Origin: Actinomycetes bacterium
Lineage (GTDB): Bacteria > Actinomycetota > Acidimicrobiia > Acidimicrobiales > RAAP-2
DNA length: 64,000 nucleotides
NCBI GenBank assembly: GCA_021793515.1
Contig: JAJYSP010000002.1
Span: forward strand, 1-64,000
Direction: 5' to 3'
Shown here: positions 1-64,000 of the stretch, one piece after another
Position numbering within the stretch: position 1 is the first letter of the stretch
Layout: every line of letters starts with the position of its first letter
Position numbers and translations under genes: made by a program
The notes under the pieces: generated by a model
Told to the model about the DNA's origin: nothing
The model's input: the letters and a program-made list of their open reading frames with translations, nothing else
Databases searched by the model: none

Positions 1-309
1 TGATCGTCCTCTCAGACCAGCTATCCGTCGTTGCCTTGGTGGGCCGTTACCCCGCCAACAAGCTGATGGACCGCGAGCCCCTCCCGAAGCAAAATTCGTT
101 TCTTCCCTCAACCATGCGATTGAGGGAAGGTATTCGGTATTAGCACCGGTTTCCCGGTGTTATCCCAATCTTCGGGGCAGGTTGCTCACGTGATACTCAC
201 CCGTTCGCCACTAAATCTTTCGGAGCAAGCTCCTTGGATTCCGTTCGACTTGCATGTATTAAGCACGCCGCCAGCGTTCATTCTGAGCCAGAATCAAACT
301 CTCCATCAA
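1..309 (-). rRNA. rrs: 16S ribosomal RNA, 5' portion (partial)
   Basis: The reverse complement begins with the universal 16S 5' signature AGAGTTTGATTCTGGCTCAG (302 down to 283), followed by the conserved AACGCTGGCGGCGTGC block. It continues leftward through the first variable regions to the window edge, covering about the first 300 bases of the gene. The mature 5' end is placed near 309 by counting back from E. coli position 8. The wording of the V1-V2 region (ACGTGAGCAACCTGCCCC, then GGGATAACACCGGGAAACCG) looks like Acidimicrobiia, which is my main clue to the host. The rest of the rrn operon lies outside the window. Confidence 0.97.
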
Positions 310-589
310 GATCTTTCGGGTTTCCCCTACGAATCAGAGAGCCGAATGGACGACTCTAATATCCATTCGACAACAGCTTCCTCCACGGGGTGGATTCCAC
401 TGCTTACTTCTTTTTGACGAACGACGCGTCCGGTTAGATCCGTCCATCGTCGCCCGTACTGGCTTTTGGCTCTCGTTCTTCCGTTTTCAAGGAGCGACAT
501 CGCACACGACCGAAGCCGGAGGTGCGAAGTACACCACCAGGATTTCTCCCGGTTCCCGCCGCCGTAAACCTCCCGGCTGCGGGATACTC
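310..589 (-). promoter_or_regulatory. 16S rRNA leader with boxA-like element
   Basis: This is the stretch between the rrn promoter and mature 16S. It contains TCCTTGAAAAC (493 down to 483), which resembles the actinobacterial boxA antitermination element. No gene in any frame looks coding; open frames here lie on rRNA or leader. The leader also carries the 5' half of the expected 16S processing stem, but its 3' partner is outside the window. Promoter and boxA assignments are by eye. Confidence 0.6.
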
Positions 590-619
590 ACCCTATCAGC
601 GCGTTACGGTCGCGTGCAA
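590..619 (-). promoter_or_regulatory. rrn promoter, proximal
   Basis: On the minus strand TTGCAC (619-614) and TAGGGT (595-590) are separated by 18 bases, a good actinobacterial sigma-A type promoter reading toward 16S. Predicted initiation is near 583, giving a leader of about 275 bases. Confidence 0.55.
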
Positions 620-651
620 ATCGCGTGACCGGCGTCTCTGACAGGAAGACC

Positions 652-660
652 AGTGTAGCA
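652..660 (-). promoter_or_regulatory. rrn promoter, distal (extended -10)
   Basis: On the minus strand TGC-TACACT (660-652) forms an extended -10 hexamer, with TTTGGAG just upstream as a poor -35. It could be a second rrn promoter in tandem with the one at 590-619. Confidence 0.35.
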
Positions 661-675
661 AGCGCCCAAAGCTCC

Positions 676-700
676 AAAGTGCATTTCGGGCACTTTTTTT
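676..700 (+). terminator. Rho-independent terminator, plus strand, antisense side of rrn
   Basis: A perfect 7-bp stem, AAAGTGC (676-682) and GCACTTT (690-696), with a 7-base loop is followed by an uninterrupted T tract to 700. It is a textbook intrinsic terminator for transcription moving left to right. No plus-strand gene precedes it, so it would stop antisense transcription coming off the rrn region. Read on the minus strand it has only three terminal Us, so it would be weak for the arg operon. Confidence 0.7.
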
Positions 701-884
701 GTTATGACTTGACCCACGAGCCTTGACACTCCGCCGACTGCGTTCCACGGGTCCTCCGATCAGCCCCGTCGTTCCCTCCAACGCGGGCGAACCGAACTTC
801 GGGCGAGACAGCCCCACGGGCGTGACTCCGTCGCTGCGACAAACCCCTCACGTCCGCTGGTACACCATTGCGGGGACCTCGTCG
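701..884. other. Intergenic spacer between ybaK and the rrn promoters
   Basis: I see no convincing gene, tRNA or strong hairpin. Two TTGAC-type hexamers (709-714 and 723-728, plus strand) have no matching -10 sequence. Open frames across it have no recognisable protein features. Confidence 0.5.
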
Positions 885-1379
885 TTAGTCCTCGGCAACG
901 CTGAAAGGGACGCCGTTGGTGATCCTTACCAGTTCCTCAAAGGACGTGGCAAAGACGTAGTGGGGATGCCCGCCGGCAGCCCAAACCACCGGCCAGTCGC
1001 CAAGTTTCGTGTCGACAATGGTGCGAAGCGGCGCAGGATGCCCGACGGGTGCAACACCGCCGATCGGTTGGCCCGTGTGGGTGCGCACGAAGACAGCGTC
1101 CGGGCGCCGGACCTCATTCGCGCCGAGAAACTGCGCCAGACGCCGCGTGTTGACACGATGCGCCCCTGACGTCATGACCAATATCGGGTCGCCGTCGACG
1201 TCAAAAACCAGCGAGTTGGCGACCTGACCAATGTCGATGTCCAATTGCGCCGCTGCGGCCGCCGCGGTCGGCGACGGTTCGAGCGTCTCGACGATTGGAC
1301 TGGTGACACCGCAGCCGTCGAGCGCGGCTCGTACCCGTTCTCCGTTTGGATGAAGGGTCGTGACCGGGCGAATGTTCAC
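885..1379 (-). CDS. YbaK/EbsC family protein (aminoacyl-tRNA deacylase fold)
   Basis: About 164 residues from the GTG at 1379, which overlaps the argH stop as GTGA. Longer in-frame starts upstream would sit inside argH and add an Arg-rich, non-conserved tail. The motifs ANSLVFDVDG, GAHRVN, GQPIGGVAPVGH and WAAGGHPHYVF match the YbaK/ProX family that hydrolyses mischarged tRNA (for example Cys- or Ala-tRNA-Pro). The position normally occupied by the catalytic Lys before SLVF is Asn here. Deacylase activity is therefore uncertain and the protein may belong to a divergent subfamily. It is the last gene of the arg operon, probably by transcriptional convenience. Confidence 0.85.
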   Translation of the reverse strand: MNIRPVTTLHPNGERVRAALDGCGVTSPIVETLEPSPTAAAAAAQLDIDIGQVANSLVFDVDGDPILVMTSGAHRVNTRRLAQFLGANEVRRPDAVFVRTHTGQPIGGVAPVGHPAPLRTIVDTKLGDWPVVWAAGGHPHYVFATSFEELVRITNGVPFSVAED

Positions 1380-2779
1380 AACTGCCCTTCGGCGCGACCA
1401 CCCACCTCGCGCATCCGTCGGTGAAGATCGGCCGCGACCCGGTGCCACGTCTCGGCCTGCGTGGGCCAGGCGACCGGCCCCGACGCACCACGCGATCGGC
1501 GACTCTGCAGGGTCTCGTGCCGTGCGAAGACGCCGCCGAACTGGGCCAGGGCCGGCGATTCGGCGACGACGTCTGGGAACGGGCGACCCGTCCTAATCGA
1601 CTCCCCCACCGCCGCACCAACCAACTCGTGCGCATCGCGGAACGGAACGCCCGTTTCGACCAAACGTTCCGCAATATCGATCGCCGCGAGATAGGGATCA
1701 TCGGCGGCTCGGGCGGCCACCTCACTGTTGAACGACATCGACTGATAGGTGCCGCGCAACGCGTCGAGCACCAGTGTGACGTTACGCACCGAGTCAAAGA
1801 GCGGCTCCTTGTCCTCTTGGAGGTCACGGTTGTAGGCGAGCGGCAGTCCCTTCAGCACGACGAGAAGTGACGTCAAGTTGCCGATAAAGCGCCCTGTCTT
1901 AGCGCGCGCGAGTTCCGCGACGTCGCTGTTCTTCTTCTGAGGCAACATTGACGATCCCGTAGTGAAGGCATCGCCCAACGTCGCAAAACCGAACTCGGCA
2001 CTCGTCCAGAGCACCAGCTCCTCGCCCATCCGTGACAGATGAACGCCGAGCAGCGCAATGTCGAACAGGGTTTCGGCCACGAAGTCCCGGTCGCTCACCG
2101 CGTCCATCGAATTCGCGAACGCTCGGTCAAAGCCCATCAGCGCCGCCGTCGTGCCGGGGTCAATCGGCAATGACGTGCCCGCCACGGCTCCGGCCCCGAG
2201 GGGCGAAACGTTCAGGCGACGACGGGTCTCGAGCAGGCGGTCGATGTCGCGCGTCAGGGCCCACGCGTGCGCACCGAGGTGGTGGGCCAACAGCACGGGC
2301 TGTGCGCGCTGGAGATGCGTGTAGCCGGGCAGGTAGTAGTCAGGGTCTCGTTCACCGATCGCAAAGAGCGTCTCGGCTAGAGCGAGCACGCGTTCGGCGA
2401 CGTCCACGAGCGCGTCGCGCACCCAGAGTCGCACCGTCGTAGCGACCTGATCATTTCGACTTCGAGCCGTGTGCAACTTGGCACCGGTCGATCCCGTCAG
2501 CTCCGTTACACGCCGCTCGATCGCCATGTGGATGTCCTCGTCGGAACCGGCCCGCACGAATACGCCTCGGTCGAACTCGCTCTCCACGTCGTCCAGCGCG
2601 CCGAGTAACACACGAACCTCGTCGGACGTGAGCAGTCCAGCGGCCAGCAGGCCCTGGACGTGGGCCCGTGACCCGACGATGTCGTGGTGGTAGAGCACGT
2701 GGTCGAAGGTGTAACTCTCCGAGAGCTCCCACAGCGAGTTCGCCATTGACGACTCGAAGCGACCGTGCCACAGGGTCAT
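1376..2779 (-). CDS. argH: Argininosuccinate lyase
   Basis: 467 residues, the normal family length. It catalyses the last step of arginine synthesis, splitting argininosuccinate into arginine and fumarate. Diagnostic motifs are HTARSRNDQ (about 103-111), GYTHLQRAQP (about 152-161) and the fumarase/ASL signature GSSMLPQKKN (275-284), which carries the catalytic serine loop. The ATG at 2779 overlaps the argG stop as ATGA. This is preferred over an upstream in-frame start inside argG because MTLWHGRF is the usual N-terminus. It is translationally coupled to both argG and ybaK. Confidence 0.97.
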   Translation of the reverse strand: MTLWHGRFESSMANSLWELSESYTFDHVLYHHDIVGSRAHVQGLLAAGLLTSDEVRVLLGALDDVESEFDRGVFVRAGSDEDIHMAIERRVTELTGSTGAKLHTARSRNDQVATTVRLWVRDALVDVAERVLALAETLFAIGERDPDYYLPGYTHLQRAQPVLLAHHLGAHAWALTRDIDRLLETRRRLNVSPLGAGAVAGTSLPIDPGTTAALMGFDRAFANSMDAVSDRDFVAETLFDIALLGVHLSRMGEELVLWTSAEFGFATLGDAFTTGSSMLPQKKNSDVAELARAKTGRFIGNLTSLLVVLKGLPLAYNRDLQEDKEPLFDSVRNVTLVLDALRGTYQSMSFNSEVAARAADDPYLAAIDIAERLVETGVPFRDAHELVGAAVGESIRTGRPFPDVVAESPALAQFGGVFARHETLQSRRSRGASGPVAWPTQAETWHRVAADLHRRMREVGGRAEGQL

Positions 2780-4002
2780 TTCGAGCGCGGCACCGTGTTC
2801 TTCGCCCCCTGACGAGCGGCCCAAGTCTTCACACCTAAACCATAGATGCGAACGTAACCCTCGGAGTCTGCGTGTTTGAAGGTGTCGGCCGCGTCGTACG
2901 TCGCGAGCCCGTAGTCATAGAGCGCCTTGTCGCTGCGTCTTCCCGTGATCCGCATGACACCAGGCGCCTCAAAACGAAGTCGGACGTCGCCCGATATGTG
3001 GCGTTGCGTCTCGGCTACGAAGGCGTCGATGGCTTCTTTCAGCGGCGAGAACCACATGCCGTCATAGACCAGTTCGGCCCAGCGAGGCTCGAGCCTCGCC
3101 TTTTCGTGATGGACGTCACGCTCCAGATTGAGGTCCTCAAGGTCGGCGTGTGCCGCAATGAGGGCGAGGGCCGCCGGGCACTCGTAGACCTCACGACTCT
3201 TGATGCCCACCCGACGATTCTCGACCATGTCCAATCGACCGAACCCGGTCGAACCCGCCCGGTGGTTGAGGGTCCTAATGAGGTCGGCGAGTGACATGAC
3301 AATCCCGTCAATCGCGATTGGCACGCCCTCACGGAATGTGATCGTGAGTTCCACCGGCTCGAGGTTGGTCACACGGGTCAACGTGTACGGCTCACTCGGT
3401 GGCTCCGCCCACGGATCCTCCATCTCGCCGCATTCGATCGCGCGACCCCAGAGATTCTCGTCGATCGAATAGATCTTCTCCTTCGTGGCGCGGATGGGGA
3501 TTTCCCACTTCTCGGCGTAGTCCACCGAATCGGCCCGCGTCATTCCCCAGTTGCGCGCTGGCGCGAGCACCTCGAGGTCGGGCGCGAGGGCGTGCGTGCC
3601 GACTTCGAAGCGAACCTGGTCATTGCCCTTTCCGGTACATCCGTGCGCCACAGCGGTCGCATTGAACTTGCGAGCCTGATCCACCAAGTGGCGCACGATC
3701 ACCGGACGCGAGAGCGCTGACACCAGTGGATACTTCCCCTCGTAGCGAGCGTTGGCCATGATCGCCGGCGCACAGAACGCCTCGGCCATCTCGTCTCGGG
3801 CATCTACCACGACGCAGTCGATAGCTCCGGCCGCGATAGCGCGGTGCTTGATGTCCTCGAAGCTCTCAGAACTCTCCGGGTCCTGGCCCACGTCGACCAA
3901 GACGCACACGACCTCGGCGTCCCACTCCTCCATCATCCAGCGGATCGCTACGGAGGTGTCCAGACCTCCGCTGTAGGCCAGCACCACTCGCTTCGTCATC
4001 AC
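2776..4002 (-). CDS. argG: Argininosuccinate synthase
   Basis: 408 residues. It condenses citrulline and aspartate using ATP. The N-terminal PP-loop AYSGGLDTS is at residues 9-17, and HGCTGKGNDQVRFE marks the substrate region, typical of the family. The first two codons are both ATG. A 22-base gap from the argR stop is the only real spacing in the arg cluster, and it contains a GAAAGGAAC ribosome binding site. Together with ArgH it completes the urea-cycle-like end of the pathway in this operon. Confidence 0.97.
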   Translation of the reverse strand: MMTKRVVLAYSGGLDTSVAIRWMMEEWDAEVVCVLVDVGQDPESSESFEDIKHRAIAAGAIDCVVVDARDEMAEAFCAPAIMANARYEGKYPLVSALSRPVIVRHLVDQARKFNATAVAHGCTGKGNDQVRFEVGTHALAPDLEVLAPARNWGMTRADSVDYAEKWEIPIRATKEKIYSIDENLWGRAIECGEMEDPWAEPPSEPYTLTRVTNLEPVELTITFREGVPIAIDGIVMSLADLIRTLNHRAGSTGFGRLDMVENRRVGIKSREVYECPAALALIAAHADLEDLNLERDVHHEKARLEPRWAELVYDGMWFSPLKEAIDAFVAETQRHISGDVRLRFEAPGVMRITGRRSDKALYDYGLATYDAADTFKHADSEGYVRIYGLGVKTWAARQGAKNTVPRSK

Positions 4003-4024
4003 TGTTCCTTTCTCAAAATCACGG

Positions 4025-4492
4025 TCATTCCAACCCGGCTAAGTCTCGGAAGCTCGCCGCCATCGCGGCGCCCCCGTGCTCGTCGCTCACGATCACGAGC
4101 AGCGTGTCATCACCCGCCACGCTGCCGAGCACGCCCTCGAGGGCGCTTCGGTCGAGGGCGGACGCGACCACGTGTGCACAACCCGGTGGCGTGCGCAGGA
4201 CGACTAGGTTCGCCGAGCTGTCAACGGACACCACCCACTCGCCCATCATGCGACGCAGGTGGTCGAGTGGTGGCGAGCTCACCTTGGGGGAACTCGCCAC
4301 CACGATGCGCCTCGAGCCGTGCTCGTCGCGCACCTTGATGGTGCCCAACTCCTGCAGGTCTCGGGTGACCGTCGCCTGGGTCGCGGTGATTCCCTCAGCC
4401 TGGAGCCGCGTGACCAACTGCGCGGCCGTCGAGATCACCTCACGCTCGATGAGCTCATTGATCCGATGTTGCCGTTGCGTCTTGGTCATCAT
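4025..4492 (-). CDS. argR: Arginine repressor ArgR/AhrC family
   Basis: 155 residues from the ATG at 4492, which overlaps the argF stop as ATGA; in-frame starts further upstream lie inside argF. The N-terminal winged helix contains ISTAAQLVTRLQAEG and the recognition helix ATQATVTRDLQELG. The C-terminal domain has PPGCAHVVASALDR and GDDTLLVIV, which in the family bind arginine and build the hexamer. It lies inside the operon it probably controls, so autoregulation through the site upstream of argC is the likely circuit. Confidence 0.95.
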   Translation of the reverse strand: MMTKTQRQHRINELIEREVISTAAQLVTRLQAEGITATQATVTRDLQELGTIKVRDEHGSRRIVVASSPKVSSPPLDHLRRMMGEWVVSVDSSANLVVLRTPPGCAHVVASALDRSALEGVLGSVAGDDTLLVIVSDEHGGAAMAASFRDLAGLE

Positions 4493-5406
4493 TCCCCGTC
4501 CTTTATCCATCGCAGCGCACCGATCATCGCCGAGCGTCGGTGCGTCACCTGCTGCCACACGAGTGAGCGCGGTCCGTCCATCACGCCGTCGGTGATCTCA
4601 TCGCCGCGATGGGCCGGAAGGCAGTGCAGGACGACCGCGTCTGGGGACGCGCCGTCGAGCAACGTCTCGTCGACTCGAAAGTCGGCGAGGTCGGTACGAC
4701 GCTGTTGCGTCTGATCTTCGTAACCCATCGACACCCACGCATCGGTGTACACGACGTCGGCATCGCGCACCGCATCGCCGGCCGACGTGGTGAGCCGTAG
4801 CTTCGCCCCCTCGACCATCAACGGGTCTTCGTCGGTTCCCGCTGTGAGCTGGTAGCCCTCGGGTGCGCCCACCACGACCTCGGCGCCCAGGCGCGTCAAA
4901 GCGACCGCCAGCGACCGCGTGACGTTCGTCGCGTCGCCGACGTACGCGACGCGAAGTCCGGCCAATTGTCCCGGATCGCCATTCGTGAAATGGTCGGCAA
5001 TCGTGAGCACGTCGGCGATGGCCTGGGTCGGATGTGCGACATCGCTCAGCAGGTTGACGAGCGACAACCGGTCCTTGGTCGCAGAACGGATCCGATGGAA
5101 CACCGAGTGGCGTCGAATCCGCATCGCGCACACGGAATAGAGTGCGTCGATCGTGCGACCCACGTCCTCGGCGGACTCTCGAGTATCGAGACCGATCTCG
5201 TCGTCACCGAAGAACGTCACGTAGCCGCCGAGCTCGTGAACCGCGCTGGAACAGGCCGCTCGGGTGCGCAGGCTCGGGCGCTCGAAGACGAGCGCCACTC
5301 CCTGGCCCGCGAGGAGCGAGTCGTCGAGTGGTGCTCGAGCGGCATCGAGAATTGCGTGCAGATCGCGGTCGCCTAATTCGCTGATCGTGATGACGTGTCG
5401 ACTCAT
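4489..5406 (-). CDS. argF: Ornithine carbamoyltransferase
   Basis: 305 residues. It transfers the carbamoyl group to ornithine to give citrulline. The carbamoyl phosphate motif SLRTR is at 45-49 (usually STRTR). HPTQ, the ornithine-binding DAWVSMG and the catalytic HCLP are all present. The Ser-Leu variant of the first motif and RIRRHSVFHRI in the 80s loop are mildly atypical. It starts with an ATGA overlap on the argB stop and ends with one on argR, so translation is coupled. Both argD and argJ, which usually lie next to argB and argF in actinobacteria, are missing here. Confidence 0.95.
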   Translation of the reverse strand: MSRHVITISELGDRDLHAILDAARAPLDDSLLAGQGVALVFERPSLRTRAACSSAVHELGGYVTFFGDDEIGLDTRESAEDVGRTIDALYSVCAMRIRRHSVFHRIRSATKDRLSLVNLLSDVAHPTQAIADVLTIADHFTNGDPGQLAGLRVAYVGDATNVTRSLAVALTRLGAEVVVGAPEGYQLTAGTDEDPLMVEGAKLRLTTSAGDAVRDADVVYTDAWVSMGYEDQTQQRRTDLADFRVDETLLDGASPDAVVLHCLPAHRGDEITDGVMDGPRSLVWQQVTHRRSAMIGALRWIKDGE

Positions 5407-6191
5407 CGCTTCACCTCCGTGCTCGGGTTCGTGCCGTCAAGTACGCCGAGCAACGCGTGCGGACGTGTCCCATTGGCGAGCACTACTCGCGCAGCGCCGG
5501 CGTCCAATGCGTCGAGCGCCGCCTGCATCTTGGGGATCATGCCGTCTCGAATCGAACCGTCGGCCATCATCGAGCGCACGTCGAGCGCGGTCACCGATCC
5601 GAGGGCACTTGCGGGGTCGTCACGATCGCTCCGGAGTTGGTCCACGTCACTCAGGAGCACGAGCACGTCGGCGTCGAGCGCGGCGGCGAGTGAGCCGGCG
5701 ACCGTATCGGCGTTGCAGTTGAGCAGTTCTCCCGCGTCGTCACTCGCCACGGGCCCAACGACTGGCGTCCATCCTCGCTCAAGCAGCTGCTCGACCAGAT
5801 CGGCGTCTACGTGAATCTCGTGGGCGACGAGTCCGAGCTGACCACCACGGGCCGTTCCTCGAACCAGTGCTCCGTCAACCCCATTTAGTCCCACGGCGGG
5901 AAGCCCCACGTTCGCGAGCGCAGCGGTTATCCGCTGATTCACCAATCCCAGGGCCATCGCGACGTACTCCATCGTCTCGGGTCCGGTCACACGCAGTCCA
6001 TCGATGAATTCACTGACGAGCCCGACACGTTCGAGCAGTGAGGCAATCTGGGGGCCGCCCCCGTGGACGATGACAGGTGACGCGGTGGCCCGAATCGACG
6101 CGACGTCATTGGCGAGATCGACGAGCACCGGCGAGTCCGCGTCGAGACGATCGAGAGCGTGTCCTCCGAGCTTGACGACGATTCGGCTCAC
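5403..6191 (-). CDS. argB: Acetylglutamate kinase
   Basis: 262 residues from the GTG at 6191 (GTGA overlap with argC). It phosphorylates N-acetylglutamate, the second and usually feedback-controlled step. VVKLGGHALD at the N-terminus supplies the phosphate-binding Lys, and VIVHGGGPQI is the conserved glycine-rich substrate loop. Starts further upstream would lie in argC. I cannot tell from sequence alone whether it carries the N-terminal helix that makes arginine-sensitive kinases hexameric; it appears short. Confidence 0.95.
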   Translation of the reverse strand: MSRIVVKLGGHALDRLDADSPVLVDLANDVASIRATASPVIVHGGGPQIASLLERVGLVSEFIDGLRVTGPETMEYVAMALGLVNQRITAALANVGLPAVGLNGVDGALVRGTARGGQLGLVAHEIHVDADLVEQLLERGWTPVVGPVASDDAGELLNCNADTVAGSLAAALDADVLVLLSDVDQLRSDRDDPASALGSVTALDVRSMMADGSIRDGMIPKMQAALDALDAGAARVVLANGTRPHALLGVLDGTNPSTEVKR

Positions 6192-7198
6192 GGCGTCACA
6201 CCGCTTCGAGGCAGACCGCGTGTCTCGTCGTACCCGACGGCGACGTTCCACGCCTGCACCGCTTGGCCGGCCGCTCCCTTGAGCAAGTTGTCGATCGAGC
6301 TCATGGCGAGTAGCCAACCGGTCCGCTGGTCGATGCGCGCCGACACGAAGCACAGGTTGCTCCCGACCGGGTCCTTCAACGTTGGTGGCTCGGCCGATAC
6401 CACGATGAAGGGGTCATCGTCGTAGGCCTCGTGCAGTAACTCGAGTGGATCGAATGCGTCACCACCGACGAGCGGTGCGTACGCGCTCACCAACATCCCC
6501 CGGCTGACCGGTACGAGGTGAGGCGTGAAGAGCAGTTGCGCGCCGAGTTCTTGTTGCATCTCGGGCGTGTGGCGATGGTCCAACAGACCATAGGCCTCGG
6601 CGTTGGACGCGAGTCGGGCAAAGTGCAGGCGGTCCGAGACCCCCCGACCGGCGCCGGACACCCCACTAAGTGCGTTGACGACGATCCCGCGCCGCTCCAC
6701 AACACCGGCGTCGACGAAGGGACCGAGCGCCAACGACGTCGCCGTGGGATAACAGCCCGGCACGGCGATGAGTTGTGCACCCTTGAGCTCGGACCGGTGT
6801 CGTTCCACCAAGCCGTAGCGTGAACGCGCCAACAAATCGGGTCGCGCGTGCGCGTGCCCGTACCAGCGCTCGTACTCAGCGGGGTCGGAAAGGCGGAAAT
6901 CCGCCCCGAGATCCACCACCATGACGCCCGACGCCACTAGCTCGGGCACGATCCGTTGGCTGTGCCCGTGTGGCAGCGCCACGAAGACCGCTTCGAGATC
7001 CGCGTCGAGGGCCGCCTCGGTCGGCGCGTAAACCATTGACGGGGCGAGCGCAGCCAGTGAGGGCACGTGACTCGCCACCGCTTTGCCGGCGTTCGACTCG
7101 CCGGTCGCCACGACCACCTCCATGTCCGGGTGCGTGAGGCAGAGACGCAACACCTCAGCCCCGGCGTACCCAGTGGCTCCAATGACTCCAACGCGCAT
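6188..7198 (-). CDS. argC: N-acetyl-gamma-glutamyl-phosphate reductase
   Basis: 336 residues. It is the NADPH-dependent reductase of step three. It has the Rossmann motif GATGYAG (7-13) and the catalytic Cys149 in VPGCYPT. It is first in the arg operon. The ATG at 7198 lies exactly 6 bases after a TAAAAT hexamer and has no Shine-Dalgarno sequence, so the transcript is probably leaderless. Confidence 0.96.
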   Translation of the reverse strand: MRVGVIGATGYAGAEVLRLCLTHPDMEVVVATGESNAGKAVASHVPSLAALAPSMVYAPTEAALDADLEAVFVALPHGHSQRIVPELVASGVMVVDLGADFRLSDPAEYERWYGHAHARPDLLARSRYGLVERHRSELKGAQLIAVPGCYPTATSLALGPFVDAGVVERRGIVVNALSGVSGAGRGVSDRLHFARLASNAEAYGLLDHRHTPEMQQELGAQLLFTPHLVPVSRGMLVSAYAPLVGGDAFDPLELLHEAYDDDPFIVVSAEPPTLKDPVGSNLCFVSARIDQRTGWLLAMSSIDNLLKGAAGQAVQAWNVAVGYDETRGLPRSGVTP

Positions 7199-7204
7199 AG
7201 TGAC

Positions 7205-7236
7205 ATTTTATGCACATGAGAGATGATTTGTGCAAG
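7205..7236 (-). promoter_or_regulatory. argC promoter overlapping a candidate ARG box
   Basis: On the minus strand, TTGCAC (7235-7230) and TAAAAT (7210-7205) could serve as -35 and -10. An inverted repeat TGCACA-12 bases-TGTGCA (7211-7234) covers the whole promoter core, as expected of an ArgR operator. The site also overlaps the -35 region of the divergent transporter gene. Assignment to ArgR rests on position and symmetry, not on a matrix match. Confidence 0.6.
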
Positions 7237-7257
7237 TCAGTAATTTCCCGGTAGGCT
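7228..7257 (+). promoter_or_regulatory. Promoter of the DMT transporter gene
   Basis: TTGTGC (7228-7233) and TAGGCT (7252-7257) are 18 bases apart. The hexamer ends 6 bases before the ATG at 7264, so initiation would fall at the start codon. The -35 lies inside the candidate ArgR operator, suggesting shared control with argC. Confidence 0.55.
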
Positions 7258-7263
7258 GGCGAC

Positions 7264-8160
7264 ATGTCTCGGCGCGGCTGGCTGCTCTTTGTGACAATGG
7301 CGGTTCTCTGGGGTATTCCATATCTGCTGATCAGAGTGGCAGTTCGCCAACTCGACCCCGGCGTGTTGGTCCTCGGGCGCACCGGACCCGCCTCGCTCTT
7401 GCTCTTGCCACTCGTGATTGCGCGTGGTCAATTTCGCGCCATCGTGCACAACTTCTGGTGGATCGTCGTCTTCGCGTTCGTCGAATTCGGCGTGCCGTGG
7501 TATCTGATGGCGAGCGCCGAACGTCACATCACGAGTTCGCTGACGAGTCTGCTGATCTGTGCGGTACCACTGTTCTCGGTGATTGCCCAGCGCGTGCGAC
7601 GCAGCGACGAGCACATCAGTCGGCGACGCCTGATCGGGCTCGCCATCGGTGCGCTGGGCGTCGCGTTCCTGGTCGGACTCGGGATCCACGGCGGTTCCAT
7701 CGGTTGGATCGGCGTCATGCTCGTCGTCGCGGTCGGTTACACGTTCGGGCCGATCATCTTGGCGACCAAGCTCACGGCCGTGCCCGGCATCGCCGTCGTC
7801 GCTGGTGCCACCGGTGTGGTCGCCATCTCGTGGCTGCCCTGGAGCATCGCGCACTGGCCCCACCACGTCGACCACCAGACGTGGGAATCCGTTGGAATCC
7901 TCGCCGTGGCGTGCACCGCCGCCGCCTTCGTCACCTTCTTCGAACTCGTCAAGGAGGTCGGCTCCACGCGAAGTGTCGTCGTGACCTACGTCAACACCGC
8001 GTTGGCGGTCGTACTCGGGGTGACCTTTCTCAGTGAGCCACTCACGACGGGAATCCTCATCGGCTTCCCCCTCGTCCTCATTGGCAGTGTGATCGCCACC
8101 AGCCAAGCGCCGTCATCGTCGAAATTCGCCCCCGACGCGGACGAGCTGATCCACGGTTAA
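7264..8160 (+). CDS. EamA/DMT family membrane transporter
   Basis: 298 residues with about ten hydrophobic helices and two repeated halves, the EamA arrangement. WGIPYLLIRVAVRQLDP near the N-terminus is the usual entry motif. DMT proteins export amino acids or other small metabolites. The divergent position to argC with a shared operator-like site makes an arginine-related exporter a reasonable but unproven guess. The 3' end overlaps the opposing thioesterase gene by 48 bases. Confidence 0.9.
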   Translation: MSRRGWLLFVTMAVLWGIPYLLIRVAVRQLDPGVLVLGRTGPASLLLLPLVIARGQFRAIVHNFWWIVVFAFVEFGVPWYLMASAERHITSSLTSLLICAVPLFSVIAQRVRRSDEHISRRRLIGLAIGALGVAFLVGLGIHGGSIGWIGVMLVVAVGYTFGPIILATKLTAVPGIAVVAGATGVVAISWLPWSIAHWPHHVDHQTWESVGILAVACTAAAFVTFFELVKEVGSTRSVVVTYVNTALAVVLGVTFLSEPLTTGILIGFPLVLIGSVIATSQAPSSSKFAPDADELIHG

Positions 8161-8817
8161 CCACCATCGGGTGTCTTCTAACACCAGGGTGACCTCGTCG
8201 CCGAACTCGACCGAACCGTGATACGAGACTGACCCGTAGCGCACGGGAGCCGGGGCGACCTCAACCAGCGGTGACCATAACGTCGCGTTGTTCACGTGAC
8301 CAACGACGTCAAGGTCGGTCCGTCGCAAGGGCCACGGGCGGCGAACCGCGTCCGGACCCGGGTCCCGGCGCTCGATACGCCCCCCAACCCGCCGCCGCGC
8401 GCTTTCGCCGTAGACGTCGTAGAACGTCGACCCGACGCGCACCGGACGGCCCGAGGGACCGACAGGGACCCAGAGGGCGACGGTCTCGATCGTGACGTGA
8501 CCGTCGTGGGCGACGTCGGTGCGACGTTCGGCCCACGCCGCACCCGAACCACTACACCAGGTCGTCAGCGTCACGTCATCACCCAGTTTTGGCCAGGTCG
8601 CGCCGTCCACGAGGCGAAACGACGATCGCCGCACTAGCCAGGTATCGGTCGACTCGATGCCCGTGTCGTCCCAGTCGTCGGTCGCCACGTCTTGCAAGTA
8701 CCGGGCGAGCCCATCTGGTCGCAGGAGCCCGTCGGGCCCGCAGTCGCTCAGCCGCACCGGACGACGTGCGCTGAAGCGCCGCCCATCACCGGGTTGCGCG
8801 AACTCGACCTCAGTCAT
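8113..8817 (-). CDS. Acyl-ACP thioesterase-like protein, double hotdog fold
   Basis: About 234 residues. The C-terminal half has RRTDLDVVGHVNNATLWSPL, the Asp/His/Asn pattern of FatA-type thioesterases, and the N-terminal half has VRLSDCGPDGLLRPDGLARYLQDVA, the matching first hotdog. It would release fatty acids from ACP or a CoA ester. I chose the ATG at 8817 because TATGGT (8830-8825) lies 7 bases before it; an in-frame ATG at 8829 is the alternative. It follows pheT by 24 bases and could also be co-transcribed. Confidence 0.85.
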   Translation of the reverse strand: MTEVEFAQPGDGRRFSARRPVRLSDCGPDGLLRPDGLARYLQDVATDDWDDTGIESTDTWLVRRSSFRLVDGATWPKLGDDVTLTTWCSGSGAAWAERRTDVAHDGHVTIETVALWVPVGPSGRPVRVGSTFYDVYGESARRRVGGRIERRDPGPDAVRRPWPLRRTDLDVVGHVNNATLWSPLVEVAPAPVRYGSVSYHGSVEFGDEVTLVLEDTRWWLTVDQLVRVGGEFRR

Positions 8818-8841
8818 CACGGCAACCATAGACCACGTCCC

Positions 8842-11313
8842 TTAACGCAGAATCGCCCCGTGGCCAGCGCCGACAGCGATTAACGCCTCTCGAGCACTCC
8901 CGACTTCGCTTTCACTGAGGGTTCGGTCAGGCGCGCTCAATCGGACGGTGTAGGCGAGGCTACGGGTCCCCGGCGTAAGCGCCGCACCGTGATACACATC
9001 AAAGAGCGTCACCGACTCGACGAGCGGCGACGCCGCAGCGAGCTCGTGACCGAGATCCGCCGCGTGCACGGACTGCGGCGTAACGAACGCGAGGTCGATG
9101 ACGGCGCTCGGATAGCGACTCGGCACGGCCGCGTGGCTGGCGTGGCGCGACACCGTCGCGGTGTCCATAAGGACGTCCAGGTCGAGGTCGAGTAGTCCGA
9201 GTCGACGTCCCTGGAGCCCGGTGACAGCCTCGATCAACTGGGGATCGACCTCCCCCACCACGCCGAGGACGGCGCCACTCTCGCGATCGACGAGCCTCGC
9301 CGAGCGCGTGGGGTGCAGACCCGAACCGAGACCCTCGGTCGAACGGACTACAACGTTCGCCAGTCCCAGTCGGTTTGCCACCATCGACCAGAGCGCGACG
9401 GCGCTCGCCGCGTCGTCGTTGTGATGCCCGAGAAGGACCGTGAGCCGCTCGTTCTCCCGGGGCAGGGCGAGGTCCACCGTCCCACCCGAACCGCCGCGTG
9501 TGCGTCGTGGGCGATCGGTGTCGTCGGGATGGGTGAAGACCACGCCGATCTCGCTCAGCCGGACATCTGGGAATCCCCGGTCGACGTTGCGTCCCCACGC
9601 ACCGACGAGACCCGTGACCATCGTCGGACGAAGGATCGACTCCTCCTGGGCCAGCGGGTTCGTGATGCGCACCGGCGAGAATCCCTCATGCGTGAGGTTG
9701 AACGCCATCTGGCTGCCGAGTGACGGTGTCCACGCCTCGAAGGTTCCCGCGTCGATGGTGACCGCCCGAACGAGTCGGCGAAGCCGTTGCCGATCGGTCA
9801 TGCCGCCCGGCTGGGGCCACGTTGGCGTGTGACGGACCAATCGGCGATAGCCCCAGACCCTCGCCACCTCTTCGATGACATCGGCGCGGCCGGCGGCACC
9901 CGTTCGGATGTCGGGTCGCGACGACGGTGCCGTCACGACCAGATCACCATCGGACGGGGCAACCGTGAACCCCAGAGCGCGTAGGTTGGCGATCACCGAG
10001 CTTTCGGGCAGCACGGTGCCGAGCGAACGCTCCACGTCATCCGAGCGAATCACGACCGTCGACGGTGTCGGCACGACACCGTGCACGTCGATTGGCGCGC
10101 CCACCCATTCGAGTTCGGGCACGCTCTCAGCGAGGATGGCCACGAAGCGCGCGACGGCGCGCAACGCGAGTTCCGGATCGACGCCGCGCTCGAAACGGTT
10201 GGATGCCTCGCTGCGCAGACCGTGTCGTTTGGAGGAACGAGCGATGGTCATGGGATCGAAGTAGGCCGCTTCGACAAGGACTTCGGTCGTCGACTCGCTG
10301 ATCTCGCTGGTGGCGCCGCCCATGATGCCAGCTAGTCCGAGCACCTGGTCATCGCCGTCGGCGATCACGCAGTCTTCGCCCGTATCGCCGAGACCGCGAC
10401 CGGGACTCGCCAACACGCGCGTAACGCCGTCGAGCGTCACCAACGACTCCCCCGGACGGGCCCGTCGCACCCGCAAGGTGCGGCCAACTACCTTCTCGGC
10501 GTCGTAGGGGTGCGTGGGCTGACCGAGTTCGAGCATGACCAGATTCGACGCGTCGACCACGTTTGAGATCGGTCGCATACCCGCACGTTCGAGTCGGTTC
10601 GCCACCCACGTCGGCGACGCGACGACGCGAACGTTGCGCAGAACCGACACTGTAAGTCGACCACACAGGTCCGGCGCCTCGATCACACCGACGGCTACTG
10701 CGCTCGTCGAGGAGTCGGGGTTCGGCGTTGCCAAGACGGGTTCGGCGACCGGCCGTTGGAATCGAGCCGCAAGGTCTCGTGCGACGCCCGCTATCGACCA
10801 GGCGTCGGGACGATTGCCCTCGATGGACAGGTCAAAGACGACGTCTGGCTCGATGCCGAGCGCATCGGCCAGTCGCTCCCCCACGTGCGGTTCGATCATG
10901 CCGTCGAGGACCATCAACCCCTCGTGATCCTCACTCAGTCGCAGTTCACGCGCCGAGCAGAGCATGCCGTTGCTCACGACACCACGCATCGAGCGCCTCG
11001 CGATGGCGAAGTCGCCCGGCAGCACAGCACCGACCGGGGCGAGGGGGACGTGGTCGCCGACGTGGAAGTTCCACGCGCCACAGACGATCTCGAGTGGACC
11101 ATCACCGGCGTCCACGACGATGCGTCGGATGCGGTCCGCGCCGTCGATGGCGTGGATCTCATCAACGCGGGCCACGACAACGTCTTCGAGCCCCTCGCCG
11201 ACGCGTTCGATCCCCTCAACGACCAGACCGAGGTCATCCAATGCCGCGCGGATCTCTTCGAGTGACTCGGGCAGCTCCACGAACTCCCGCAACCACGACA
11301 GGGGCGCCTTCAC
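8842..11313 (-). CDS. pheT: Phenylalanine-tRNA ligase beta subunit
   Basis: 823 residues, normal for the bacterial long form. The order is an EMAP/tRNA-binding domain (about 40-150), the B3/B4 editing domain, the B5 domain, the catalytic-like core, and the C-terminal FDX-ACB anticodon-binding domain (about 730-823, beginning SRYPSAVIDLAFV). It pairs with PheS as an alpha2-beta2 enzyme. It starts with GTG overlapping the pheS stop (GTGA), matching equal-ratio synthesis. Confidence 0.97.
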   Translation of the reverse strand: MKAPLSWLREFVELPESLEEIRAALDDLGLVVEGIERVGEGLEDVVVARVDEIHAIDGADRIRRIVVDAGDGPLEIVCGAWNFHVGDHVPLAPVGAVLPGDFAIARRSMRGVVSNGMLCSARELRLSEDHEGLMVLDGMIEPHVGERLADALGIEPDVVFDLSIEGNRPDAWSIAGVARDLAARFQRPVAEPVLATPNPDSSTSAVAVGVIEAPDLCGRLTVSVLRNVRVVASPTWVANRLERAGMRPISNVVDASNLVMLELGQPTHPYDAEKVVGRTLRVRRARPGESLVTLDGVTRVLASPGRGLGDTGEDCVIADGDDQVLGLAGIMGGATSEISESTTEVLVEAAYFDPMTIARSSKRHGLRSEASNRFERGVDPELALRAVARFVAILAESVPELEWVGAPIDVHGVVPTPSTVVIRSDDVERSLGTVLPESSVIANLRALGFTVAPSDGDLVVTAPSSRPDIRTGAAGRADVIEEVARVWGYRRLVRHTPTWPQPGGMTDRQRLRRLVRAVTIDAGTFEAWTPSLGSQMAFNLTHEGFSPVRITNPLAQEESILRPTMVTGLVGAWGRNVDRGFPDVRLSEIGVVFTHPDDTDRPRRTRGGSGGTVDLALPRENERLTVLLGHHNDDAASAVALWSMVANRLGLANVVVRSTEGLGSGLHPTRSARLVDRESGAVLGVVGEVDPQLIEAVTGLQGRRLGLLDLDLDVLMDTATVSRHASHAAVPSRYPSAVIDLAFVTPQSVHAADLGHELAAASPLVESVTLFDVYHGAALTPGTRSLAYTVRLSAPDRTLSESEVGSAREALIAVGAGHGAILR

Positions 11314-12380
11314 GCGAACTCCCCCAAGAACCGGACGTCGTTCTCAACCAGTGCGCGCATATCTGAGAGCTCGTGTCTCATCTGGGCGCACCGATCGATC
11401 CCGAAACCGAAGGCGAAACCGCTCCAGACGTCGGGGTCGATGCCGACCGCCTCGAAGACGGCCGGGTCGAGCATGCCGCAACCCCCCAACTCGATCCACC
11501 CCGTGTTGGAACAAGTCCGACAGCCCGCACCACGACAGATGGTGCACGTGACCTCGAACTCGGCCGACGGCTCGGTGAAAGGGAAGAACGCGGGCCGAAG
11601 CCGTGACTCGATGTCGGGACCGAAGTAGGCACGCGTGAAGGTCTCGATGGTTCCCGCGAGGTCGGCGAACGTAATGTTTCGGTCAACGACGAGGCCCTCG
11701 ATCTGGTGGAACGCCGCCAGGTGTCTGGCGTCGGGCGTGTCGCGTCGGTAACAGCGACCCGGTGCGACCGAATGGATCGGCAGTGAGCCATTCGCCACCG
11801 CCGCCTCCATCAGGTGGACCTGCGTTGGCGACGTGTGCGTGCGCAGTACGACGGTCTCGGGATCACCCAGGTCGACGTAGAAGGTGTCCCACATCCCGCG
11901 CGCCGGGTGTGCGGGCGGGATGTTGAGCGCCTCGAAGTTGTACCAGTCACTCTCGACCTCGGGTCCTTCGGCCACCGTGAAACCCATCGCGACGAAGACA
12001 TCCTCGAGTTCGGCCTGCGTTGTGCCAACGAGTCCGGCGTGGCCGAGGGTGACGGACCAGGTCTGAGCAGTCACGACAACGTCTCCGAGATCGAGTCGAT
12101 CCGCGTCCAACATGTCGGCACGCTGGGCCGCGCGCAGCTGCGCGCGACGGCCCTCGACGGCCGCCTCCACGGTGCGGCGAGCCTCTTGCAGTTGGGCACC
12201 CATCGTGCGCCGCTCCTCTGGTTCCAGAGCCCCGAAGGACTTCTGTAGGGTAGCGAAGGCCGATCGCTTGCCGACGATCGACGCGACGCGCTGGTCGAGC
12301 TCTTCGATGCTCGCGACCCCCGCGAGTGCGGCCAGCGCCTCAGTGGTGATAGTCGTTATCTGATCTGGCGGAACGTTCAT
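11310..12380 (-). CDS. pheS: Phenylalanine-tRNA ligase alpha subunit
   Basis: 356 residues. The N-terminal coiled coil (about 1-90, rich in Ala, Glu, Arg) is followed by the class II catalytic core. Motif 2 region FHQIEGLVVD, the CxxC cluster CTICRGAGCRTC and GWIELGGCGML are characteristic. The ATG overlaps the trmH stop as ATGA. It sits at the end of the infC ribosomal operon, a common bacterial arrangement. Confidence 0.97.
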   Translation of the reverse strand: MNVPPDQITTITTEALAALAGVASIEELDQRVASIVGKRSAFATLQKSFGALEPEERRTMGAQLQEARRTVEAAVEGRRAQLRAAQRADMLDADRLDLGDVVVTAQTWSVTLGHAGLVGTTQAELEDVFVAMGFTVAEGPEVESDWYNFEALNIPPAHPARGMWDTFYVDLGDPETVVLRTHTSPTQVHLMEAAVANGSLPIHSVAPGRCYRRDTPDARHLAAFHQIEGLVVDRNITFADLAGTIETFTRAYFGPDIESRLRPAFFPFTEPSAEFEVTCTICRGAGCRTCSNTGWIELGGCGMLDPAVFEAVGIDPDVWSGFAFGFGIDRCAQMRHELSDMRALVENDVRFLGEFA

Positions 12381-13141
12381 GACCCTCCAAGGCTACGGGG
12401 AATCGGGGGTGTCATTCGACCCACGCGCTGCCAGTAGGCGGCGAACGCGACCAGCGATGCGGCGACCCCGGCGTTGAGCGACTCATTAGCACCCGCCATG
12501 GCGATGCTCAGCGACGACTGACAGCGGGCAACCGACGCGTCGTCTAGACCATCGGCCTCATTGCCGATAACCACCACCGACGGAGTCGAAAGATCGCAGT
12601 CGAGCAACTCGGTACCGCCCCTCACGACCGTCGCCCACGTGCGTGACCCGGCCGACTCGAAGTACGCCAGGGTGGTCTCGAGTTCATCGACGATGACCGG
12701 GAGATGGAAGATCGACCCCGCCGTCGCGCGCAGCGTCTTGGGGTTGTAGGGGTCGACACTCTGGCCCGTCAACACCACGGCTGCAACGCCTGCGGCGTCC
12801 GCGGACCGAATGATCGTGCCGACGTTGCCCGGGTCGCGCAGGTCGTGCAACACCAACGTGAGGCCGTCAGTGACCAACGCGGATACGGCCGGCGTGGCAA
12901 AGCGCACCGTCGCCGAGATCGGCTGGGGTGTCTGGGCGTCACTGACCTTGGCGAGGACGCCAGGATCGAGGCCGAACGCTCGTACCCCGCGCGCTTCGGC
13001 CCGTGAAACGATCGCTAGCAGATCGGAGCGGTTCGCCAGCGCCGCATCGAGATAGAGCGCCTCGAACTCGGCGTCGGCCTCGAGGGCCGCGATCACGAGA
13101 TCGGGACCCTCGAGGACGCACACGTGCTCGCTCCAGCGCAA
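12377..13141 (-). CDS. SpoU/TrmH family RNA 2'-O-methyltransferase
   Basis: At least 254 residues. The three SPOUT motifs are clear: LRDPGNVGTIIRSADAAG, VIGNEADGL and SLNAGVAASL. It methylates rRNA or tRNA ribose using SAM in a knotted fold. The start is a problem. The listed TTG at 13141 cuts off RRLRRLVQKRS, which resembles the conserved N-terminal RNA-binding entry. The same frame stays open back to the rplT stop at 13219-13217. No ATG, GTG or TTG exists there, only CTG (13210-13208) and ATC, so translation may start at a rare codon. The rplT neighbour is usual for this family. Confidence 0.88.
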   Translation of the reverse strand: MRWSEHVCVLEGPDLVIAALEADAEFEALYLDAALANRSDLLAIVSRAEARGVRAFGLDPGVLAKVSDAQTPQPISATVRFATPAVSALVTDGLTLVLHDLRDPGNVGTIIRSADAAGVAAVVLTGQSVDPYNPKTLRATAGSIFHLPVIVDELETTLAYFESAGSRTWATVVRGGTELLDCDLSTPSVVVIGNEADGLDDASVARCQSSLSIAMAGANESLNAGVAASLVAFAAYWQRVGRMTPPIPRSLGGS

Positions 13142-13216
13142 CGAGCGTTTCTGGACGAGACGACGGAGTCGTCGTACTCGTTGGTGTGACGAACCGATCG
13201 ATTCGAGCAGGGTGGC

Positions 13217-13576
13217 CTACTTCGCCAACGCCGCCGACGCCTGGGCGACTAATGCGCCAAAGGTCGCCTGGTCGTTGACCGCGAGGTCGGCCAGCACTCG
13301 CCGGTCGACCTCGATGCCCGCAGCGTTCAGCCCCGCAATGAAGCGGCTGTAGCTCACACCGTGGAGTCGCGTACCGGCGTTGATGCGCTGGATCCACAGC
13401 TTACGGAACTCACCCTTGCGTGCTCGCCGGTCACGGAAGGCGTAAACGCCCGAGTGCTGGACGGCCTGGTTCGCGGCGCGGAACGTACGGCTGCGATCGC
13501 CGTAGTAGCCCTTGGCCTGCTCGAGAACTGCCTTGTGGTGCTTCTTGGCGTTTACCGCCCGCTTGACTCGTGCCAT
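13217..13576 (-). CDS. rplT: 50S ribosomal protein L20
   Basis: 119 residues, normal length. [20 protein letters not shown] and [18 protein letters not shown] are the conserved N-terminal segments, and LWIQRINAG lies mid-protein. It binds 23S rRNA early in assembly. A GAGGAGAC ribosome binding site precedes the ATG, and a 23-base gap separates it from rpmI. In some bacteria L20 represses this operon; I see no obvious mimic of its rRNA site in the leader. Confidence 0.98.
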
Positions 13577-13599
13577 GTCAGTGTCTCCTCACTCGTTCC

Positions 13600-13794
13600 T
13601 TACAGACCCAACATCTTCTTGATGTTCTTCTCGATGCCGGGCGAGATGTCCGTCTCGCGACCCAGTCGGCGCGAGCGGACCGACGACTTCTTCTCCATGA
13701 TGTGGCCGCGGAATGCCTTGCGGCGACGCAGGCGGCCGGTGCCCGTGATCTTGATGCGCTTCTTCGCGCCACTGTCGGTCTTCATCTTCGGCAT
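13600..13794 (-). CDS. rpmI: 50S ribosomal protein L35
   Basis: 64 residues, normal length, starting MPKMKTDSGAKKR and rich in Lys and Arg. The ATG at 13794 lies 1 base after the infC stop and is preceded by GAGGAGGG inside the end of infC. An in-frame ATG-like extension upstream would be infC sequence and is rejected. It is part of the infC-rpmI-rplT unit. Confidence 0.97.
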   Translation of the reverse strand: MPKMKTDSGAKKRIKITGTGRLRRRKAFRGHIMEKKSSVRSRRLGRETDISPGIEKNIKKMLGL

Positions 13795-13795
13795 C

Positions 13796-14410
13796 TCAGC
13801 CCTCCTCATTCGATTGTGTTGACGGATCCGCGGACCCATCTACCGATGCCTCGACCTTCGCGGCGTCGGTACTCTTCGTCTTGACCCGCTTCTCAGGACC
13901 GAGGACCATGATCATGTTGCGGCCATCGATCTTTGCGGCCGACTCGACTCGCGCCGCCTCGCCCAACTTCTCGACGATCCGGTCCAGAATCTTGCGACCC
14001 AGCTCCGGGTGTGCCGACTCGCGACCGCGGAACATGATGGTGACCTTCACCTTGTGACCTTCGGCGAGGAACTTCTCAACGAGACGCGTTTTGGTGTCGA
14101 AATCTCCCGGACCGATCTTCGGCCGGTACTTCATCTCTTTGACACCGACGTTCATCGTCTTGCGACGCGACTCCTTGGCCTTCTGGGCTTCGTCGAACTT
14201 GAATTTGCCGTAGTCCATGATTCGACAGACCGGCGGACTCGCGGTTGGCGCGATTTCGACGAGGTCCAGATCCAAGCTCCGCGCTAACGCCAATGCCTCT
14301 CGGCTCGACATCACGCCACGCTGATTGCCCTCGTTGTCAATGAGCCGTACGGTCTCTACCCGAATGCGCTCATTGACTCGGTGGTCTCCAGGTCCTGTTG
14401 CGATAAGCAT
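13796..14410 (-). CDS. infC: Translation initiation factor IF-3
   Basis: About 204 residues. The N-terminal domain has RVNERIRVETVRLID, the linker ends in VCRIMDYGKFKFDE, and the C-terminal domain has GRNMIMVLGP. An acidic-basic tail of about 30 residues follows. The start is notable. AAGGAG (14416-14411) directly abuts the ATG at 14410, too close to act as its ribosome binding site. It is 6 bases from an in-frame ATC at 14404. IF-3 genes are known to use AUU/AUC-type starts for autoregulation, so ATC may be the real start. Confidence 0.96.
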   Translation of the reverse strand: MLIATGPGDHRVNERIRVETVRLIDNEGNQRGVMSSREALALARSLDLDLVEIAPTASPPVCRIMDYGKFKFDEAQKAKESRRKTMNVGVKEMKYRPKIGPGDFDTKTRLVEKFLAEGHKVKVTIMFRGRESAHPELGRKILDRIVEKLGEAARVESAAKIDGRNMIMVLGPEKRVKTKSTDAAKVEASVDGSADPSTQSNEEG

Positions 14411-14416
14411 CTCCTT
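14402..14416 (-). promoter_or_regulatory. infC ribosome binding site with candidate ATC start
   Basis: The minus strand reads AAGGAG-ATGCTT-ATC. Spacing to ATG is 0 and to ATC is 6, so the site positions the ribosome on ATC. IF-3 discriminates against non-canonical starts, which makes a rare start self-limiting. Confidence 0.55.
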
Positions 14417-14423
14417 GCTCTAC

Positions 14424-14441
14424 GCGACGCCGTAGCGTCGC
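14424..14441 (-). promoter_or_regulatory. Stable hairpin with UACG tetraloop ahead of infC
   Basis: The RNA reads GCGACGC-UACG-GCGUCGC: a perfect 7-bp GC-rich stem closed by a C-G pair around a UNCG-type tetraloop. It ends 7 bases upstream of the infC ribosome binding site, so it may influence ribosome access or bind a regulator. Confidence 0.6.
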
Positions 14442-14773
14442 CACGGCAAGCGAGGCGGAGACTCTAGACCCGGTGTACTACGCATACCCAGGTGGACGTT
14501 GGCGTCGCCAACCTCACTTGCTGTGAACTGCCTGACAAGGCTAGCAGAGCGACGCGCGCAACGACGACGCCGTCGTCTTGACCCAGGTCGACGTCGACCG
14601 TAGACGAACAAGATGTGACGAAGTGCCACTCGACGAACTCTGAACCAGTGTGGGCTCGTCATCGCTTTACCCCTTCCACCTGGACTTACACATCCCTGCG
14701 GGCTGTCCACGCCCTCGGGACGGTGCCGCAGGCGGCCGCACCCGGCGACCTCGCCATCGGTATGCTCAGCGAC
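14442..14773. promoter_or_regulatory. infC leader and divergent intergenic region
   Basis: The minus strand has a candidate extended -10, TGC-TAGCCT (14546-14538), that would start the infC transcript near 14531 with a leader of about 120 bases. Two further GC-rich inverted repeats lie at 14498-14512 and 14563-14577. On the plus strand TATGCT (14761-14766) is a -10 candidate for the next gene. In-frame ATGs at 14615 and 14762 exist, but the 14615 extension lacks protein-like character. Confidence 0.4.
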
Positions 14774-15466
14774 GTGGGGTCGATCCCGATCAACTCCCGA
14801 GGCGCCGCAGTGAAACGGCTCGTGGTGGGCTCGACTGACCCCGTCGCTCGAACAGGCCTTGGGACCGCGAACCGTCAGCCCGGTAGGCGATGGCTCACCG
14901 ACGCCGCGGTCATTGCGCTCCTGGTCGCGGTCGTGATCCTGGCGGCGAACGTCCCGCGCACCGCGCCCGGCACGCGACCCGTCGCCTCGAATCTCCCCTC
15001 AGCTGCGTGCCGGCCCAATGCGGTCACGGTCGCCAATGGCCCCGACGTCGGTGGCGCGACCCAGGAGGAGGCGCACGCGATGCTGATCACGAACACCTCA
15101 TCCACGCCCTGTACGTTGCACGGCTACGTCAGCATCGTCGCACTCGACCGCGGCACCCCCCTCCCCTTTCGACTCGTCCACCACGCGACCGGTGGCTGGC
15201 CCATGGCGACGGTGGTCCCGTCGCCCTTCGTCATCGCGCCCGGTCGGTCGGGCTACGTCTTCTTCGCACAGATTGCGTGCTACACGGGATACACCGCGAC
15301 GAGCCGACGCATCGCTGTGACGTTGCCCGGCGCTCGAGTCGCCAACGTCCTCGACCTACGCGTAGCGTTGGACCGATGCGCTGGTCCTTCGGCGAGAATC
15401 GGCAACCTCATCGCCGAGTCGCCGATCGAGCCGACACTCCGGGCCACCGAAGGTCCCATCCCCTAG
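14774..15466 (+). CDS. Membrane-anchored or secreted protein, DUF4232-like
   Basis: About 230 residues from the GTG at 14774, 7 bases after TATGCT; an in-frame ATG at 14762 is the alternative. One hydrophobic segment, AAVIALLVAVVILAANV, follows a basic N-terminus, so the body is outside the membrane. The exported part has about four Cys. Blocks such as MLITNTSSTPCTLHGYVSI and GRSGYVFFAQIACYTG resemble the DUF4232 immunoglobulin-like domain of actinobacterial surface proteins. The function is unknown. Confidence 0.75.
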   Translation: MGSIPINSRGAAVKRLVVGSTDPVARTGLGTANRQPGRRWLTDAAVIALLVAVVILAANVPRTAPGTRPVASNLPSAACRPNAVTVANGPDVGGATQEEAHAMLITNTSSTPCTLHGYVSIVALDRGTPLPFRLVHHATGGWPMATVVPSPFVIAPGRSGYVFFAQIACYTGYTATSRRIAVTLPGARVANVLDLRVALDRCAGPSARIGNLIAESPIEPTLRATEGPIP

Positions 15467-15550
15467 CCCCGGACGGGCCGATTCGGGTGACGACCCTGCG
15501 GCTGAGCAGGTGACATCGATACCACGCCAGCCGACCGCTACCGTAGAACC

Positions 15551-15835
15551 ATGAGCGACGACAACGGCGCCGCCGACGAGATCGAGTGGATTCGCTCGAC
15601 GCCCGTCGACGTCATTCTCGGCAACCACCTCTTCCACATGATCCAGTTGGCGGCCGTGCACCTCGCGGACACGCCACCCAACCTGCCCGCGGCGCAGCTC
15701 GCGATTGACGTGGTCAGTGCCATGGTTCAAGCGGGGGGTGACCGCCTCGGCGAACACGTCGGCCTCTATCGAAGTGCCCTCGCCGAGGTCCAACAGGTCT
15801 ACGTGCGCGCAGCCAGCACGACCGACGCACACTAA
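15551..15835 (+). CDS. Small conserved protein, DUF1844-like
   Basis: 94 residues, acidic, with no membrane segment or signal. The core HLFHMIQLAAVHLADTP, then a helix and LAEVQQVYVR near the C-terminus, resembles the helical DUF1844 family. It is likely leaderless: TACCGT (15539-15544) is 6 bases from the ATG. It converges on the cold-shock-like gene with a 4-base overlap. No function is known to me. Confidence 0.7.
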   Translation: MSDDNGAADEIEWIRSTPVDVILGNHLFHMIQLAAVHLADTPPNLPAAQLAIDVVSAMVQAGGDRLGEHVGLYRSALAEVQQVYVRAASTTDAH

Positions 15836-16035
15836 CGTCGCGGTCGAATGTCGCTGACCTCGTCGGCGCCACGGTGGCCGACGACTCGAATCCCGGTCAC
15901 CTCGAGTCCGTTATCGACGTGTCGGCTGCCGTCGGCGATGGCGACGCAATGGAAGTACCACCGATGACCATCCTGCTCGATCCAGCCGTCACCGCGGTGG
16001 TCGTCGAACTCGACGACCACGCCCTCGACCTTCAT
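15832..16035 (-). CDS. Cold-shock-domain-like small protein
   Basis: 67 residues with the OB-fold pattern GVVVEFDDHRGDGWI then WYFHCVAIADGSRHV. It resembles cold shock proteins, with RGDGWI in place of KGFGFI and FHCVAI for FVHFSAI. The aromatic RNA-binding residues are only partly conserved. It is the terminal gene of the rib operon, with its ATG overlapping the ribH stop (ATGA). A nucleic-acid-binding role is inferred from the fold. Confidence 0.75.
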   Translation of the reverse strand: MKVEGVVVEFDDHRGDGWIEQDGHRWYFHCVAIADGSRHVDNGLEVTGIRVVGHRGADEVSDIRPRR

Positions 16036-16568
16036 CGACCCGATCGCTGGCGCAGCAGTGACACCATCTCGAGGGCCGTCAACGCCGCTTCGCGTCCCTT
16101 GTTGGTCTCGTCGGGTAGCGAACGTTCGAGGGCCTGTTCGACCGTGTTGGTCGTGAGCACGCCGAAGATCACCGGAACCCCAGTAGTCAACTGCACGTCC
16201 TGGACGCCGCGGGCGCTCTCGCCGGCGACGATGTCGTAGTGCCCGGTATCGCCTCGAATCACCGCACCGAGCGTGATCACCGCGTCGACCGGGAACGGTC
16301 CATCAGCGAAGGCGAGCGCCATCATCGGAATCTCGAACGCACCGGGCACCCACGCGACGGTGACGTCCGAACGCGAGACGCCGGCCTCGTCGAGCGTCGC
16401 CAACGCGCCGTCGATCAACCGCGTGGTGATCCCGCCGTTGAACCGTCCGGCCACAATGGCGATACGCAGACCACGTCCGACGTGGCCGCCTTCCAGGTAG
16501 GTCCCAACGACGCCTCGGATCGCTTCGCCACGAAGAGGGTCGAACTCGGTCTGGTCACTCGACGTCAT
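16032..16568 (-). CDS. ribH: 6,7-dimethyl-8-ribityllumazine synthase
   Basis: 178 residues from the ATG at 16568, preceded by a GGGGGG ribosome binding site. It overlaps ribBA by 14 bases; a longer in-frame start at 16622 lies within ribBA. It condenses the butanone phosphate from RibB with the pyrimidine from RibD. Motifs are IVAGRFNGGIT, VPGAFEIPMMA and TLGAVIRGDTGHYDIVAGE, the last including the catalytic His. Its product is normally dismutated to riboflavin by RibE, which is not encoded in this cluster. Confidence 0.96.
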   Translation of the reverse strand: MTSSDQTEFDPLRGEAIRGVVGTYLEGGHVGRGLRIAIVAGRFNGGITTRLIDGALATLDEAGVSRSDVTVAWVPGAFEIPMMALAFADGPFPVDAVITLGAVIRGDTGHYDIVAGESARGVQDVQLTTGVPVIFGVLTTNTVEQALERSLPDETNKGREAALTALEMVSLLRQRSGR

Positions 16569-17775
16569 CGAGCCCCCCCAACAGGTGTCCCATTCGCTCA
16601 CGCTTGGTTCGCAGGTAGTCAATGTTGTACGGCGTCGGCGTGCTCTCGATCGGCACCCGCTCGACGATATTGAGCCCGAACCCCTCGAGTCCGCCGTACT
16701 TGCTCGGATTATTGGTCATGAGTCGCATCGAGCTCACACCGAGGTCCACCAGTATCTGGGCGCCGATACCGTACTCACGCGAGTCGACCGGTAGCCCCAG
16801 CTCGAGATTCGCGTCAACCGTATCGTGACCATTCTCCTGGAGTGCATACGCACGAATCTTGTGACCGAGGCCTATGCCTCGACCCTCGTGTCCGCGCAGA
16901 TACACGACCACACCGGCCCCCTCGGCCGCGATCTTCATCATGGCCGCCTGCAGCTGCGGTCCGCAGTCACAGCGCAGGGAACCGAGGACGTCACCCGTCA
17001 GACACTCCGAGTGCACGCGCACCAAGACATCCCGCGTCGACTGGATATCACCGTAGACCAGCGCGAGATGCTGCTCACCGTCAAGAATCGACTCGAAGAC
17101 CACGGCCTGGAAGTTGCCGAACTCCGTCGGCAGGGCCGCCTCGGCGATGCGCTTGACCAGCTTCTCGTGGTGGCGACGGTAGCGAATGAGGTCCGCGATC
17201 GAGACGATCGGCAGGTGATGGCGCTCGGCGAATGCTTCCAACTCGGGCAAGCGTGCCATGTCCGACTTATCGGCGCTCACGATCTCGCACAGCACGCCCG
17301 ACGGCGACTTGCCCGCCAGTCGACAGAGGTCGACGGTCGCTTCGGTGTGTCCGGCCCGCTTCAGGACGCCACCGGGCCGGTAGCGCAATGGAAAGATGTG
17401 ACCGGGCCGGTTGAGATCGTTCGCGCGCGTCTCGGGGTCGATGAGCGCACGGATGGTCGCGGCACGGTCGTGCGCCGAGATACCGGTCGTGGTGCCGTGT
17501 CGGTAGTCGACGGTGACGGTGAAGGCCGTGCGTTGCGCTTCGGTGTTCGCCACCACCATCAAGGGCAGGTCGAGTTCATCGGCCCGTGCCGACTCGAGCG
17601 GCACGCAGAACACACCCGAGGTGTGTTCGAGGTAGAAGGCCATGGACTCAGCCGTCACGTCCTCGGCGGCCATGATCAGGTCGCCCTCGTTTTCGCGGTC
17701 CTCGTCGTCCACGACGACCACCATCCCGCCCTCGCGAATCGCGCGAACCGCCTCTTCAATCGTCGACAACGCCAC
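16555..17775 (-). CDS. ribBA: Bifunctional DHBP synthase / GTP cyclohydrolase II
   Basis: 406 residues. The N-terminal half (1-205) is 3,4-dihydroxy-2-butanone-4-phosphate synthase with DDEDRENEGDLI and the catalytic block RPGHIFPL. The C-terminal half (about 210-395) is GTP cyclohydrolase II with zinc Cys residues in HSECLTGDVLGSLRCDCG, and RGHEGRGIGL. It supplies both precursors of riboflavin. It starts at GTG with a one-base TAGTG overlap on ribD. Confidence 0.97.
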   Translation of the reverse strand: MALSTIEEAVRAIREGGMVVVVDDEDRENEGDLIMAAEDVTAESMAFYLEHTSGVFCVPLESARADELDLPLMVVANTEAQRTAFTVTVDYRHGTTTGISAHDRAATIRALIDPETRANDLNRPGHIFPLRYRPGGVLKRAGHTEATVDLCRLAGKSPSGVLCEIVSADKSDMARLPELEAFAERHHLPIVSIADLIRYRRHHEKLVKRIAEAALPTEFGNFQAVVFESILDGEQHLALVYGDIQSTRDVLVRVHSECLTGDVLGSLRCDCGPQLQAAMMKIAAEGAGVVVYLRGHEGRGIGLGHKIRAYALQENGHDTVDANLELGLPVDSREYGIGAQILVDLGVSSMRLMTNNPSKYGGLEGFGLNIVERVPIESTPTPYNIDYLRTKRERMGHLLGGLDDVE

Positions 17776-18758
17776 TAGACCTCCAATTCGATACGCACAT
17801 CTTCGCCCACGACGCGCACGTCCACCAATCGACCCCGACGCAAGTCACCAATCGTGGACGTCGTCACGTCGACGAGCGCGCCGACCGTTCCCGTAGATCC
17901 CGCCAGGGCGGGGGCCGTGTACCAGACGATCCGGTTCACGAGCCGCGCGGCGATAAAGGCACTCGCCGTCTTCGGCCCACCTTCGACGAGCGCCTGCAAC
18001 ACACCGTTCGCCCCGAGTTCATCCAGCACCGCGCCGATGTCACCCGAGCGTTCCCAGCACGGGTGCACCTTGGCGTCACTCGGCGCGTGGCCGAGCACGA
18101 CCCGTAACGGTTCGAGGACGACGCCGTCGAGCCGAGCCGTTAAACGCGGGTCGTCGCGTCGCACGGTGCCCGAGCCGACGATGATCGCCTGGCTTCGAGC
18201 GCGAAGGACGTGCGCATCCCGCCTCGCCGCCTCGCCGGTAATCCACTGACTCGAGCCGTCGAGCATCGCAACCACGCCGTCGAGCGTCGCCGCGACCTTC
18301 AAGACCACGTAGGGCCGTCCGGTCTCGCGGTGCCACAGGTACGCCGCGAGTTGCTCGCGCACCACCGACTCCGCGACGCCCACGCTCACCTCGACGCCCG
18401 CGTCTCGCAGGGCTTGCGCACCCGAACCCGCCACGCGAGGGTCCGGATCGAGGGTGCCGACGACCACGCTCGAGATCCCAGCGTCGATGATCGCCTCGGT
18501 GCAGGGACCGGTGCGACCCGTGTGACTACAGGGCTCCAGCGTTACGACGAGGGTGGCTCCGCGCGCCGCCGCGCCGGCGTCGCGCAACGCGACCACTTCG
18601 GCGTGGGCATCCCCGGGGATCTGGGTGTGCCCGACGCCGACGATGCGACCACGTGCATCGACGACCACCGCGCCCACCCAGGGGTTCGGCGGTGCGTGGT
18701 ACCGGGCCTTCTCGCCCTCGGCCACGGCGCGCGTCATGAGTTCCTCGACGTCGATCAC
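17775..18758 (-). CDS. ribD: Riboflavin biosynthesis deaminase/reductase
   Basis: 327 residues. The N-terminal deaminase domain has the zinc motif HAE and PCSHTGRTGPC (about 52-85). The C-terminal reductase domain begins near 150 (RPYVVLKVAATLDG) and ends with VEGGPKTASAF and the NADPH-site strand. It is on the short side for a fused RibD (usually about 350-370). GTG overlaps the rpe stop (GTGA). No riboswitch precedes it, because rpe is directly upstream. Confidence 0.95.
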   Translation of the reverse strand: MIDVEELMTRAVAEGEKARYHAPPNPWVGAVVVDARGRIVGVGHTQIPGDAHAEVVALRDAGAAARGATLVVTLEPCSHTGRTGPCTEAIIDAGISSVVVGTLDPDPRVAGSGAQALRDAGVEVSVGVAESVVREQLAAYLWHRETGRPYVVLKVAATLDGVVAMLDGSSQWITGEAARRDAHVLRARSQAIIVGSGTVRRDDPRLTARLDGVVLEPLRVVLGHAPSDAKVHPCWERSGDIGAVLDELGANGVLQALVEGGPKTASAFIAARLVNRIVWYTAPALAGSTGTVGALVDVTTSTIGDLRRGRLVDVRVVGEDVRIELEV

Positions 18759-19438
18759 GCCTTCATCGCCACCCGTCGCAGGGATCGGGCGGCGGCCAGG
18801 GGGTCGGGCCGCGAGAAGATCGCCGAACCGGCCACGAGCACGTTCGCCCCGGCGGCCACCGCCACCGGCGCAGTGCGCTCGTCGATTCCTCCGTCAACCT
18901 CGAGGTCCACCGCCACACCCTGCACGTCGATCTCGCGACGCGCCTCGGTCACTTTGCCCATGACCTCGCCGATGAATGATTGTCCGCCGAAGCCCGGGAA
19001 CACCGTCATCAAGAGCAAGAGGTCGATCTGACCGAGAAATGGTGCCACCGTAGCGAAGGGGGAATCCGGGTTGGCGGCCAGGCCAACGCGCAACCCGACC
19101 GCGCGGGCCTCGGTGAGCAAGGCGGCGGTGTCGCCGATCTCCACGTGGATGGTGCACCCGTCCGCTCCCGCGGCCTTGAAGGCCTCGAAGTATCGACCGG
19201 GTTCGGTCATCATCAGGTGACAGTCGAAGAAACGGTCGCTGTAGCGTCGCAGCGACGTCACGACCGGCGGTCCGATTGACACGTTCGGCACGAAGTGGCC
19301 GTCCATGACGTCGACGTGGAGCCAGTCCGTCTCGTCGTCGATGGCGCGCACCTGTTCAGCCAACGAGCCGAAATCAGCCGCGAGTATCGAGGGGGCAAGA
19401 CGGAGGCGGCCCGTCGGACCCGCGTCGATGGAAGTCAT
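18755..19438 (-). CDS. rpe: Ribulose-phosphate 3-epimerase
   Basis: About 227 residues. It interconverts ribulose-5-phosphate and xylulose-5-phosphate. It has a TIM barrel with LAPSILAADF, the metal-binding HVDVMDGHFVPN, CHLMM, TVFPGFGGQSF and EVDGGI. I chose the ATG at 19438 because an earlier in-frame ATG at 19471 would sit in fmt. TAGGCT (19451-19446) is 7 bases upstream, so rpe may have its own leaderless start within the operon. It also supplies pentose phosphate for the rib genes it is coupled to. Confidence 0.96.
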   Translation of the reverse strand: MTSIDAGPTGRLRLAPSILAADFGSLAEQVRAIDDETDWLHVDVMDGHFVPNVSIGPPVVTSLRRYSDRFFDCHLMMTEPGRYFEAFKAAGADGCTIHVEIGDTAALLTEARAVGLRVGLAANPDSPFATVAPFLGQIDLLLLMTVFPGFGGQSFIGEVMGKVTEARREIDVQGVAVDLEVDGGIDERTAPVAVAAGANVLVAGSAIFSRPDPLAAARSLRRVAMKA

Positions 19439-19461
19439 ATCCCCCAGCCTAGAGACCCCGG

Positions 19462-20340
19462 TCACCGCCATCGTACGACGTCATTCGAACGGGGTCGGCC
19501 CCGCCACCAGTCCGCGGCCGACATCGTCCGGCTCCCTTCGGGGCGTACTGAGCCGAGCGCCAGCGAACCGCCACGCACGCCCAAGACGACGTCCCCGTCG
19601 CGACGCTTGAGCACGCCTGGTTCCACCACCGTCTCGCCCGCGAACCGGTGGGCTTCGATGAGTCGGACTCGTCGTTCGTCGACGAGCACCCACGCGCGCT
19701 CGAGGCGAATGATGCGAAGGTTCTCCTCGGCTGACTTCGTGGCGTCGAGGTGGAACGTCTCGGCGTCCAACTTGGTCGCGTAGGTCGCCTCGCCCGTCTG
19801 GGCTACGGGATGATCCAGGAGTGCCGGGTCGCCGAGCACGTCGAGCAGGGCTTGCGCGCCCAGCCGGGCCAGGCGGTCCACCAGGTCACTCAACGTCGCG
19901 TCGCCGATCTCGACGCGCCGCTCGAGATGCACCGGGCCCGTGTCGAGCCCCGCCTCAAGGGACATGATCGCCACGCCGGTCTCGCGATCCCCGGCGAGGA
20001 TGGCTCGCTCGACCGGTGCGGCACCTCGCCATCGTGGCAGTAGCGAGAAGTGGACGTTGAGCATCGGCACGCGTTCGAGTACTGCGGCGGAGATCATGGC
20101 GCCGTACGCCACCACCACCCCCCGCTCGACGTCGAAGGAAGCGAGGTCGGCGACTCGGTGCACGACCGGGATGCCCCTCGCCTGCGCCTCGATCTTCACG
20201 GGGCTGGGCGACTCTTTAGCGCCTCGACTGCGACGGCGGTCAGGCCGCGTGACCACGACGGCGACGTCGTGGCCGTAATCACAGAGTGCCCCCAGTGACA
20301 CGACGGCAGCCGGCGGCGTCCCGAGGAAGGCGAGGCGCAT
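19462..20340 (-). CDS. fmt: Methionyl-tRNA formyltransferase
   Basis: 292 residues, slightly shorter than the usual 310. It formylates initiator tRNA. The N-terminal formyltransferase fold has LRLAFLGTP-like start, then NVHFSLLPRWRGAAPVERAI with the catalytic Asn-His, and GLDTGPVH. A C-terminal OB-like tRNA-binding domain follows. It starts immediately after the def stop with no spacing. The def-fmt pairing is standard, since formyl addition and removal go together. Confidence 0.96.
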   Translation of the reverse strand: MRLAFLGTPPAAVVSLGALCDYGHDVAVVVTRPDRRRSRGAKESPSPVKIEAQARGIPVVHRVADLASFDVERGVVVAYGAMISAAVLERVPMLNVHFSLLPRWRGAAPVERAILAGDRETGVAIMSLEAGLDTGPVHLERRVEIGDATLSDLVDRLARLGAQALLDVLGDPALLDHPVAQTGEATYATKLDAETFHLDATKSAEENLRIIRLERAWVLVDERRVRLIEAHRFAGETVVEPGVLKRRDGDVVLGVRGGSLALGSVRPEGSRTMSAADWWRGRPRSNDVVRWR

Positions 20341-20871
20341 CTACTCGCCGAGCAACTGTCCGAGTCCGTCACGGTCGCGGCCGAGCGTGAGGCGACGCTT
20401 GCGCAGCAGCTTCTTCGCCTCGCGACGCTGGTCCTCGTCTAGACGCTCGACAAGCAGCACCCCTTCGAGATGGTCCATCTCGTGCTGGAAGATCCGCCCC
20501 TCGTACTCGTCGGTCTCAATGTCGATCTCGTTCCCGTCGAGGTCGTAACCGGTCAGGTGGACGGCGTTGGGCCTCGTTATCTCCCAACTGAGTCCCGGAA
20601 CCGAGAGACAACCCTCCTCGAAGGTCCACTCACCGTCAGTCTCAACGATGACCGGGTTCACCACCACGACGGGACCGTCGCCCTGGTCGTAGACGAACAG
20701 CCGCTTCTGCACACCAATCTGATTAGCAGCGAGGCCCGCGCCCGGCGCCTCGTACATGGTCTCGATCATGACCTCCGCCAAAGCGGCAATCCGGCCGTTG
20801 ATGTCCTCGACTGGCGTGGTCGCCTGGGTCAAAACGGGGTCGCCGTATACGCGGATGGGCAACGTATTCAC
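20341..20871 (-). CDS. def: Peptide deformylase
   Basis: 176 residues. It removes the N-formyl group from new proteins. All three metal/catalytic motifs are present: GAGLAANQIGVQ, EGCLSVPG and QHEMDHLEGVL (HExxH). It starts at GTG 20871, exactly 6 bases after TAGCCT, with no ribosome binding site. It is first of the def-fmt-rpe-rib transcription unit. Confidence 0.97.
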   Translation of the reverse strand: MNTLPIRVYGDPVLTQATTPVEDINGRIAALAEVMIETMYEAPGAGLAANQIGVQKRLFVYDQGDGPVVVVNPVIVETDGEWTFEEGCLSVPGLSWEITRPNAVHLTGYDLDGNEIDIETDEYEGRIFQHEMDHLEGVLLVERLDEDQRREAKKLLRKRRLTLGRDRDGLGQLLGE

Positions 20872-20877
20872 CGTTCC

Positions 20878-20883
20878 AGGCTA
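20878..20883 (-). promoter_or_regulatory. -10 element of def, leaderless
   Basis: TAGCCT on the minus strand is separated by 6 bases (GGAACG) from the GTG start of def. It lies in the 17-base gap after priA's stop on the same strand's neighbouring unit. Confidence 0.5.
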
Positions 20884-20888
20884 CCGGC

Positions 20889-22592
20889 TCATTCGACGGC
20901 GACGCGCACCGAGGCGGGACGCGACGGGACGTTCACAGCATCGAGCAACGTCTCGATATCGCGCGCGTGCACGACCACGCCCTGTCCGCCCACACTGACG
21001 CGCACTCGTTCGCCGTCGAGCGCTAAAGCGAAGGCCGCCGCGTCCTCACCGCGCAGGGTGGCCGCCGCGCCGAACGGAGCGAGGCCGAGGACCCGTGCGG
21101 TCTCGCGTTCGTCCTCGAGGAGCTGCTCGAACGAGCCCTCCTCGAGGGATCGAAGTACCGCGTCCTGCCCACGGCGCGTCTGGACCACGACGGAACCTCG
21201 ACCGTCGCGACGGGCGCCGACGAGACGCCCGGCCCGTCCGACCACGCCCACCGCCTGGCGACGGGCCGACTCACGCGGTGCCAGGAGATACTGATCGAAG
21301 TCATCGATGACGACCAGTGAGGTCCTTCGTACTCGTTGGAAGACTGCTTCAGTGCCCACGACCACCCGCGCGAGCGCCCCATCGAGCGGGTCGGCCGCGG
21401 TCACGATGCTCACCGGCTGCCCGATCTGCGCCTCGAGGTCGCGCTGGACCGTGCTGACGCCTTGGCGCAATCGCTTGAAGCGAGTCGATCCGCACGACCG
21501 GCAGAACCGCTCTCGCGGTTCGTGGCCGCTCGCGCAGGCAACCAAGTCGTCGGCTTCTTGTTCGGCCAGGCTGCACACGGCGCAACGGTAGAGCTCGTGG
21601 CACTGCGCACACGCGAGCAGTCGCCCCCGGCCGAGCCGCTGGTGCACGACGACGACCGCCACCGGATCGTTGAGTGCGAGTGCCCGATGCACGGCGTCGA
21701 GTGTTTCGCGCGCGAGCAGACCGTCGTGGGGATCCCCGCCGCGCCGGTCGACGACCGTGAGTCGGGGCCATCCACCCGCCAGCCCGGCTTCGCGGTGCCA
21801 GCCTCCGACCATGAATCGAGGACTCGGGAACATCGACGTTGCCCAAAGCGGGCGTCCCTCGCGCCGACACCGTTCGACGAGAACGTCGTAGGCGTGCCAC
21901 GTGGGCACCGATTCCGATCGCAGCGCCTCGTCGTCGACGTCGAGGATGACCGCGCCCGCGACGTGGGCCACCGGTGCCATGGCCGCGCCGCGCGCGCCGA
22001 CCACGATCGGCCACTGCGCGCGCATCCGCTCCCACTGATCGGTGCCCGCGACCTCGCACCCACGTTGCTCGAGTCGTCCACGCAGCCGACGTGCCCAAGC
22101 GTCCGTCGGGGCCACCACGAGCAAACTGCCGGGGGCCGAACGGGTCGTCTCGTAGGCGTGCAGCACGAGTCCGAGCGGATCGGTCGTCGGTGCCAGTTGC
22201 GTGACGCCGGGCTCGAACGCTTCGAGTCGATCGGTGATCGAGGTGCTGAGCGGTCGCTTCGCCGGGGCGGCGGGCAACGCAGTCACCAGCCGCTTCGGCG
22301 AGGCCGATATGAGCAGTCGCGCGAGAGGCGCCAGCCAGCGAGCGCTCGCCCACTCGAGCAGGTCGAGCATCTCGGCGGGCGGCCCGAAGCCCAACCACTT
22401 CCCGATCGGCTTGAGGTCGGGAGTGAGGCTCGCCTCGTCGACCACCCACGCGCGAACGCTGCGATGGTTGAAGTCGACGCGTACGCGGTCGCCGAGTTGC
22501 AGCGACGCTAGGTGTTCGGGCACCAGGTAGTCAAAGGGTCGGTCGACGGCGGCGACCTCGGTCACCACACGAACCGCACGCGGCCCCGTCAC
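20889..22592 (-). CDS. priA: Actinobacterial PriA-like primosome protein (no helicase motifs)
   Basis: About 567 residues from the GTG at 22592, a one-base TAGTG overlap with metK; starts further upstream would invade metK. The N-terminal DNA-binding part has FDYLVPE and GDRVRVDF. The zinc region has CAQCHELYRCAVC and CRSCG. The Walker A site (GxGKT) of canonical PriA is absent: PGSLLVVAPT takes its place, and LDVDDEAL replaces the DEAH box. Loss of ATPase motifs is common in actinobacterial PriA, so a structural role in replication restart is likely. Confidence 0.9.
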   Translation of the reverse strand: MTGPRAVRVVTEVAAVDRPFDYLVPEHLASLQLGDRVRVDFNHRSVRAWVVDEASLTPDLKPIGKWLGFGPPAEMLDLLEWASARWLAPLARLLISASPKRLVTALPAAPAKRPLSTSITDRLEAFEPGVTQLAPTTDPLGLVLHAYETTRSAPGSLLVVAPTDAWARRLRGRLEQRGCEVAGTDQWERMRAQWPIVVGARGAAMAPVAHVAGAVILDVDDEALRSESVPTWHAYDVLVERCRREGRPLWATSMFPSPRFMVGGWHREAGLAGGWPRLTVVDRRGGDPHDGLLARETLDAVHRALALNDPVAVVVVHQRLGRGRLLACAQCHELYRCAVCSLAEQEADDLVACASGHEPRERFCRSCGSTRFKRLRQGVSTVQRDLEAQIGQPVSIVTAADPLDGALARVVVGTEAVFQRVRRTSLVVIDDFDQYLLAPRESARRQAVGVVGRAGRLVGARRDGRGSVVVQTRRGQDAVLRSLEEGSFEQLLEDERETARVLGLAPFGAAATLRGEDAAAFALALDGERVRVSVGGQGVVVHARDIETLLDAVNVPSRPASVRVAVE

Positions 22593-23791
22593 TAGTTCAG
22601 CGACAACTCCCGGCGCAGGTCGTCGACCCGCGGCGTCTGCTCCCACGTGAACCCCTGATCACTGCGACCGAAGTGTCCGTACGCCGCGGTGCGCTGGTAG
22701 ATCGGACGACGCAGGTCGAGGTCTCGGATGATCGCCGCCGGTCGCAGGTCGAAGATAGCGTCGACGGCCTTGGCGATCTTGGCCCGGTCGACGGTCTCGG
22801 TGCCGAAGGTCTCGACGAGCACCGAGACGGGACGCGCCACCCCGATGGCGTAGGCCACCTGCACCTCGCAGCGTTGCGCCGCGCCCGCTGCGACGACGTG
22901 CTTGGCCACCCAGCGCGCGGCGTACGCCGCCGAGCGGTCGACTTTGGATGGGTCCTTGCCGGAGAAGGCGCCGCCGCCGTGGCGGGCCATGCCGCCGTAG
23001 GTGTCCACGATGATCTTGCGCCCGGTGAGCCCGGCGTCGGCGTGGGGACCGCCGAGGACGAATTTGCCCGACGGGTTGACGATGACGCGCATGGAACTCG
23101 TGTCGAGATTCGACGGCAACACTGGCCGAATCACGTGCTCGAGCACATCCTGGCGAATAGTGGTCTGTGAGTCGTAACCATCTTCGTGCTGGGTCGAGAC
23201 GAGAACTGTGTCCACCGCCACCGGCCGTCCATCCTCGAACGCGATCGTGACCTGGGTCTTGCCGTCTGGGCCGAGGTACGGAATTAGTCCCGAGCGACGG
23301 ACCTGGGCCAGGCGCATGGAGAGTCGGTGCGCCAACCAGATCGGCACTGGCATGAAGTCGTCATTGTCGTTGCAGGCGTAGCCGAACATCATGCCCTGGT
23401 CACCCGCCCCGAGCGCGTTCAGCTGGTCCTCGCCACCCGAACCACTGCGCAGCTCAAGGGCGGCGTCCACGCCGCCGGCAATATCGGGGCTCTGCTTGTC
23501 CAACGAGACGAGCACCGCACAGGTGCGCCCGTCGAACCCCTTGCTCCCATTGTCGTAGCCAATGTCGAGAATCGTCTTGCGCGCGATGGCGTTGATATCC
23601 ACCACCGCCGAGGTCGTAATCTCGCCCGCGACCACGCAGAGTCCCGTCGTGAGCAGGGTCTCGCACGCCACGCGCGCGTGAGCGTCCTGAGCGAGGATGG
23701 CGTCCAGAACGCTGTCAGAGACCTGATCCGCGATCTTATCGGGATGCCCTTCCGTTACCGACTCCGACGTGAAGAGGGTGCGATCGCTCAT
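22592..23791 (-). CDS. metK: S-adenosylmethionine synthetase
   Basis: 399 residues. It makes SAM from methionine and [17 protein letters not shown] at the N-terminus, [12 protein letters not shown] and [15 protein letters not shown] are the family signatures with the metal and phosphate ligands. The ATG overlaps the coaBC stop (ATGA). No SAM riboswitch is visible, because the gene is inside an operon. Confidence 0.98.
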
Positions 23792-25020
23792 TGGTCTCCT
23801 TGCGGTAACAATGCAACCACCCTAGTCAACACCTCTAGCGCAACGTCTTCTTTTGTACGCATCGAGACCGCGACCGGCTCATGGTCACGCATTAGCAGTC
23901 GCACCTCATTGGTCGGTGACTCGAAGCCCGCGCCCGGGGTCATGACGTCGTTGACGACCAAGACGTCCACACCCTTTCGATCAAACTTCGCCTGGGCGTT
24001 GGCGAGCACGTCAGTGGACTCCGCGGCAAAGCCAACGATGACCTGCCCATCTGGTCGGTTCGCGACCAACTCCACCAGGATGTCGGGTGTCGCCACGAGC
24101 GCCAATTGGGGCGGGCCCGCCGCTTTCTTCAGTTTGTTCGGCGCCGGATCGACCGTGAAATCCGCGACGGCCGCCGCCATCACGATGACGTCCATGTCCT
24201 TGGCCAGCGTCAGGGCCTGCTCGCGCAATTCGGCCGCGGTGACGACCGCCACGACGTCGATGCGGCTCACTACGTCAAGGGCGAGGTCCCGATCCGTCGT
24301 CGTCACGAGAGTCACCGCCGCCCCGAGCCGGGCGGCAACCTCGGCGATGGCGTAGCCCTGGCGACCCGACGACCGGTTCGTGATGACGCGTACGGGATCG
24401 ATCGGCTCGCGGGTCCCCCCCGCGGTGACGAGGACGCGCCGTCCCGTCAACGGGCCACGGTACCCCTCAATGATGCGTTCGACCAGCGACACGATCGTCG
24501 CCGGTTCGGCGAGTCGTCCCGGGCCCTCGTCGCCCCCGGCGAGGTGGCCGCGTTCGGGTTCGAGTACCAGGACGCCCCGGCGCCGCAACGTGGCCAGGTT
24601 CTCCTGAACGACGGGCTGTTCCCACATCTCGGTGTGCATCGCCGGACAGAGCAGCACCGGCGAGGCGCTCGCCATCAGGGTGGCGGTGAGCAGGTCATCG
24701 GCGAGGCCCGCGGCGAAGCGGGCAATCAGGTGGGCCGTAGCGGGCACGACCACGATCAGATCGGCCGACTGGCCAAGGGTCGTGTGGGGAATCGGCAGCT
24801 CCGGATCGTCGTACAAGCCAACCCTCGCGGGCTCACTCGCGAGCGCGCTGAAGGTGAGCGGCCCCACGAAACGCGTCGCGTCAGGCGTCAGGATCGGTGC
24901 GACGTGGTAGCCAGCATCTCGCAGGCGCCGCAGCACCTCGACCGCCTTAAACGCCGCGATTCCGCCCGCGACACCGAGAACGATGTGAGGCGATGGTGAA
25001 TCAGGCGTCGCGGAGGGCAT
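23788..25020 (-). CDS. coaBC: Phosphopantothenoylcysteine decarboxylase / synthetase
   Basis: About 410 residues from the ATG at 25020, overlapping rpoZ by 20 bases. The N-terminal CoaC flavoprotein half has [10 protein letters not shown] and PAMHTEMWE. The C-terminal CoaB half has [22 protein letters not shown] and FAAES. The position of the E. coli decarboxylase Cys (ACGD) reads AGGDEGPGR here. Other actinobacterial CoaBC proteins also lack it as far as I recall. It makes phosphopantetheine for CoA. Confidence 0.94.
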
Positions 25021-25351
25021 CGGTGAAGGCGTCCAGGTCGTTGGCCTCGTCCTGGTGCGCCTGAGCCGCGTCTCGGTCGCGACGCTCTTGCTCAAGCTCC
25101 TCGGCCGTGGGACGGTGGAACTCGAGTTTGCCCTCGTAGAGCTCCTGAAGCGACAACGACAGCGACTTGTTCGACAGCGACGTCACCTGGGGCGGGATCA
25201 TCGATCCGTGACCGGAACCGAGCCCGTTGTAATAGTCGTTGATCTCGCGCGCGCGAATCGCCGAGACGGCGACCAGGGTGAACTTCGAGTCACCGACCTT
25301 GGCCAGCAACGCTTCAATGGGTGGGTCGACAAGCGAAGGGCGCTCGGCCAT
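25001..25351 (-). CDS. rpoZ: DNA-directed RNA polymerase omega subunit
   Basis: 116 residues, a little longer than usual because of an acidic C-terminal tail. KFTLVAVSAIRAREINDYYNG is the conserved omega helix, and the position between gmk and coaBC is standard. It aids RNA polymerase assembly. The gene starts 14 bases after gmk. Confidence 0.93.
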   Translation of the reverse strand: MAERPSLVDPPIEALLAKVGDSKFTLVAVSAIRAREINDYYNGLGSGHGSMIPPQVTSLSNKSLSLSLQELYEGKLEFHRPTAEELEQERRDRDAAQAHQDEANDLDAFTDALRDA

Positions 25352-25365
25352 GGATTCAGTCCTTT

Positions 25366-25932
25366 TTACGCGAGGGAACGACGGTCTCGTCGAAGCATCT
25401 CCAGTATAGAGAGGATTTCGCCGGTGGCTCGCTCGACGTCGTCATTGACGATCACGTGCGTCGCGAGCCGTTCACCGATTCGCATCTCGTTGGCGGTGCT
25501 GTGCAAGCGCCGTTGCACGTGATCCTCGGTGTCGCCGCGTCCGCGCAGCCGGGCTTCGAGTTGATCCATCGACGGTGGGACGATCAGGAAGATCACGACG
25601 TCGTCGTAGTGGCGTCGTACCTGTTCGGCACCTTGCACTTCGATCTCGAGCAACACGTCCGCGCCACCGGTATCGGTGGGCACCGGTGTGCCGTAGAGGT
25701 TCCCGTGGAACTGCGCCCACTCGAGGAATCGTCCCTCGTCGATGGCTTGTTCGAACGTCTCGCGGTCCACAAACACGTACTCGTCGCCCGTTTCGGACTC
25801 GCGCTTAGCGCGCGTCGTCCAACTCCGGCTCAGCCACAGCTTCGGGTCTCGCTCCGTCAGTCGCCGCGCAATCGTCCCCTTGCCCACACCACCGGGACCA
25901 ATCAGCACCGCCAGCAGCGGTTCAGCGCACAA
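25366..25932 (-). CDS. gmk: Guanylate kinase
   Basis: 188 residues. It phosphorylates GMP to GDP. TTRAKRESETGDEYVFVD, FLEWAQFHGNLYGTP and DVLLEIEVQGA match guanylate kinases. The P-loop is GPGGVGKGT rather than the usual GPSGAGKST, and SRSWTTR replaces SVSTTTR in the GMP site. The start overlaps the mihF stop by 11 bases. Confidence 0.95.
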   Translation of the reverse strand: MCAEPLLAVLIGPGGVGKGTIARRLTERDPKLWLSRSWTTRAKRESETGDEYVFVDRETFEQAIDEGRFLEWAQFHGNLYGTPVPTDTGGADVLLEIEVQGAEQVRRHYDDVVIFLIVPPSMDQLEARLRGRGDTEDHVQRRLHSTANEMRIGERLATHVIVNDDVERATGEILSILEMLRRDRRSLA

Positions 25933-26242
25933 GGGCTCGGAACAGTTCAGCGCGTTGCTTGGGGCCGAGACCGCGGATCCGACGGGTCTTGGCGATCTGC
26001 GCCTTCTGCATGATGCGCTCGGCCTTCACGTCGCCGATTGCCGGCAGCGCGCTGATCAAGTCGTAGGCGCGCATCTGTGCGATGCACTCCTCACGATCAG
26101 CGAGTTCGAACAACTCCTCCAAGGAGAGTTCACCCGACTTAATCTGCCGCTTCACCTCAGCACGACGCCGACGGTTCGCCACGGCGAGGCGCGAGGCTTG
26201 AACTCGCTGCTCCTGCGACAGTGTGGGCGGTGTCGGTGTCAC
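25922..26242 (-). CDS. mihF: Actinobacterial integration host factor
   Basis: About 106 residues from the GTG at 26242. Features are a basic helix LAVANRRRRAEVKRQIKSGE, then SLEELFE and the helix-two-turn-helix LPAIGDVKAERIM, closing with RIRGLGPKQRAELF, the mIHF hallmark. It binds DNA as a nucleoid protein. GTG is preferred over ATGs at 26269 and 26257 because TATTCT lies exactly 6 bases before it. It is first of the mihF-gmk-rpoZ-coaBC-metK-priA unit, a classical actinobacterial order. Confidence 0.94.
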   Translation of the reverse strand: MTPTPPTLSQEQRVQASRLAVANRRRRAEVKRQIKSGELSLEELFELADREECIAQMRAYDLISALPAIGDVKAERIMQKAQIAKTRRIRGLGPKQRAELFRALVR

Positions 26243-26248
26243 GCGCCC

Positions 26249-26254
26249 AGAATA
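26249..26254 (-). promoter_or_regulatory. -10 element of mihF, leaderless
   Basis: TATTCT on the minus strand is followed by 6 bases (GGGCGC) and the GTG of mihF. No ribosome binding site is present and no good -35 is seen. The surrounding 26243-26284 gap separates mihF from the end of pyrF. Confidence 0.55.
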
Positions 26255-26284
26255 CATCGTGACGAGCATAAATGCACCCCAGAA

Positions 26285-27121
26285 CTAGGGCAATGCCCCA
26301 GATATTTCGTCTCGCCAGCGTCGGGCGGCGTCGTGGACCGCTCGGCGGTCCGGACCACGCTCCAAAATCGCTCTACCCACGTTGACCAGGACTGATGAAC
26401 GTGGCACCTCACCGAACAACCGGCCGACGCGCTCGACCGTTGCGCCCTGGGCCCCCAAACCGGGCACGAGGATCGGTCCACCCAGCCGGGCCAGGTCAAA
26501 GGCGGGTGGCTCCCGGGTCGCACCGATCACTGCGCCGACCGAGCCGAACCCGTCCGCCCCGGCGTTCAGTTCACCAATGGCCTCGAGCAGCGCAACCTCG
26601 ACACTTCGTCCGCCGTCAACGATTGCCGTCTGGATGGCGCGCCCTTCGGGATTGGACGTAGCCGCGAGCACGAAGAGCCCCCGACCCGTGGCCAGGGCGG
26701 TGTTCACGAGCGGGCCCAGTGAGCCAACGCCAAGGAAGGGGTTCGCGGTGAGCGCGTCGACTGCGAGTGGTGAGCGGTCGTTCAACCAGGCCTGGGCGTA
26801 GCCCTCGACCGATGAGCCGATGTCACCGCGCTTCGCGTCGGCGACCACCAGCAACGACGCGTCGCGCGCCTCGCGGATAACCCGCTCCAAGATGCGGTAA
26901 CCGGCCGAGCCGAAACGCTCAAAGAACGCCACCTGGGGCTTGATCGCGACCGCGGTACCGATCGCCGCCTCCACGGTGGAGAGCGCCACGAACTCCACGC
27001 CTTCTGGGTCATCGTTTCGTCCCCACTGCTCGATGACTACCGCGCTCGGATCCACCCCGACGCACAGCGCGCCTCGCTCCTCGATCAGGGTGCGAAGGCG
27101 CGAGCCGAACGATTCAGCCAT
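26285..27121 (-). CDS. pyrF: Orotidine 5'-phosphate decarboxylase, type 2
   Basis: 278 residues, the length of the type 2 (Mycobacterium-like) form. DAKRGDIGSS carries the catalytic Asp-Lys-Asp set. LCVGVDPS, KPQVAFFERFG and VPGLGAQG complete the barrel. It converts OMP to UMP, the last step of the pathway. It overlaps pyrD by 8 bases and ends the pyr operon. Confidence 0.96.
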   Translation of the reverse strand: MAESFGSRLRTLIEERGALCVGVDPSAVVIEQWGRNDDPEGVEFVALSTVEAAIGTAVAIKPQVAFFERFGSAGYRILERVIREARDASLLVVADAKRGDIGSSVEGYAQAWLNDRSPLAVDALTANPFLGVGSLGPLVNTALATGRGLFVLAATSNPEGRAIQTAIVDGGRSVEVALLEAIGELNAGADGFGSVGAVIGATREPPAFDLARLGGPILVPGLGAQGATVERVGRLFGEVPRSSVLVNVGRAILERGPDRRAVHDAARRWRDEISGALP

Positions 27122-28028
27122 GGGCTACTCCAATGATCTCGTGGACAGAACGCACACCGTGGGAGGATAACCATCGCTCAACCTCGCGTTGGATGCGCCA
27201 CGGGGCACGCGGTGAAGCGAAGATCGCCGTGCCGACCTCGACAGCGCTGGCGCCGGCCATCATCAGGGCGATCGCATCCTCACCCCGGCGCACCCCGCCC
27301 ACGCCCACGATCGGCACATCCGGGAGCGCTCGGCGACAGTCGAAGACGGCGCGCAGCGCGACCGGGTGGATCCCCGGTCCGCTCACCCCACCGCCAACGC
27401 CGCCGAGAACCGGCCGGCGTGCGTCCAGGTCGATCGCGAGCCCGAGGAGGGTATTGACGAGAACTAGGGCCTCGGCGCCCGCGTTGACGGCGGCGGCGGC
27501 GATAGCGACGAGGTCGGGCGTGTTCGGACTCAACTTGACCCAGACCGGACGCTCCGCGTGGACCGTGGCGCGCACGATCGCGGCGGTTGCTTCGGGCGAA
27601 TGGGCGAACATGGTGGAGCGGTCCTCGAGGTTTGGGCAACTCGCGTTCACCTCGAGAGCCACCGAGGACGAACCGGCGAGCGCCTCGGCCGCATCGGCGA
27701 ACTCCTGGGCACTACGCCCCCAGATCGAGGTCACGATCGTCGCGCCGGCGGCGACGAGGGCAGGCTCATGGTCGTGGCGCCAGGCCATGACACCCGGTCC
27801 GGCCAGCCCCACGGAATTGACGAGGTGCTCGTCGACGGCTGTCACGCGTGGCGCGGGATTGCCCGGCCAGGCGAAGGCGGCGAGTGATTTGGTGACGAAC
27901 GCGCCGATCTGACTGAGGTCGCCGTATCCCGCGAGTTCGACGCCGAATCCCGCGGTTCCCGCCGCGGTGAGGATTGGTGAACGCAAGGCCACGGACCCCA
28001 CCGACGTAGCGAGCGAGACCTCACTCAT
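27114..28028 (-). CDS. pyrD: Dihydroorotate dehydrogenase, class 1
   Basis: 304 residues from the ATG at 28028, overlapping the carB stop (ATGA). The active-site loop [11 protein letters not shown] has a Cys as base, which marks a class 1 soluble enzyme; class 2 quinone enzymes use Ser. [16 protein letters not shown] and the FMN-site segment [20 protein letters not shown] agree. Class 1B partners normally need a PyrK electron-transfer subunit, and no pyrK is in this operon. Confidence 0.95.
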
Positions 28029-31000
28029 CCGTGCAGTTCCTGCAGGGAACGCACGCGCCAGCCGTGGGTCCGGGTGTCGGCGATCCCCCGAGCCGCTGCG
28101 AGCCCCGCGTTGAGCGTGGTCAGGCACGGGACACCGTGAGTGATGCAGGCGTGTCGAATTTGAGCGCCGTCGACCATCGCATCCCCGCCCGACGGTGTGT
28201 TGACCACGAGTTGCACGGCACCTTCGGCGATGAGCGTGACGGCGTCCGCCCCGAGGTCGGCGAGGCCGACCTTTCCGACCAGCGTCGTCACCGAGAGCCC
28301 GTTGGAGCGCAGATAGCCGGCCGTACCGACGGTCGCGGCGATGGTGAACCCGAGCTCGAGCAACTGGCGAGCGACGGCGAGACCACCCACCTTGTCTCGA
28401 TCCGCGAGTGAGAGGAAGACCTGTCCGGAGTCGGGCAGTCCGGTCCCCGCCGCGAGTTGTGACTTCGCAAAGGCGATTCCGAAACTCTCGCCGATACCCA
28501 TTACTTCGCCCGTCGAGCGCATTTCGGGCCCGAGGATGGTGTCGACGTCGGGGAAGCGGTTAAAGGGCAGGACCGCCTCCTTGACGCTGACGTAGTCCGG
28601 ATTGGGTGTCGTCGCCGGGACGACGCCGGCCCCGCGCAAGGACGCGAGCGTCTGGCCGAGCATCACGCGCACGGCTATCTGGGCCAGGGGCACGCCCGTC
28701 GCCTTCGCGACGAAGGGCACGGTGCGACTCGCCCGCGGGTTGGCCTCCAACACGAAGACCTCGTCGTTCTTGACGGCATACTGGACGTTGACGAGCCCGA
28801 CGACGCCGAGTGCGTTGGCGATGCGCGTCGTGTAGTCGTGGAGCGTCGCGATGACGGACTGGGACAACGTCTGGGGCGGCAGCGCGCACGCCGAATCACC
28901 GGAGTGGACCCCCGCCTCCTCGACGTGCTCCATGATCCCCGCCACGAAGGTCTCCCCCGCCTGGTCACGAATCGCGTCGACGTCAACCTCGACCGCGTCC
29001 TCGAGGAACCGGTCGAGCAGGATCGGTCGCGTCGCGCTGACGCCTCCCTCTCGCGCGAGCGCCCCGTGCGCCCCCGTGAGGTTGTTCATAACGCGCCGCA
29101 GGGACGCCTCGTTGTAGACGATCTCCATGGCTCGACCACCGAGTACGTAGCTCGGTCGTACCAGCACCGGGTAGCCGATGCGCGTCGCGACCTCAATCGC
29201 CTCATCCAGCGTGACGGCGACATCACCGGGCGGCTGACGGAGACCGAGATCGTTGCATATGGTCGACCAGTGCTCCCGGTCTTCGGCCGCGTCGATTGCG
29301 CTCACTGGGGTTCCGAGCACGAGCTCGGGGTCCAAGGTGTGGGCGAGTTTGAGAGGCGTCTGACCGCCGAGCGAGACGATCACCCCGACGACGCGTGCCC
29401 CGTCGACGCAGGCCGCTTGCTCCGCGGCCACGACCTCGGCGACGTCTTCGGGGGTGAGCGGTTCAAAGTAGAGGCGGTCGGAGGTCGAGTAGTCCGTCGA
29501 CACCGTCTCGGGGTTGCAGTTCACCATCACCGACTCGTAGCCCATGTCACGAAGCACGTACGAGGCGTGCACGCAGCAGTAGTCGAATTCGATGCCCTGG
29601 CCGATTCGGTTCGGACCCGAACCCAGAATGATCACGCGATCCTTGTTGGAGGATCGGACCTCCGACTCGTCCTCGGTGGTCCCGTAGTGGTACGGCGTCG
29701 CCGCGTCGAACTCGGCCGCGCAGGTGTCCACCGTCTTGAAGGTGACCGGGGCGAGTGCGGTGCGCGCGGCGCGAACGAGTTCAAGACCGGTGCCGCTGAT
29801 CGCGGCCACCTGGGAATCCGTGAAACCCCACTGTCGGTAGCGACGCCACGAGCGTGCGTCGAATTTCAACACGTCGGCGTCACGGAGTTCACGTTCCCGT
29901 ACGACGATCTCGGCCATCTGGTCGATAAACCACGCATCGATACCCGTGCGAGCGGCGATGTCTTCGACCGAGGCGCCGCGCCACAACATCTCGTGCAGCG
30001 CGTAGAGCCGCTCGGGGGTCGCCACCACGCAGCGGTGCCAGAGCGCGTCGTCGTCCAGATCGGCGAACTCGCGGTTAGGTCCCGGCGCGAATCCGGGCCG
30101 TCCCTGCTCGAGCGAGCGTATGGCCTTTTGCAGTGACTCGGCGAAGTTGCGCCCGATCGCCATGACCTCACCGACGGACTGCATGCGCGTGCCGAGCACC
30201 GATGACGCGCCCGGCAGCTTCTCGAAGGCCCACCGCGGGATCTTTGTGACCACGTAGTCGATCACGGGCTCGAAGCTCGCTGGCGTGGAACGCGTGATGT
30301 CGTTGAGAATCTCGTTAAGCGCGTAGCCCACCGCGAGACGTGCGGCGATCTTCGCGATCGGGAATCCCGTCGCCTTGGACGCGAGTGCGCTCGACCGGCT
30401 GACCCGAGGGTTCATCTCGATGACCAGTCGTTCGCCGGTACTGGGATTCACGGCGAACTGCACATTGGAGCCACCAGTCTCGACGCCGACGCGTCGAAGC
30501 ACGGCGAAGGCGTCATCGCGCATGGCCTGATACTCCACGTCCGAGAGCGTCTGGGCCGGCGCGACGGTGACCGAGTCACCCGTGTGCACACCCATGGGGT
30601 CGACGTTCTCGATGCTGCACACCACGACGCAGTTATCGTGGCGGTCACGCATGACCTCGAGTTCGTACTCCTTCCACCCCGCGATGGACCGCTCCACCAA
30701 GATCTCGCCGACGGGTGACGCGGCGATCCCCTCGGTCGCGAGGCGCACGAAGTCCTGGGCGTTGTGGGCGATCCCCGTTCCCGCGCCCCCGAGGATGTAG
30801 CTCGGGCGAACGATGATCGGCCACCCGATTCGCTCGGCGATGACGACGGCCTCAGCGACGTTGTGGGCGAAACCGGACTCCGGCACGCCGAGGCCGATGT
30901 CAGCCATCGCGGCTTTGAACAGCTCACGGTTCTCCGCGGTCTCGATCGCCTCGGGTCGCGCGCCGATGACCTCGACGCCGAAGCGCTCGGTCACACCGGC

Positions 31001-31312
31001 GTGGACGAGCGCCATCGTCAGATTGAGCGCCGTCTGACCCCCGAGGGTAGGCAATAACGCGTCGGGCCGCTCGCGTTCGATGATGTCGGTGAGCACCGAG
31101 AGGTCGAGCGGTTCCACGTAAGTCACGTCGGCGGTGCTCGGGTCGGTCATAATCGTGGCCGGATTGGAGTTGACCAGCACCACCCGGTACCCCTCGTCAC
31201 GGAGCACCTGGCAGGCCTGGGTGCCCGAATAGTCGAACTCGCAGGCCTGGCCGATCACGATCGGGCCCGAGCCGATCACCATGATGGTGTGGATGTCGTC
31301 ACGTCGTGGCAT
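28025..31312 (-). CDS. carB: Carbamoyl phosphate synthase, large subunit
   Basis: 1095 residues. Two homologous ATP-grasp halves are visible, beginning [19 protein letters not shown] and [20 protein letters not shown]. The C-terminal MGS-like allosteric domain (about 950-1070) follows. It forms carbamoyl phosphate from bicarbonate, ATP and ammonia delivered by CarA. It feeds both the adjacent PyrB and the ArgF encoded earlier in the window, and it overlaps carA by 14 bases. Confidence 0.98.
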
Positions 31313-32399
31313 CGGCCGCCCTCAGGTCTTCGCCGCGTAGCAGCGACTCGAAACGTTCAAAGAGGTATCGGGCGTCGTGGGGACCGGGTCCGGCCTCGGG
31401 GTGGTACTGCACCGAGAAGCAGCGAAGTGCCGGCGCTACGATCCCCTCAACGACGCCGTCGTTCAGGTTCCGGTGGCTCACGACCGCACTCAGCGAGTCG
31501 GGCTCCACGGCGTAGTTATGGTTCTGCGCGGTCACCTCGATCCGACCCGTCGCGAGGTCCTGGACCGGGTGATTGCTGCCGTGGTGACCAAAGGGCAGCT
31601 TGTACGTCGTGCCCCCGAGGGCCGTTGCGAGTAACTGGTGGCCGAGGCAGATCCCGAAGATCGGAACCTCACCGACCAGATACCCGATCTCGCGCACGTA
31701 CTGGCCGAGCGCGGCGGGGTCACCTGGACCGTTGGAGAGAAAGACACCATCGGGCTCGAGCGCTCGAATCTCGTCGGCGGAGGTCGCCGCGGGCACCACC
31801 GTGACTCGGAAGCGCCGGGCGAGTTGGTCCACCATCGTTGTCTTGATGCCGTAGTCGACCGCGACCACGTGGCGCTGGCCCATGCCCCGCTCGTAAGCCG
31901 CGGGTGTCGACACGAGTGACACGTAGTCCATCCCGTCGGTTCCCTTGGCCGTCGCCGCGGCCGCGGCCACGACGTCGACACCGGCGTGACCGAAGGCACC
32001 CGGTAATGCCCCGTGCGCGCGCAGGTGACGCGTAAGGCGACGGGTGTCCACGCCGACGATCGCGGGCACTCGTCGCTCCACCAGGAACGGCTCGAGGGCG
32101 CTCTCGGCCCGCCAACTCGAGGGGCGCACCGAGAGGTCGCGCACGATCACGCCACGACACCACGGTCGCACCGCCTCATCGTCCAGTGGGGTCACGCCGT
32201 AGTTGCCGATGTGGGGGTACGTGAACGTGATGACCTGGCCCGCGTAGCTCGGGTCCGTGATGACTTCTTGGTACCCGCTGAGTGCCGTGTTGAAGACGAA
32301 CTCGCCGGTCGTGACCCCGTCGTCGGGCAGGTAGCCGGCCGCGTACCCTTCGAAGACGGCACCGTCAGCGAGGACCAAGACTGAATGACTTCGCGTCAC
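31299..32399 (-). CDS. carA: Carbamoyl phosphate synthase, small subunit
   Basis: 366 residues. The class I glutaminase domain has the nucleophile elbow GICLGHQLL and the His-Glu pair in [12 protein letters not shown]. The N-terminal CPSase domain has FEGYAAGY and [17 protein letters not shown]. It hydrolyses glutamine for CarB. The GTG start overlaps the pyrC stop (GTGA). Confidence 0.98.
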
Positions 32400-33709
32400 G
32401 CGAGCACCCCCTCATCGACCACGACGTCGCCACGCACGATCGTGGTCCGCACTCGCCCTTCGAGTTCTCGTCCGTCATAGGGCGTGTTGTAGGCGAGGCT
32501 CTGGAGTCGGTCGCGACTCGCCCGCCACCGCGCGCTGGGGTCAAAGACCACCAAGTTCGCGTCCTCGCCCGCGACGACCGCACCCCCGTGGCCACTGTGG
32601 CGCACCCGCGCGTCCCCGTGTCGCAACGACGCGATCCGCGCGGGCGAGCGGCTTAGGAGTGCGAAGAACCGGATCGGGTCGGCGCTTGAGGACCCAAGCG
32701 CCTCGAAGGTCAACGACGCCGCGTGCTCGAGACCGAGCATGCCCGCGGGCGCTTCGTCAAAGGGGAGGTCCTTTAACTCCGCGGCGTGGGGCGCGTGGTC
32801 AGTCGCGACGGCATCGGCCCAACCGTTGACGAGCGACGCACGCACGGCTGCGACGTCGTCTCGCGATCGCAGTGGCGGATTCACCTTGTAGTGGGCGTCA
32901 TAGTTCTCGCACGCCGATTCATCGAGGGTGAAATGGTGGGGCGCAACTTCAGCGGTGACGGGCAGCCCCTCGTCTCGAGCGGCGCCTACGGCGGCCAACG
33001 ATCGCGCGGTCGACAGATGCAAGAAGTGCAAGGGCGCACCCGTGAGGCGAACCAACTCGATGTCGCGCGCGACCATGATCTCCTCGGCCGCCGCCGGGCG
33101 ACCCACCAGTCCCAAGCGACTGCTCAAGGCGCCCTCATTCATCGATCCGCCCGCGGCGAGGTTCGTGTCCTCACAGTGCTGGGCCAGACGAATACCGAGG
33201 GGCCGGGCGTAGCTGAGCGCCCGACGCATCACCGCGGCGTCTTGAACACCCGTACCGTCGTCGCTGAAGAGCCGCACGCCCAGTGCGGCGAGCTCCGCCA
33301 TCGGCGCGAGCCGTTCGCCCTGGCGCCCCAGGGTGATGGCCCCAGCGACGGCGACGTCCACCAACGCGCGCGACCCTTGATCCAAGACGTAAGTGACCAG
33401 CGCCACGTTGTCGAGGGCCGGTTCGGTGTTGGGCATGGCGACCACGGCGGTGAACCCACCGACCGCGGCAGCCCGAGACCCGCTCTCGATCGTCTCGGCC
33501 GATTCGCCGCCGGGTTCGCGAAGGTGGGTGTGCAGGTCGACCAGACCCGGTCCCACCCAACACCCTGTCGCGTCCACTTCGCGTGATCGAGAGGGCGCGT
33601 CGAGTCCCTCCCCGACCGCCACGATCACTCCGTCGACGACGAGCACGTCGGCCACGGTTGCCGACTCGGGGCCGACGACCAATCCATTACGAACGATGAC
33701 CGCTGCCAT
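32396..33709 (-). CDS. pyrC: Dihydroorotase
   Basis: 437 residues from the ATG at 33709, sharing one base with the pyrB stop (TGATG). The metal-binding DLHTHLREPG, GGFTAVVAMPNTEP, APHHFTLDE and ATDHAPH motifs mark a class I dihydroorotase, one of the amidohydrolase metalloenzymes. It cyclises carbamoyl aspartate. An upstream in-frame start would add about 98 residues of pyrB-overlapping sequence and is rejected. Confidence 0.97.
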   Translation of the reverse strand: MAAVIVRNGLVVGPESATVADVLVVDGVIVAVGEGLDAPSRSREVDATGCWVGPGLVDLHTHLREPGGESAETIESGSRAAAVGGFTAVVAMPNTEPALDNVALVTYVLDQGSRALVDVAVAGAITLGRQGERLAPMAELAALGVRLFSDDGTGVQDAAVMRRALSYARPLGIRLAQHCEDTNLAAGGSMNEGALSSRLGLVGRPAAAEEIMVARDIELVRLTGAPLHFLHLSTARSLAAVGAARDEGLPVTAEVAPHHFTLDESACENYDAHYKVNPPLRSRDDVAAVRASLVNGWADAVATDHAPHAAELKDLPFDEAPAGMLGLEHAASLTFEALGSSSADPIRFFALLSRSPARIASLRHGDARVRHSGHGGAVVAGEDANLVVFDPSARWRASRDRLQSLAYNTPYDGRELEGRVRTTIVRGDVVVDEGVLA

Positions 33710-34692
33710 CACGCCACCTCCGAGGTCACGCCAGCGACGGTGAGGTACAGGACCGCCATTCGGATGGGCACGCCGTTGCTGACCTGGCGTTCGATGATCG
33801 CGGCGGGTAGATCGGCGACCACGGAGTCGAGCTCGACTCCCCGGTTGATCGGCCCCGGGTGCATGAGCAAGGTCTCGGGGCGCAATCGGCGGGCCCTCGC
33901 TGCCGTGAGTCCGAAGGTCGTCGTAAATTCGCGCAGGCTGGGCACAAAAGAGCCAGTCCCCCGCTCGTTCTGGAGCCGCAGCAGCCCGATGACGTCGGCC
34001 CATTCGAGTGCCTCATCGAAGTCGTCTACCACCTCCACCGGCCACGTCGCGATGTCCACCGGCAACAGGGTTCCCGGCGCGGCAACGCGCACCTGAGCAC
34101 CGAGGGTGACGTAGGCGTCGACGTCGCTTCGCGCGACCCGACTGTGCAAGATGTCTCCGACGATCAAGATGTGGAGTCCGTCGAACAGCGTCGCGCCCGT
34201 GTCTGACGGCGTGATCCCGCGGCGCTCGGCGAGGACCTGGCGGATCGTAAAGGCGTCCAAGAGACCTTGCGTGGGGTGTTGGTGCAGTCCGTCACCCGCG
34301 TTGATCACACGCACGTGGGGCACGAACCGGCTCACCTGCTCGGCAGCCCCACTCGAGCGGTGTCGAAGGACGACCGCGTCGAGCCCGAGCGCGTCGATCG
34401 TCGCGATCGTGTCTCTCAGGGACTCACCCTTCTTGACACTGCTCGAGGCGACCGCGAGTGACAACACGTCGGCGCTCAAGCGCTTCGCCGCCGTCTCGAA
34501 ACTGAGGCGCGTTCGCGTCGACTCCTCGAAGAACAGAGACGCGACGACCCGCCCCTTTAGTGCTGGGACCTTCTTCACCGTACGTCGGTGGACTTCGACG
34601 AATGATTCGGCCGTATCGAGCACCTCGACGATTGCCTCGCGGCTGACGTCATGGAGGGACAACAGATTTTGACCCCGTATGGTCGTAATCAC
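33709..34692 (-). CDS. pyrB: Aspartate carbamoyltransferase, catalytic
   Basis: 327 residues. FEESTRTRLSFE binds carbamoyl phosphate. HPTQGLLDAFTI and MHPGPINRGVE are further family motifs. It makes carbamoyl aspartate. GTG overlaps the pyrR stop (GTGA). No pyrI regulatory chain is present, as in Gram-positive operons. Confidence 0.97.
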   Translation of the reverse strand: MITTIRGQNLLSLHDVSREAIVEVLDTAESFVEVHRRTVKKVPALKGRVVASLFFEESTRTRLSFETAAKRLSADVLSLAVASSSVKKGESLRDTIATIDALGLDAVVLRHRSSGAAEQVSRFVPHVRVINAGDGLHQHPTQGLLDAFTIRQVLAERRGITPSDTGATLFDGLHILIVGDILHSRVARSDVDAYVTLGAQVRVAAPGTLLPVDIATWPVEVVDDFDEALEWADVIGLLRLQNERGTGSFVPSLREFTTTFGLTAARARRLRPETLLMHPGPINRGVELDSVVADLPAAIIERQVSNGVPIRMAVLYLTVAGVTSEVA

Positions 34693-35255
34693 GACTCGAC
34701 CTCCTCACCGATCCAGACACCGTCCACGGTTGCCACGATGGCCTCGTGCTGTGCGGTGGGCAGGTTCTTACCTACGAAATCGGCGCGAATGGGCAGTTCT
34801 CGGTGGCCCCGGTCGACGAGTACGGCCAACTGGATGGCACGGGGCCGCCCCCATTCGGCGAGCGCGTTGAGCGCCGCTCGAATCGTGCGACCCGTGTAGA
34901 GCACGTCATCCACGAGCAACACCGTCCGGTCGGTCAGATCGACCGGGATCGACGTGGCGGTCGCGCCGAGCAGCGGACGGCGGTCCAGATCATCCCGGAA
35001 GTAGGCCACGTCGAGGCGCCCGACGTGGACCGTGAGTGCGCCGATTGACGATACGGCCGCTGCGAGTCGCTCGGCAACGGTCACCCCACCGACCTGGAGA
35101 CCAAGGACGACGAGGTCGGGTTGGTCCGCGTTGCGTTCGACGACTTCGTGTGCCATTCGGCGAAGCGTTCGCTCGACGTCGTCTCGCGAGAGCAGTTGTG
35201 AACGGGGTTCGAACGTCCTGTTCGGCACGCTCGGCGTACCCGGTGTCTTGGTCAC
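34689..35255 (-). CDS. pyrR: PyrR regulator / uracil phosphoribosyltransferase
   Basis: 188 residues. The PRPP-binding loop VLLVDDVLYTGRTIRAA and LVDRGHRELPIRADFVGKN are the PyrR signatures. PyrR family members bind pyr mRNA in response to UMP. It starts at GTG 35255, after a GGGAGGGA ribosome binding site and a leader of about 50 bases. It is first in the pyr operon, the usual actinobacterial and Bacillus place. Confidence 0.96.
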   Translation of the reverse strand: MTKTPGTPSVPNRTFEPRSQLLSRDDVERTLRRMAHEVVERNADQPDLVVLGLQVGGVTVAERLAAAVSSIGALTVHVGRLDVAYFRDDLDRRPLLGATATSIPVDLTDRTVLLVDDVLYTGRTIRAALNALAEWGRPRAIQLAVLVDRGHRELPIRADFVGKNLPTAQHEAIVATVDGVWIGEEVES

Positions 35256-35257
35256 AA

Positions 35258-35284
35258 TCCCTCCCGCCGTACGAGCCTCACGGG
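35258..35284 (-). promoter_or_regulatory. pyrR leader hairpin overlapping its ribosome binding site
   Basis: CCCGT (35284-35280) can pair with ACGGCGGG (35270-35263) with one bulged C. This places the 5' part of the GGGAGGGA ribosome binding site (35265-35258) in the stem. Such a structure could let PyrR or UMP control translation. The pairing is by eye and weak (5 bp). Confidence 0.35.
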
Positions 35285-35308
35285 ACCCGTTTCACGACGA
35301 CGCTCGAC

Positions 35309-35336
35309 AGAATATCAGACCGTGAACGACTATCAA
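35309..35336 (-). promoter_or_regulatory. pyr operon promoter
   Basis: TTGATA (35336-35331) and TATTCT (35314-35309), 16 bases apart on the minus strand, form one of the best promoter matches in the window. The -35 overlaps the stop end of the upstream ctaG-like gene. Initiation is expected near 35302, leaving a leader of about 47 bases, unlike the many leaderless starts nearby. Confidence 0.6.
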
Positions 35337-36253
35337 GCGCCGTCGACGTGGGATGTCGGCGTGGGCGTGGAGATGGTCAGATCGAGCGTCGACGCCCGAC
35401 CCGTCAGACGATCGATCACGCTGCCCATCGAACCTTCGGTCTCGATGGCCCGACGGATCACGATGGCCAGGGTTGGCAGGGCCCAGAAGTCACCGCAGAT
35501 CCAGAGAATCGCCGCACCGATCTGCTGATCGGCGAACGGCGAGAGTGTCACGCCCGGCACGTGCGCGTAGACGGCGTACCAGCTCACGGTCGTCAGGATG
35601 CTCATGGCGATGGCGAGCATGGTCATCAGTCCGTTCGTGATCAGGATCGCGCCTATCTTCCACACCGCACCCTTCGCTGGTCGCATCGGTGCCGAAGGAT
35701 AGATCTGGAGCCAGAACAACGTGCCGGCCACCACGAAACTGCCGTGCATGAGCCAGACGTGTACGAACTGATTACGCTCACCGAGGTCGAAGAGGCTCGG
35801 GACGTGCCACGCGAACATGACGACATTCATCAAGATCAGCGCCAACCACGGGTTGCGGGCGAAGCGGCCAACAGCCCGAAGCCAGGCCGTCGACTGACGA
35901 AGGAACAGGAACCGTCCGACACGTCGGCGTGCGTCTACGGGCAGCACGAAGAGCGAGGGGATCCACGGTGCACCCGCGACGATCAACATGGGCACGAAGA
36001 AGGCGATGATGATGTGCTCGATCATGTGAACAAAGAAGTAGCGCGCCGCCCAGTAGTCGAGCGGCGACACGATCACGACCGCCAGCAACGCCAGTCCCGC
36101 GTAGAACCGGTACGACCGGCGCCGGCGCCGGCGCCGGTTCGCGACCGTCGAGTGACTCGCCATCCGGCGTAGCCCGACCTCGTGGGCGATCACCGTCAGT
36201 ACGAGGACGACGACCATCGGATCGAATGACCAGTGGTGCACGACGTAGTTCAC
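35333..36253 (-). CDS. CtaG/Caa3-type cytochrome c oxidase assembly protein
   Basis: 306 residues with about seven membrane helices. His residues expected in CtaG_Caa3 proteins are present: H76 and H80 in YFFVHMIEH, H150 in WHVPSLFD, and H165 and H170 in FVHVWLMHG. Family members deliver copper to the CuB centre of oxidases. It begins with GTG. A poly-Arg stretch (residues 40-46) comes from a GC-rich triplicated repeat. It is the left end of the oxidase island and has a His-poor paralogue at 38424-39191. Confidence 0.9.
   Translation of the reverse strand: MNYVVHHWSFDPMVVVLVLTVIAHEVGLRRMASHSTVANRRRRRRRSYRFYAGLALLAVVIVSPLDYWAARYFFVHMIEHIIIAFFVPMLIVAGAPWIPSLFVLPVDARRRVGRFLFLRQSTAWLRAVGRFARNPWLALILMNVVMFAWHVPSLFDLGERNQFVHVWLMHGSFVVAGTLFWLQIYPSAPMRPAKGAVWKIGAILITNGLMTMLAIAMSILTTVSWYAVYAHVPGVTLSPFADQQIGAAILWICGDFWALPTLAIVIRRAIETEGSMGSVIDRLTGRASTLDLTISTPTPTSHVDGA
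36116..36137. repeat. Perfect GC palindrome made of three CGGCGC-type units
   Basis: This 22-base stretch is its own reverse complement and consists of GGCGCC repeats. It lies within the ctaG-like gene and encodes its Arg cluster. It could be a site of slippage or of unusual DNA structure. Confidence 0.8.
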
Positions 36254-36264
36254 GAGGTCACCGT

Positions 36265-36693
36265 CTAGGACGTCCCGCTCGAGGGCTGCTCGCCGGGGTG
36301 GTGTTCAGGGAGACCGAGTTCCGGCTGGTCACCGTCTGCGGCGGTCCGCTGGGCCTCGGCGAGTTCGGCTTGGTGCGCCTGCCAGGCCTTCAGCATCCCG
36401 TCGTACTGCGGCGCGAGACCGGGCTCACGCGTCGTGCGCCGCCGCCGCGGTGTCGTGCCCTCATGGAGAACCTTCCACCACATGTACACGGCGAAGACCG
36501 CCAGGAGTGGCCACTCGAACACGTACGCCCAACTCAGGGTGTTCCCACGCTCGGCGCGTCCCAACTCGAACCAGAACGCCACGGCGCAGAGCGCTAGGCC
36601 CGCCAGCAGCACCGCGTGCGTGCGCCACGCGTCCGCACCGCCCATCCGATGGGGCGACTCGCCGGGCGCGCTCTGACCCTTCGCACCGCTCAT
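36265..36693 (-). CDS. Small oxidase-island membrane protein, LSWAYVFEWP family
   Basis: 142 residues with two membrane helices: THAVLLAGLALCAVAFWF, and YVFEWPLLAVFAVYMWW. The block GNTLSWAYVFEWP is nearly identical in the protein encoded at the other end of the island (43783-44121). TACAGT (36705-36700) is 6 bases before the ATG, a leaderless-type start, although the intervening CAGGGG might also act as a ribosome binding site. The C-terminal 60 residues are soluble and polar. It is probably an accessory of the oxidase. No named family is known to me. Confidence 0.8.
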   Translation of the reverse strand: MSGAKGQSAPGESPHRMGGADAWRTHAVLLAGLALCAVAFWFELGRAERGNTLSWAYVFEWPLLAVFAVYMWWKVLHEGTTPRRRRTTREPGLAPQYDGMLKAWQAHQAELAEAQRTAADGDQPELGLPEHHPGEQPSSGTS

Positions 36694-36764
36694 CCCCTGA
36701 CTGTATCCCCCTGCGTGGAGCCACGACGCTGAGAAAACTTTCCGTTTCGCTAGAGTGCGGTGCG

Positions 36765-37586
36765 ATGACGAGCGACCCCGAGTTGAGACCCGAGGACGCC
36801 GACCATGCCCCCTCGACGCCGATAATCACCGAGGACGAGCGACGGGCGGCGTTGCGTGCCGGGCGCACACCGGTGCCCGCGAAGTTCATCTTGCTCGTGG
36901 TCGCGGCATTCGTCGTCCTCGGCCTCGGCGGCGTCGTGCTCGAACGCCTCGTGGGAACGCCGGGACAGTCGGTCTCCTCGAGCCCAGCGCCCGCGACGAC
37001 ACCGACGTTGCCGATCACACCCCACTCGATCCTGGGCCTGAAGATCCTCGCTGGGCGGCGCGCGCCCGGGTTCACCCTCACCGACGAGTACGGTTCGCCC
37101 TGGTCACTCGGAGCTCAGCGCGGGCGGGTCATCATCCTCGCCTTCTACAACCAAACGTGCAACGACATCTGCCCCGTTCTCGGATCAGAGTTGCGCACGT
37201 CGATCGCCCTGCTCGGCACGAACGCCGGACGCGTCGAGATCGCGATCGTCAACACCGACCCGAACCACGCCGGGGTCATTGCGCGGCCCGCCGCGCTCGT
37301 CGAACCCGGACTCGAGGGTCGCGCGAACGTCGTCTTTTTGACTGGTTCACTGCCATCGCTCAACGCCGTTTGGTCGCACTACGGCATCCAGGTTCGTGTC
37401 GGCCAGCCCGCGGCACCCGTACTCCACAACGACGTGTTGTACTTCATCACATCGCGTGGCGAGCTCCACGCGTCGGCGACGCCGTTCGCCAACGAGAGTC
37501 GCCAGGGCCTCTTCACACTCGATGGTGTGTCGCGGCGTGCCTTCGCCGCCGGCATCGCGGAGGTCGCCAGTAGTCTGTTGCCGTGA
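36765..37586 (+). CDS. SCO1/SenC-like copper chaperone, membrane anchored
   Basis: 273 residues. One N-terminal helix (about 44-66, FILLVVAAFVVLGLGGVVLE) anchors an exported thioredoxin-fold domain. The copper/thiol motif TCNDICP (C-x3-C) and a later His in APVLHNDVLYF match the SCO1 copper ligands. SCO1 delivers copper to the CuA site of CoxII. TAGAGT (36751-36756) lies 8 bases before the ATG at 36765. It is coupled to the next gene by GTGA. Confidence 0.88.
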   Translation: MTSDPELRPEDADHAPSTPIITEDERRAALRAGRTPVPAKFILLVVAAFVVLGLGGVVLERLVGTPGQSVSSSPAPATTPTLPITPHSILGLKILAGRRAPGFTLTDEYGSPWSLGAQRGRVIILAFYNQTCNDICPVLGSELRTSIALLGTNAGRVEIAIVNTDPNHAGVIARPAALVEPGLEGRANVVFLTGSLPSLNAVWSHYGIQVRVGQPAAPVLHNDVLYFITSRGELHASATPFANESRQGLFTLDGVSRRAFAAGIAEVASSLLP

Positions 37587-38260
37587 GTACACCAGACAGC
37601 GAGGTCCGAGCGAGTTCGTACGACCCCGCGTCGATGCCAGCGTCTTCATTGCTGACGAGCAAGGTGGTTTGGTACCGACGTCCCTGGTTCCTCATCGTCG
37701 TCGTCGTCGTCGTTGCAATCGCCGTCTCGGTGCTGTCGGACCTGCCCCACGCCGTTTCCAAGAGTGAAGATGCAGCGCAGCAGAACGGCACGATCACACT
37801 CATCAATAACGACATCGCCCCGTGCACCTACGCGCTGCACGAGAGCTTCCTCATCTACAACCGCCTGCGATCGGGGACGTTAAGTGCCGAAAATCTCCAG
37901 CAGGCACCGAACCTCCTGACCGAGGACGAAGCGTCGTGCACCCTGGCCAGTGGGCCGATCTATGACCTCACCAACAACATTCAGCCTGTCGACACCGCCG
38001 CCGGCAAGAAGATCGACGCCATGTACTCCGTCGTGATCACCTGGACCACCAACGACGCCAAAGACGCCATCTTCGACATCTCGATGGCGGTCAAGCAGCC
38101 CAAGAACACGGCGTGGGTACACGACCTCACCATTCGTCAGCGGTATCTCGCCCAGGACCGCGCACGGATCAACCAGTTGGTGGCCGAAGCGAGTCGACTC
38201 GTCGGCGTCCAGTTAAAGACTGTCAACGTGCCGCGGCTCGCGCCGCTGCTGGGCACGTAG
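37583..38260 (+). CDS. Membrane-anchored extracytoplasmic protein of unknown function
   Basis: 225 residues. One helix formed by WFLIVVVVVVAIAVSVLS (about 33-52), with GTC-repeat codons, anchors a soluble domain of about 170 residues with two Cys, in APCTYAL and ASCTLAS. A disulfide between them is possible. No family is recognised. Its GTG overlaps the SCO1-like stop, so the two are probably co-expressed, suggesting a role in oxidase assembly. Confidence 0.75.
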   Translation: MSTPDSEVRASSYDPASMPASSLLTSKVVWYRRPWFLIVVVVVVAIAVSVLSDLPHAVSKSEDAAQQNGTITLINNDIAPCTYALHESFLIYNRLRSGTLSAENLQQAPNLLTEDEASCTLASGPIYDLTNNIQPVDTAAGKKIDAMYSVVITWTTNDAKDAIFDISMAVKQPKNTAWVHDLTIRQRYLAQDRARINQLVAEASRLVGVQLKTVNVPRLAPLLGT

Positions 38261-38423
38261 CAACTCGCCGGCTGCGAGCGACGCCACCGGGCCTGAAGTC
38301 ACGTGGCCAGTTACGAGCACCACGGTGCCATCGACCGCAATCGAAGCGACCAACGACCTCTCGTGGCCCCGCCCAAGCGACCGACGTGACTACGAGACCA
38401 CGACCGTCACCGTCGTAACGCAA

Positions 38424-39191
38424 TCAATTCTTGGTACCGAAGAATCCCCGAGCCCGCTCCCGTCGCACCAGCCGATACAGCTCGGCGTCGGGGTCCTCTT
38501 CGGACTGGAGCCACTGCACCAGGTTCCAGAAGATGATCGGCAGGAACACGGCCGCCGAGACGATCCAGATAGATCCGACGCTGAGCTGCTGATCGGCCGC
38601 GAGTGATGGACCGTGCCCGGCGGTGTGGACGAACGCGTGGTACCACGACGAACGCGACATGCCGTTCATGTACGCCACGATCCAGACGAACCACATCACC
38701 ACGGCCGAGATGCCGATCCGATACGGACGGCTCGCGCGCGGCGTGAGTGGCGGTGACTCAATCAGGTCGCGGAAGAGCAACACGCCGCTCAGGCCCAGAC
38801 TCAGGAATTCAGCGACCGTGAGCCATGGATGTCTGACCACAGCGTCGACCACGGGCGCCACCCGCCACGCCACCGCAAGCGCGACAAACAGGCCGCCCGC
38901 GGCAATCGATCGCCCATGGTTGACCCCGGACGTCGATACGATCGTCTCACTACCCCACTGACCAACCGTCGGCGAACGGGACCAGATCGGCCACCGCTGT
39001 CCACCGAGGCGGCGCCACGGGGCTCCGGCGACGAATAGCACTGGCGCGATGAGTGAAAACGACTCGAACTGCAGTGCCTGGACGAACTCGTACTGGCGAG
39101 CCCACGACGCCAGCGGTGGGATCAGCCACACGAACCACCACGCCACGGCCAGCACCGCCAGCACGTCACGGAATCTGCGGTGGCTCGACAT
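38424..39191 (-). CDS. CtaG-like paralogue lacking the conserved histidines
   Basis: 255 residues with about six membrane helices. YEFVQALQFESFSLIAPVLF lines up without gaps with YFFVHMIEHIIIAFFVPMLI of the CtaG-like protein at 35333-36253, and both continue VAGAPW. The two His there (H76, H80) become Gln38 and Phe42. ADQQLSVGSIWI near the C-terminus matches ADQQIGAAILWI. The helix with WHVP is missing or replaced. It probably cannot bind copper as CtaG does. It lies directly downstream of the 37-residue gene and coxIII. Confidence 0.8.
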   Translation of the reverse strand: MSSHRRFRDVLAVLAVAWWFVWLIPPLASWARQYEFVQALQFESFSLIAPVLFVAGAPWRRLGGQRWPIWSRSPTVGQWGSETIVSTSGVNHGRSIAAGGLFVALAVAWRVAPVVDAVVRHPWLTVAEFLSLGLSGVLLFRDLIESPPLTPRASRPYRIGISAVVMWFVWIVAYMNGMSRSSWYHAFVHTAGHGPSLAADQQLSVGSIWIVSAAVFLPIIFWNLVQWLQSEEDPDAELYRLVRRERARGFFGTKN

Positions 39192-39206
39192 GACGCCGTC
39201 GCCCCG

Positions 39207-39320
39207 TTACTCCGACGGGTGGCGCTGGAAAAATCCCCAGATGAGCACACCGAACAACACGCCGAGTAATACGACCATCGTCTGGACCTGCGGCCCGATA
39301 TAGATGTCAACTCCCTGCAC
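39207..39320 (-). CDS. 37-residue single-helix membrane peptide in the cox operon
   Basis: GTG at 39320 follows AGGAGGT with 6-base spacing, one of the strongest ribosome binding sites in the window. It is followed by 36 more codons and TAA at 39209-39207. The product begins VQGVDIYIGPQVQTM and has one helix, VVLLGVLFGVLIWGFF, ending RHPSE. It fits between coxIII (29 bases) and the CtaG paralogue (15 bases). Small one-helix subunits are known in oxidases (for example subunit IV types), so a structural subunit is plausible. I have no named match. Confidence 0.75.
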   Translation of the reverse strand: MQGVDIYIGPQVQTMVVLLGVLFGVLIWGFFQRHPSE

Positions 39321-39349
39321 GATCGCTACCTCCTCTCGTCAAACTCGAG

Positions 39350-40006
39350 TTACAGCAGATAGAACATGGCGAAGAACAGCGCACCACTGAGTCCGATGAA
39401 GCCCCAGAAGTACGTCATGGCCGACACGTTCGCGCGGAACGACTGCGCAGTTGCGTGTGCCGAGAGCTCGGGTCGATCCCCACCGATCTCGCGGTGCAGT
39501 CGCAATGAGCGTGCCAGCGTCGTCTCAAGCCAGTAGGAGCCAACAACGAGCGTCGCGATATTGATCACGACGTAGCCGATGAACGTCGACGCGTACCCGC
39601 TTGAACCGGGATAGAAGGACAGCGCCGTCAACTCCCAGATCTGTAGCACCAGCGCGAGGACTGAGGCGAAGAGCGCGGTCCATCCCGCAACCTGCCAGTC
39701 CACGACGCCTCCCTTACGCAACCGCCACTGGCCGTAGATTGCCATGAGCGCGGCCAGGATCGTCAGCGAGAAGATCGTCCAGCCGTAGGCCGTGGGCGCC
39801 GTCACGTGGTTCGGTCGCCACAGCAGACCGTTGTTGCTCGAACGCAGATAGAAGTACGCGAACGCGAGCGACGCCAGCAGGAACGTGTACATCCCGATGA
39901 ACAACCGTCCACCGGACCACACCGACCCGATGTGTGCGCGCAACTCGAACTCGTCCTCTTCCGGGGTGGACGTGTACCCGTTTGCCTGTTTCATAGATCC
40001 ACTCAT
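39350..40006 (-). CDS. ctaE: Cytochrome c oxidase subunit III
   Basis: About 218 residues with five membrane helices, from the ATG at 40006 after a GGAG site. An upstream in-frame start at 40081 lies inside coxI. The features FELRAHIGSVWSGGRLFIGMYTFLLASLAFAYFY and the C-terminal AMTYFWGFIGLSGALFFAMFY resemble short five-helix CoxIII proteins. It stabilises subunit I and its proton uptake. The sequence is divergent from canonical CoxIII. Confidence 0.85.
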   Translation of the reverse strand: MSGSMKQANGYTSTPEEDEFELRAHIGSVWSGGRLFIGMYTFLLASLAFAYFYLRSSNNGLLWRPNHVTAPTAYGWTIFSLTILAALMAIYGQWRLRKGGVVDWQVAGWTALFASVLALVLQIWELTALSFYPGSSGYASTFIGYVVINIATLVVGSYWLETTLARSLRLHREIGGDRPELSAHATAQSFRANVSAMTYFWGFIGLSGALFFAMFYLL

Positions 40007-40022
40007 CAGCTGTTCTCCGTTC

Positions 40023-41972
40023 CTACGCCACGCCGCTGCCGTCATGGGACGACACAGCGGGTATGAGTTCGTCGCCGCCACCGAGGTCGGCGACCGCGGG
40101 AGCGCTCGCCTCGCTGTAGTGATACGGGTCGGTGAGGATCACCGGAATCCGCTCGAAGTTATAGGGCGGTACCGGGTTGGCGGTCTGCCACTCCAAGCCG
40201 AGGGACTCCCACGGGTTGGCGGGTGCCTTCTGTGGGTTGATGTAGAGCGACCACACCAAGTTAAAGAAGAAGATCAAGAACGAGAAGCCCAGCAGGAACG
40301 CACTCACCGACGAGAAGTCGTTGAGGCCCTGGAGGTTCTTCGCGTACGTGAACACCCTTCGTGGCTGACCGAGCAGACCGATGATGAACATCGGAAAGAA
40401 GGTCAGGTTGAAGAAGATGAACATGGTCCAGAAATGCCACAGACCGATCTTCTTGTTCATCATCCGTCCGGTCATCTTGGGCAACCAGTAGTACAGACCC
40501 GCCATGAAGGCAAAGAGCAAGCCACCCATGATCGTGTAGTGGAAGTGGGACAGAACGAAGAACCCACCGTGCACCGTCACGTTTACCGGAACATCGGAGA
40601 GGAACACACCAGTGACTCCACCGATCAAGAAGTTGAAGTAGAGCGCCATCGCGAAGAGCATCGGGATCTCGAATCTGATCTTCGCCTTATAGAGCGTCCC
40701 CATGCCCACCAGGTAGATGAAGCCCGTCGGAATCGAGATCAACTCGGTCGTGAGCATGAACAATGGCCGCATGTCGGGGTTGATGCCGCTCTGAAAGAGG
40801 TGGTGCTGCCACACGAAGAACGACAGCAGTGACACTCCGATCATTCCCGCGGCGCCCACCTTGTAGGCGAAGAGCGGTTTACGCGTGAAGACCGGCAGGA
40901 TCTCCCCGACGATGCCGAAACCGGGCAACGCCATGATGTAGACCTCAGGGTGGCCGAAGAACCAGAAGAGGTTCTCCCACAGGTACGAGCTACCACCGTG
41001 CTCGGTCACGTAGAACGCGGTCTGCGCAGTCTTGTCAAGGAGCCCGAACAGACCGGCCGCGAAGAGCGTCGGCGTTGCCAGAGTGAGCAGGGCGGCGGTG
41101 GCGAGGATCGACCACACAAAGATCGGCAGACGGCTCCAAGTCATACCCGGCGCGCGATAGTTAATGATCGTCACCGCGATGTTGAAACCCGCCGCCATCA
41201 TGCCCATGCCGATGACCGCGAATCCGAAGAGGTAGGACACCATGCCCGGACCGGCCTGGGTCTGCAGCGGCGCGTACCCGGTCCAGCCCGTCGGGAAGCC
41301 GCCGTAGGGCAGCGCCGAGAAGATCACCATGTAGCCCGCCACGAAGATCCAGAAGCTGAACGCCTCGATCCGCGGGAAGGCCATCCGACGCGAACCAATC
41401 ATGAGCGGTACGAGGTAGTTACCAAGTGGACCGACGACGATCGACGTCGCCATCATCATCATGATCGTGCCGTGCTCGCTGACGATCTTGATGTAGGTGT
41501 CGGCGCTGAAGTAGTGCGTCGTCGGATTGAGCAACTCGGTACGAATCGCCATCGCGAGCAGTCCACCGGTGAACATGAACAACAAAACGCCCACCACGTA
41601 CTGCAGGCCGACGGTCTTATGGTTCGTGCTGTAGCGGAAGTACTTGGACCAGTGGTCTAGCTCGACCTCCTTCTCCGGCTGACGTCCAGCCAACTTCGCC
41701 AGCGGGTAGTTGAGCGCCCCGATGCCGAGGAGCCAGCCCACGACTCCGAAGATCAACGCCAACGCGTCAGCCGTGGCGTTCTGGCCGCTGTTGACGATGT
41801 AGGCGTAGTTGCTCGAGATCGCGTTGCCCAGCCAGTGCCCAAAGAGATAGCCGAGGACGCCGCCAATAATCGCGGTGCCCAGGTGCTGACTCATCCAACC
41901 CGGACGTTGTGTCCACGGTGTACGCGACGTCGTCGACGCTTCACCGGTCGTCGCCAAAGGACGTTCCGTCAT
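40023..41972 (-). CDS. ctaD: Cytochrome c oxidase subunit I, atypical proton pathways
   Basis: 649 residues. Haem and copper ligands are intact: H167 (EHGTIM), H341 and Y345 in GHPEVY with E343, H390-H391 in WQHHLF, and H476 and H478 in SHFHY. The D-pathway Asp (GAPDMAFPRMNN in R. sphaeroides) is Arg196, in GSRRMAFPRIEA, and its Asn139 is Glu203. The K-pathway Lys of VPTGIK is Ile419 in IPTGFI. VHGGFF replaces HDTYF. About 110 extra N-terminal residues include two added helices. It reduces oxygen at haem a3-CuB. Its start follows GGAGAA. Confidence 0.97.
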   Translation of the reverse strand: MTERPLATTGEASTTSRTPWTQRPGWMSQHLGTAIIGGVLGYLFGHWLGNAISSNYAYIVNSGQNATADALALIFGVVGWLLGIGALNYPLAKLAGRQPEKEVELDHWSKYFRYSTNHKTVGLQYVVGVLLFMFTGGLLAMAIRTELLNPTTHYFSADTYIKIVSEHGTIMMMMATSIVVGPLGNYLVPLMIGSRRMAFPRIEAFSFWIFVAGYMVIFSALPYGGFPTGWTGYAPLQTQAGPGMVSYLFGFAVIGMGMMAAGFNIAVTIINYRAPGMTWSRLPIFVWSILATAALLTLATPTLFAAGLFGLLDKTAQTAFYVTEHGGSSYLWENLFWFFGHPEVYIMALPGFGIVGEILPVFTRKPLFAYKVGAAGMIGVSLLSFFVWQHHLFQSGINPDMRPLFMLTTELISIPTGFIYLVGMGTLYKAKIRFEIPMLFAMALYFNFLIGGVTGVFLSDVPVNVTVHGGFFVLSHFHYTIMGGLLFAFMAGLYYWLPKMTGRMMNKKIGLWHFWTMFIFFNLTFFPMFIIGLLGQPRRVFTYAKNLQGLNDFSSVSAFLLGFSFLIFFFNLVWSLYINPQKAPANPWESLGLEWQTANPVPPYNFERIPVILTDPYHYSEASAPAVADLGGGDELIPAVSSHDGSGVA

Positions 41973-42033
41973 CGCCCATTCTCCATTTCTTTCATCGTCA
42001 TCACCGTTGCATTAGTCATCATCGTTTCGCCGA

Positions 42034-43023
42034 TCACGAGGCCGGCTGCTTCGCGCCGTAGATCTCGGCGGTGCTGTAGGGCGTGGCTGATCCATCGGGG
42101 TAGTACCCACCCGCGGCACCGTTCGCGTCGGGCACGTAGGTCCAGGCGAACGGGGGCAGGAACTTGGTGTTCGCGGCGTTCGCTGCCTCGGTTGACTGTG
42201 CCCACTGCATGAACTGCTGCTGGGAGACCACACTGCCGTAGTTGTACATCGAGCCGTGCCAGATGCCGCAGAGCTCGCTGCAGCGCACCGTGAACCGCCC
42301 AGTCTGGTTCGTGGTCGTGTAGGCCACGTCGTTGATCTGGGGGTTCGCGTCTGCCTTCACGCTCAGCTGATAGGCCCAGAAGCTGTGGATCACGTCGAGA
42401 GACGTCACGTTGAAGGCGATCGTCGTGTGCACCGGCAGGACCAGTTGGGACGTCTCAAAGCCGCCGAAGGTCGGGTACCGGTAGGTGAACTTCCACTGTT
42501 GGGCGATCACCTGGACCGGGAGGACCTGGTTGCTGTTGGGCGACCAGGTCCCTGTCCCGGCCAGGGCCGCGGTCTCGGCCTTAATCGCGCCCGACGGTGA
42601 CCACACTGGGTTGGGCCCCTCCCCACCACCCGAGCCGTGGTTCACGACGAGTTCGACGGTACCGAAACCGGCCAAGAAGATCACGACGACTGAGGTGATC
42701 GTGATCCACGCAACCTGTACGGTGCGATTCGTTCGCGCGGCTTCCCCGCCCACCGGTTCGGGGCCACCACGCTTGGCGCTCCAGACGGCAATCGCGTAGG
42801 CGAGGTAGATCCACACACCGATCAACACTGGTATCGCGATGACGAACAGGACGTTGAAGTCGAACTGGTTCGACGTCGCCATGTCGGTCATGCGACCGGG
42901 TGGCACGTGCGGCCCGACGAGGAACCAGAACAACAGGTCCGCCGCTACCGAGAGGACGATCCAAATGATCGTCATACGCCGCAGGTGGTGAGTCTCATTC
43001 ATGGCTGCATTCTCCGCTGACAT
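42034..43023 (-). CDS. ctaC: Cytochrome c oxidase subunit II with CuA site
   Basis: 329 residues from the ATG at 43023. The CuA ligands are all present: H213 in DVIHSFW, C248, E250, C252, H256 and M259 in CSELCGIWHGSM. Three hydrophobic segments (about 17-37, 58-82, 102-122) precede the exported domain, one more than the usual two. A Gly-rich insert follows near residue 130. It receives electrons from cytochrome c or a copper protein. It starts 2 bases after the cupredoxin stop. Confidence 0.95.
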   Translation of the reverse strand: MSAENAAMNETHHLRRMTIIWIVLSVAADLLFWFLVGPHVPPGRMTDMATSNQFDFNVLFVIAIPVLIGVWIYLAYAIAVWSAKRGGPEPVGGEAARTNRTVQVAWITITSVVVIFLAGFGTVELVVNHGSGGGEGPNPVWSPSGAIKAETAALAGTGTWSPNSNQVLPVQVIAQQWKFTYRYPTFGGFETSQLVLPVHTTIAFNVTSLDVIHSFWAYQLSVKADANPQINDVAYTTTNQTGRFTVRCSELCGIWHGSMYNYGSVVSQQQFMQWAQSTEAANAANTKFLPPFAWTYVPDANGAAGGYYPDGSATPYSTAEIYGAKQPAS

Positions 43024-43025
43024 AG

Positions 43026-43709
43026 TTATCGCACCACTTCCAGGAATCCGCCCATGTAGTTCTGGGTCGACATCGGTCCTCCATTGCCATACAGGTAGCC
43101 GAGCCCGCACGGGACGAAGCACTGCCACGAGTAGCTGCCCGGTCCGGGGGTCTTAAAGCTGAACGTGATCGTGTTGTGCGGTGAACTGGTGTGGCACGGT
43201 CCCGACCCGCAGACTTGCGCATTAGCGTTCACGCCGATCATCGGCACACTGAGGCCGAGGGCGGGAACGGCGAACGTGTGTCCAACCCCATTGCCCGTGT
43301 TCGAGTCATAGACGCTGTACGGGTGACCGTTCAGGTTGGCCGTGCCAGTCAGCGTGCCCACGACCTGTCCCCACTGTTGATTACGCAAGGGACTCCCGGT
43401 GTCGTACTGGAGCACCGTCATGTGCACGACGGTGTTAGCCGGTAACTTCCACGTCGTGTCCTGCACCCACTGGTGCGTGTGGGGGTCCTTCACGAGGTAG
43501 GACACCCAGGTCGGATGCGGTCCGAAGCCGATCGCGCCCACGCTCTGAACGGTCAGGTTGACTGGCTGACCCACCGCTTGGGTGTTCGTGAAGTTCATCA
43601 CCCCGCCCGGCGTGCCCGGCGTGAGGAACGTGGCGACGCTCCACACGATCAGACCGACGACGACCAGGAAAGGTACGACAACGATGGCTAATCTTCCGCG
43701 AATCGACAT
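43026..43709 (-). CDS. Membrane-anchored cupredoxin-like protein with C-x3-C
   Basis: 227 residues. One N-terminal helix (8-28) leads to a beta-rich exported domain. The potential copper site has H144 (VGHTFAV), C197 and C201 in WQCFVPCG, and M213 or M219. The C-x3-C spacing is that of CuA, but the following His-x2-Met is replaced by Gly residues and GGPM. So it is neither a canonical CuA nor a blue copper site. It is the first cox gene, with a GAGGAG site. It may be an electron donor or assembly partner. Confidence 0.8.
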   Translation of the reverse strand: MSIRGRLAIVVVPFLVVVGLIVWSVATFLTPGTPGGVMNFTNTQAVGQPVNLTVQSVGAIGFGPHPTWVSYLVKDPHTHQWVQDTTWKLPANTVVHMTVLQYDTGSPLRNQQWGQVVGTLTGTANLNGHPYSVYDSNTGNGVGHTFAVPALGLSVPMIGVNANAQVCGSGPCHTSSPHNTITFSFKTPGPGSYSWQCFVPCGLGYLYGNGGPMSTQNYMGGFLEVVR

Positions 43710-43746
43710 ACCGCACTCCTCGTGAATCGACCTAGACGTATCGACG

Positions 43747-43775
43747 TTCAGAGAGTAATTCCCGACTTCTATACA
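43747..43775 (+). promoter_or_regulatory. Promoter at the right end of the oxidase island
   Basis: TTCAGA (43747-43752) and TATACA (43770-43775) are separated by 17 bases, reading into the small membrane protein gene. The region is divergent to the cupredoxin start at 43709, so expression of the two sides may be linked. Confidence 0.5.
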
Positions 43776-43782
43776 GTTGGTG

Positions 43783-44121
43783 TTGGTGCGACGCGAGACT
43801 AAGAATCCTCTTGTAATTCATATGGGTCTGCTACTCGCAGAAGTGATCTGCCTCTCGGCGTTCTACATCGAAATTCGTCGCGCAATGGGCGGAAATCACT
43901 TGTCTTGGGCCTACGTTTTCGAGTGGCCAATTTTCGCTGGCTACGCCGTCTACGTGTGGAAGAAACTTCTCAGCGACGATCGCACCCCATCACCTGATCC
44001 GACCCTCGAAGTCCGTATCGAACCACCCAGCGAGCCCGACGTAGCACTCGAGCGATACAACGACTACTTGCGTAGCGTCCACGGTAAGCGCGACGACGCC
44101 GATGAACCACCACCACCGTGA
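43783..44121 (+). CDS. Small oxidase-island membrane protein, LSWAYVFEWP family (second copy)
   Basis: About 112 residues. The helices VIHMGLLLAEVICLSAFY and YVFEWPIFAGYAVYVW surround the shared block GNHLSWAYVFEWP. The start is uncertain: TTG at 43783 is 7 bases after TATACA, while GTG at 43780 and 43786 are alternatives, and none has a ribosome binding site. Its relative at 36265-36693 bounds the other side of the island. The function is unknown; location suggests oxidase biogenesis. Confidence 0.75.
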   Translation: MVRRETKNPLVIHMGLLLAEVICLSAFYIEIRRAMGGNHLSWAYVFEWPIFAGYAVYVWKKLLSDDRTPSPDPTLEVRIEPPSEPDVALERYNDYLRSVHGKRDDADEPPPP

Positions 44122-44122
44122 G

Positions 44123-45859
44123 TCACTTGATGCCCTCATAGGCGAGCAGGTGGCGCAGCTGCGCGACCGCCGAGGCGGTCCCGGGCCCGCTCGACACGGG
44201 ATTATCAGGGATGATCCAGTGAAGACGGTCGTTGGCCGCGACGAGGAACACGACATTGGTGTGGACACTGGTCTGGTCCGTCGCACCCATCACGACACTG
44301 ATCCCATAGGCGCGCCACACGGATCGAAGAGCGGCCTGAGAGCCGGTCAGGAAGTAGAAGTCCGTCACCCGCGCGAGGCCTTTCTCGTCGATGTAGTGAC
44401 GAACGTCGCTCAAGGACTCGTGATAGGGATCGGAGGCCACCGCCACGATATCAAGCTTCGCGGTATCGACCAGCCCCTGGCGCACCTGGGCGATCTGACT
44501 CGCGAGCGACACGCAGCCCGAGAGACAGTTCGGATCAAGGAACGTGAGCAGGGTGAGTCGTCCACGGTGCTCGCCCAAGGTGTAGCGGTGCGCGAACTGA
44601 TCGGTCAACGTGAACGGCTTGGCCGGTGCGTTGACGGCCGTAACCGGACCGTTGTCCGCGAGAAAGAGCGTCGTCTCGACGCCGCTGAGCGTGGCCGCGC
44701 CCATGGCCACGCTCCCTACGAGCACCATCGCCGCCGCGAAAGCGGCGACTACCGATCCCGTGCTGCTGAGCAAGTCACGCGAGAGGCCTCGCGGCGTGAC
44801 AGGAACATCGGACTTCGACGGTGACGCGCACCAGAGGACCATCGCGAGCGCCGGCATCGTGTTGAGGTCGGTTGACAGGCCACCGAAGAGTGCCGTGTCC
44901 TGGGCGACGACCCAGAGCACGAGACAACCCGCGATCACGCTGATGACGGGCCAGCGACGTGCGGTTGCTCGGCTAAACCAGAGACCCACTGCACTGACGA
45001 CGAGCCAGAGCAGGATTACAACATTAAGCCCGCCACCCATGGTTGCGGCCAGCGAGCCGGCACCGCGCACGATCGCGGCGAGCCATCGCGGCTGCGCGAT
45101 GGCCGCCATGTAGCTTGCCATCTCGCTTAGGGCGTTGGTCGGCCCGCCGTGCCAGAAGCCCGCCGCAGGTAGGGCCTGTTCGACCGCACCAAGGCCAAGC
45201 ACCACGGCCATCGATCGTCTGGTCACGAGGCCGAACGAGCGTCCGAAGCGTTCGGGGTCGAGCGCGAGCCACGCGCCCACGTACGCGTAGATCAGGGCCG
45301 CACCCGGCCACGCGAAGAGGATGGTCGCACCGTGAACGAAGAGCCCACCGGCACCGTCACCCACCAGCCAGACGATTGCGGCCCACAGGGCCGACACCGC
45401 TGCGGCGACGCGACCCGTGACGCCGTTGGACACGAGCAGCAACACGCCGAGCCCGATCTGCAGCCAGGCCACGCCCGAGGCCAGCGTGATTGGGTGGCCG
45501 TTCCAAAAATTGACGGCGTGGCCGATCACCGTGCGTAGGGCCGATGGCGTGTTGCGCGACATGGGCGCCACGACGTCGTTCGCGAGTCCGAGGGGCATCG
45601 AGGCCTGGAACTGCAAGAGGCCGTCGATGACCCAAAACACACCGAACCCCACGCGAAGGTGCGCTCTCGAACGAGATTCATTGAGACCGAGGTTCGACAG
45701 GTTGAACCGAGCGATCCCGCCGAGCACCGTGGCGGCGATGAGGATCACTACGGCCACGACGCCGATCCAGATGGTCATGGTGACCAGACTCGTGTGTCGA
45801 AACAGTGCAACGACAAAGGGGTTCGTCAGATCAATCGAACGCTGACTCATTCCCGGCAT
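44123..45859 (-). CDS. Multi-pass membrane protein fused to a SCO1-like domain
   Basis: 578 residues. About nine helices fill residues 28-410, and a redoxin/SCO1 domain occupies about 425-578. The latter has FTLTDQF, the copper motif CLSGC in DPNCLSGCVS, and a His in SVHTNVVF. This is the second SCO1-like domain in the island. The membrane part resembles no family I know. It follows nusB by 18 bases, so it may be expressed with efp-nusB. The ATG at 45850 is an alternative start. It is likely a copper-insertion or redox factor. Confidence 0.85.
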   Translation of the reverse strand: MPGMSQRSIDLTNPFVVALFRHTSLVTMTIWIGVVAVVILIAATVLGGIARFNLSNLGLNESRSRAHLRVGFGVFWVIDGLLQFQASMPLGLANDVVAPMSRNTPSALRTVIGHAVNFWNGHPITLASGVAWLQIGLGVLLLVSNGVTGRVAAAVSALWAAIVWLVGDGAGGLFVHGATILFAWPGAALIYAYVGAWLALDPERFGRSFGLVTRRSMAVVLGLGAVEQALPAAGFWHGGPTNALSEMASYMAAIAQPRWLAAIVRGAGSLAATMGGGLNVVILLWLVVSAVGLWFSRATARRWPVISVIAGCLVLWVVAQDTALFGGLSTDLNTMPALAMVLWCASPSKSDVPVTPRGLSRDLLSSTGSVVAAFAAAMVLVGSVAMGAATLSGVETTLFLADNGPVTAVNAPAKPFTLTDQFAHRYTLGEHRGRLTLLTFLDPNCLSGCVSLASQIAQVRQGLVDTAKLDIVAVASDPYHESLSDVRHYIDEKGLARVTDFYFLTGSQAALRSVWRAYGISVVMGATDQTSVHTNVVFLVAANDRLHWIIPDNPVSSGPGTASAVAQLRHLLAYEGIK

Positions 45860-45877
45860 GTCGAACCGACCAATCGA

Positions 45878-46276
45878 TCAACCGAGTTCGTCGACGCACG
45901 CGGCGAGTACACCGTTCACGAATGACGGCGAGTCCTCCGTCGAGAACGTACGGGCCAGTTCAACGGCCTCGTTGAGCACGACTGCCGTCGGCGGCGGATC
46001 AGCGAGCAGGAGCTCGGCGATCGCCAGCACCATGACCAATCGATCGACCAGCGCCAAGCGTTCGATCGTCCAGTCGACCAAATTGTTCCCAATGAGCGCG
46101 AGGGCGCGCGCTTCGTTGAGCTCGGCGGACTCCACCAGCGTCACGGTGTAGGGGTCGGGAGTCAGCGTTAACCGTGGCAGGATCTCTCGGGTCGAGCGAC
46201 CCTTCATTGTCGCCTCGTAGAGGATCTCGAGGGCTCGCTCTCGGGCTCGATGTCGCTGACTACCGAGGTCGTCCAC
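45878..46276 (-). CDS. nusB: Transcription antitermination factor NusB
   Basis: 132 residues. GSQRHRARERALEILYEA and LNEAVELARTFSTEDSPSFVNGVL are characteristic. It binds boxA RNA with S10 and aids rrn transcription, such as the operon at the left edge. It starts at GTG with a TAGTG overlap on efp, a common efp-nusB pair. Confidence 0.96.
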   Translation of the reverse strand: MDDLGSQRHRARERALEILYEATMKGRSTREILPRLTLTPDPYTVTLVESAELNEARALALIGNNLVDWTIERLALVDRLVMVLAIAELLLADPPPTAVVLNEAVELARTFSTEDSPSFVNGVLAACVDELG

Positions 46277-46839
46277 TAGGCGCGGGTGATGTAGTCGCCG
46301 GTGCGGGTGTCAACTTTGATGACCTCACCCGGGCCTACGAAGAGCGGGACTTGCACTACGTAGCCGGTCTCGAGTGTCGCCGGCTTGCGTGCCCCTGACA
46401 CCCGGTCGCCCTGGATTCCCGGTTCGGTCTCGGCGATCGTCAACTCGACCGATGCCGGTAGCTCGATGCCGATGATCTCGTCGTCGTGCAGTACCAGCAT
46501 GGCCTTGCCGGTCTCGACAAGGAAGTTCGCCGCGTCGCCCAAACTCTTGGAGGACACGGGGACCTGGTCGTAGGTCGACTGATCCATGAAGACGTAGTCG
46601 TCCCCGTCGCGGTAGAGGTATTGCATGTCGCGTTTGTCGATGATGGCCTGTTCGAGGCGCTCGTCGCCGCGGTACGTACGTTCGATCACGGCGCCGGAAC
46701 GGGCATTGCGCAGCTTGGTACGCACGAAGGCGCCGCCCTTGCCGGGCTTGACGTGCTGGAACTCGACGACGGTAAAGAGTCCGTCTTCGACCTTGAGGGT
46801 GATGCCGTTCTTGATGTCGTTGCTAGAGATGGCGGCCAT
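46276..46839 (-). CDS. efp: Elongation factor P
   Basis: 187 residues from the ATG at 46839. Three beta domains are seen: the KOW-like N-terminus with VEFQHVKPGKGGAFVRTKL, with the modified-residue tip Lys in PGKGG, then YLYRDGDDYVFMD, then the C-terminal YVVQVPLFV and DTRTGDYITRA. It rescues ribosomes stalled at polyproline. An in-frame start at 46872 precedes it but lies upstream of a GAAAGG site, so 46839 fits better. Confidence 0.97.
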   Translation of the reverse strand: MAAISSNDIKNGITLKVEDGLFTVVEFQHVKPGKGGAFVRTKLRNARSGAVIERTYRGDERLEQAIIDKRDMQYLYRDGDDYVFMDQSTYDQVPVSSKSLGDAANFLVETGKAMLVLHDDEIIGIELPASVELTIAETEPGIQGDRVSGARKPATLETGYVVQVPLFVGPGEVIKVDTRTGDYITRA

Positions 46840-46872
46840 GAGCCTGAACCTTTCGGGGAAGTTGCGCGCCAC

Positions 46873-46878
46873 AGTCTA
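46873..46878 (-). promoter_or_regulatory. -10 element of an internal efp promoter
   Basis: TAGACT on the minus strand, about 34 bases before the efp ATG, leaves a short leader with a ribosome binding site. It suggests efp-nusB can be transcribed apart from the aro genes. Confidence 0.4.
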
Positions 46879-46904
46879 GGCAACGCTTGCACGCCCGCGG
46901 CGCG

Positions 46905-47420
46905 TCAGGTCTCGAGCAGCTCCGCTACGGCCACCAGCGCGAGATCGTAACTGAGCGCGCCGAAGCCCGCAATCGTCCCGTTGACAACGCCGGCCAGGGT
47001 GCTGACGTGGCGAAATGGCTCTCGGGCGGCGGGATTGGATAGGTGGACCTCGACCTTCACCCCGGGAAAGATGGCCAACGCGTCGGTGAGCGCCCACGAC
47101 GTATGGCTCAACGCCCCCGCGTTGATCACGATGGCGGCCGAACGACCACGCGCCCCGTGGACCGCCTCGATAAGGTCACCCTCGAAGTTCGACTGGACGT
47201 GCCGGACGCTAAGCGCAAAACGCTGGGCCGCGATGCGCACACGCTCGACGTGCTCTTCGAGTGTCGTCGATCCGTACACCGAGACATCGCGCACCCCGAG
47301 TTGGTCGAGGTTCGGTCCCGACAGCAACAGCAATTCCCGAGTCGCGCCGCTTCGGTCCTCGACCACCGTCACCATCCCTCGAGTCTGGGCACCGTCGGTC
47401 CCGACAACAGTCGCGGACAC
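46905..47420 (-). CDS. aroQ: 3-dehydroquinate dehydratase, type II
   Basis: 171 residues including a non-conserved N-terminal tail of about 30. LLLSGPNLDQLGVRDVSVYG holds the catalytic Tyr and Arg. INAGALSHTSWAL holds the catalytic His, and REPFRH follows. It dehydrates dehydroquinate. GTG at 47420 and ATG at 47375 are both in frame; the start is unsure because neither has a good ribosome binding site. Confidence 0.93.
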   Translation of the reverse strand: MSATVVGTDGAQTRGMVTVVEDRSGATRELLLLSGPNLDQLGVRDVSVYGSTTLEEHVERVRIAAQRFALSVRHVQSNFEGDLIEAVHGARGRSAAIVINAGALSHTSWALTDALAIFPGVKVEVHLSNPAAREPFRHVSTLAGVVNGTIAGFGALSYDLALVAVAELLET

Positions 47421-47463
47421 CCGGTGGTCATCGGCGTCACACTATCGCCGCTTGCGAACGGCA

Positions 47464-48516
47464 TCAAGCCTCCAGCCGGAAGCGATCGATGGTCCGTGCG
47501 ACCACGTCGACCGCTACGCCCGGCACCACCTCGAATCCCGCGGGTCCATCGAGCACGAACGTCAGATCGTGATGCGCCTTCTTGTCACGCTGCATGACCT
47601 CGATGAGTCGTTCGCTCGTCATCGCGTTCGGTAGCGATCTCGGCAGCCCGAATGCGTCGAGCACGGCGTCGTGGACGTGGACCGAGTCGTCGCCGGTTCG
47701 CCCGAGTTCGCGGGCCAACCGAGCGGCAAACGCGAGCCCGATCGCGACCGCCTCACCGTGGCGTAGCTCGTCGGGGTCACGAGACAAGGCGAGGAGTTCG
47801 ACGGCGTGTCCGAGTGTGTGACCGTAGTTGAGCAGGGCCCGGCGCCCCTGCTCGCGCTCGTCGTCGGACACGATGGCGGATTTCAGTCCCACGCACAACG
47901 CGACCAGGTCCTCGCGCGTGGCGGCGGCGATCTCCTCGACATCGCGTCGCTCGAGGAGCCAGCACTTGGCTACCTCACCGCGACCGCTTCCCCACTCGCG
48001 CTCGGGCAACGTGTCAAGGACTTCGGTATCGCAAAGCACGCCGAGTGGCTGATGAAAGGCGCCGACCAGGTTCTTGCCGACCGTGAGGTTGACGCCGGTC
48101 TTGCCCCCGATTGCCGCATCCACCTGCCCGACCAGGGACGTCGGGACCTGAATCACACCGACGCCGCGCAGGTAGACCGCCGCGGCGAAGCCGGCGAGAT
48201 CCGTCACCGCACCCCCGCCGACGCCCACCACCACGTCGTCGCGTGACAGGCCCAACGAGATGAAACGTTCGCAGAGGTACTCCACCGCCGCCAACGTCTT
48301 GGCGGTCTCCCCGTCGGGGACCACGACTACGTGCTGCTCAAGTCCAGTGTCCAAGTCGAACCAGGACCGGTCCACGAGGCCCGCCGAGGTCACGATCGCC
48401 GCGGTGCGCGCCCGCGGTGCGCGCCGCGCAATCACCTCGGTGAGCTCACGTCTCGCGCCGGCTCCCGTGCGCACCTCGTAGCCACGTTCGCCCAGGGCGA
48501 CGTCGAAGTTCATCAC
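47464..48516 (-). CDS. aroB: 3-dehydroquinate synthase
   Basis: 350 residues. VVVVPDGETAKTL, VVGVGGGAVTDLAGF, PTSLVGQVDAAIGGKTGVN and GRGEVAK carry the NAD and zinc ligands. It makes the first ring of the shikimate pathway. GTG and ATG lie next to each other (48516 and 48513) and overlap the aroK stop. DAHP synthase and EPSP synthase are not in this cluster. Confidence 0.97.
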   Translation of the reverse strand: MMNFDVALGERGYEVRTGAGARRELTEVIARRAPRARTAAIVTSAGLVDRSWFDLDTGLEQHVVVVPDGETAKTLAAVEYLCERFISLGLSRDDVVVGVGGGAVTDLAGFAAAVYLRGVGVIQVPTSLVGQVDAAIGGKTGVNLTVGKNLVGAFHQPLGVLCDTEVLDTLPEREWGSGRGEVAKCWLLERRDVEEIAAATREDLVALCVGLKSAIVSDDEREQGRRALLNYGHTLGHAVELLALSRDPDELRHGEAVAIGLAFAARLARELGRTGDDSVHVHDAVLDAFGLPRSLPNAMTSERLIEVMQRDKKAHHDLTFVLDGPAGFEVVPGVAVDVVARTIDRFRLEA

Positions 48517-49004
48517 GCCATCATCGCACGCAGCACGTCGTCTACCACCACTTCGAGTGGTCCCGTGGCGTCGATGCGTGCTCGAGCAACGTCGCGATAC
48601 CAGGCGCCACGCCGCGCCCGCAGCGCGGCGATCGCCACGCGCGCGTCGCCACCGAGCAGTGGTCGGTCGCCGCCATCCACCCGCGACACGAGAACGTCAT
48701 CGGGCGCGTCGAGCCACACGGTCAGCTCGTTAGTGAGGATCTGGCGCGCGGCCTCGCTCTCGACGACGCCGCCTCCCGTGGACACGACGTCCTCGTGCGC
48801 GACGCTCGCGGTCAGCGCCGCGACCTCGTCGAGGCGAAACTGTGCCTCACCTACCGCGCGCAGGTGATCGGGAGCCGGTGACGCCACCATGGCGGCGAGC
48901 ACCTCATCTGTGTCGATGACCCGACAGCCCAGTCGCTCCCCCACGGCCCGCGCCACGGTTGTCTTACCCGCCCCGGGCAGGCCGACCAATACCAGCCGGG
49001 CCAC
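48513..49004 (-). CDS. aroK: Shikimate kinase
   Basis: 163 residues. The P-loop GLPGAGKTT (8-16), the Asp of DTDEV and STGGGVV bind ATP, metal and shikimate. It is small and single-domain. It starts at GTG 2 bases after the aroC stop. Confidence 0.95.
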   Translation of the reverse strand: MARLVLVGLPGAGKTTVARAVGERLGCRVIDTDEVLAAMVASPAPDHLRAVGEAQFRLDEVAALTASVAHEDVVSTGGGVVESEAARQILTNELTVWLDAPDDVLVSRVDGGDRPLLGGDARVAIAALRARRGAWYRDVARARIDATGPLEVVVDDVLRAMMA

Positions 49005-49006
49005 GA

Positions 49007-50191
49007 CTACTCGCGCGCCGAGGGCGCCGCCCCGAGCTGTTCGACGTAGGAGCGAAAATTGCGCGAGAACTCCGCCACCGAATCACCGCCGAACTTACGT
49101 TGGGTCTCACTCGCGAGCACGAGTGCGGTCATGGCCTCGGCGACCACGCCCAACGCCGGAACGGCGGTGACGTCAGTGCGCTCTTTGAACGAGACCGTCG
49201 ACTCACCCGTCGTCAGGTCAACGGTCTCTAGCACCGGTCGATTCAACGTCGCGAGTGGCTTCATCGCGACCTTGGCGATAATTGGCGCCCCCGACGAGAT
49301 CCCACCCTCGAGGCCGCCGGCGTGGTCTGACCGGCGGGCGAATCCTCCACCGCTCGACGCGCCTTCGTCACGGACGATTGCGTCGTGGGCCACGCTGCCA
49401 CGCTGTGACGCCTGGACCATCCCGTCACCAATCTCCACCGCCTTGACCGCCTGGATACTCATCAGTGCCCCGGCGAGCAGTCCGTCGAGCTTGCGGTCCC
49501 AGTGAACGTGGCTGCCGATCCCGACTGGCACGCCGTAGGCGATGACCTCCGCGATTCCGCCGAGGGAGTCCCCTTGTTTGGCGGCGGCCTTGATCTCGGC
49601 GATCATCAACTGGGCGGCGGCCTCGTCGAAGCACCGCACCTCGCTCTGGTCGACTGTCTCGAGGTCGTGGACCGACGGACGTTTGTCCGTGGGCGCCGCC
49701 ACCGAACCGATTCGCACGACGTGGCTGAGCACGGAGACGCCGATAGTCGCCAACAGTGACTTCGCGAGTGATCCCGCCACGACTCGCGCGGCGGTCTCAC
49801 GCGCGCTCGCGCGCTCGAGCACGTCACGGGCGTCGTCGAAGCCGTACTTCTGCATACCAGCCAGGTCGGCGTGACCCGGCCGAGGCGCCGTCAGCTTCTT
49901 GCTCGGCGTGCCCGGGGCCGCGGACATCTCGACCTCCCACTTGGGCCACTCGGAGTTGAGGATCTCGATGGCGACCGGCGAGCCAAGCGTGCGCCCGTGG
50001 CGGATACCGCCGGTGAGGCGCAACACGTCGCGTTCGAAGCGCATCCGTGGGCCACGACCGAAACCGAGTCGCCGCCTCGCTAGCTCGTCGGCGATCTGCT
50101 CCTCACGGATCTCGAGACCGGACGGCAGGCCCTCGATGATGACCGTCAAGGACGGTCCATGACTCTCACCCGCGGTCAGGAATCGCAACAT
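49007..50191 (-). CDS. aroC: Chorismate synthase
   Basis: 394 residues. It is the final shikimate enzyme, FMN dependent. MLRFLTAGESHGPSL is the N-terminal signature. GFGRGPRMRFERD, ASARETAARVVAGSLAK and GGGFARRSDHAGG are further family blocks. TAGAAT (50203-50198) is exactly 6 bases before its ATG, a leaderless start opening the aroC-aroK-aroB-aroQ unit. Confidence 0.97.
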   Translation of the reverse strand: MLRFLTAGESHGPSLTVIIEGLPSGLEIREEQIADELARRRLGFGRGPRMRFERDVLRLTGGIRHGRTLGSPVAIEILNSEWPKWEVEMSAAPGTPSKKLTAPRPGHADLAGMQKYGFDDARDVLERASARETAARVVAGSLAKSLLATIGVSVLSHVVRIGSVAAPTDKRPSVHDLETVDQSEVRCFDEAAAQLMIAEIKAAAKQGDSLGGIAEVIAYGVPVGIGSHVHWDRKLDGLLAGALMSIQAVKAVEIGDGMVQASQRGSVAHDAIVRDEGASSGGGFARRSDHAGGLEGGISSGAPIIAKVAMKPLATLNRPVLETVDLTTGESTVSFKERTDVTAVPALGVVAEAMTALVLASETQRKFGGDSVAEFSRNFRSYVEQLGAAPSARE

Positions 50192-50197
50192 CGCACG

Positions 50198-50203
50198 ATT
50201 CTA
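50198..50203 (-). promoter_or_regulatory. -10 element of the aro operon, leaderless
   Basis: TAGAAT on the minus strand lies 6 bases (CGTGCG) from the aroC ATG. It sits in the 31-base gap after nfuA. No -35 is obvious. Confidence 0.5.
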
Positions 50204-50222
50204 GGACAGGCGACTCCGGCGG

Positions 50223-50876
50223 TTAGTGGTCGTCGGAGTAGAAGGGATTCACACCCGAGGCGTGGTCCGTGACGTCGACGACACTCGTCAGTTCCGGGAT
50301 GGCTTCGACGAGCGCGGTCTCGATGCCCTGGGACAGCGTCATCCGACTGAGCGAGCACCCCTGGCATCCACCACCCATCATGATGTACGCGACCCGCTTC
50401 TCTTCGTCCAGAGCGACCAAATCGGCGTTGCCGCCGTGGGCCGCGATGGAGGGGTTAATCGTTGACTCGAGGACCTCGATCGCGCGCTTGGCGAGTGGTC
50501 CGTCGACTCCGAAGGCGATAATGTCTGCCGGCACGCCGGGGTGCAGCTCCTCGGCCGTGGGCGCGTTGGGGTTGACGAGGATCAAGCCGCCCCCGCCGTC
50601 GGGTGCGAACTCCAGACGGCTCCCCCGCAGCCGCGCCACGCTCGCAGCTGGGACGACGATGGTCACGTCACCGTCGCGCCCGATGGCCGCATCGGCTGGC
50701 GCATCCACACGGTCAGAGAAATAGAGGTCGTAGGTGTACCCACCCGCACGGGTACCCGTCACCTCGATGAACAGGGCCAGGTCCTCGCTGCGCTGCTCGT
50801 TTGCGAGCGCGTCGATCACCACGTTGCGCGCTTCATCGGTGAGAGTGAGGACGTCAAATGTCTCGACGGTAGTCAT
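50223..50876 (-). CDS. Iron-sulfur cluster carrier NfuA-like protein
   Basis: 217 residues from the ATG at 50876. The N-terminal half resembles a degenerate A-type (HesB-like) domain and has no Cys. The C-terminal NifU domain has GGGCQGCS with the C-x2-C cluster site. It probably carries Fe-S clusters to targets. TAGACT (50888-50883) 6 bases upstream fixes the start over the ATG at 50882. Confidence 0.9.
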   Translation of the reverse strand: MTTVETFDVLTLTDEARNVVIDALANEQRSEDLALFIEVTGTRAGGYTYDLYFSDRVDAPADAAIGRDGDVTIVVPAASVARLRGSRLEFAPDGGGGLILVNPNAPTAEELHPGVPADIIAFGVDGPLAKRAIEVLESTINPSIAAHGGNADLVALDEEKRVAYIMMGGGCQGCSLSRMTLSQGIETALVEAIPELTSVVDVTDHASGVNPFYSDDH

Positions 50877-50882
50877 GACCAA

Positions 50883-50923
50883 AGTCTAGGGGCGACGTGC
50901 TCGACCTGACCTCGGAGTAGTTT
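50883..50923. promoter_or_regulatory. Divergent leaderless promoters of nfuA and the Cys-rich gene
   Basis: TAGACT on the minus strand (50888-50883) serves nfuA. TAGTTT on the plus strand (50918-50923) is 6 bases before the GTG at 50930. The two starts are only 53 bases apart and may share control. Confidence 0.5.
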
Positions 50924-50929
50924 CGTGCC

Positions 50930-51670
50930 GTGACTTCGATACCTCCCGACGCCCACGAGTGGGTAAGTTTCGATGACGCGACCGTCCAGCGCACCTGGAT
51001 GTTCGACGTCACGTTCCTCGAAAGCAATTGGACCTGCATATTCGGCCACGGTTGTCAGGGCGTGCTGACGGGTCCGACCCCCGAACTCGTCCAAGGGTGT
51101 TGCAGTTATGGCGCCCACTTCACCGATGAGGCGGACCGCCAACGCGTCGAGCTGGCCGCCACCCGGCTCAGCGATGACCAGTGGCAGTTCAAGAAGAAGG
51201 GCGCCCAGGGGACCACGCGCGTCAAGCGCAATGGTGAAATCGTCACCCGCCTGGTACAAGATGCGTGCATCTTCCTCAACCGACCAGACTTCCATCGCGG
51301 TCCGGGCTGTGCCTTGCACGTGCTCGCCATGGATAACGACGAGAGCTACATCCCGCTCAAGCCAGACGTCTGTTGGCAGCTCCCGCTCCATCGTGACGAC
51401 GAGGTCACCGAGAGTGGTCACGTCGTTACGCGGATCGGGCAATGGGAACGGCGCGACTGGGGTGACGGCGGATTCGATTTCCACTGGTGGTGCACCGAGT
51501 CACCCGACGCCTTCGCCGGCGCGACGCGAGTCATCGACTCGATGCGCGACGAACTGATTGCCATGGTCGGCGAGGACGTGTACGCCCGACTGCTCGCGTA
51601 CGTGACCCAGCGCTCGAAACTCCCAACTCGGACCAGACTCGCCCACCCCGTGTTACGTCGGCGGGATTAG
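50930..51670 (+). CDS. Conserved cysteine-rich protein of unknown function
   Basis: 246 residues, soluble. Cys and His are clustered: CIFGHGCQGV, then GCCSYGAHF near residue 60, then CIF and GCALHVLAMD near 115-130, VCWQLPLH, and FHWWCTESPDAF. This pattern suggests an Fe-S or zinc site, and it sits beside nfuA. I recognise an actinobacterial conserved type but no function. The gene ends in a 4-base overlap with the opposing zinc-ribbon gene. Confidence 0.8.
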   Translation: MTSIPPDAHEWVSFDDATVQRTWMFDVTFLESNWTCIFGHGCQGVLTGPTPELVQGCCSYGAHFTDEADRQRVELAATRLSDDQWQFKKKGAQGTTRVKRNGEIVTRLVQDACIFLNRPDFHRGPGCALHVLAMDNDESYIPLKPDVCWQLPLHRDDEVTESGHVVTRIGQWERRDWGDGGFDFHWWCTESPDAFAGATRVIDSMRDELIAMVGEDVYARLLAYVTQRSKLPTRTRLAHPVLRRRD

Positions 51671-51879
51671 CCTTCGGCCGCGAGTGGATCGTCCTCGGCG
51701 AACGCCGTACGCGGCAACTTGCCGAGGATCTCGTCATAGCGGTCCTCTTCGGCGAGGCACCATTCCGCGTGGACGTCCTCGGGCGCGGCACCGCACTCGA
51801 CGCAGGTCGTCGCCCGTGGCCCGGTAGATCGCTTGAGTTCGCGAGCTTCAACAAACCGACGGTGGCGGCCTTTTTTCAC
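51667..51879 (-). CDS. Small zinc-ribbon-like protein
   Basis: 70 residues from the GTG at 51879, which follows GAGGAG by 5 bases. A basic N-terminus (VKKGRHRRFVEARELKR) precedes CVECG and a third Cys in HAEWC, then an acidic tail. Two or three Cys and a His could bind zinc. No family is recognised. Confidence 0.7.
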   Translation of the reverse strand: MKKGRHRRFVEARELKRSTGPRATTCVECGAAPEDVHAEWCLAEEDRYDEILGKLPRTAFAEDDPLAAEG

Positions 51880-51993
51880 GTCAACTCCTCACTGGTCGCG
51901 GTCCATAACTGGCGGCAACCGCAGCGTCGCTCTCGCACGCCGAACCCCCATGTTACCAACTCAAATGGCGTTCAGAACCCCTAACATCGACTC

Positions 51994-52221
51994 GTGAGCC
52001 CAGCCTTTGACCCCAACGAGATGGTCCTTCGATTCCGCGAGCGCGCCGAAGCCGTGAAACGACGTGGTTTCCCGCCCGTCGAAGGACCCGAACGACAGCA
52101 ATTCATCGAGGCCGCCCGAATCGATTTCCAGGACTTCGCGATGCTCGGGGACGCCGTGGCGACCCTCGAGGATGGCATCTTGCGCCTGGAGATCGACCTG
52201 CGACCCAAATCCGACGCCTAG
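51994..52221 (+). CDS. Small conserved protein of unknown function
   Basis: 75 residues, charged and helical, with no signal or helix in the membrane. TAACAT (51982-51987) is exactly 6 bases before the GTG, which argues it is real. MVLRFRERAEAVKRRGFPP and ARIDFQDFAMLGDA stand out. It converges on the lipoprotein gene with a 4-base overlap. Confidence 0.65.
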   Translation: MSPAFDPNEMVLRFRERAEAVKRRGFPPVEGPERQQFIEAARIDFQDFAMLGDAVATLEDGILRLEIDLRPKSDA

Positions 52222-52649
52222 GTCGCGGCCGCAATCCGCGCCGTCGCCTCTGCGATGGCCGCCCCCCCAGCCCGCAGCGATCCGAGCGCCGCGGTACGAC
52301 GAACGTGATCCGCACCGGCGTCGTAACACTGGTGCGCACCGGCCCCGAAGTCGGTATAGGCCCGTGAGAGCAGTGTTGTGGCCTGCTGATCGGGCGTGGG
52401 TAATGACGCGTTAGCCGACTCGGTGTCATAGAGCAGCACCCCACAGACCAGGTGCAGCATCTTGGGGCTCGTCGACGGGTTCTCGAGGGCGCGCACCGCG
52501 TGCCGCGCGTCCGCCACGATGGCGAGGGACGTGTTGTGATACCCGGTCTGGGACACCCAGTCACGCAGCGCCGATGCGCTACTCACCGTGGCCCCACACG
52601 CCGCCAGTGTCAATCCCGCCGCGAGCAGGACGCCGACGTGACGAATCAC
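52218..52649 (-). CDS. Putative lipoprotein
   Basis: 143 residues. The N-terminus VIRHVGVLLAAGLTLAACGA is a lipobox signal (LAAC), so Cys18 would be lipidated after export. The mature part is helical with two Cys and no known domain. It overlaps the tyrS stop (GTGA) and is therefore coupled to tyrS for no obvious reason. Confidence 0.78.
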   Translation of the reverse strand: MIRHVGVLLAAGLTLAACGATVSSASALRDWVSQTGYHNTSLAIVADARHAVRALENPSTSPKMLHLVCGVLLYDTESANASLPTPDQQATTLLSRAYTDFGAGAHQCYDAGADHVRRTAALGSLRAGGAAIAEATARIAAAT

Positions 52650-53929
52650 GCGACGACCATGAGGTGGAGCAGCCGACGCCCCCGGCGCAACACCAAGTAC
52701 CGATCGTGCAGGGCCATCGAAAGCTCGATGCGAGCATCGTTCTCGATCCGGCGATTGTTCAGGTACACGCCACCCTGTTCAAGGAATCGACGCGCCTCGG
52801 CCTTGGACGAGGCGAGTCCGGTGAGTACGAGTGCGTCCACCGGGTCCAGTCCCGCGCGCAGCGCTTCGCGGTCCACCGTCGACGACGGCGCGTCGGCGAG
52901 GACCTCGAGGAACGTCGCCTCGTCCAGCTCGGCGATCGACTCGTTAAACAGTGCCTCACCGGCGCGCTCTGCGCGCAGGGCGGCTTGCTCGCCGTGAACC
53001 ATCGCCACCACCGCGTTCGCGAGGGCGCGCTGAGCGCGACGAGCCTGGGGGTCAACGCGCAGTGACTCATCCAAATCGCTGATGGTCTCGTGATCGAGGA
53101 ACGTGAAGAACCGCAGGAGCGTCGGGGTCATCTCGTCTTCGCTGTTCAAGAGGAACTGGTGCAGGGCGAACGGCGAGGTCATGGCGGGATCGAGCCATAC
53201 GCGCTCGTTGCCGCCTTCGGACTTGCCGTACTTTCGTCCGTCGGGGCGTAGCAGGAGGGGTGAGGTAAGGCCGCCAGCGGACTGACCCGTCACCTTTCGT
53301 ACCAGCTCGGCGCCCATGGTGATGTTGCCCCATTGGTCCGAACCGCCCAACTGCAGGGCGCAACCGTGATCGATGTTGAGCCGCAAGAAGTCGTAGGCCT
53401 GGAGCAGCATGTAGGAGAACTCGGTGAACGACAGACCCACGTCTTCGCGGTCCAACCGGCTGCGCACCGACTCCTTGGCCACCATCTGGTTAACGGTGAA
53501 GTGCTTGCCGACGTCACGGAGAAAGTCGGTCAACGGCATTGTCGTCAGCCAGTCCGCGTTGTTGAGTACCATCGCCCGCGACCTACCCGCCGAAGCCGAG
53601 AAATCCAGAAGCCCTTCGAGCTGGTTGCGGATTCCGTCGAGGTTCGCCTCGAGCTGGTCTCGGGTCAAGAGGGGGCGTTCAGCGTCCTTGAAGCTGGGAT
53701 CGCCGATCAACCCGGTGCCGCCACCCGCCAACGCAATCGGCCGGTTCCCCGCGATCTGCAGTCGTCGGAGATTGCAGATCTGCAGCAGTCCACCGAGGTG
53801 CAGTGACGAGGCCGTGGGGTCGAAGCCGATGTAAGCCGTCACCCCGCCCGCGTTCAGTCGATCCAGGACGCCGTCGTCGGTGACTTGATGGATGAGTCCC
53901 CGGAACTGCCAGTCTTCACGCAGGTTCAT
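52646..53929 (-). CDS. tyrS: Tyrosine-tRNA ligase
   Basis: 427 residues. Class I motifs are HLGG in ASSLHLGGLLQI, GGSDQWGNI, and GKS in KYGKSEGG (the KMSKS equivalent). A C-terminal S4 domain (about 350-427) contains ASSKAEARRFLEQGGVYLNN. TAGACT (53941-53936) is 6 bases before the ATG, making it leaderless. Confidence 0.97.
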   Translation of the reverse strand: MNLREDWQFRGLIHQVTDDGVLDRLNAGGVTAYIGFDPTASSLHLGGLLQICNLRRLQIAGNRPIALAGGGTGLIGDPSFKDAERPLLTRDQLEANLDGIRNQLEGLLDFSASAGRSRAMVLNNADWLTTMPLTDFLRDVGKHFTVNQMVAKESVRSRLDREDVGLSFTEFSYMLLQAYDFLRLNIDHGCALQLGGSDQWGNITMGAELVRKVTGQSAGGLTSPLLLRPDGRKYGKSEGGNERVWLDPAMTSPFALHQFLLNSEDEMTPTLLRFFTFLDHETISDLDESLRVDPQARRAQRALANAVVAMVHGEQAALRAERAGEALFNESIAELDEATFLEVLADAPSSTVDREALRAGLDPVDALVLTGLASSKAEARRFLEQGGVYLNNRRIENDARIELSMALHDRYLVLRRGRRLLHLMVVA

Positions 53930-53935
53930 GACCGA

Positions 53936-53941
53936 AGTCTA
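53936..53941 (-). promoter_or_regulatory. -10 element of tyrS, leaderless
   Basis: TAGACT on the minus strand is 6 bases (TCGGTC) from the ATG of tyrS. It is almost identical to the nfuA start (TAGACT-TTGGTC-ATG). Confidence 0.5.
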
Positions 53942-53964
53942 CGAGAGCGTTTACTGGCATTGGT

Positions 53965-54708
53965 TTAGAGGATCGCGTTGCTCGCGGGGAAATGCACCTG
54001 GAGCCAGAGTACGAACGTGTGCCACGCGCCACTGATCTCGGCCAGACCAATCAGGATCAACATGACCCCGCCGATACGTCCGATGAGTCGGTGGTGCCGG
54101 CGCAACCAGTTCGACGCCGTGGCCATCCACTCGGTCGCGATGGCCGCGACCACGAACGGTAGGCCCAGTCCGAGGCAGTAGACGAACGCGAGGATCGACC
54201 CGCGCAGTGCGGTGGCCCCCGAGGAGGAGGCCGCGAGACCCAAGATCGCCGCCAGCGTCGGCCCGATACACGGCGTCCAGCCCAGCGCGAACAGCACCCC
54301 CAACAACGCGGCACCGAGCACCGAGGCGCGTGGCAGGTGCTGAACGCGCCGCTCGCGTTGCAGCCACGACGAGGGCCACCATCCCGCGAAGAACAGTCCG
54401 AGCACGATCGTGATCGCGCCGAAGGCAATCTCGAGTCCTCGCTGGTGGGTACGCAGCGAACTGCCGAGCCCGCCGAAGACCGCGCCGAAGCTCACGAAGA
54501 CGAGCGCGAAGCCCACCACAAAGGCGAGGGAACCCGCGACCGCCCGTCCGCGGCCGGTGCGACCGTTGATGCCGCCGGTGGCACCGCTCAGGAACGCCAG
54601 GTAGCCGGGCAGGAGGGGCAGGACGCAGGGTGAAATGAACGACACCAGTCCCGCCGCGAAGGCCAGGGGGAACGCGGCGATCAGCGAACTCGGCAGGGCT
54701 CCGATCAC
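53965..54708 (-). CDS. Cytochrome c biogenesis protein CcdA-like
   Basis: 247 residues with six membrane helices. The two redox Cys lie in ISPCVLPLLPGYLAFLSG and GWTPCIGPTLAAILG, the CcdA signature. It carries electrons from cytoplasmic thioredoxin to extracytoplasmic proteins, possibly including the SCO1-like chaperones. It starts at GTG overlapping menD (GTGA). Confidence 0.93.
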   Translation of the reverse strand: MIGALPSSLIAAFPLAFAAGLVSFISPCVLPLLPGYLAFLSGATGGINGRTGRGRAVAGSLAFVVGFALVFVSFGAVFGGLGSSLRTHQRGLEIAFGAITIVLGLFFAGWWPSSWLQRERRVQHLPRASVLGAALLGVLFALGWTPCIGPTLAAILGLAASSSGATALRGSILAFVYCLGLGLPFVVAAIATEWMATASNWLRRHHRLIGRIGGVMLILIGLAEISGAWHTFVLWLQVHFPASNAIL

Positions 54709-56387
54709 GAGGGGTTCGACCGCCAGACACCCGCGACGCCGGCTACGTATTCGTCGTGGATGGTTACGTTGGTGGTGCGATCAGGCACGCGCGCGACGAC
54801 CACCGTGACGCCGTCACGGAGTAGTCCGGCGTCGATCTCCGCTCGCAACGCCGCTCTGGTGCTCACCGAGACCGCCTCGTGACCGAAGGCCCGCGCGACC
54901 GCTTCGAGGTCGTGCTGTCGCGGAGTGCCAAAGAGCGATTCGAAATCCGGTGCGCTCAACGCGGTCGCCTGGGAAAGGAACGAGAAGATCCCGCCGCCAT
55001 TGTTGTCCACGACAACGAGCACGCACCGGCCACCACCGGTGCCCAGACCGTCCACCAGGCCCGAGACGTCGTGCAGGAACGTCACGTCACCAACCAGTCC
55101 GACCACCGAACCGCCGGCCCCGACACCCATCACGGTCGACACAACACCGTCAATCCCGTTGGCACCACGGTTGGCGAACGTCGGCGCCGTGCGCGGTGGC
55201 GCCCACCACTCGACGTCACGTACTGGCATGGACGACCCGATCACCAACGCCACGGCGTGCTCGGCGCTGGCCGAGACGACCGCCCGAGCCACGTCGGGTT
55301 CGCTCAAGGGCCCGTCGAGCGACTCGCGATCCTCCAACCACTGTTCGACCGCCGTGGAGGCGCGAACCCAGAACTCGCGATACGCGCTGTCAGCGTGCAG
55401 GCGCTGTTCGGCGAAATCGGGCAGTCCCGGGTAGGAGACGCCGATCGCGCCGTCCGGGTCGCTCAGCGATCCACAACCGCGCCAGGCCACTGCGGGGATA
55501 CGCCAGCGGCGCATCTGTTCGGCGAGGACCTTCGAGGCGGGCAGGCCCCCTAGTCGCACGACCACGTCAGGACGCGCGGCGTCGGCGAAGCCCGGGTCTC
55601 GAAGCAAACCGTCGTAGTGTGCGATGGTTGAAGACACCGTCGCGTCCCCGACGACCGCCCACCCGCAGTCGTTCATGGAGGCGACCGTCTCACGGTGGAC
55701 TCCTCGGCCGACCACGGCGAGCACGCGGCGGCCCCGAACGTCGATCTCACCCGCGACTACGTCGCGCGACTCGTCCTGTCGCCACGGTTGGCCATCAACG
55801 CGCCCACCGGGCAACTGCAGCGGCTCCGCGACGAGGGGCTCAACGAAGGCGACGTTGAGGTGGACCGGTCCACCGTTTCCGTCCACGCCGACCGCAGCCC
55901 ACCAGCACCGACTCGCCAAGGGTCGCCAACTCGACGACGCCTCGAGTCTCGCCACCCCGGGTTCCTCGAATCGACGCACCGCCGACCGGTAGAGGTCCCG
56001 CTGCTCGATCGTCTGGGGAGCACCGACACCATGAAGTTCGCTTGGCCGGTCGGCCGTGACCACCAGCAGTGCCACACCGGCGAGGTCCGCCTCGGCAACA
56101 GCCGCGTGGAGCTCGGCCGCGGCGGTCCCACTCGTCACGACGATCGCGACCGGCGTCGATGTGGCGAGCGCACGGCCGATTGCGAAGAATCCGGCGCTGC
56201 GCTCGTCCACCCGTACGTGAACGGTCAAGTCACCATGGCCCGCCGCGGCGACCGCCAGCGGCGTGGACCGTGAGCCCGGACACACGACTACCTCGCGCAG
56301 CCCGTGACGGTACCACTCGTCAAAGAGGGTGGCGGCGAAGGTGGCCTGCACGGCGCTCGGGTTCGGTACGCTCGATTGCAATGTCAC
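54705..56387 (-). CDS. menD: SEPHCHC synthase (menaquinone)
   Basis: 560 residues, a thiamine diphosphate enzyme. CPGSRSTPLA, VVTSGTAAAELHAAVAEA and the ThDP-binding GDVTFLHD with VDNNGGGIFSFL are typical. It joins isochorismate with 2-oxoglutarate. The start is ambiguous: GTG at 56387, or TTG at 56381 five bases after GAGGAG. Either way it overlaps the divergent menH start. Confidence 0.95.
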   Translation of the reverse strand: MTLQSSVPNPSAVQATFAATLFDEWYRHGLREVVVCPGSRSTPLAVAAAGHGDLTVHVRVDERSAGFFAIGRALATSTPVAIVVTSGTAAAELHAAVAEADLAGVALLVVTADRPSELHGVGAPQTIEQRDLYRSAVRRFEEPGVARLEASSSWRPLASRCWWAAVGVDGNGGPVHLNVAFVEPLVAEPLQLPGGRVDGQPWRQDESRDVVAGEIDVRGRRVLAVVGRGVHRETVASMNDCGWAVVGDATVSSTIAHYDGLLRDPGFADAARPDVVVRLGGLPASKVLAEQMRRWRIPAVAWRGCGSLSDPDGAIGVSYPGLPDFAEQRLHADSAYREFWVRASTAVEQWLEDRESLDGPLSEPDVARAVVSASAEHAVALVIGSSMPVRDVEWWAPPRTAPTFANRGANGIDGVVSTVMGVGAGGSVVGLVGDVTFLHDVSGLVDGLGTGGGRCVLVVVDNNGGGIFSFLSQATALSAPDFESLFGTPRQHDLEAVARAFGHEAVSVSTRAALRAEIDAGLLRDGVTVVVARVPDRTTNVTIHDEYVAGVAGVWRSNPS

Positions 56388-57124
56388 TCCTCAAGGTCGA
56401 ACGCGAGGGCGATGGGCCCGTGTTCGTCTGGCTCCACGGCTTCACCCAAACCAGTCGGTCCGCGGCCCGGTTCCGTTCCATTCTGACAGAGACTCGCGAA
56501 CTCTGGACACTCGACCTGCCGGGCCACGGTACGGCGGCGACCGTCTGGGCGTCCCTCGACGAATGTGCCGACCTCGTGGCCGACCTGCTCGACGCACCCT
56601 GCGATCTCGGCGGATACTCCTTCGGCGGACGCGTCGCGCTTCACGTGGCACTGCGCCATCCCGAGGTCGTTTCTCGACTCGTGCTCCTCGGCGCGACCCG
56701 TGGTATCGAGGACCCCTCGCAACGAGAGGACCGCCGCCGCCGCGACGACGCGCTCGCCGACCACATCGAGGCGGTCGGCGCTGACACGTTCCTCGGCGAG
56801 TGGCTCGCCCAGCCGTTGTTCGCTGACCTCGAGCACGATCCCGAGGAGCTCGCTAGCCGGAGCCACGATCCACGCGGACTCGCGGAATCGTTGCGTCGAT
56901 GCGGAACGGGTACTCAGGCGTGGCTCGGCGAACGCATCCGTGCGATCACCGCCCCGACGCTGGCGCTGGCCGGTGAACTGGACCATAAGTTCGCCAGTGA
57001 GGCGCGTGCGATCGCCACGGGTGTCCCCGATGGCACGGCGGCAGTGGTGCAACATGCCGGCCACGCCGCCCACTTGGCGCAACCGGACCTGACCGCCCGG
57101 CACGTCAACGAGTTCCTCATCTAA
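56381..57124 (+). CDS. menH: Alpha/beta hydrolase, MenH-like (SHCHC synthase)
   Basis: 247 residues. FVWLHGFTQTSRS is the oxyanion motif, GGYSFGGRVAL is the nucleophile elbow with Ser, and GELDHKF with HAGHAAH supply Asp and His. The men neighbours favour MenH function. TACGCT (56367-56372) is 8 bases before the ATG. The 3' end overlaps menA by 4 bases. Confidence 0.88.
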   Translation: MSLLKVEREGDGPVFVWLHGFTQTSRSAARFRSILTETRELWTLDLPGHGTAATVWASLDECADLVADLLDAPCDLGGYSFGGRVALHVALRHPEVVSRLVLLGATRGIEDPSQREDRRRRDDALADHIEAVGADTFLGEWLAQPLFADLEHDPEELASRSHDPRGLAESLRRCGTGTQAWLGERIRAITAPTLALAGELDHKFASEARAIATGVPDGTAAVVQHAGHAAHLAQPDLTARHVNEFLI

Positions 57125-57990
57125 CGGGAGAATGTGTACACCACAATGAGCAGCGCGCCGAGCAGTAGTTGGACGCGTGAGGACGACTGGAGCAAGGCGA
57201 GCAGTTCTCGCCCGCTACGCGGCGAGAATGCCATGCGCACGCCCGGGATGTAGGCGAGCACGGCGACGAGCGCCACGATGGGCTCACCCCCCGCGGCAAG
57301 CCCGATCGCAACGAGCGCGACGCACGCGCCGAAGAGCCACGCGCCTCGTTCGCGACCCAATCGCGCAGCGAGCGTCCGCTTCCCGGCTTCGATGTCCCCG
57401 AGGACGTCACGAAGATTGTTCGCCTCCAGGAGTGCACAGGCCATGGCACCCGTGGCTAGCCCGATCCACCACGCCGCGCCGATCACCTGACGGTGCTGGA
57501 CGTACGCCGTGCCGACCGTGGCGAGCAGGCCGAAGTAGAGCAGCACGAAGAGTTCGCCCAGACCGAGGTACCCGTAGGGCTTCGGTCCGCCAGTGTAGAG
57601 ATAGCCCGCGAGTATCGCGCTCGCCCCGAGCGCGATCAACCACCAAGACGTTCGAGCCGCGAGCCCGAGTCCGGCTACCGCCGCGAGTGCGAAACACGCG
57701 AAGGCCGCGAACTTCACCCACCGAGCGGGCACCAACTTTGATGCCGTGAGACGAAACGGCCCGACGCGCTGCTCGTCGGTGCCGCGAACGCCGTCGGAGT
57801 AGTCATTCGCGTAGTTCGTCCCGATCTGCAACCACAACGCCACCGCAGCCGCGAGCACGGTGTTCAACCAGTTGATCGTCTCGGGTCGCACGAGGGCGGC
57901 CCCCACCCCGACTGGCACGACGGCCGCCGGCAACGTCCGCGGCCGCGCCGCGAGCACCCACCGATTGATGGCCCCGGGGGCTGGCGTCAT
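57121..57990 (-). CDS. menA: 1,4-dihydroxy-2-naphthoate polyprenyltransferase
   Basis: 289 residues and about eight helices. The UbiA Asp motif is [14 protein letters not shown], and a second Asp site is [16 protein letters not shown]. It attaches the polyprenyl tail in the membrane. The ATG overlaps the menB stop (ATGA). Confidence 0.95.
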
Positions 57991-58880
57991 GGACGCTTGG
58001 GAAACTTCGAGAAGTCCGGTGTACGGTGCTCGACGAAGGCATTGCGGCCCTCCTGGCCCTCTTCGGACATATAGAAGAGCATCGTCGCGTCACCCGCCAA
58101 TTGCTGAACCCCCGCCAGTCCGTCATCGGCCGCGTTGAATCCGGCCTTGAGCATGCGAAGTGCTATCGGCGAAAGGGTAAGGATCTGTCGGCACCACGCG
58201 ACGGTCTCGGCCTCGAGGTCCGCCAAGGGGACCACGGTGTTCACGAGCCCCCAGTCGAGCGCGGTCGCGGCGTCGTACTGGCGACAGAGGAACCAGACCT
58301 CCTTGGCCCGCTTGAGACCGATCGAGCGCGCGAGCAGTGACGAACCGTAGCCGCCGTCAAAGGAGCCCACCTTGGGGCCGGTCTGACCGAAACGAGCGTT
58401 GTCGGCCGCGATGGACAAGTCACACACCAAATGCAAAATGTGCCCACCACCGATCGCGTACCCGGCGATGGAGGCGATGACGGGCTTGGGAAGCCGCCGG
58501 ATCTGGACCTGTAGATCCAGCACGTTCAACCGTCCGATGCCCTGCCGTGCGACATCGTCATCGCCGATATAACCGTCCTCGCCTCGAATCTTCTGGTCAC
58601 CGCCTGAGCAGAACGCGTCGGGACCGGCACCAGTCAAGACGATCACGCCGACCGTGGTGTTATCCCGTGCGCGCTCAAAGGCGTCGGCGAGTTCGAACAG
58701 GGTCTGAGGTCGAAAAGCATTACGCCGCTCGGGTCGATTGATGGTGATCCGCGCGATCCCCTCACCAACCTCGTAGATGATGTCGCCGTACTCCCCCTCG
58801 GTCTGCCACACCGGCAGTGGCATGGTGCGGAACTGATCCACGGGGTCAACTGGCGGTCCTTGAATAACGGTCTCAGTCAT
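57987..58880 (-). CDS. menB: 1,4-dihydroxy-2-naphthoyl-CoA synthase
   Basis: 297 residues from the ATG at 58880, 7 bases after TAGCGT (58893-58888). An upstream in-frame ATG at 59003 adds an unconserved tail and is rejected. [25 protein letters not shown] and [11 protein letters not shown] mark the crotonase fold MenB rather than other enoyl-CoA hydratases. It closes the naphthoate ring. Confidence 0.96.
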
Positions 58881-59122
58881 GGCGACCACGCTACCGCCGC
58901 GGTCGTGTGGCGCGACCAACGGGACCGGGTGCACGAGTCTCGCCCGAACGACGTCGCCCCCCCACTGGCGCATCCGACGTCGCGTCTCTGGTTTGCGAAC
59001 CATCCCCGGCTAGGCGCCGGAGACGCAATCACGCCCTGACGTTCCCTTTTCGTGGCATCGGAACCACCAAGACTCGTCGGTCGACCTCGTGGTACGACGC
59101 ACCCTCGCCCTAACATTGTTTC
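58881..59122. promoter_or_regulatory. menB/menE divergent intergenic region
   Basis: It contains TAGCGT (58893-58888, minus strand) for menB and TAACAT (59111-59116, plus strand) 6 bases before the menE GTG. The remaining 200 bases show no gene, hairpin or tRNA that I can support. Confidence 0.45.
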
Positions 59123-60232
59123 GTGGCCGATCTCTTCGCACTCGACTTCGAACTCGGCCCAGACCTGGAACGTGCGCTTCGCGACTGCGTCGAGGACACC
59201 ACGGCGTTTTGTGTCCTTGATCAACGATTGAGCGCCCGCCAACGCCTGGAGCAGCTCAGCGCACTCGGTGCCACCGTTCGCTGGGGGTCTGACGGCCGTA
59301 CTAGGTTGACCACCGGTCGCGCCGTCGACGACGAGATCGGACTCGTCATGTTGACCTCGGGGTCGAGCGGAGCACCAAAGGCCGCCGAGATTACGTGGGC
59401 GGCACTGCGAGCGAGCGCCCGCATCACGCAGGCCACGCTCCGCCACGGATCCGACCCCGTGTGGTTCCCCGTGCTACCCGCCAACCACATCGGTGGGCTC
59501 GCCGTACTCCTTCGGGCAATACTCGACGATGCCTCGTTGGTCTGGGGCGACCCAACCGACTTCGCTGGTGCTCTAACGCGAGGCGCGACACACGTCTCAG
59601 TCGTGCGAACCCACCTCGCGCGCCACGACCTGAGCGGTTTCGAGGTGGTCTTACTCGGCGGTGCACGCCCACCGTCACTCACGGAGTCGAACGTGATCAC
59701 CACGTGGGGCATGACCGAGACCGGCTCGGGTGTCGTCTATAACGCCGAAGCGCTACCCGGCGTCGAGCTGGCCAGTGTCGACGGTGAGATCGTCGTGCGG
59801 TCGCCAACTCTCTTTCGCTCGTATCGTTCCATGGAACGCCCGCGCATCGTTGGCCCAGACGGTGCTGACGACTGGTTCCCGACCGGAGACGGCGGGACCG
59901 TCGTTGACGGCCGCCTCGCCGTACACGGACGACTCGCCTACGTGATCAACACCGGCGGGGAGAAGGTGTGGCCCGAGGACCTGGAGAGCGCCATCGCCGG
60001 ACTCGACCACGTCCGTGACGTCGCCGTCACCGGGGTCGATGATCCCCAGTGGGGTCAACGCGTGGTGGCACTCGTGGTCACCGACGGCGAACGGGTGGAC
60101 GACGAGATCCGTGGGCTCGCAGCCGAACGGATCGGGCCCTGGGCCAAACCGAAGGAGATCCGCTACGTCACCGCTATCCCGAGGACGAGTAACGGCAAGA
60201 TCCGCCGCAGTGACCTGCCCTACCTGCAGTGA
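59123..60232 (+). CDS. menE: o-succinylbenzoate-CoA ligase
   Basis: 369 residues, short for the family but with all the key AMP-binding blocks: MLTSGSSGAPKAAEITWAAL, TWGMTETGSGVVY, TGDGG, and the C-terminal Lys in RTSNGKIRRSDL. It activates o-succinylbenzoate. The partner menC, which makes the substrate, is not in the window. The GTG start is leaderless-type. Confidence 0.93.
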   Translation: MADLFALDFELGPDLERALRDCVEDTTAFCVLDQRLSARQRLEQLSALGATVRWGSDGRTRLTTGRAVDDEIGLVMLTSGSSGAPKAAEITWAALRASARITQATLRHGSDPVWFPVLPANHIGGLAVLLRAILDDASLVWGDPTDFAGALTRGATHVSVVRTHLARHDLSGFEVVLLGGARPPSLTESNVITTWGMTETGSGVVYNAEALPGVELASVDGEIVVRSPTLFRSYRSMERPRIVGPDGADDWFPTGDGGTVVDGRLAVHGRLAYVINTGGEKVWPEDLESAIAGLDHVRDVAVTGVDDPQWGQRVVALVVTDGERVDDEIRGLAAERIGPWAKPKEIRYVTAIPRTSNGKIRRSDLPYLQ

Positions 60233-60235
60233 CGT

Positions 60236-61009
60236 TCAGCTGACCGCGCCCGAGGGTTTGGTCGTCGTCCCACCGTCGACCACGAACGTCTGACCCGTCA
60301 CCCACGACGCATCATCGCTGACCAGCGTCACTGCGAAGGACGCAATGTCCTCGGGCTCGCCGATGCGTCCGAGGGGGATGTTGGCCGCGACGACCGGTTC
60401 GTGCTCCTCCCAGAGTCCGCGAGCGAACGCGGTGCGAACCAGCCCGGGGGCGATCGCGTTCACGCGGACCTTCGGTGCGAGCTCCCACGCGAACTGCTTG
60501 GTGAGCTGGATCACGGCCGCCTTGGTCACGTTGTACCAGCCGATCCCCGGTTCGACGGAAAGCCCCCCGATCGAGGCGACGTTGAGCACGACGCCGCCGT
60601 GCTCGCGCATCCACGCGTACCACGCCGCTGACACGTGGGTGACGATCGCGGCCTGATTGACTTCGTAAGTCTTGATCATCCTCGCGTCGTCGATGTCCAC
60701 CAGTGGTCCGAAGTAGGGATTCGTCGCCGCGTTGTTCACGAGGACATCCAGCGATCCAAAGCTCGCCACCACCCACGCAGCGAGGTCAATCGCGCTCTCA
60801 CGTGATCCGACGTGCGACGTGCGGATAAGAACCCGTGACTCGTCGGGGAACGTTGTACGCGCCGATTCGAGCTCGTCGAGGTGGCGCGCGGTGAGCACCA
60901 CGCGGGCGCCCTCGCGCGCACACGCTTGTGCTATCGCGAGTCCGATGCCGCGGCTCGCCCCCGTCACGAGGACAACGCGGTCCTCCAGCCGTCCGGTCTC
61001 GCGCGACAT
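60236..61009 (-). CDS. Short-chain dehydrogenase/reductase
   Basis: 257 residues. TGASRGIG (17-24) binds the cofactor, NNAATNP is next, and YNVTK with a Ser in NVASIGG gives the Ser-Tyr-Lys set. The sequence VVDGGTTTKPSG is near the C-terminus. It lies 4 bases after the permease stop, so it belongs to the transporter operon and may oxidise the imported sugar. SDR substrates cannot be read from the sequence. Confidence 0.9.
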   Translation of the reverse strand: MSRETGRLEDRVVLVTGASRGIGLAIAQACAREGARVVLTARHLDELESARTTFPDESRVLIRTSHVGSRESAIDLAAWVVASFGSLDVLVNNAATNPYFGPLVDIDDARMIKTYEVNQAAIVTHVSAAWYAWMREHGGVVLNVASIGGLSVEPGIGWYNVTKAAVIQLTKQFAWELAPKVRVNAIAPGLVRTAFARGLWEEHEPVVAANIPLGRIGEPEDIASFAVTLVSDDASWVTGQTFVVDGGTTTKPSGAVS

Positions 61010-61013
61010 CGCT

Positions 61014-62252
61014 CTAGCGCGAAGGTGTCGAGCCCCGCCGGGCGACCGCGTCCATCGCCACCGCCACTAACAACACGAGTGCCGTCGCGATGTACTGCGT
61101 CGCGGCGCTCATATTGATCAGTGCCATACCGTTGTAAATGGTCGCAATAACGAGTCCACCGATGACCGCGTGGATCATCTTGCCCCGACCACCGAAGAGG
61201 CTCGTCCCGCCGATGACTGCCGACGCCACCGCGAGTAGAACGAGGTTGCTGTCGACATTGTCCGAGATTCCGCCGAGGCGCGACGCGTAGATCAATCCCG
61301 CCACACCAGCGGTGAACCCCGTGAATACGAAGGCCAGCAGACGATATCGATTGACGTTCACCCCGGCGCGACGTGCCGCCTCCGCGTTGCCGCCAATGGC
61401 GTAGATGTAACGGCCCACCCTCGTGCGCGTCAGGATGAAACTGCCGGCAGCGAGCATCGCGATGTCTACCGGGATTGCATACGGCATGCCCTCCAGCACG
61501 GTGAAGGTGCCCCGATTCCGGTTGAAGATCAAGACCAGGACCACACCCGCGATGATGAGCGCCACGGCTTTGGCGATAGTTACGAAGTGTGGCACCGAAT
61601 CGAGCCCGCTCGTGCGACGCGATTGGTCTCGCCGCACAATGAGGTAGATCAGTACCGCCAGACACGCCAGGACGAAAATCCACGTCCACACCGGCGAGAG
61701 ATTGGCGTTGACGAGGTCGTAGAGGACCTTCTCCTGCACCGGGATCGTCCCACCCGTGCCTTGACGGTCAACGAAGAAGATGAGCACGCCCTCCCACCCG
61801 AGCAGGCCAGCCAGGGTGACGATGAAGGACGGCAGGCGAAGCTTGATGATGATGAAACCCTGCAATGTGCCGATGGCGGTCGTGACGAGTATCGCGAGCG
61901 GGAGTGCGGCAAACCACGGCCAGTGGAACTGATTGTCGAGCAGGATCACCGCCGTCGTGGCACCGAGTGCGCTCACGAACCCGACGGATAGGTCGATCTC
62001 GCCGAGCAGGAGCAGCCAGATCTCAGCCATCGCCAGCAGGATAAAGATCGTCGCTTGGACGAAGAGGTTGGTGAGGTTCCCCGACGAGAGGAAGACGCTG
62101 TTGCGTATCTCGAAATAAATGACCAACACGATGAGCCCGAGGAGAATGGGCAGCAGCCCCTTGTCGCCTTGACGAAGCCGCTTGAGTTGACCCCGCAGCG
62201 CACCGTCGGCGCTGGCGCGCGCGACGACCGCAGTCTCGGAATTGTCAGACAC
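61014..62252 (-). CDS. Sugar ABC transporter permease, XylH/RbsC-like
   Basis: 412 residues with about ten helices. AEIWLLLLGEIDLSVG, GFIIIKLRLPSFIVTLAG, IYAIGGNAEAARRAGVNV and GGTSLFGGRGKMIHAV are characteristic of the CUT2 monosaccharide class. The start is GTG with an AAAGGAT site. It works with the adjacent ATPase and binding protein. Confidence 0.93.
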   Translation of the reverse strand: MSDNSETAVVARASADGALRGQLKRLRQGDKGLLPILLGLIVLVIYFEIRNSVFLSSGNLTNLFVQATIFILLAMAEIWLLLLGEIDLSVGFVSALGATTAVILLDNQFHWPWFAALPLAILVTTAIGTLQGFIIIKLRLPSFIVTLAGLLGWEGVLIFFVDRQGTGGTIPVQEKVLYDLVNANLSPVWTWIFVLACLAVLIYLIVRRDQSRRTSGLDSVPHFVTIAKAVALIIAGVVLVLIFNRNRGTFTVLEGMPYAIPVDIAMLAAGSFILTRTRVGRYIYAIGGNAEAARRAGVNVNRYRLLAFVFTGFTAGVAGLIYASRLGGISDNVDSNLVLLAVASAVIGGTSLFGGRGKMIHAVIGGLVIATIYNGMALINMSAATQYIATALVLLVAVAMDAVARRGSTPSR

Positions 62253-62275
62253 CGAAGAATCCTTTGTTCGTGTAC

Positions 62276-63112
62276 TTAGTTGACCGAGGCCGCGACATCG
62301 GACCGTGAACCACCCGTAGTGATGATCTCGACCGCGCTCGAGGTGTCATAGTTGGCGGCCGGGCCGCTACTGACGAGCGTGCCGAGGTACATGACCGCGA
62401 TCCGGTCGGCGACCTCGAAGACGTCGACGAGGTTGTGTGAGATGACGAGCACCGCGATGCCGCGTGACGCCAGTCGTTTAATCAAATCGATGACCTGAGC
62501 CGTCTGCGAGACGCCCAGCGCAGCCGTCGGCTCGTCCATGATCACCAGCTTGGACTCGTGCATGACCGCTCTCGCTACGGCGATCGCCTGGCGCTGGCCA
62601 CCCGAGAGCGACCCGACCAACTGACGGACCGATTGCACGGTAGAAACGGACAACTCGCTCAACACGCGTTTGGTGTTGAGCTCCATCTTGATCTCGTCCA
62701 ATGTGAAGTGGCGGCTCTCTTCGTGACCGAGGTACATGTTCTGGACGATGTCGAGGTTGTCGCACAGCGCGAGGTCCTGATACACCGTCGCAATACCGAG
62801 ATTCTCGGCGTCTCGCGGCGTGTGCATGGTGACCTTACGCCCCTCCCAGAAGATGTCGCCGCTCGTGGGTGCGTAGATACCCGCGATGGCCTTGATCAGC
62901 GTCGACTTTCCGGCACCGTTGTCGCCGATGAGCGCCGTGACCTGGCCGGCGGGAATGTCGAGGTCGACGTGCTTGAGCGCCTCAACAGCACCGAAGCTCT
63001 TCGTGATACCGCGCAGACTCAGCAGGGTCGACGACGCGACCCCCGAATCAGCGGATACCGACACCCCATTTGGGGGCGTGAGGGGACTCGTCGATTCGGG
63101 GGTCGTCGTCAT
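62276..63112 (-). CDS. Sugar ABC transporter ATP-binding protein
   Basis: 278 residues with one nucleotide-binding domain. It has Walker A GDNGAGKST, the Q-loop in VYQDLALC, signature SGGQRQ, Walker B LVIMDEPTAAL and a switch His in ISHNL. Single-domain ATPases of this kind occur in XylG-like or FrcA-like systems, where two copies pair. The N-terminal 28 residues are an unconserved tail. Confidence 0.93.
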   Translation of the reverse strand: MTTTPESTSPLTPPNGVSVSADSGVASSTLLSLRGITKSFGAVEALKHVDLDIPAGQVTALIGDNGAGKSTLIKAIAGIYAPTSGDIFWEGRKVTMHTPRDAENLGIATVYQDLALCDNLDIVQNMYLGHEESRHFTLDEIKMELNTKRVLSELSVSTVQSVRQLVGSLSGGQRQAIAVARAVMHESKLVIMDEPTAALGVSQTAQVIDLIKRLASRGIAVLVISHNLVDVFEVADRIAVMYLGTLVSSGPAANYDTSSAVEIITTGGSRSDVAASVN

Positions 63113-63121
63113 CGTCAGGTA

Positions 63122-64000
63122 CTACTTAATCCCGTACTTCGTGCAGTCCTGCGCGTACGTCGGCTGCGGTGAGCCGGCGACGGTGGGTGATGCACTCGTG
63201 CACAGCGCTGAAGCCATGATGACCTTGTCCTTGATGACCGTCTTCTGAACGGTGGACGCCGTGACCCACTCAGCGGTCAGGAGGACCGAGGGGACCTTCT
63301 TCAAGCTGTTGATGGTCGCGACCGAGTCAGTCGATGTGCCGTTGACGAGGCCCGCCGGCGGACGAACGCCCGCACGCAGGTAGATAGCCAACGCAGCCGC
63401 GGCCTGAGCCTCGAGCCAGATCGGCTTGTAGACGGTGCCGCACTGGTAGCCAGAGATGATGTTCTGGAAACCGGTCAGCGTCGCGTCCTGACCCGTGAAG
63501 GGAATCGTCTGCGGCTTGAGGCCCTTGCTCTGCAGGTAGCTGATGATCGGCGCAGCGTTCTCGTCGTTCGGCGTGACGACCGCGTTGATCTTCGGGTTCG
63601 CCGTGTAGGCACCTTGGAAGTCAGTCAGTGCGACCGACGGCGTCCATGTCCCGACGTTCTCGAGCACGGTGTTAGCCGAGCCACTCTTCGTGTTGTAGCC
63701 GGCACCGTTCAGCACGGCGTCATAGCCCTGGGCGAACAGCGTGGCGTTGTTGTCCGTGGGTGCGCCCTTCATGACGTAGACCACCGGGTTGTTAATCTTC
63801 CACGCGGTTAGGCACGACAGCATGCCCTTACCGATGAGTGTTCCGACGGCCACGTTATTGAAGCTCACGTAGTAGCTACGTGCACCACCGAGAGTCAAGC
63901 GGTCATAGTCGATCACCTTGACGCCACGGGCCTTCGCGTAGGCCTCAATCACCGCACCGGTGGTCGAGTCCAGCGGGTCGAGCAGCAGCACCTTGGCGCC
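63122..64000 (-). CDS. Sugar ABC transporter substrate-binding protein (partial)
   Basis: The C-terminal 292 or so residues; the gene continues beyond the right edge. VLLLDPLDSTTGAVIEAYAK, VVTPNDENAAPIISYL and FTGQDATLTGFQNIISG match periplasmic-binding type 1 XylF-like proteins. The signal peptide lies outside the window. The sugar is unknown, though ribose- or xylose-like molecules are favoured by the family. Confidence 0.93.
   Translation of the reverse strand, partial: GAKVLLLDPLDSTTGAVIEAYAKARGVKVIDYDRLTLGGARSYYVSFNNVAVGTLIGKGMLSCLTAWKINNPVVYVMKGAPTDNNATLFAQGYDAVLNGAGYNTKSGSANTVLENVGTWTPSVALTDFQGAYTANPKINAVVTPNDENAAPIISYLQSKGLKPQTIPFTGQDATLTGFQNIISGYQCGTVYKPIWLEAQAAAALAIYLRAGVRPPAGLVNGTSTDSVATINSLKKVPSVLLTAEWVTASTVQKTVIKDKVIMASALCTSASPTVAGSPQPTYAQDCTKYGIK

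Follow-up and report, generated by a model that had tools for sequence, protein, structure and literature searches.

A single protein of 578 residues, encoded on the minus strand of the window (the whole stretch of 64,000 nucleotides analysed here), joins a tandem DoxX/DoxD-like membrane domain to a C-terminal SCO1/SenC domain beside the genes of a cytochrome oxidase. On balance, this fusion is rather likely to be a Sco copper chaperone integral to the membrane, serving the CuA centre of the neighbouring oxidase. Probable roles can be named for both parts: the Sco role for the adjacent oxidase is reasonably supported, whereas the membrane domain as a redox or copper partner is a role that we infer.

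One reading frame with two parts

The fusion occupies one open reading frame of 578 codons running from 45859 to 44123 on the minus strand; frame 1 of the plus strand over the same region contains stops. Its features are as follows.

44123..45859 (-): fusion gene, 578 aa, with an N-terminal helix, a tandem DoxX/DoxD-like membrane domain, a last helix and a SCO domain
45719..45784 (-): segment 1, residues 26-47, from hydropathy and K+R count; N terminus predicted outside
45260..45676 (-): repeat 1, residues 62-200, four segments with the motif DGLLQFQASM, from profile comparison and alignment
44819..45229 (-): repeat 2, residues 211-347, four segments, from profile comparison and alignment
44696..44761 (-): segment 10, residues 367-388, a membrane stalk preceding the SCO domain, from hydropathy
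44225..44620 (-): SCO1/SenC domain, residues 414-545, from Pfam, a structure model and fold searches
44513..44527 (-): C445-LSG-C449, from the sequence
44261..44263 (-): H533, at the position of the Sco-loop histidine, from sequence and alignment

The sequence-only reading had proposed that a membrane domain and a SCO1-like domain are fused, and the single frame together with the SCO1-SenC match, the one Pfam domain above cut-off in the protein, confirms it. Its remark that no standard family shows this order also holds, as neither Pfam nor NCBIfam has a model that spans the membrane part; the NCBIfam scan of the whole protein gave no match near any cut-off.

The search for the same fusion in other genomes, which that reading had suggested, was productive. 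With the window protein as query, 71 of 100 genomes match somehow, many through the SCO or membrane part alone, and in 48, the window's own genome included, a hand count finds a single frame whose alignment starts no later than residue 15 and ends no earlier than residue 545. A search with the G091 protein matches 64 of the 128 genomes around G091, 35 of them (hand count) with a single alignment over both parts, from query position 10 or earlier to 470 or later. Unbroken frames in this many genomes refute the idea that two genes were merged through a sequencing or assembly error, which is vanishingly improbable; the fusion is more than chance. Rfam models at gathering scores had no match in 34000-50500, a tRNA search of the whole window found none, and a promoter and terminator scan of 43600-47000 returned 0 and 2 sites, not above shuffled sequence.

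The SCO domain

Pfam SCO1-SenC (PF02630) matches residues 414-545 with an E-value of 1.1e-10 and 42 bits against a cut-off of 22.8, and the CLSGC motif and later histidine pointed out beforehand are found there as C445, C449 and H533. All three residues are kept together in 53 rows of the 79-row alignment. Of the remaining 26, 16 are frames shorter than 460 aa, one is truncated where its contig ends, and in nine the C-terminus is degenerate, missing or of another kind. A search of PDB sequences with the fusion yields matches at the SCO part, the best being a Bradyrhizobium protein (E 4.2e-4). The model of residues 405-578, built from seven sequences, has a mean pLDDT of 71.5, with residues 525-533, H533 included, forming a modelled loop below 50. 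Foldseek places Sco proteins in all of its best 15 rows, and VIA-align does so in rows 1-9, with Z from 18.4 (yeast Sco1) to 15.9; ResA reaches a Z of at most 14.6, which outranks a few Sco structures, the S. lividans one (14.3) among them. By sequence, by its CxxxC and distal histidine, and by a predicted Sco-type thioredoxin fold, the C-terminal domain is SCO1/SenC.

A duplicated DoxX/DoxD-like membrane domain

Of the nine helices previously placed at residues 28-410, the multi-helix membrane part stands and the count does not: ten hydrophobic segments lie within residues 26-388, with borders placed by hand from the hydropathy profile, the weakest being segments 2 and 9 (peaks 1.39 and 1.61). 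Hydropathy is consistent with a 4+4 helix arrangement; the AlphaFold2 model of residues 1-405, from four sequences, has a pLDDT of 40 and is too poor for fold comparison. Over 56 fusion rows, lysine and arginine average 13.5 in the 66 residues of five inside loops against 4.9 in 158 outside residues, and this excess places the N terminus and the SCO domain probably outside, as predicted from charges.

Family searches with the membrane part give little above background. Among 32 diverse members searched with Pfam at E up to 10, no family matches more than four; the lowest E-value is 1.7e-4 (DUF2955, one member), and one member each matches DoxX_3 (E 0.068) and MauE (E 0.64). The window's fusion protein has no DoxX or DoxD match above the Pfam cut-off, NCBIfam returned sub-threshold rows alone for five members, and PDB sequences searched with a membrane-part profile gave two rows, at E 1.2 and 1.4.

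Profile comparison is more informative. The two halves of the membrane part match each other in hhalign at 99.0%, and profile-profile comparison with DoxX/DoxD proteins of the phylum gives 91.9% for half 1 and 77.1% for half 2, rising to 97.6% and 95.3% once two single-repeat bridge proteins are added. A shallower DoxX set compared directly reaches only 23% and 0.6%; control profiles of CtaG, NrfD and COX1 all stay below 1.5%. Membership of the halves in MauE was rejected at profile scores of 1.7% and 3.2%. Single-repeat relatives show similar faint matches, all below cut-off: one in the window's genome (L118) to DoxD (E 0.0089) and DoxX (E 0.013), and one in G438 (L114) to DoxX (E 0.0016). 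Because the halves match one another and both score with DoxX/DoxD profiles, the membrane domain is read as a four-helix unit, akin to DoxX/DoxD, that has been duplicated within the protein, an assignment drawn from profile similarity.

Repeat 1 carries conserved D79, Q83, Q85, M88, H122 and Q134, and repeat 2 carries Q228, D321, T330, D331 and N333. Among the best conserved polar or sulphur residues across 79 rows, D331 is kept in 79, Q83 in 78, T330 and N333 in 77 each, D79 and Q85 in 76 each, M88 and Q134 in 74 each, H122 in 71 and D321 in 66. D79 to M88, H122, D321 and T330 to N333 are predicted on the outer side, the same as the SCO domain. M88 and H122 are the sole well conserved methionine or histidine columns in the membrane part, the next being kept in 59 and 47 of the 79 rows.

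No membrane-part cysteine is conserved family-wide: the best columns hold one in 33 and 30 of 79 rows and occur together in 15, and 31 rows have none of the four commonest. This disfavours a membrane cysteine relay of the DsbD/CcdA or VKOR kind as a route for the thiol electrons of the earlier suggestion. Membership of the membrane part in CcdA/DsbD or VKOR was likewise dropped, as the 79 rows share no conserved cysteine pair.

Gene neighbourhoods

A nusB-like frame ends 18 bp upstream of the fusion, with an efp-like frame beyond it (both named by appearance), which fits the earlier placement downstream of efp-nusB. The oxidase operon on the other side, overlooked by the sequence-only reading, is the more telling neighbour. 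Past the fusion the order is a small plus-strand gene, then p227, COX2, COX1, a COX3-like gene and CtaG.

45878..46276 (-): nusB-like frame immediately upstream of the fusion gene; named by appearance and after the sequence-only reading
43777-44121 (+): small gene that runs towards the fusion gene on the other strand
43026..43709 (-): p227, with WQCFVPCG...M and for that presumed cupredoxin-like; Pfam gave no match
42034..43128 (-): COX2, Pfam COX2 at 3.5e-15, with CuA ligands CSELCGIWHGSM and DVIHSF; the true start is probably downstream of the listed one
40023..41972 (-): COX1, Pfam COX1 at 1e-126
39350..40081 (-): COX3-like, by position and appearance; no Pfam match
38424..39191 (-): CtaG (Caa3_CtaG), Pfam at 8.9e-19
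36450..37586 (+): a further SCO protein, encoded on the other strand, Pfam SCO1-SenC at 2.2e-08

A relative of p227 (L087:6527-7087) matches Cupredoxin_1 at 5.7e-05, below cut-off, and frames related to p227 also occur in NrfC/NrfD clusters. CtaG is present as two paralogues, at 38424-39191 (-) and 35333-36253 (-), which flank the plus-strand SCO gene and a gene of 225 aa (37583-38260). A CcdA/DsbD-type gene with a Pfam DsbD_TM match lies about 8 kb from the fusion (54076-54675, minus strand).

Twenty-two further fusion loci, the window excluded, were compared over flanks of unequal length, with counts made by hand. nusB is directly upstream in nine, cox2 and cox1 are nearby in ten and CtaG in twelve; by profiles seeded from the window and a few of the counted loci, cox or CtaG occurs in 14, and neither occurs in eight within the stretch covered. 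All ten cox2 neighbours keep C-x-E/Q-x-C-x3-H-x2-M, which we take to be the CuA motif of COX2. The small convergent gene of the window has a profile match in every one of the ten loci with cox2 and cox1, its profile being seeded from the window and two loci.

The eight loci lacking cox and CtaG in the stretch covered have only a partner gene of about 370-450 aa. Adjacent to the fusion or overlapping it, this gene is found in 15 of the 22 loci (L061-L071, L077, L078, L080 and L100); its profile was seeded from eight of them, which match by construction, so that L061, L062, L065, L070, L077, L078 and L100 are the independent cases. Each of the 22 loci thus has at least one of cox, CtaG and the partner gene. 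Loose patterns in 13 partner frames find a lipobox-like motif in seven and an Asp-box-like motif in six, and two members scanned against Pfam gave no match.

Around other members of the membrane family the surroundings differ. Among 19 such loci (L081-L099), NrfC, NrfD and cupredoxin-like genes occur in seven (L087, L088, L093, L094 and L097-L099), by profiles seeded from three or four of those seven. A family of about 235 aa occurs in five (L081-L084 and L089), where it adjoins unfused membrane copies, and seven show neither context. At L093:7433-9157, a membrane domain of the same family ends in a cupredoxin-like domain in place of SCO, with cupredoxin-like genes, NrfC and NrfD downstream.

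Distribution and descent

Within the window's genus the full-span fusion is found in 47 of 61 genomes, one of them the window's own. It is also found in G080 and recurs in other families of the order. A class-wide search matches some part in 37 of 296 genomes at 1e-10, and across the phylum the membrane profile finds matches in 14 of 396 genomes. In G556, inside the phylum and outside the class, the membrane part and the SCO part lie in different frames (L107), with a CtaG-like gene before them and a partner-like gene after them, as judged by eye. Viral contigs yielded no relative, and a plasmid search with an unfused copy gave no match.

Several relatives appear to have lost the SCO part, as judged from their sequences. 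L053 and L054 end without it, and in L042, L100, L097, L057 and L098 it is degenerate. Of these, L097, L057 and L098 retain the membrane part, no longer carry the SCO motif and are located in NrfC/NrfD clusters (L057 being the gene of L099). Such absence or decay suggests that the membrane part can do without SCO.

A first tree of 81 SCO rows, for which L107 was relabelled as fused, requires three changes between fused and unfused. The second, of 76 rows (54 fused and 22 unfused), omits L093 (cupredoxin-like), L097, L042 and L100 (degenerate) and L135 (long and unfused), and its free tree needs two. A single origin appears in 15% of the bootstrap trees, and the one-clade constraint has a p-AU of 0.618; the fused SCO domains may thus have arisen once, which the tree allows and does not prove. 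Among the 32 rows of a membrane-domain tree, a 100/99 branch separates 18 fusion-type rows (14 with SCO, two degenerate and L054 and L058 without it) from 14 others, and the SCO label needs three changes.

A probable membrane-built Sco protein and alternative readings

Known systems frame the reading. Sco proteins act in the assembly of CuA, and in some bacteria their thiols and those of COX2 are kept reduced by reductants of the TlpA type, according to PMC9145763 and PMC6696091. DoxX genes, as described in parts of PMC5413113 and PMC12452194, occur in GIG operons responsive to gold and copper and in bufferin clusters. Taken together with fusions of membrane units to redox domains, these precedents lead us to regard the protein as a Sco built into the membrane. 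Its SCO domain would face outside and bind copper through C445, C449 and H533; it would then pass copper to COX2, reduce the COX2 cysteines, or do both, and it may also deliver copper to the neighbouring cupredoxin-like protein. The tandem membrane domain would carry the SCO domain in place of a single anchor, and it would most likely act as a partner, through redox chemistry or by presenting copper, so that the SCO site can always be charged again.

Copy numbers bear on this CuA-chaperone reading. Thirty genomes were chosen for carrying the membrane family, each at least 94% complete. COX2 is found in all 30, and at E 0.001 14 of them show the fusion and no other SCO match; in one of these (G040) that match is below the curated cut-off. 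The search misses divergent copies: it finds none in G091, whose fusion carries the motif, and none in G090. The window's genome has two further SCO genes, one of them 6.5 kb from the fusion, and the main CuA chaperone there may therefore be another protein. Also counted against the reading are the eight loci without cox or CtaG, the SCO-less relatives, the weak kinship with the shallow DoxX set, the low confidence of the membrane model and the position of H533 in a poorly modelled loop.

What the membrane domain contributes can be stated in several ways. In a sharper form of the main reading, somewhat less likely than not, it may link the quinone pool by electron transfer to the cysteines or the copper of the SCO domain, with no cysteine relay. 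DoxD in thiosulfate:quinone oxidoreductase and MauE with its thioredoxin-like partner probably work as quinone-linked redox partners, and both halves are kin to DoxX/DoxD; D331 and Q83, near-invariant on the predicted outer face, would suit a quinone site that is itself putative, and against the parallel the MauE profiles do not match the halves. Similar pairings exist in one protein of MauE, AhpC/TSA and PqqD (L164) and in a DoxD and Rieske fusion (L163). The latter lies in the window's genome (G000:C11:8329-8748 and following), with a second COX2 gene about 4 kb away. Quinones are substrates of NrfD-type complexes, and the seven loci with NrfC, NrfD and cupredoxin-like genes fit such a role, while the other 12 of the 19 lack NrfC/NrfD. 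CcdA/DsbD-type genes occur in 29 of the 30 genomes, the window's included, which means that a reductant route is already present. VKOR is found in 26 of the 30, with no match in the window's genome; given both counts, a membrane thiol relay arising for want of another route was rejected.

Copper offers a second partner role, which we think somewhat unlikely: the membrane domain could take up or present copper to the fused SCO, somewhat like YcnJ of Bacillus or CtiP of Corynebacterium, and the sequence-only reading had raised copper import as well. M88 and H122 on the predicted outer side, the cupredoxin-like domain fused at L093 and the cupredoxin-like genes near other members point this way; being the only well conserved methionine and histidine, the two residues make a thin copper path. 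The copper-related clusters with DoxX genes agree with this idea, although the passages on them in PMC5413113 and PMC12452194 do not name copper binding by DoxX. Multi-domain copper proteins do act in oxidase assembly, as parts of PMC13344008 and, for CtiP, of PMC9145763 describe. It is unlikely that the membrane domain is an anchor alone, holding the SCO domain and docking it to the oxidase. One anchor suffices for usual Sco proteins, and cox genes adjoin the fusion in ten of 22 loci, which would suit docking; polar residues that are near-invariant in fused and unfused copies alike point instead to an activity of the membrane domain.

Relation to known systems and significance

Usual Sco proteins have a single membrane anchor. 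With Sco1/SenC chaperones (BsSco, ScoI of B. japonicum, yeast and human Sco1) the fusion shares the SCO domain and fold, the CxxxC and distal histidine and the predicted outside location, and it differs in its ten-segment membrane part. Each half of that part is related by profile comparison to DoxX/DoxD (PF07681, PF04173) and has four hydrophobic segments, yet the whole is duplicated, lacks a Pfam match, has its own motifs (DGLLQxQ and TDxN) and is fused to SCO. MauE-redoxin fusions such as L164 likewise pair a small membrane module of the DoxX-like kind with a thioredoxin-fold domain, but theirs is a different membrane family with a single repeat and a redoxin rather than SCO. YcnJ (CopC-CopD-YtkA) and CtiP (which contains Caa3_CtaG) are also multi-domain membrane proteins tied to oxidase copper supply; their membrane domains are different, and the descriptions consulted name no SCO domain. 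Both the SCO and the DoxX-like parts have relatives, whereas neither their joining nor the duplication nor the membrane family appears to have been described in the libraries and literature searched. Among the titles listed from that literature, which covered few subscription papers, none was on a DoxX-like and SCO fusion.

A broader proposal, rather doubtful at present, sees in the duplicated DoxX-like domain the core of a membrane family, so far undescribed, that would attend to copper proteins outside the cytoplasm through a shared outer-face polar site for quinone or copper. If so, the family would be fused to SCO for CuA assembly, once to a cupredoxin-like domain, and would lie partly beside NrfC/NrfD and cupredoxin-like genes; the fusion itself would be a one-piece machine for charging and delivering copper. 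How Sco proteins obtain copper and electrons outside the cell is still an unsettled question for several bacteria (PMC6696091), and DoxX proteins in copper-related clusters have no known role according to the relevant passages of PMC5413113 and PMC12452194. A natural DoxX-like and SCO fusion, conserved through families of one order and often beside oxidase genes, ties these two questions together and offers an experimental handle on both.
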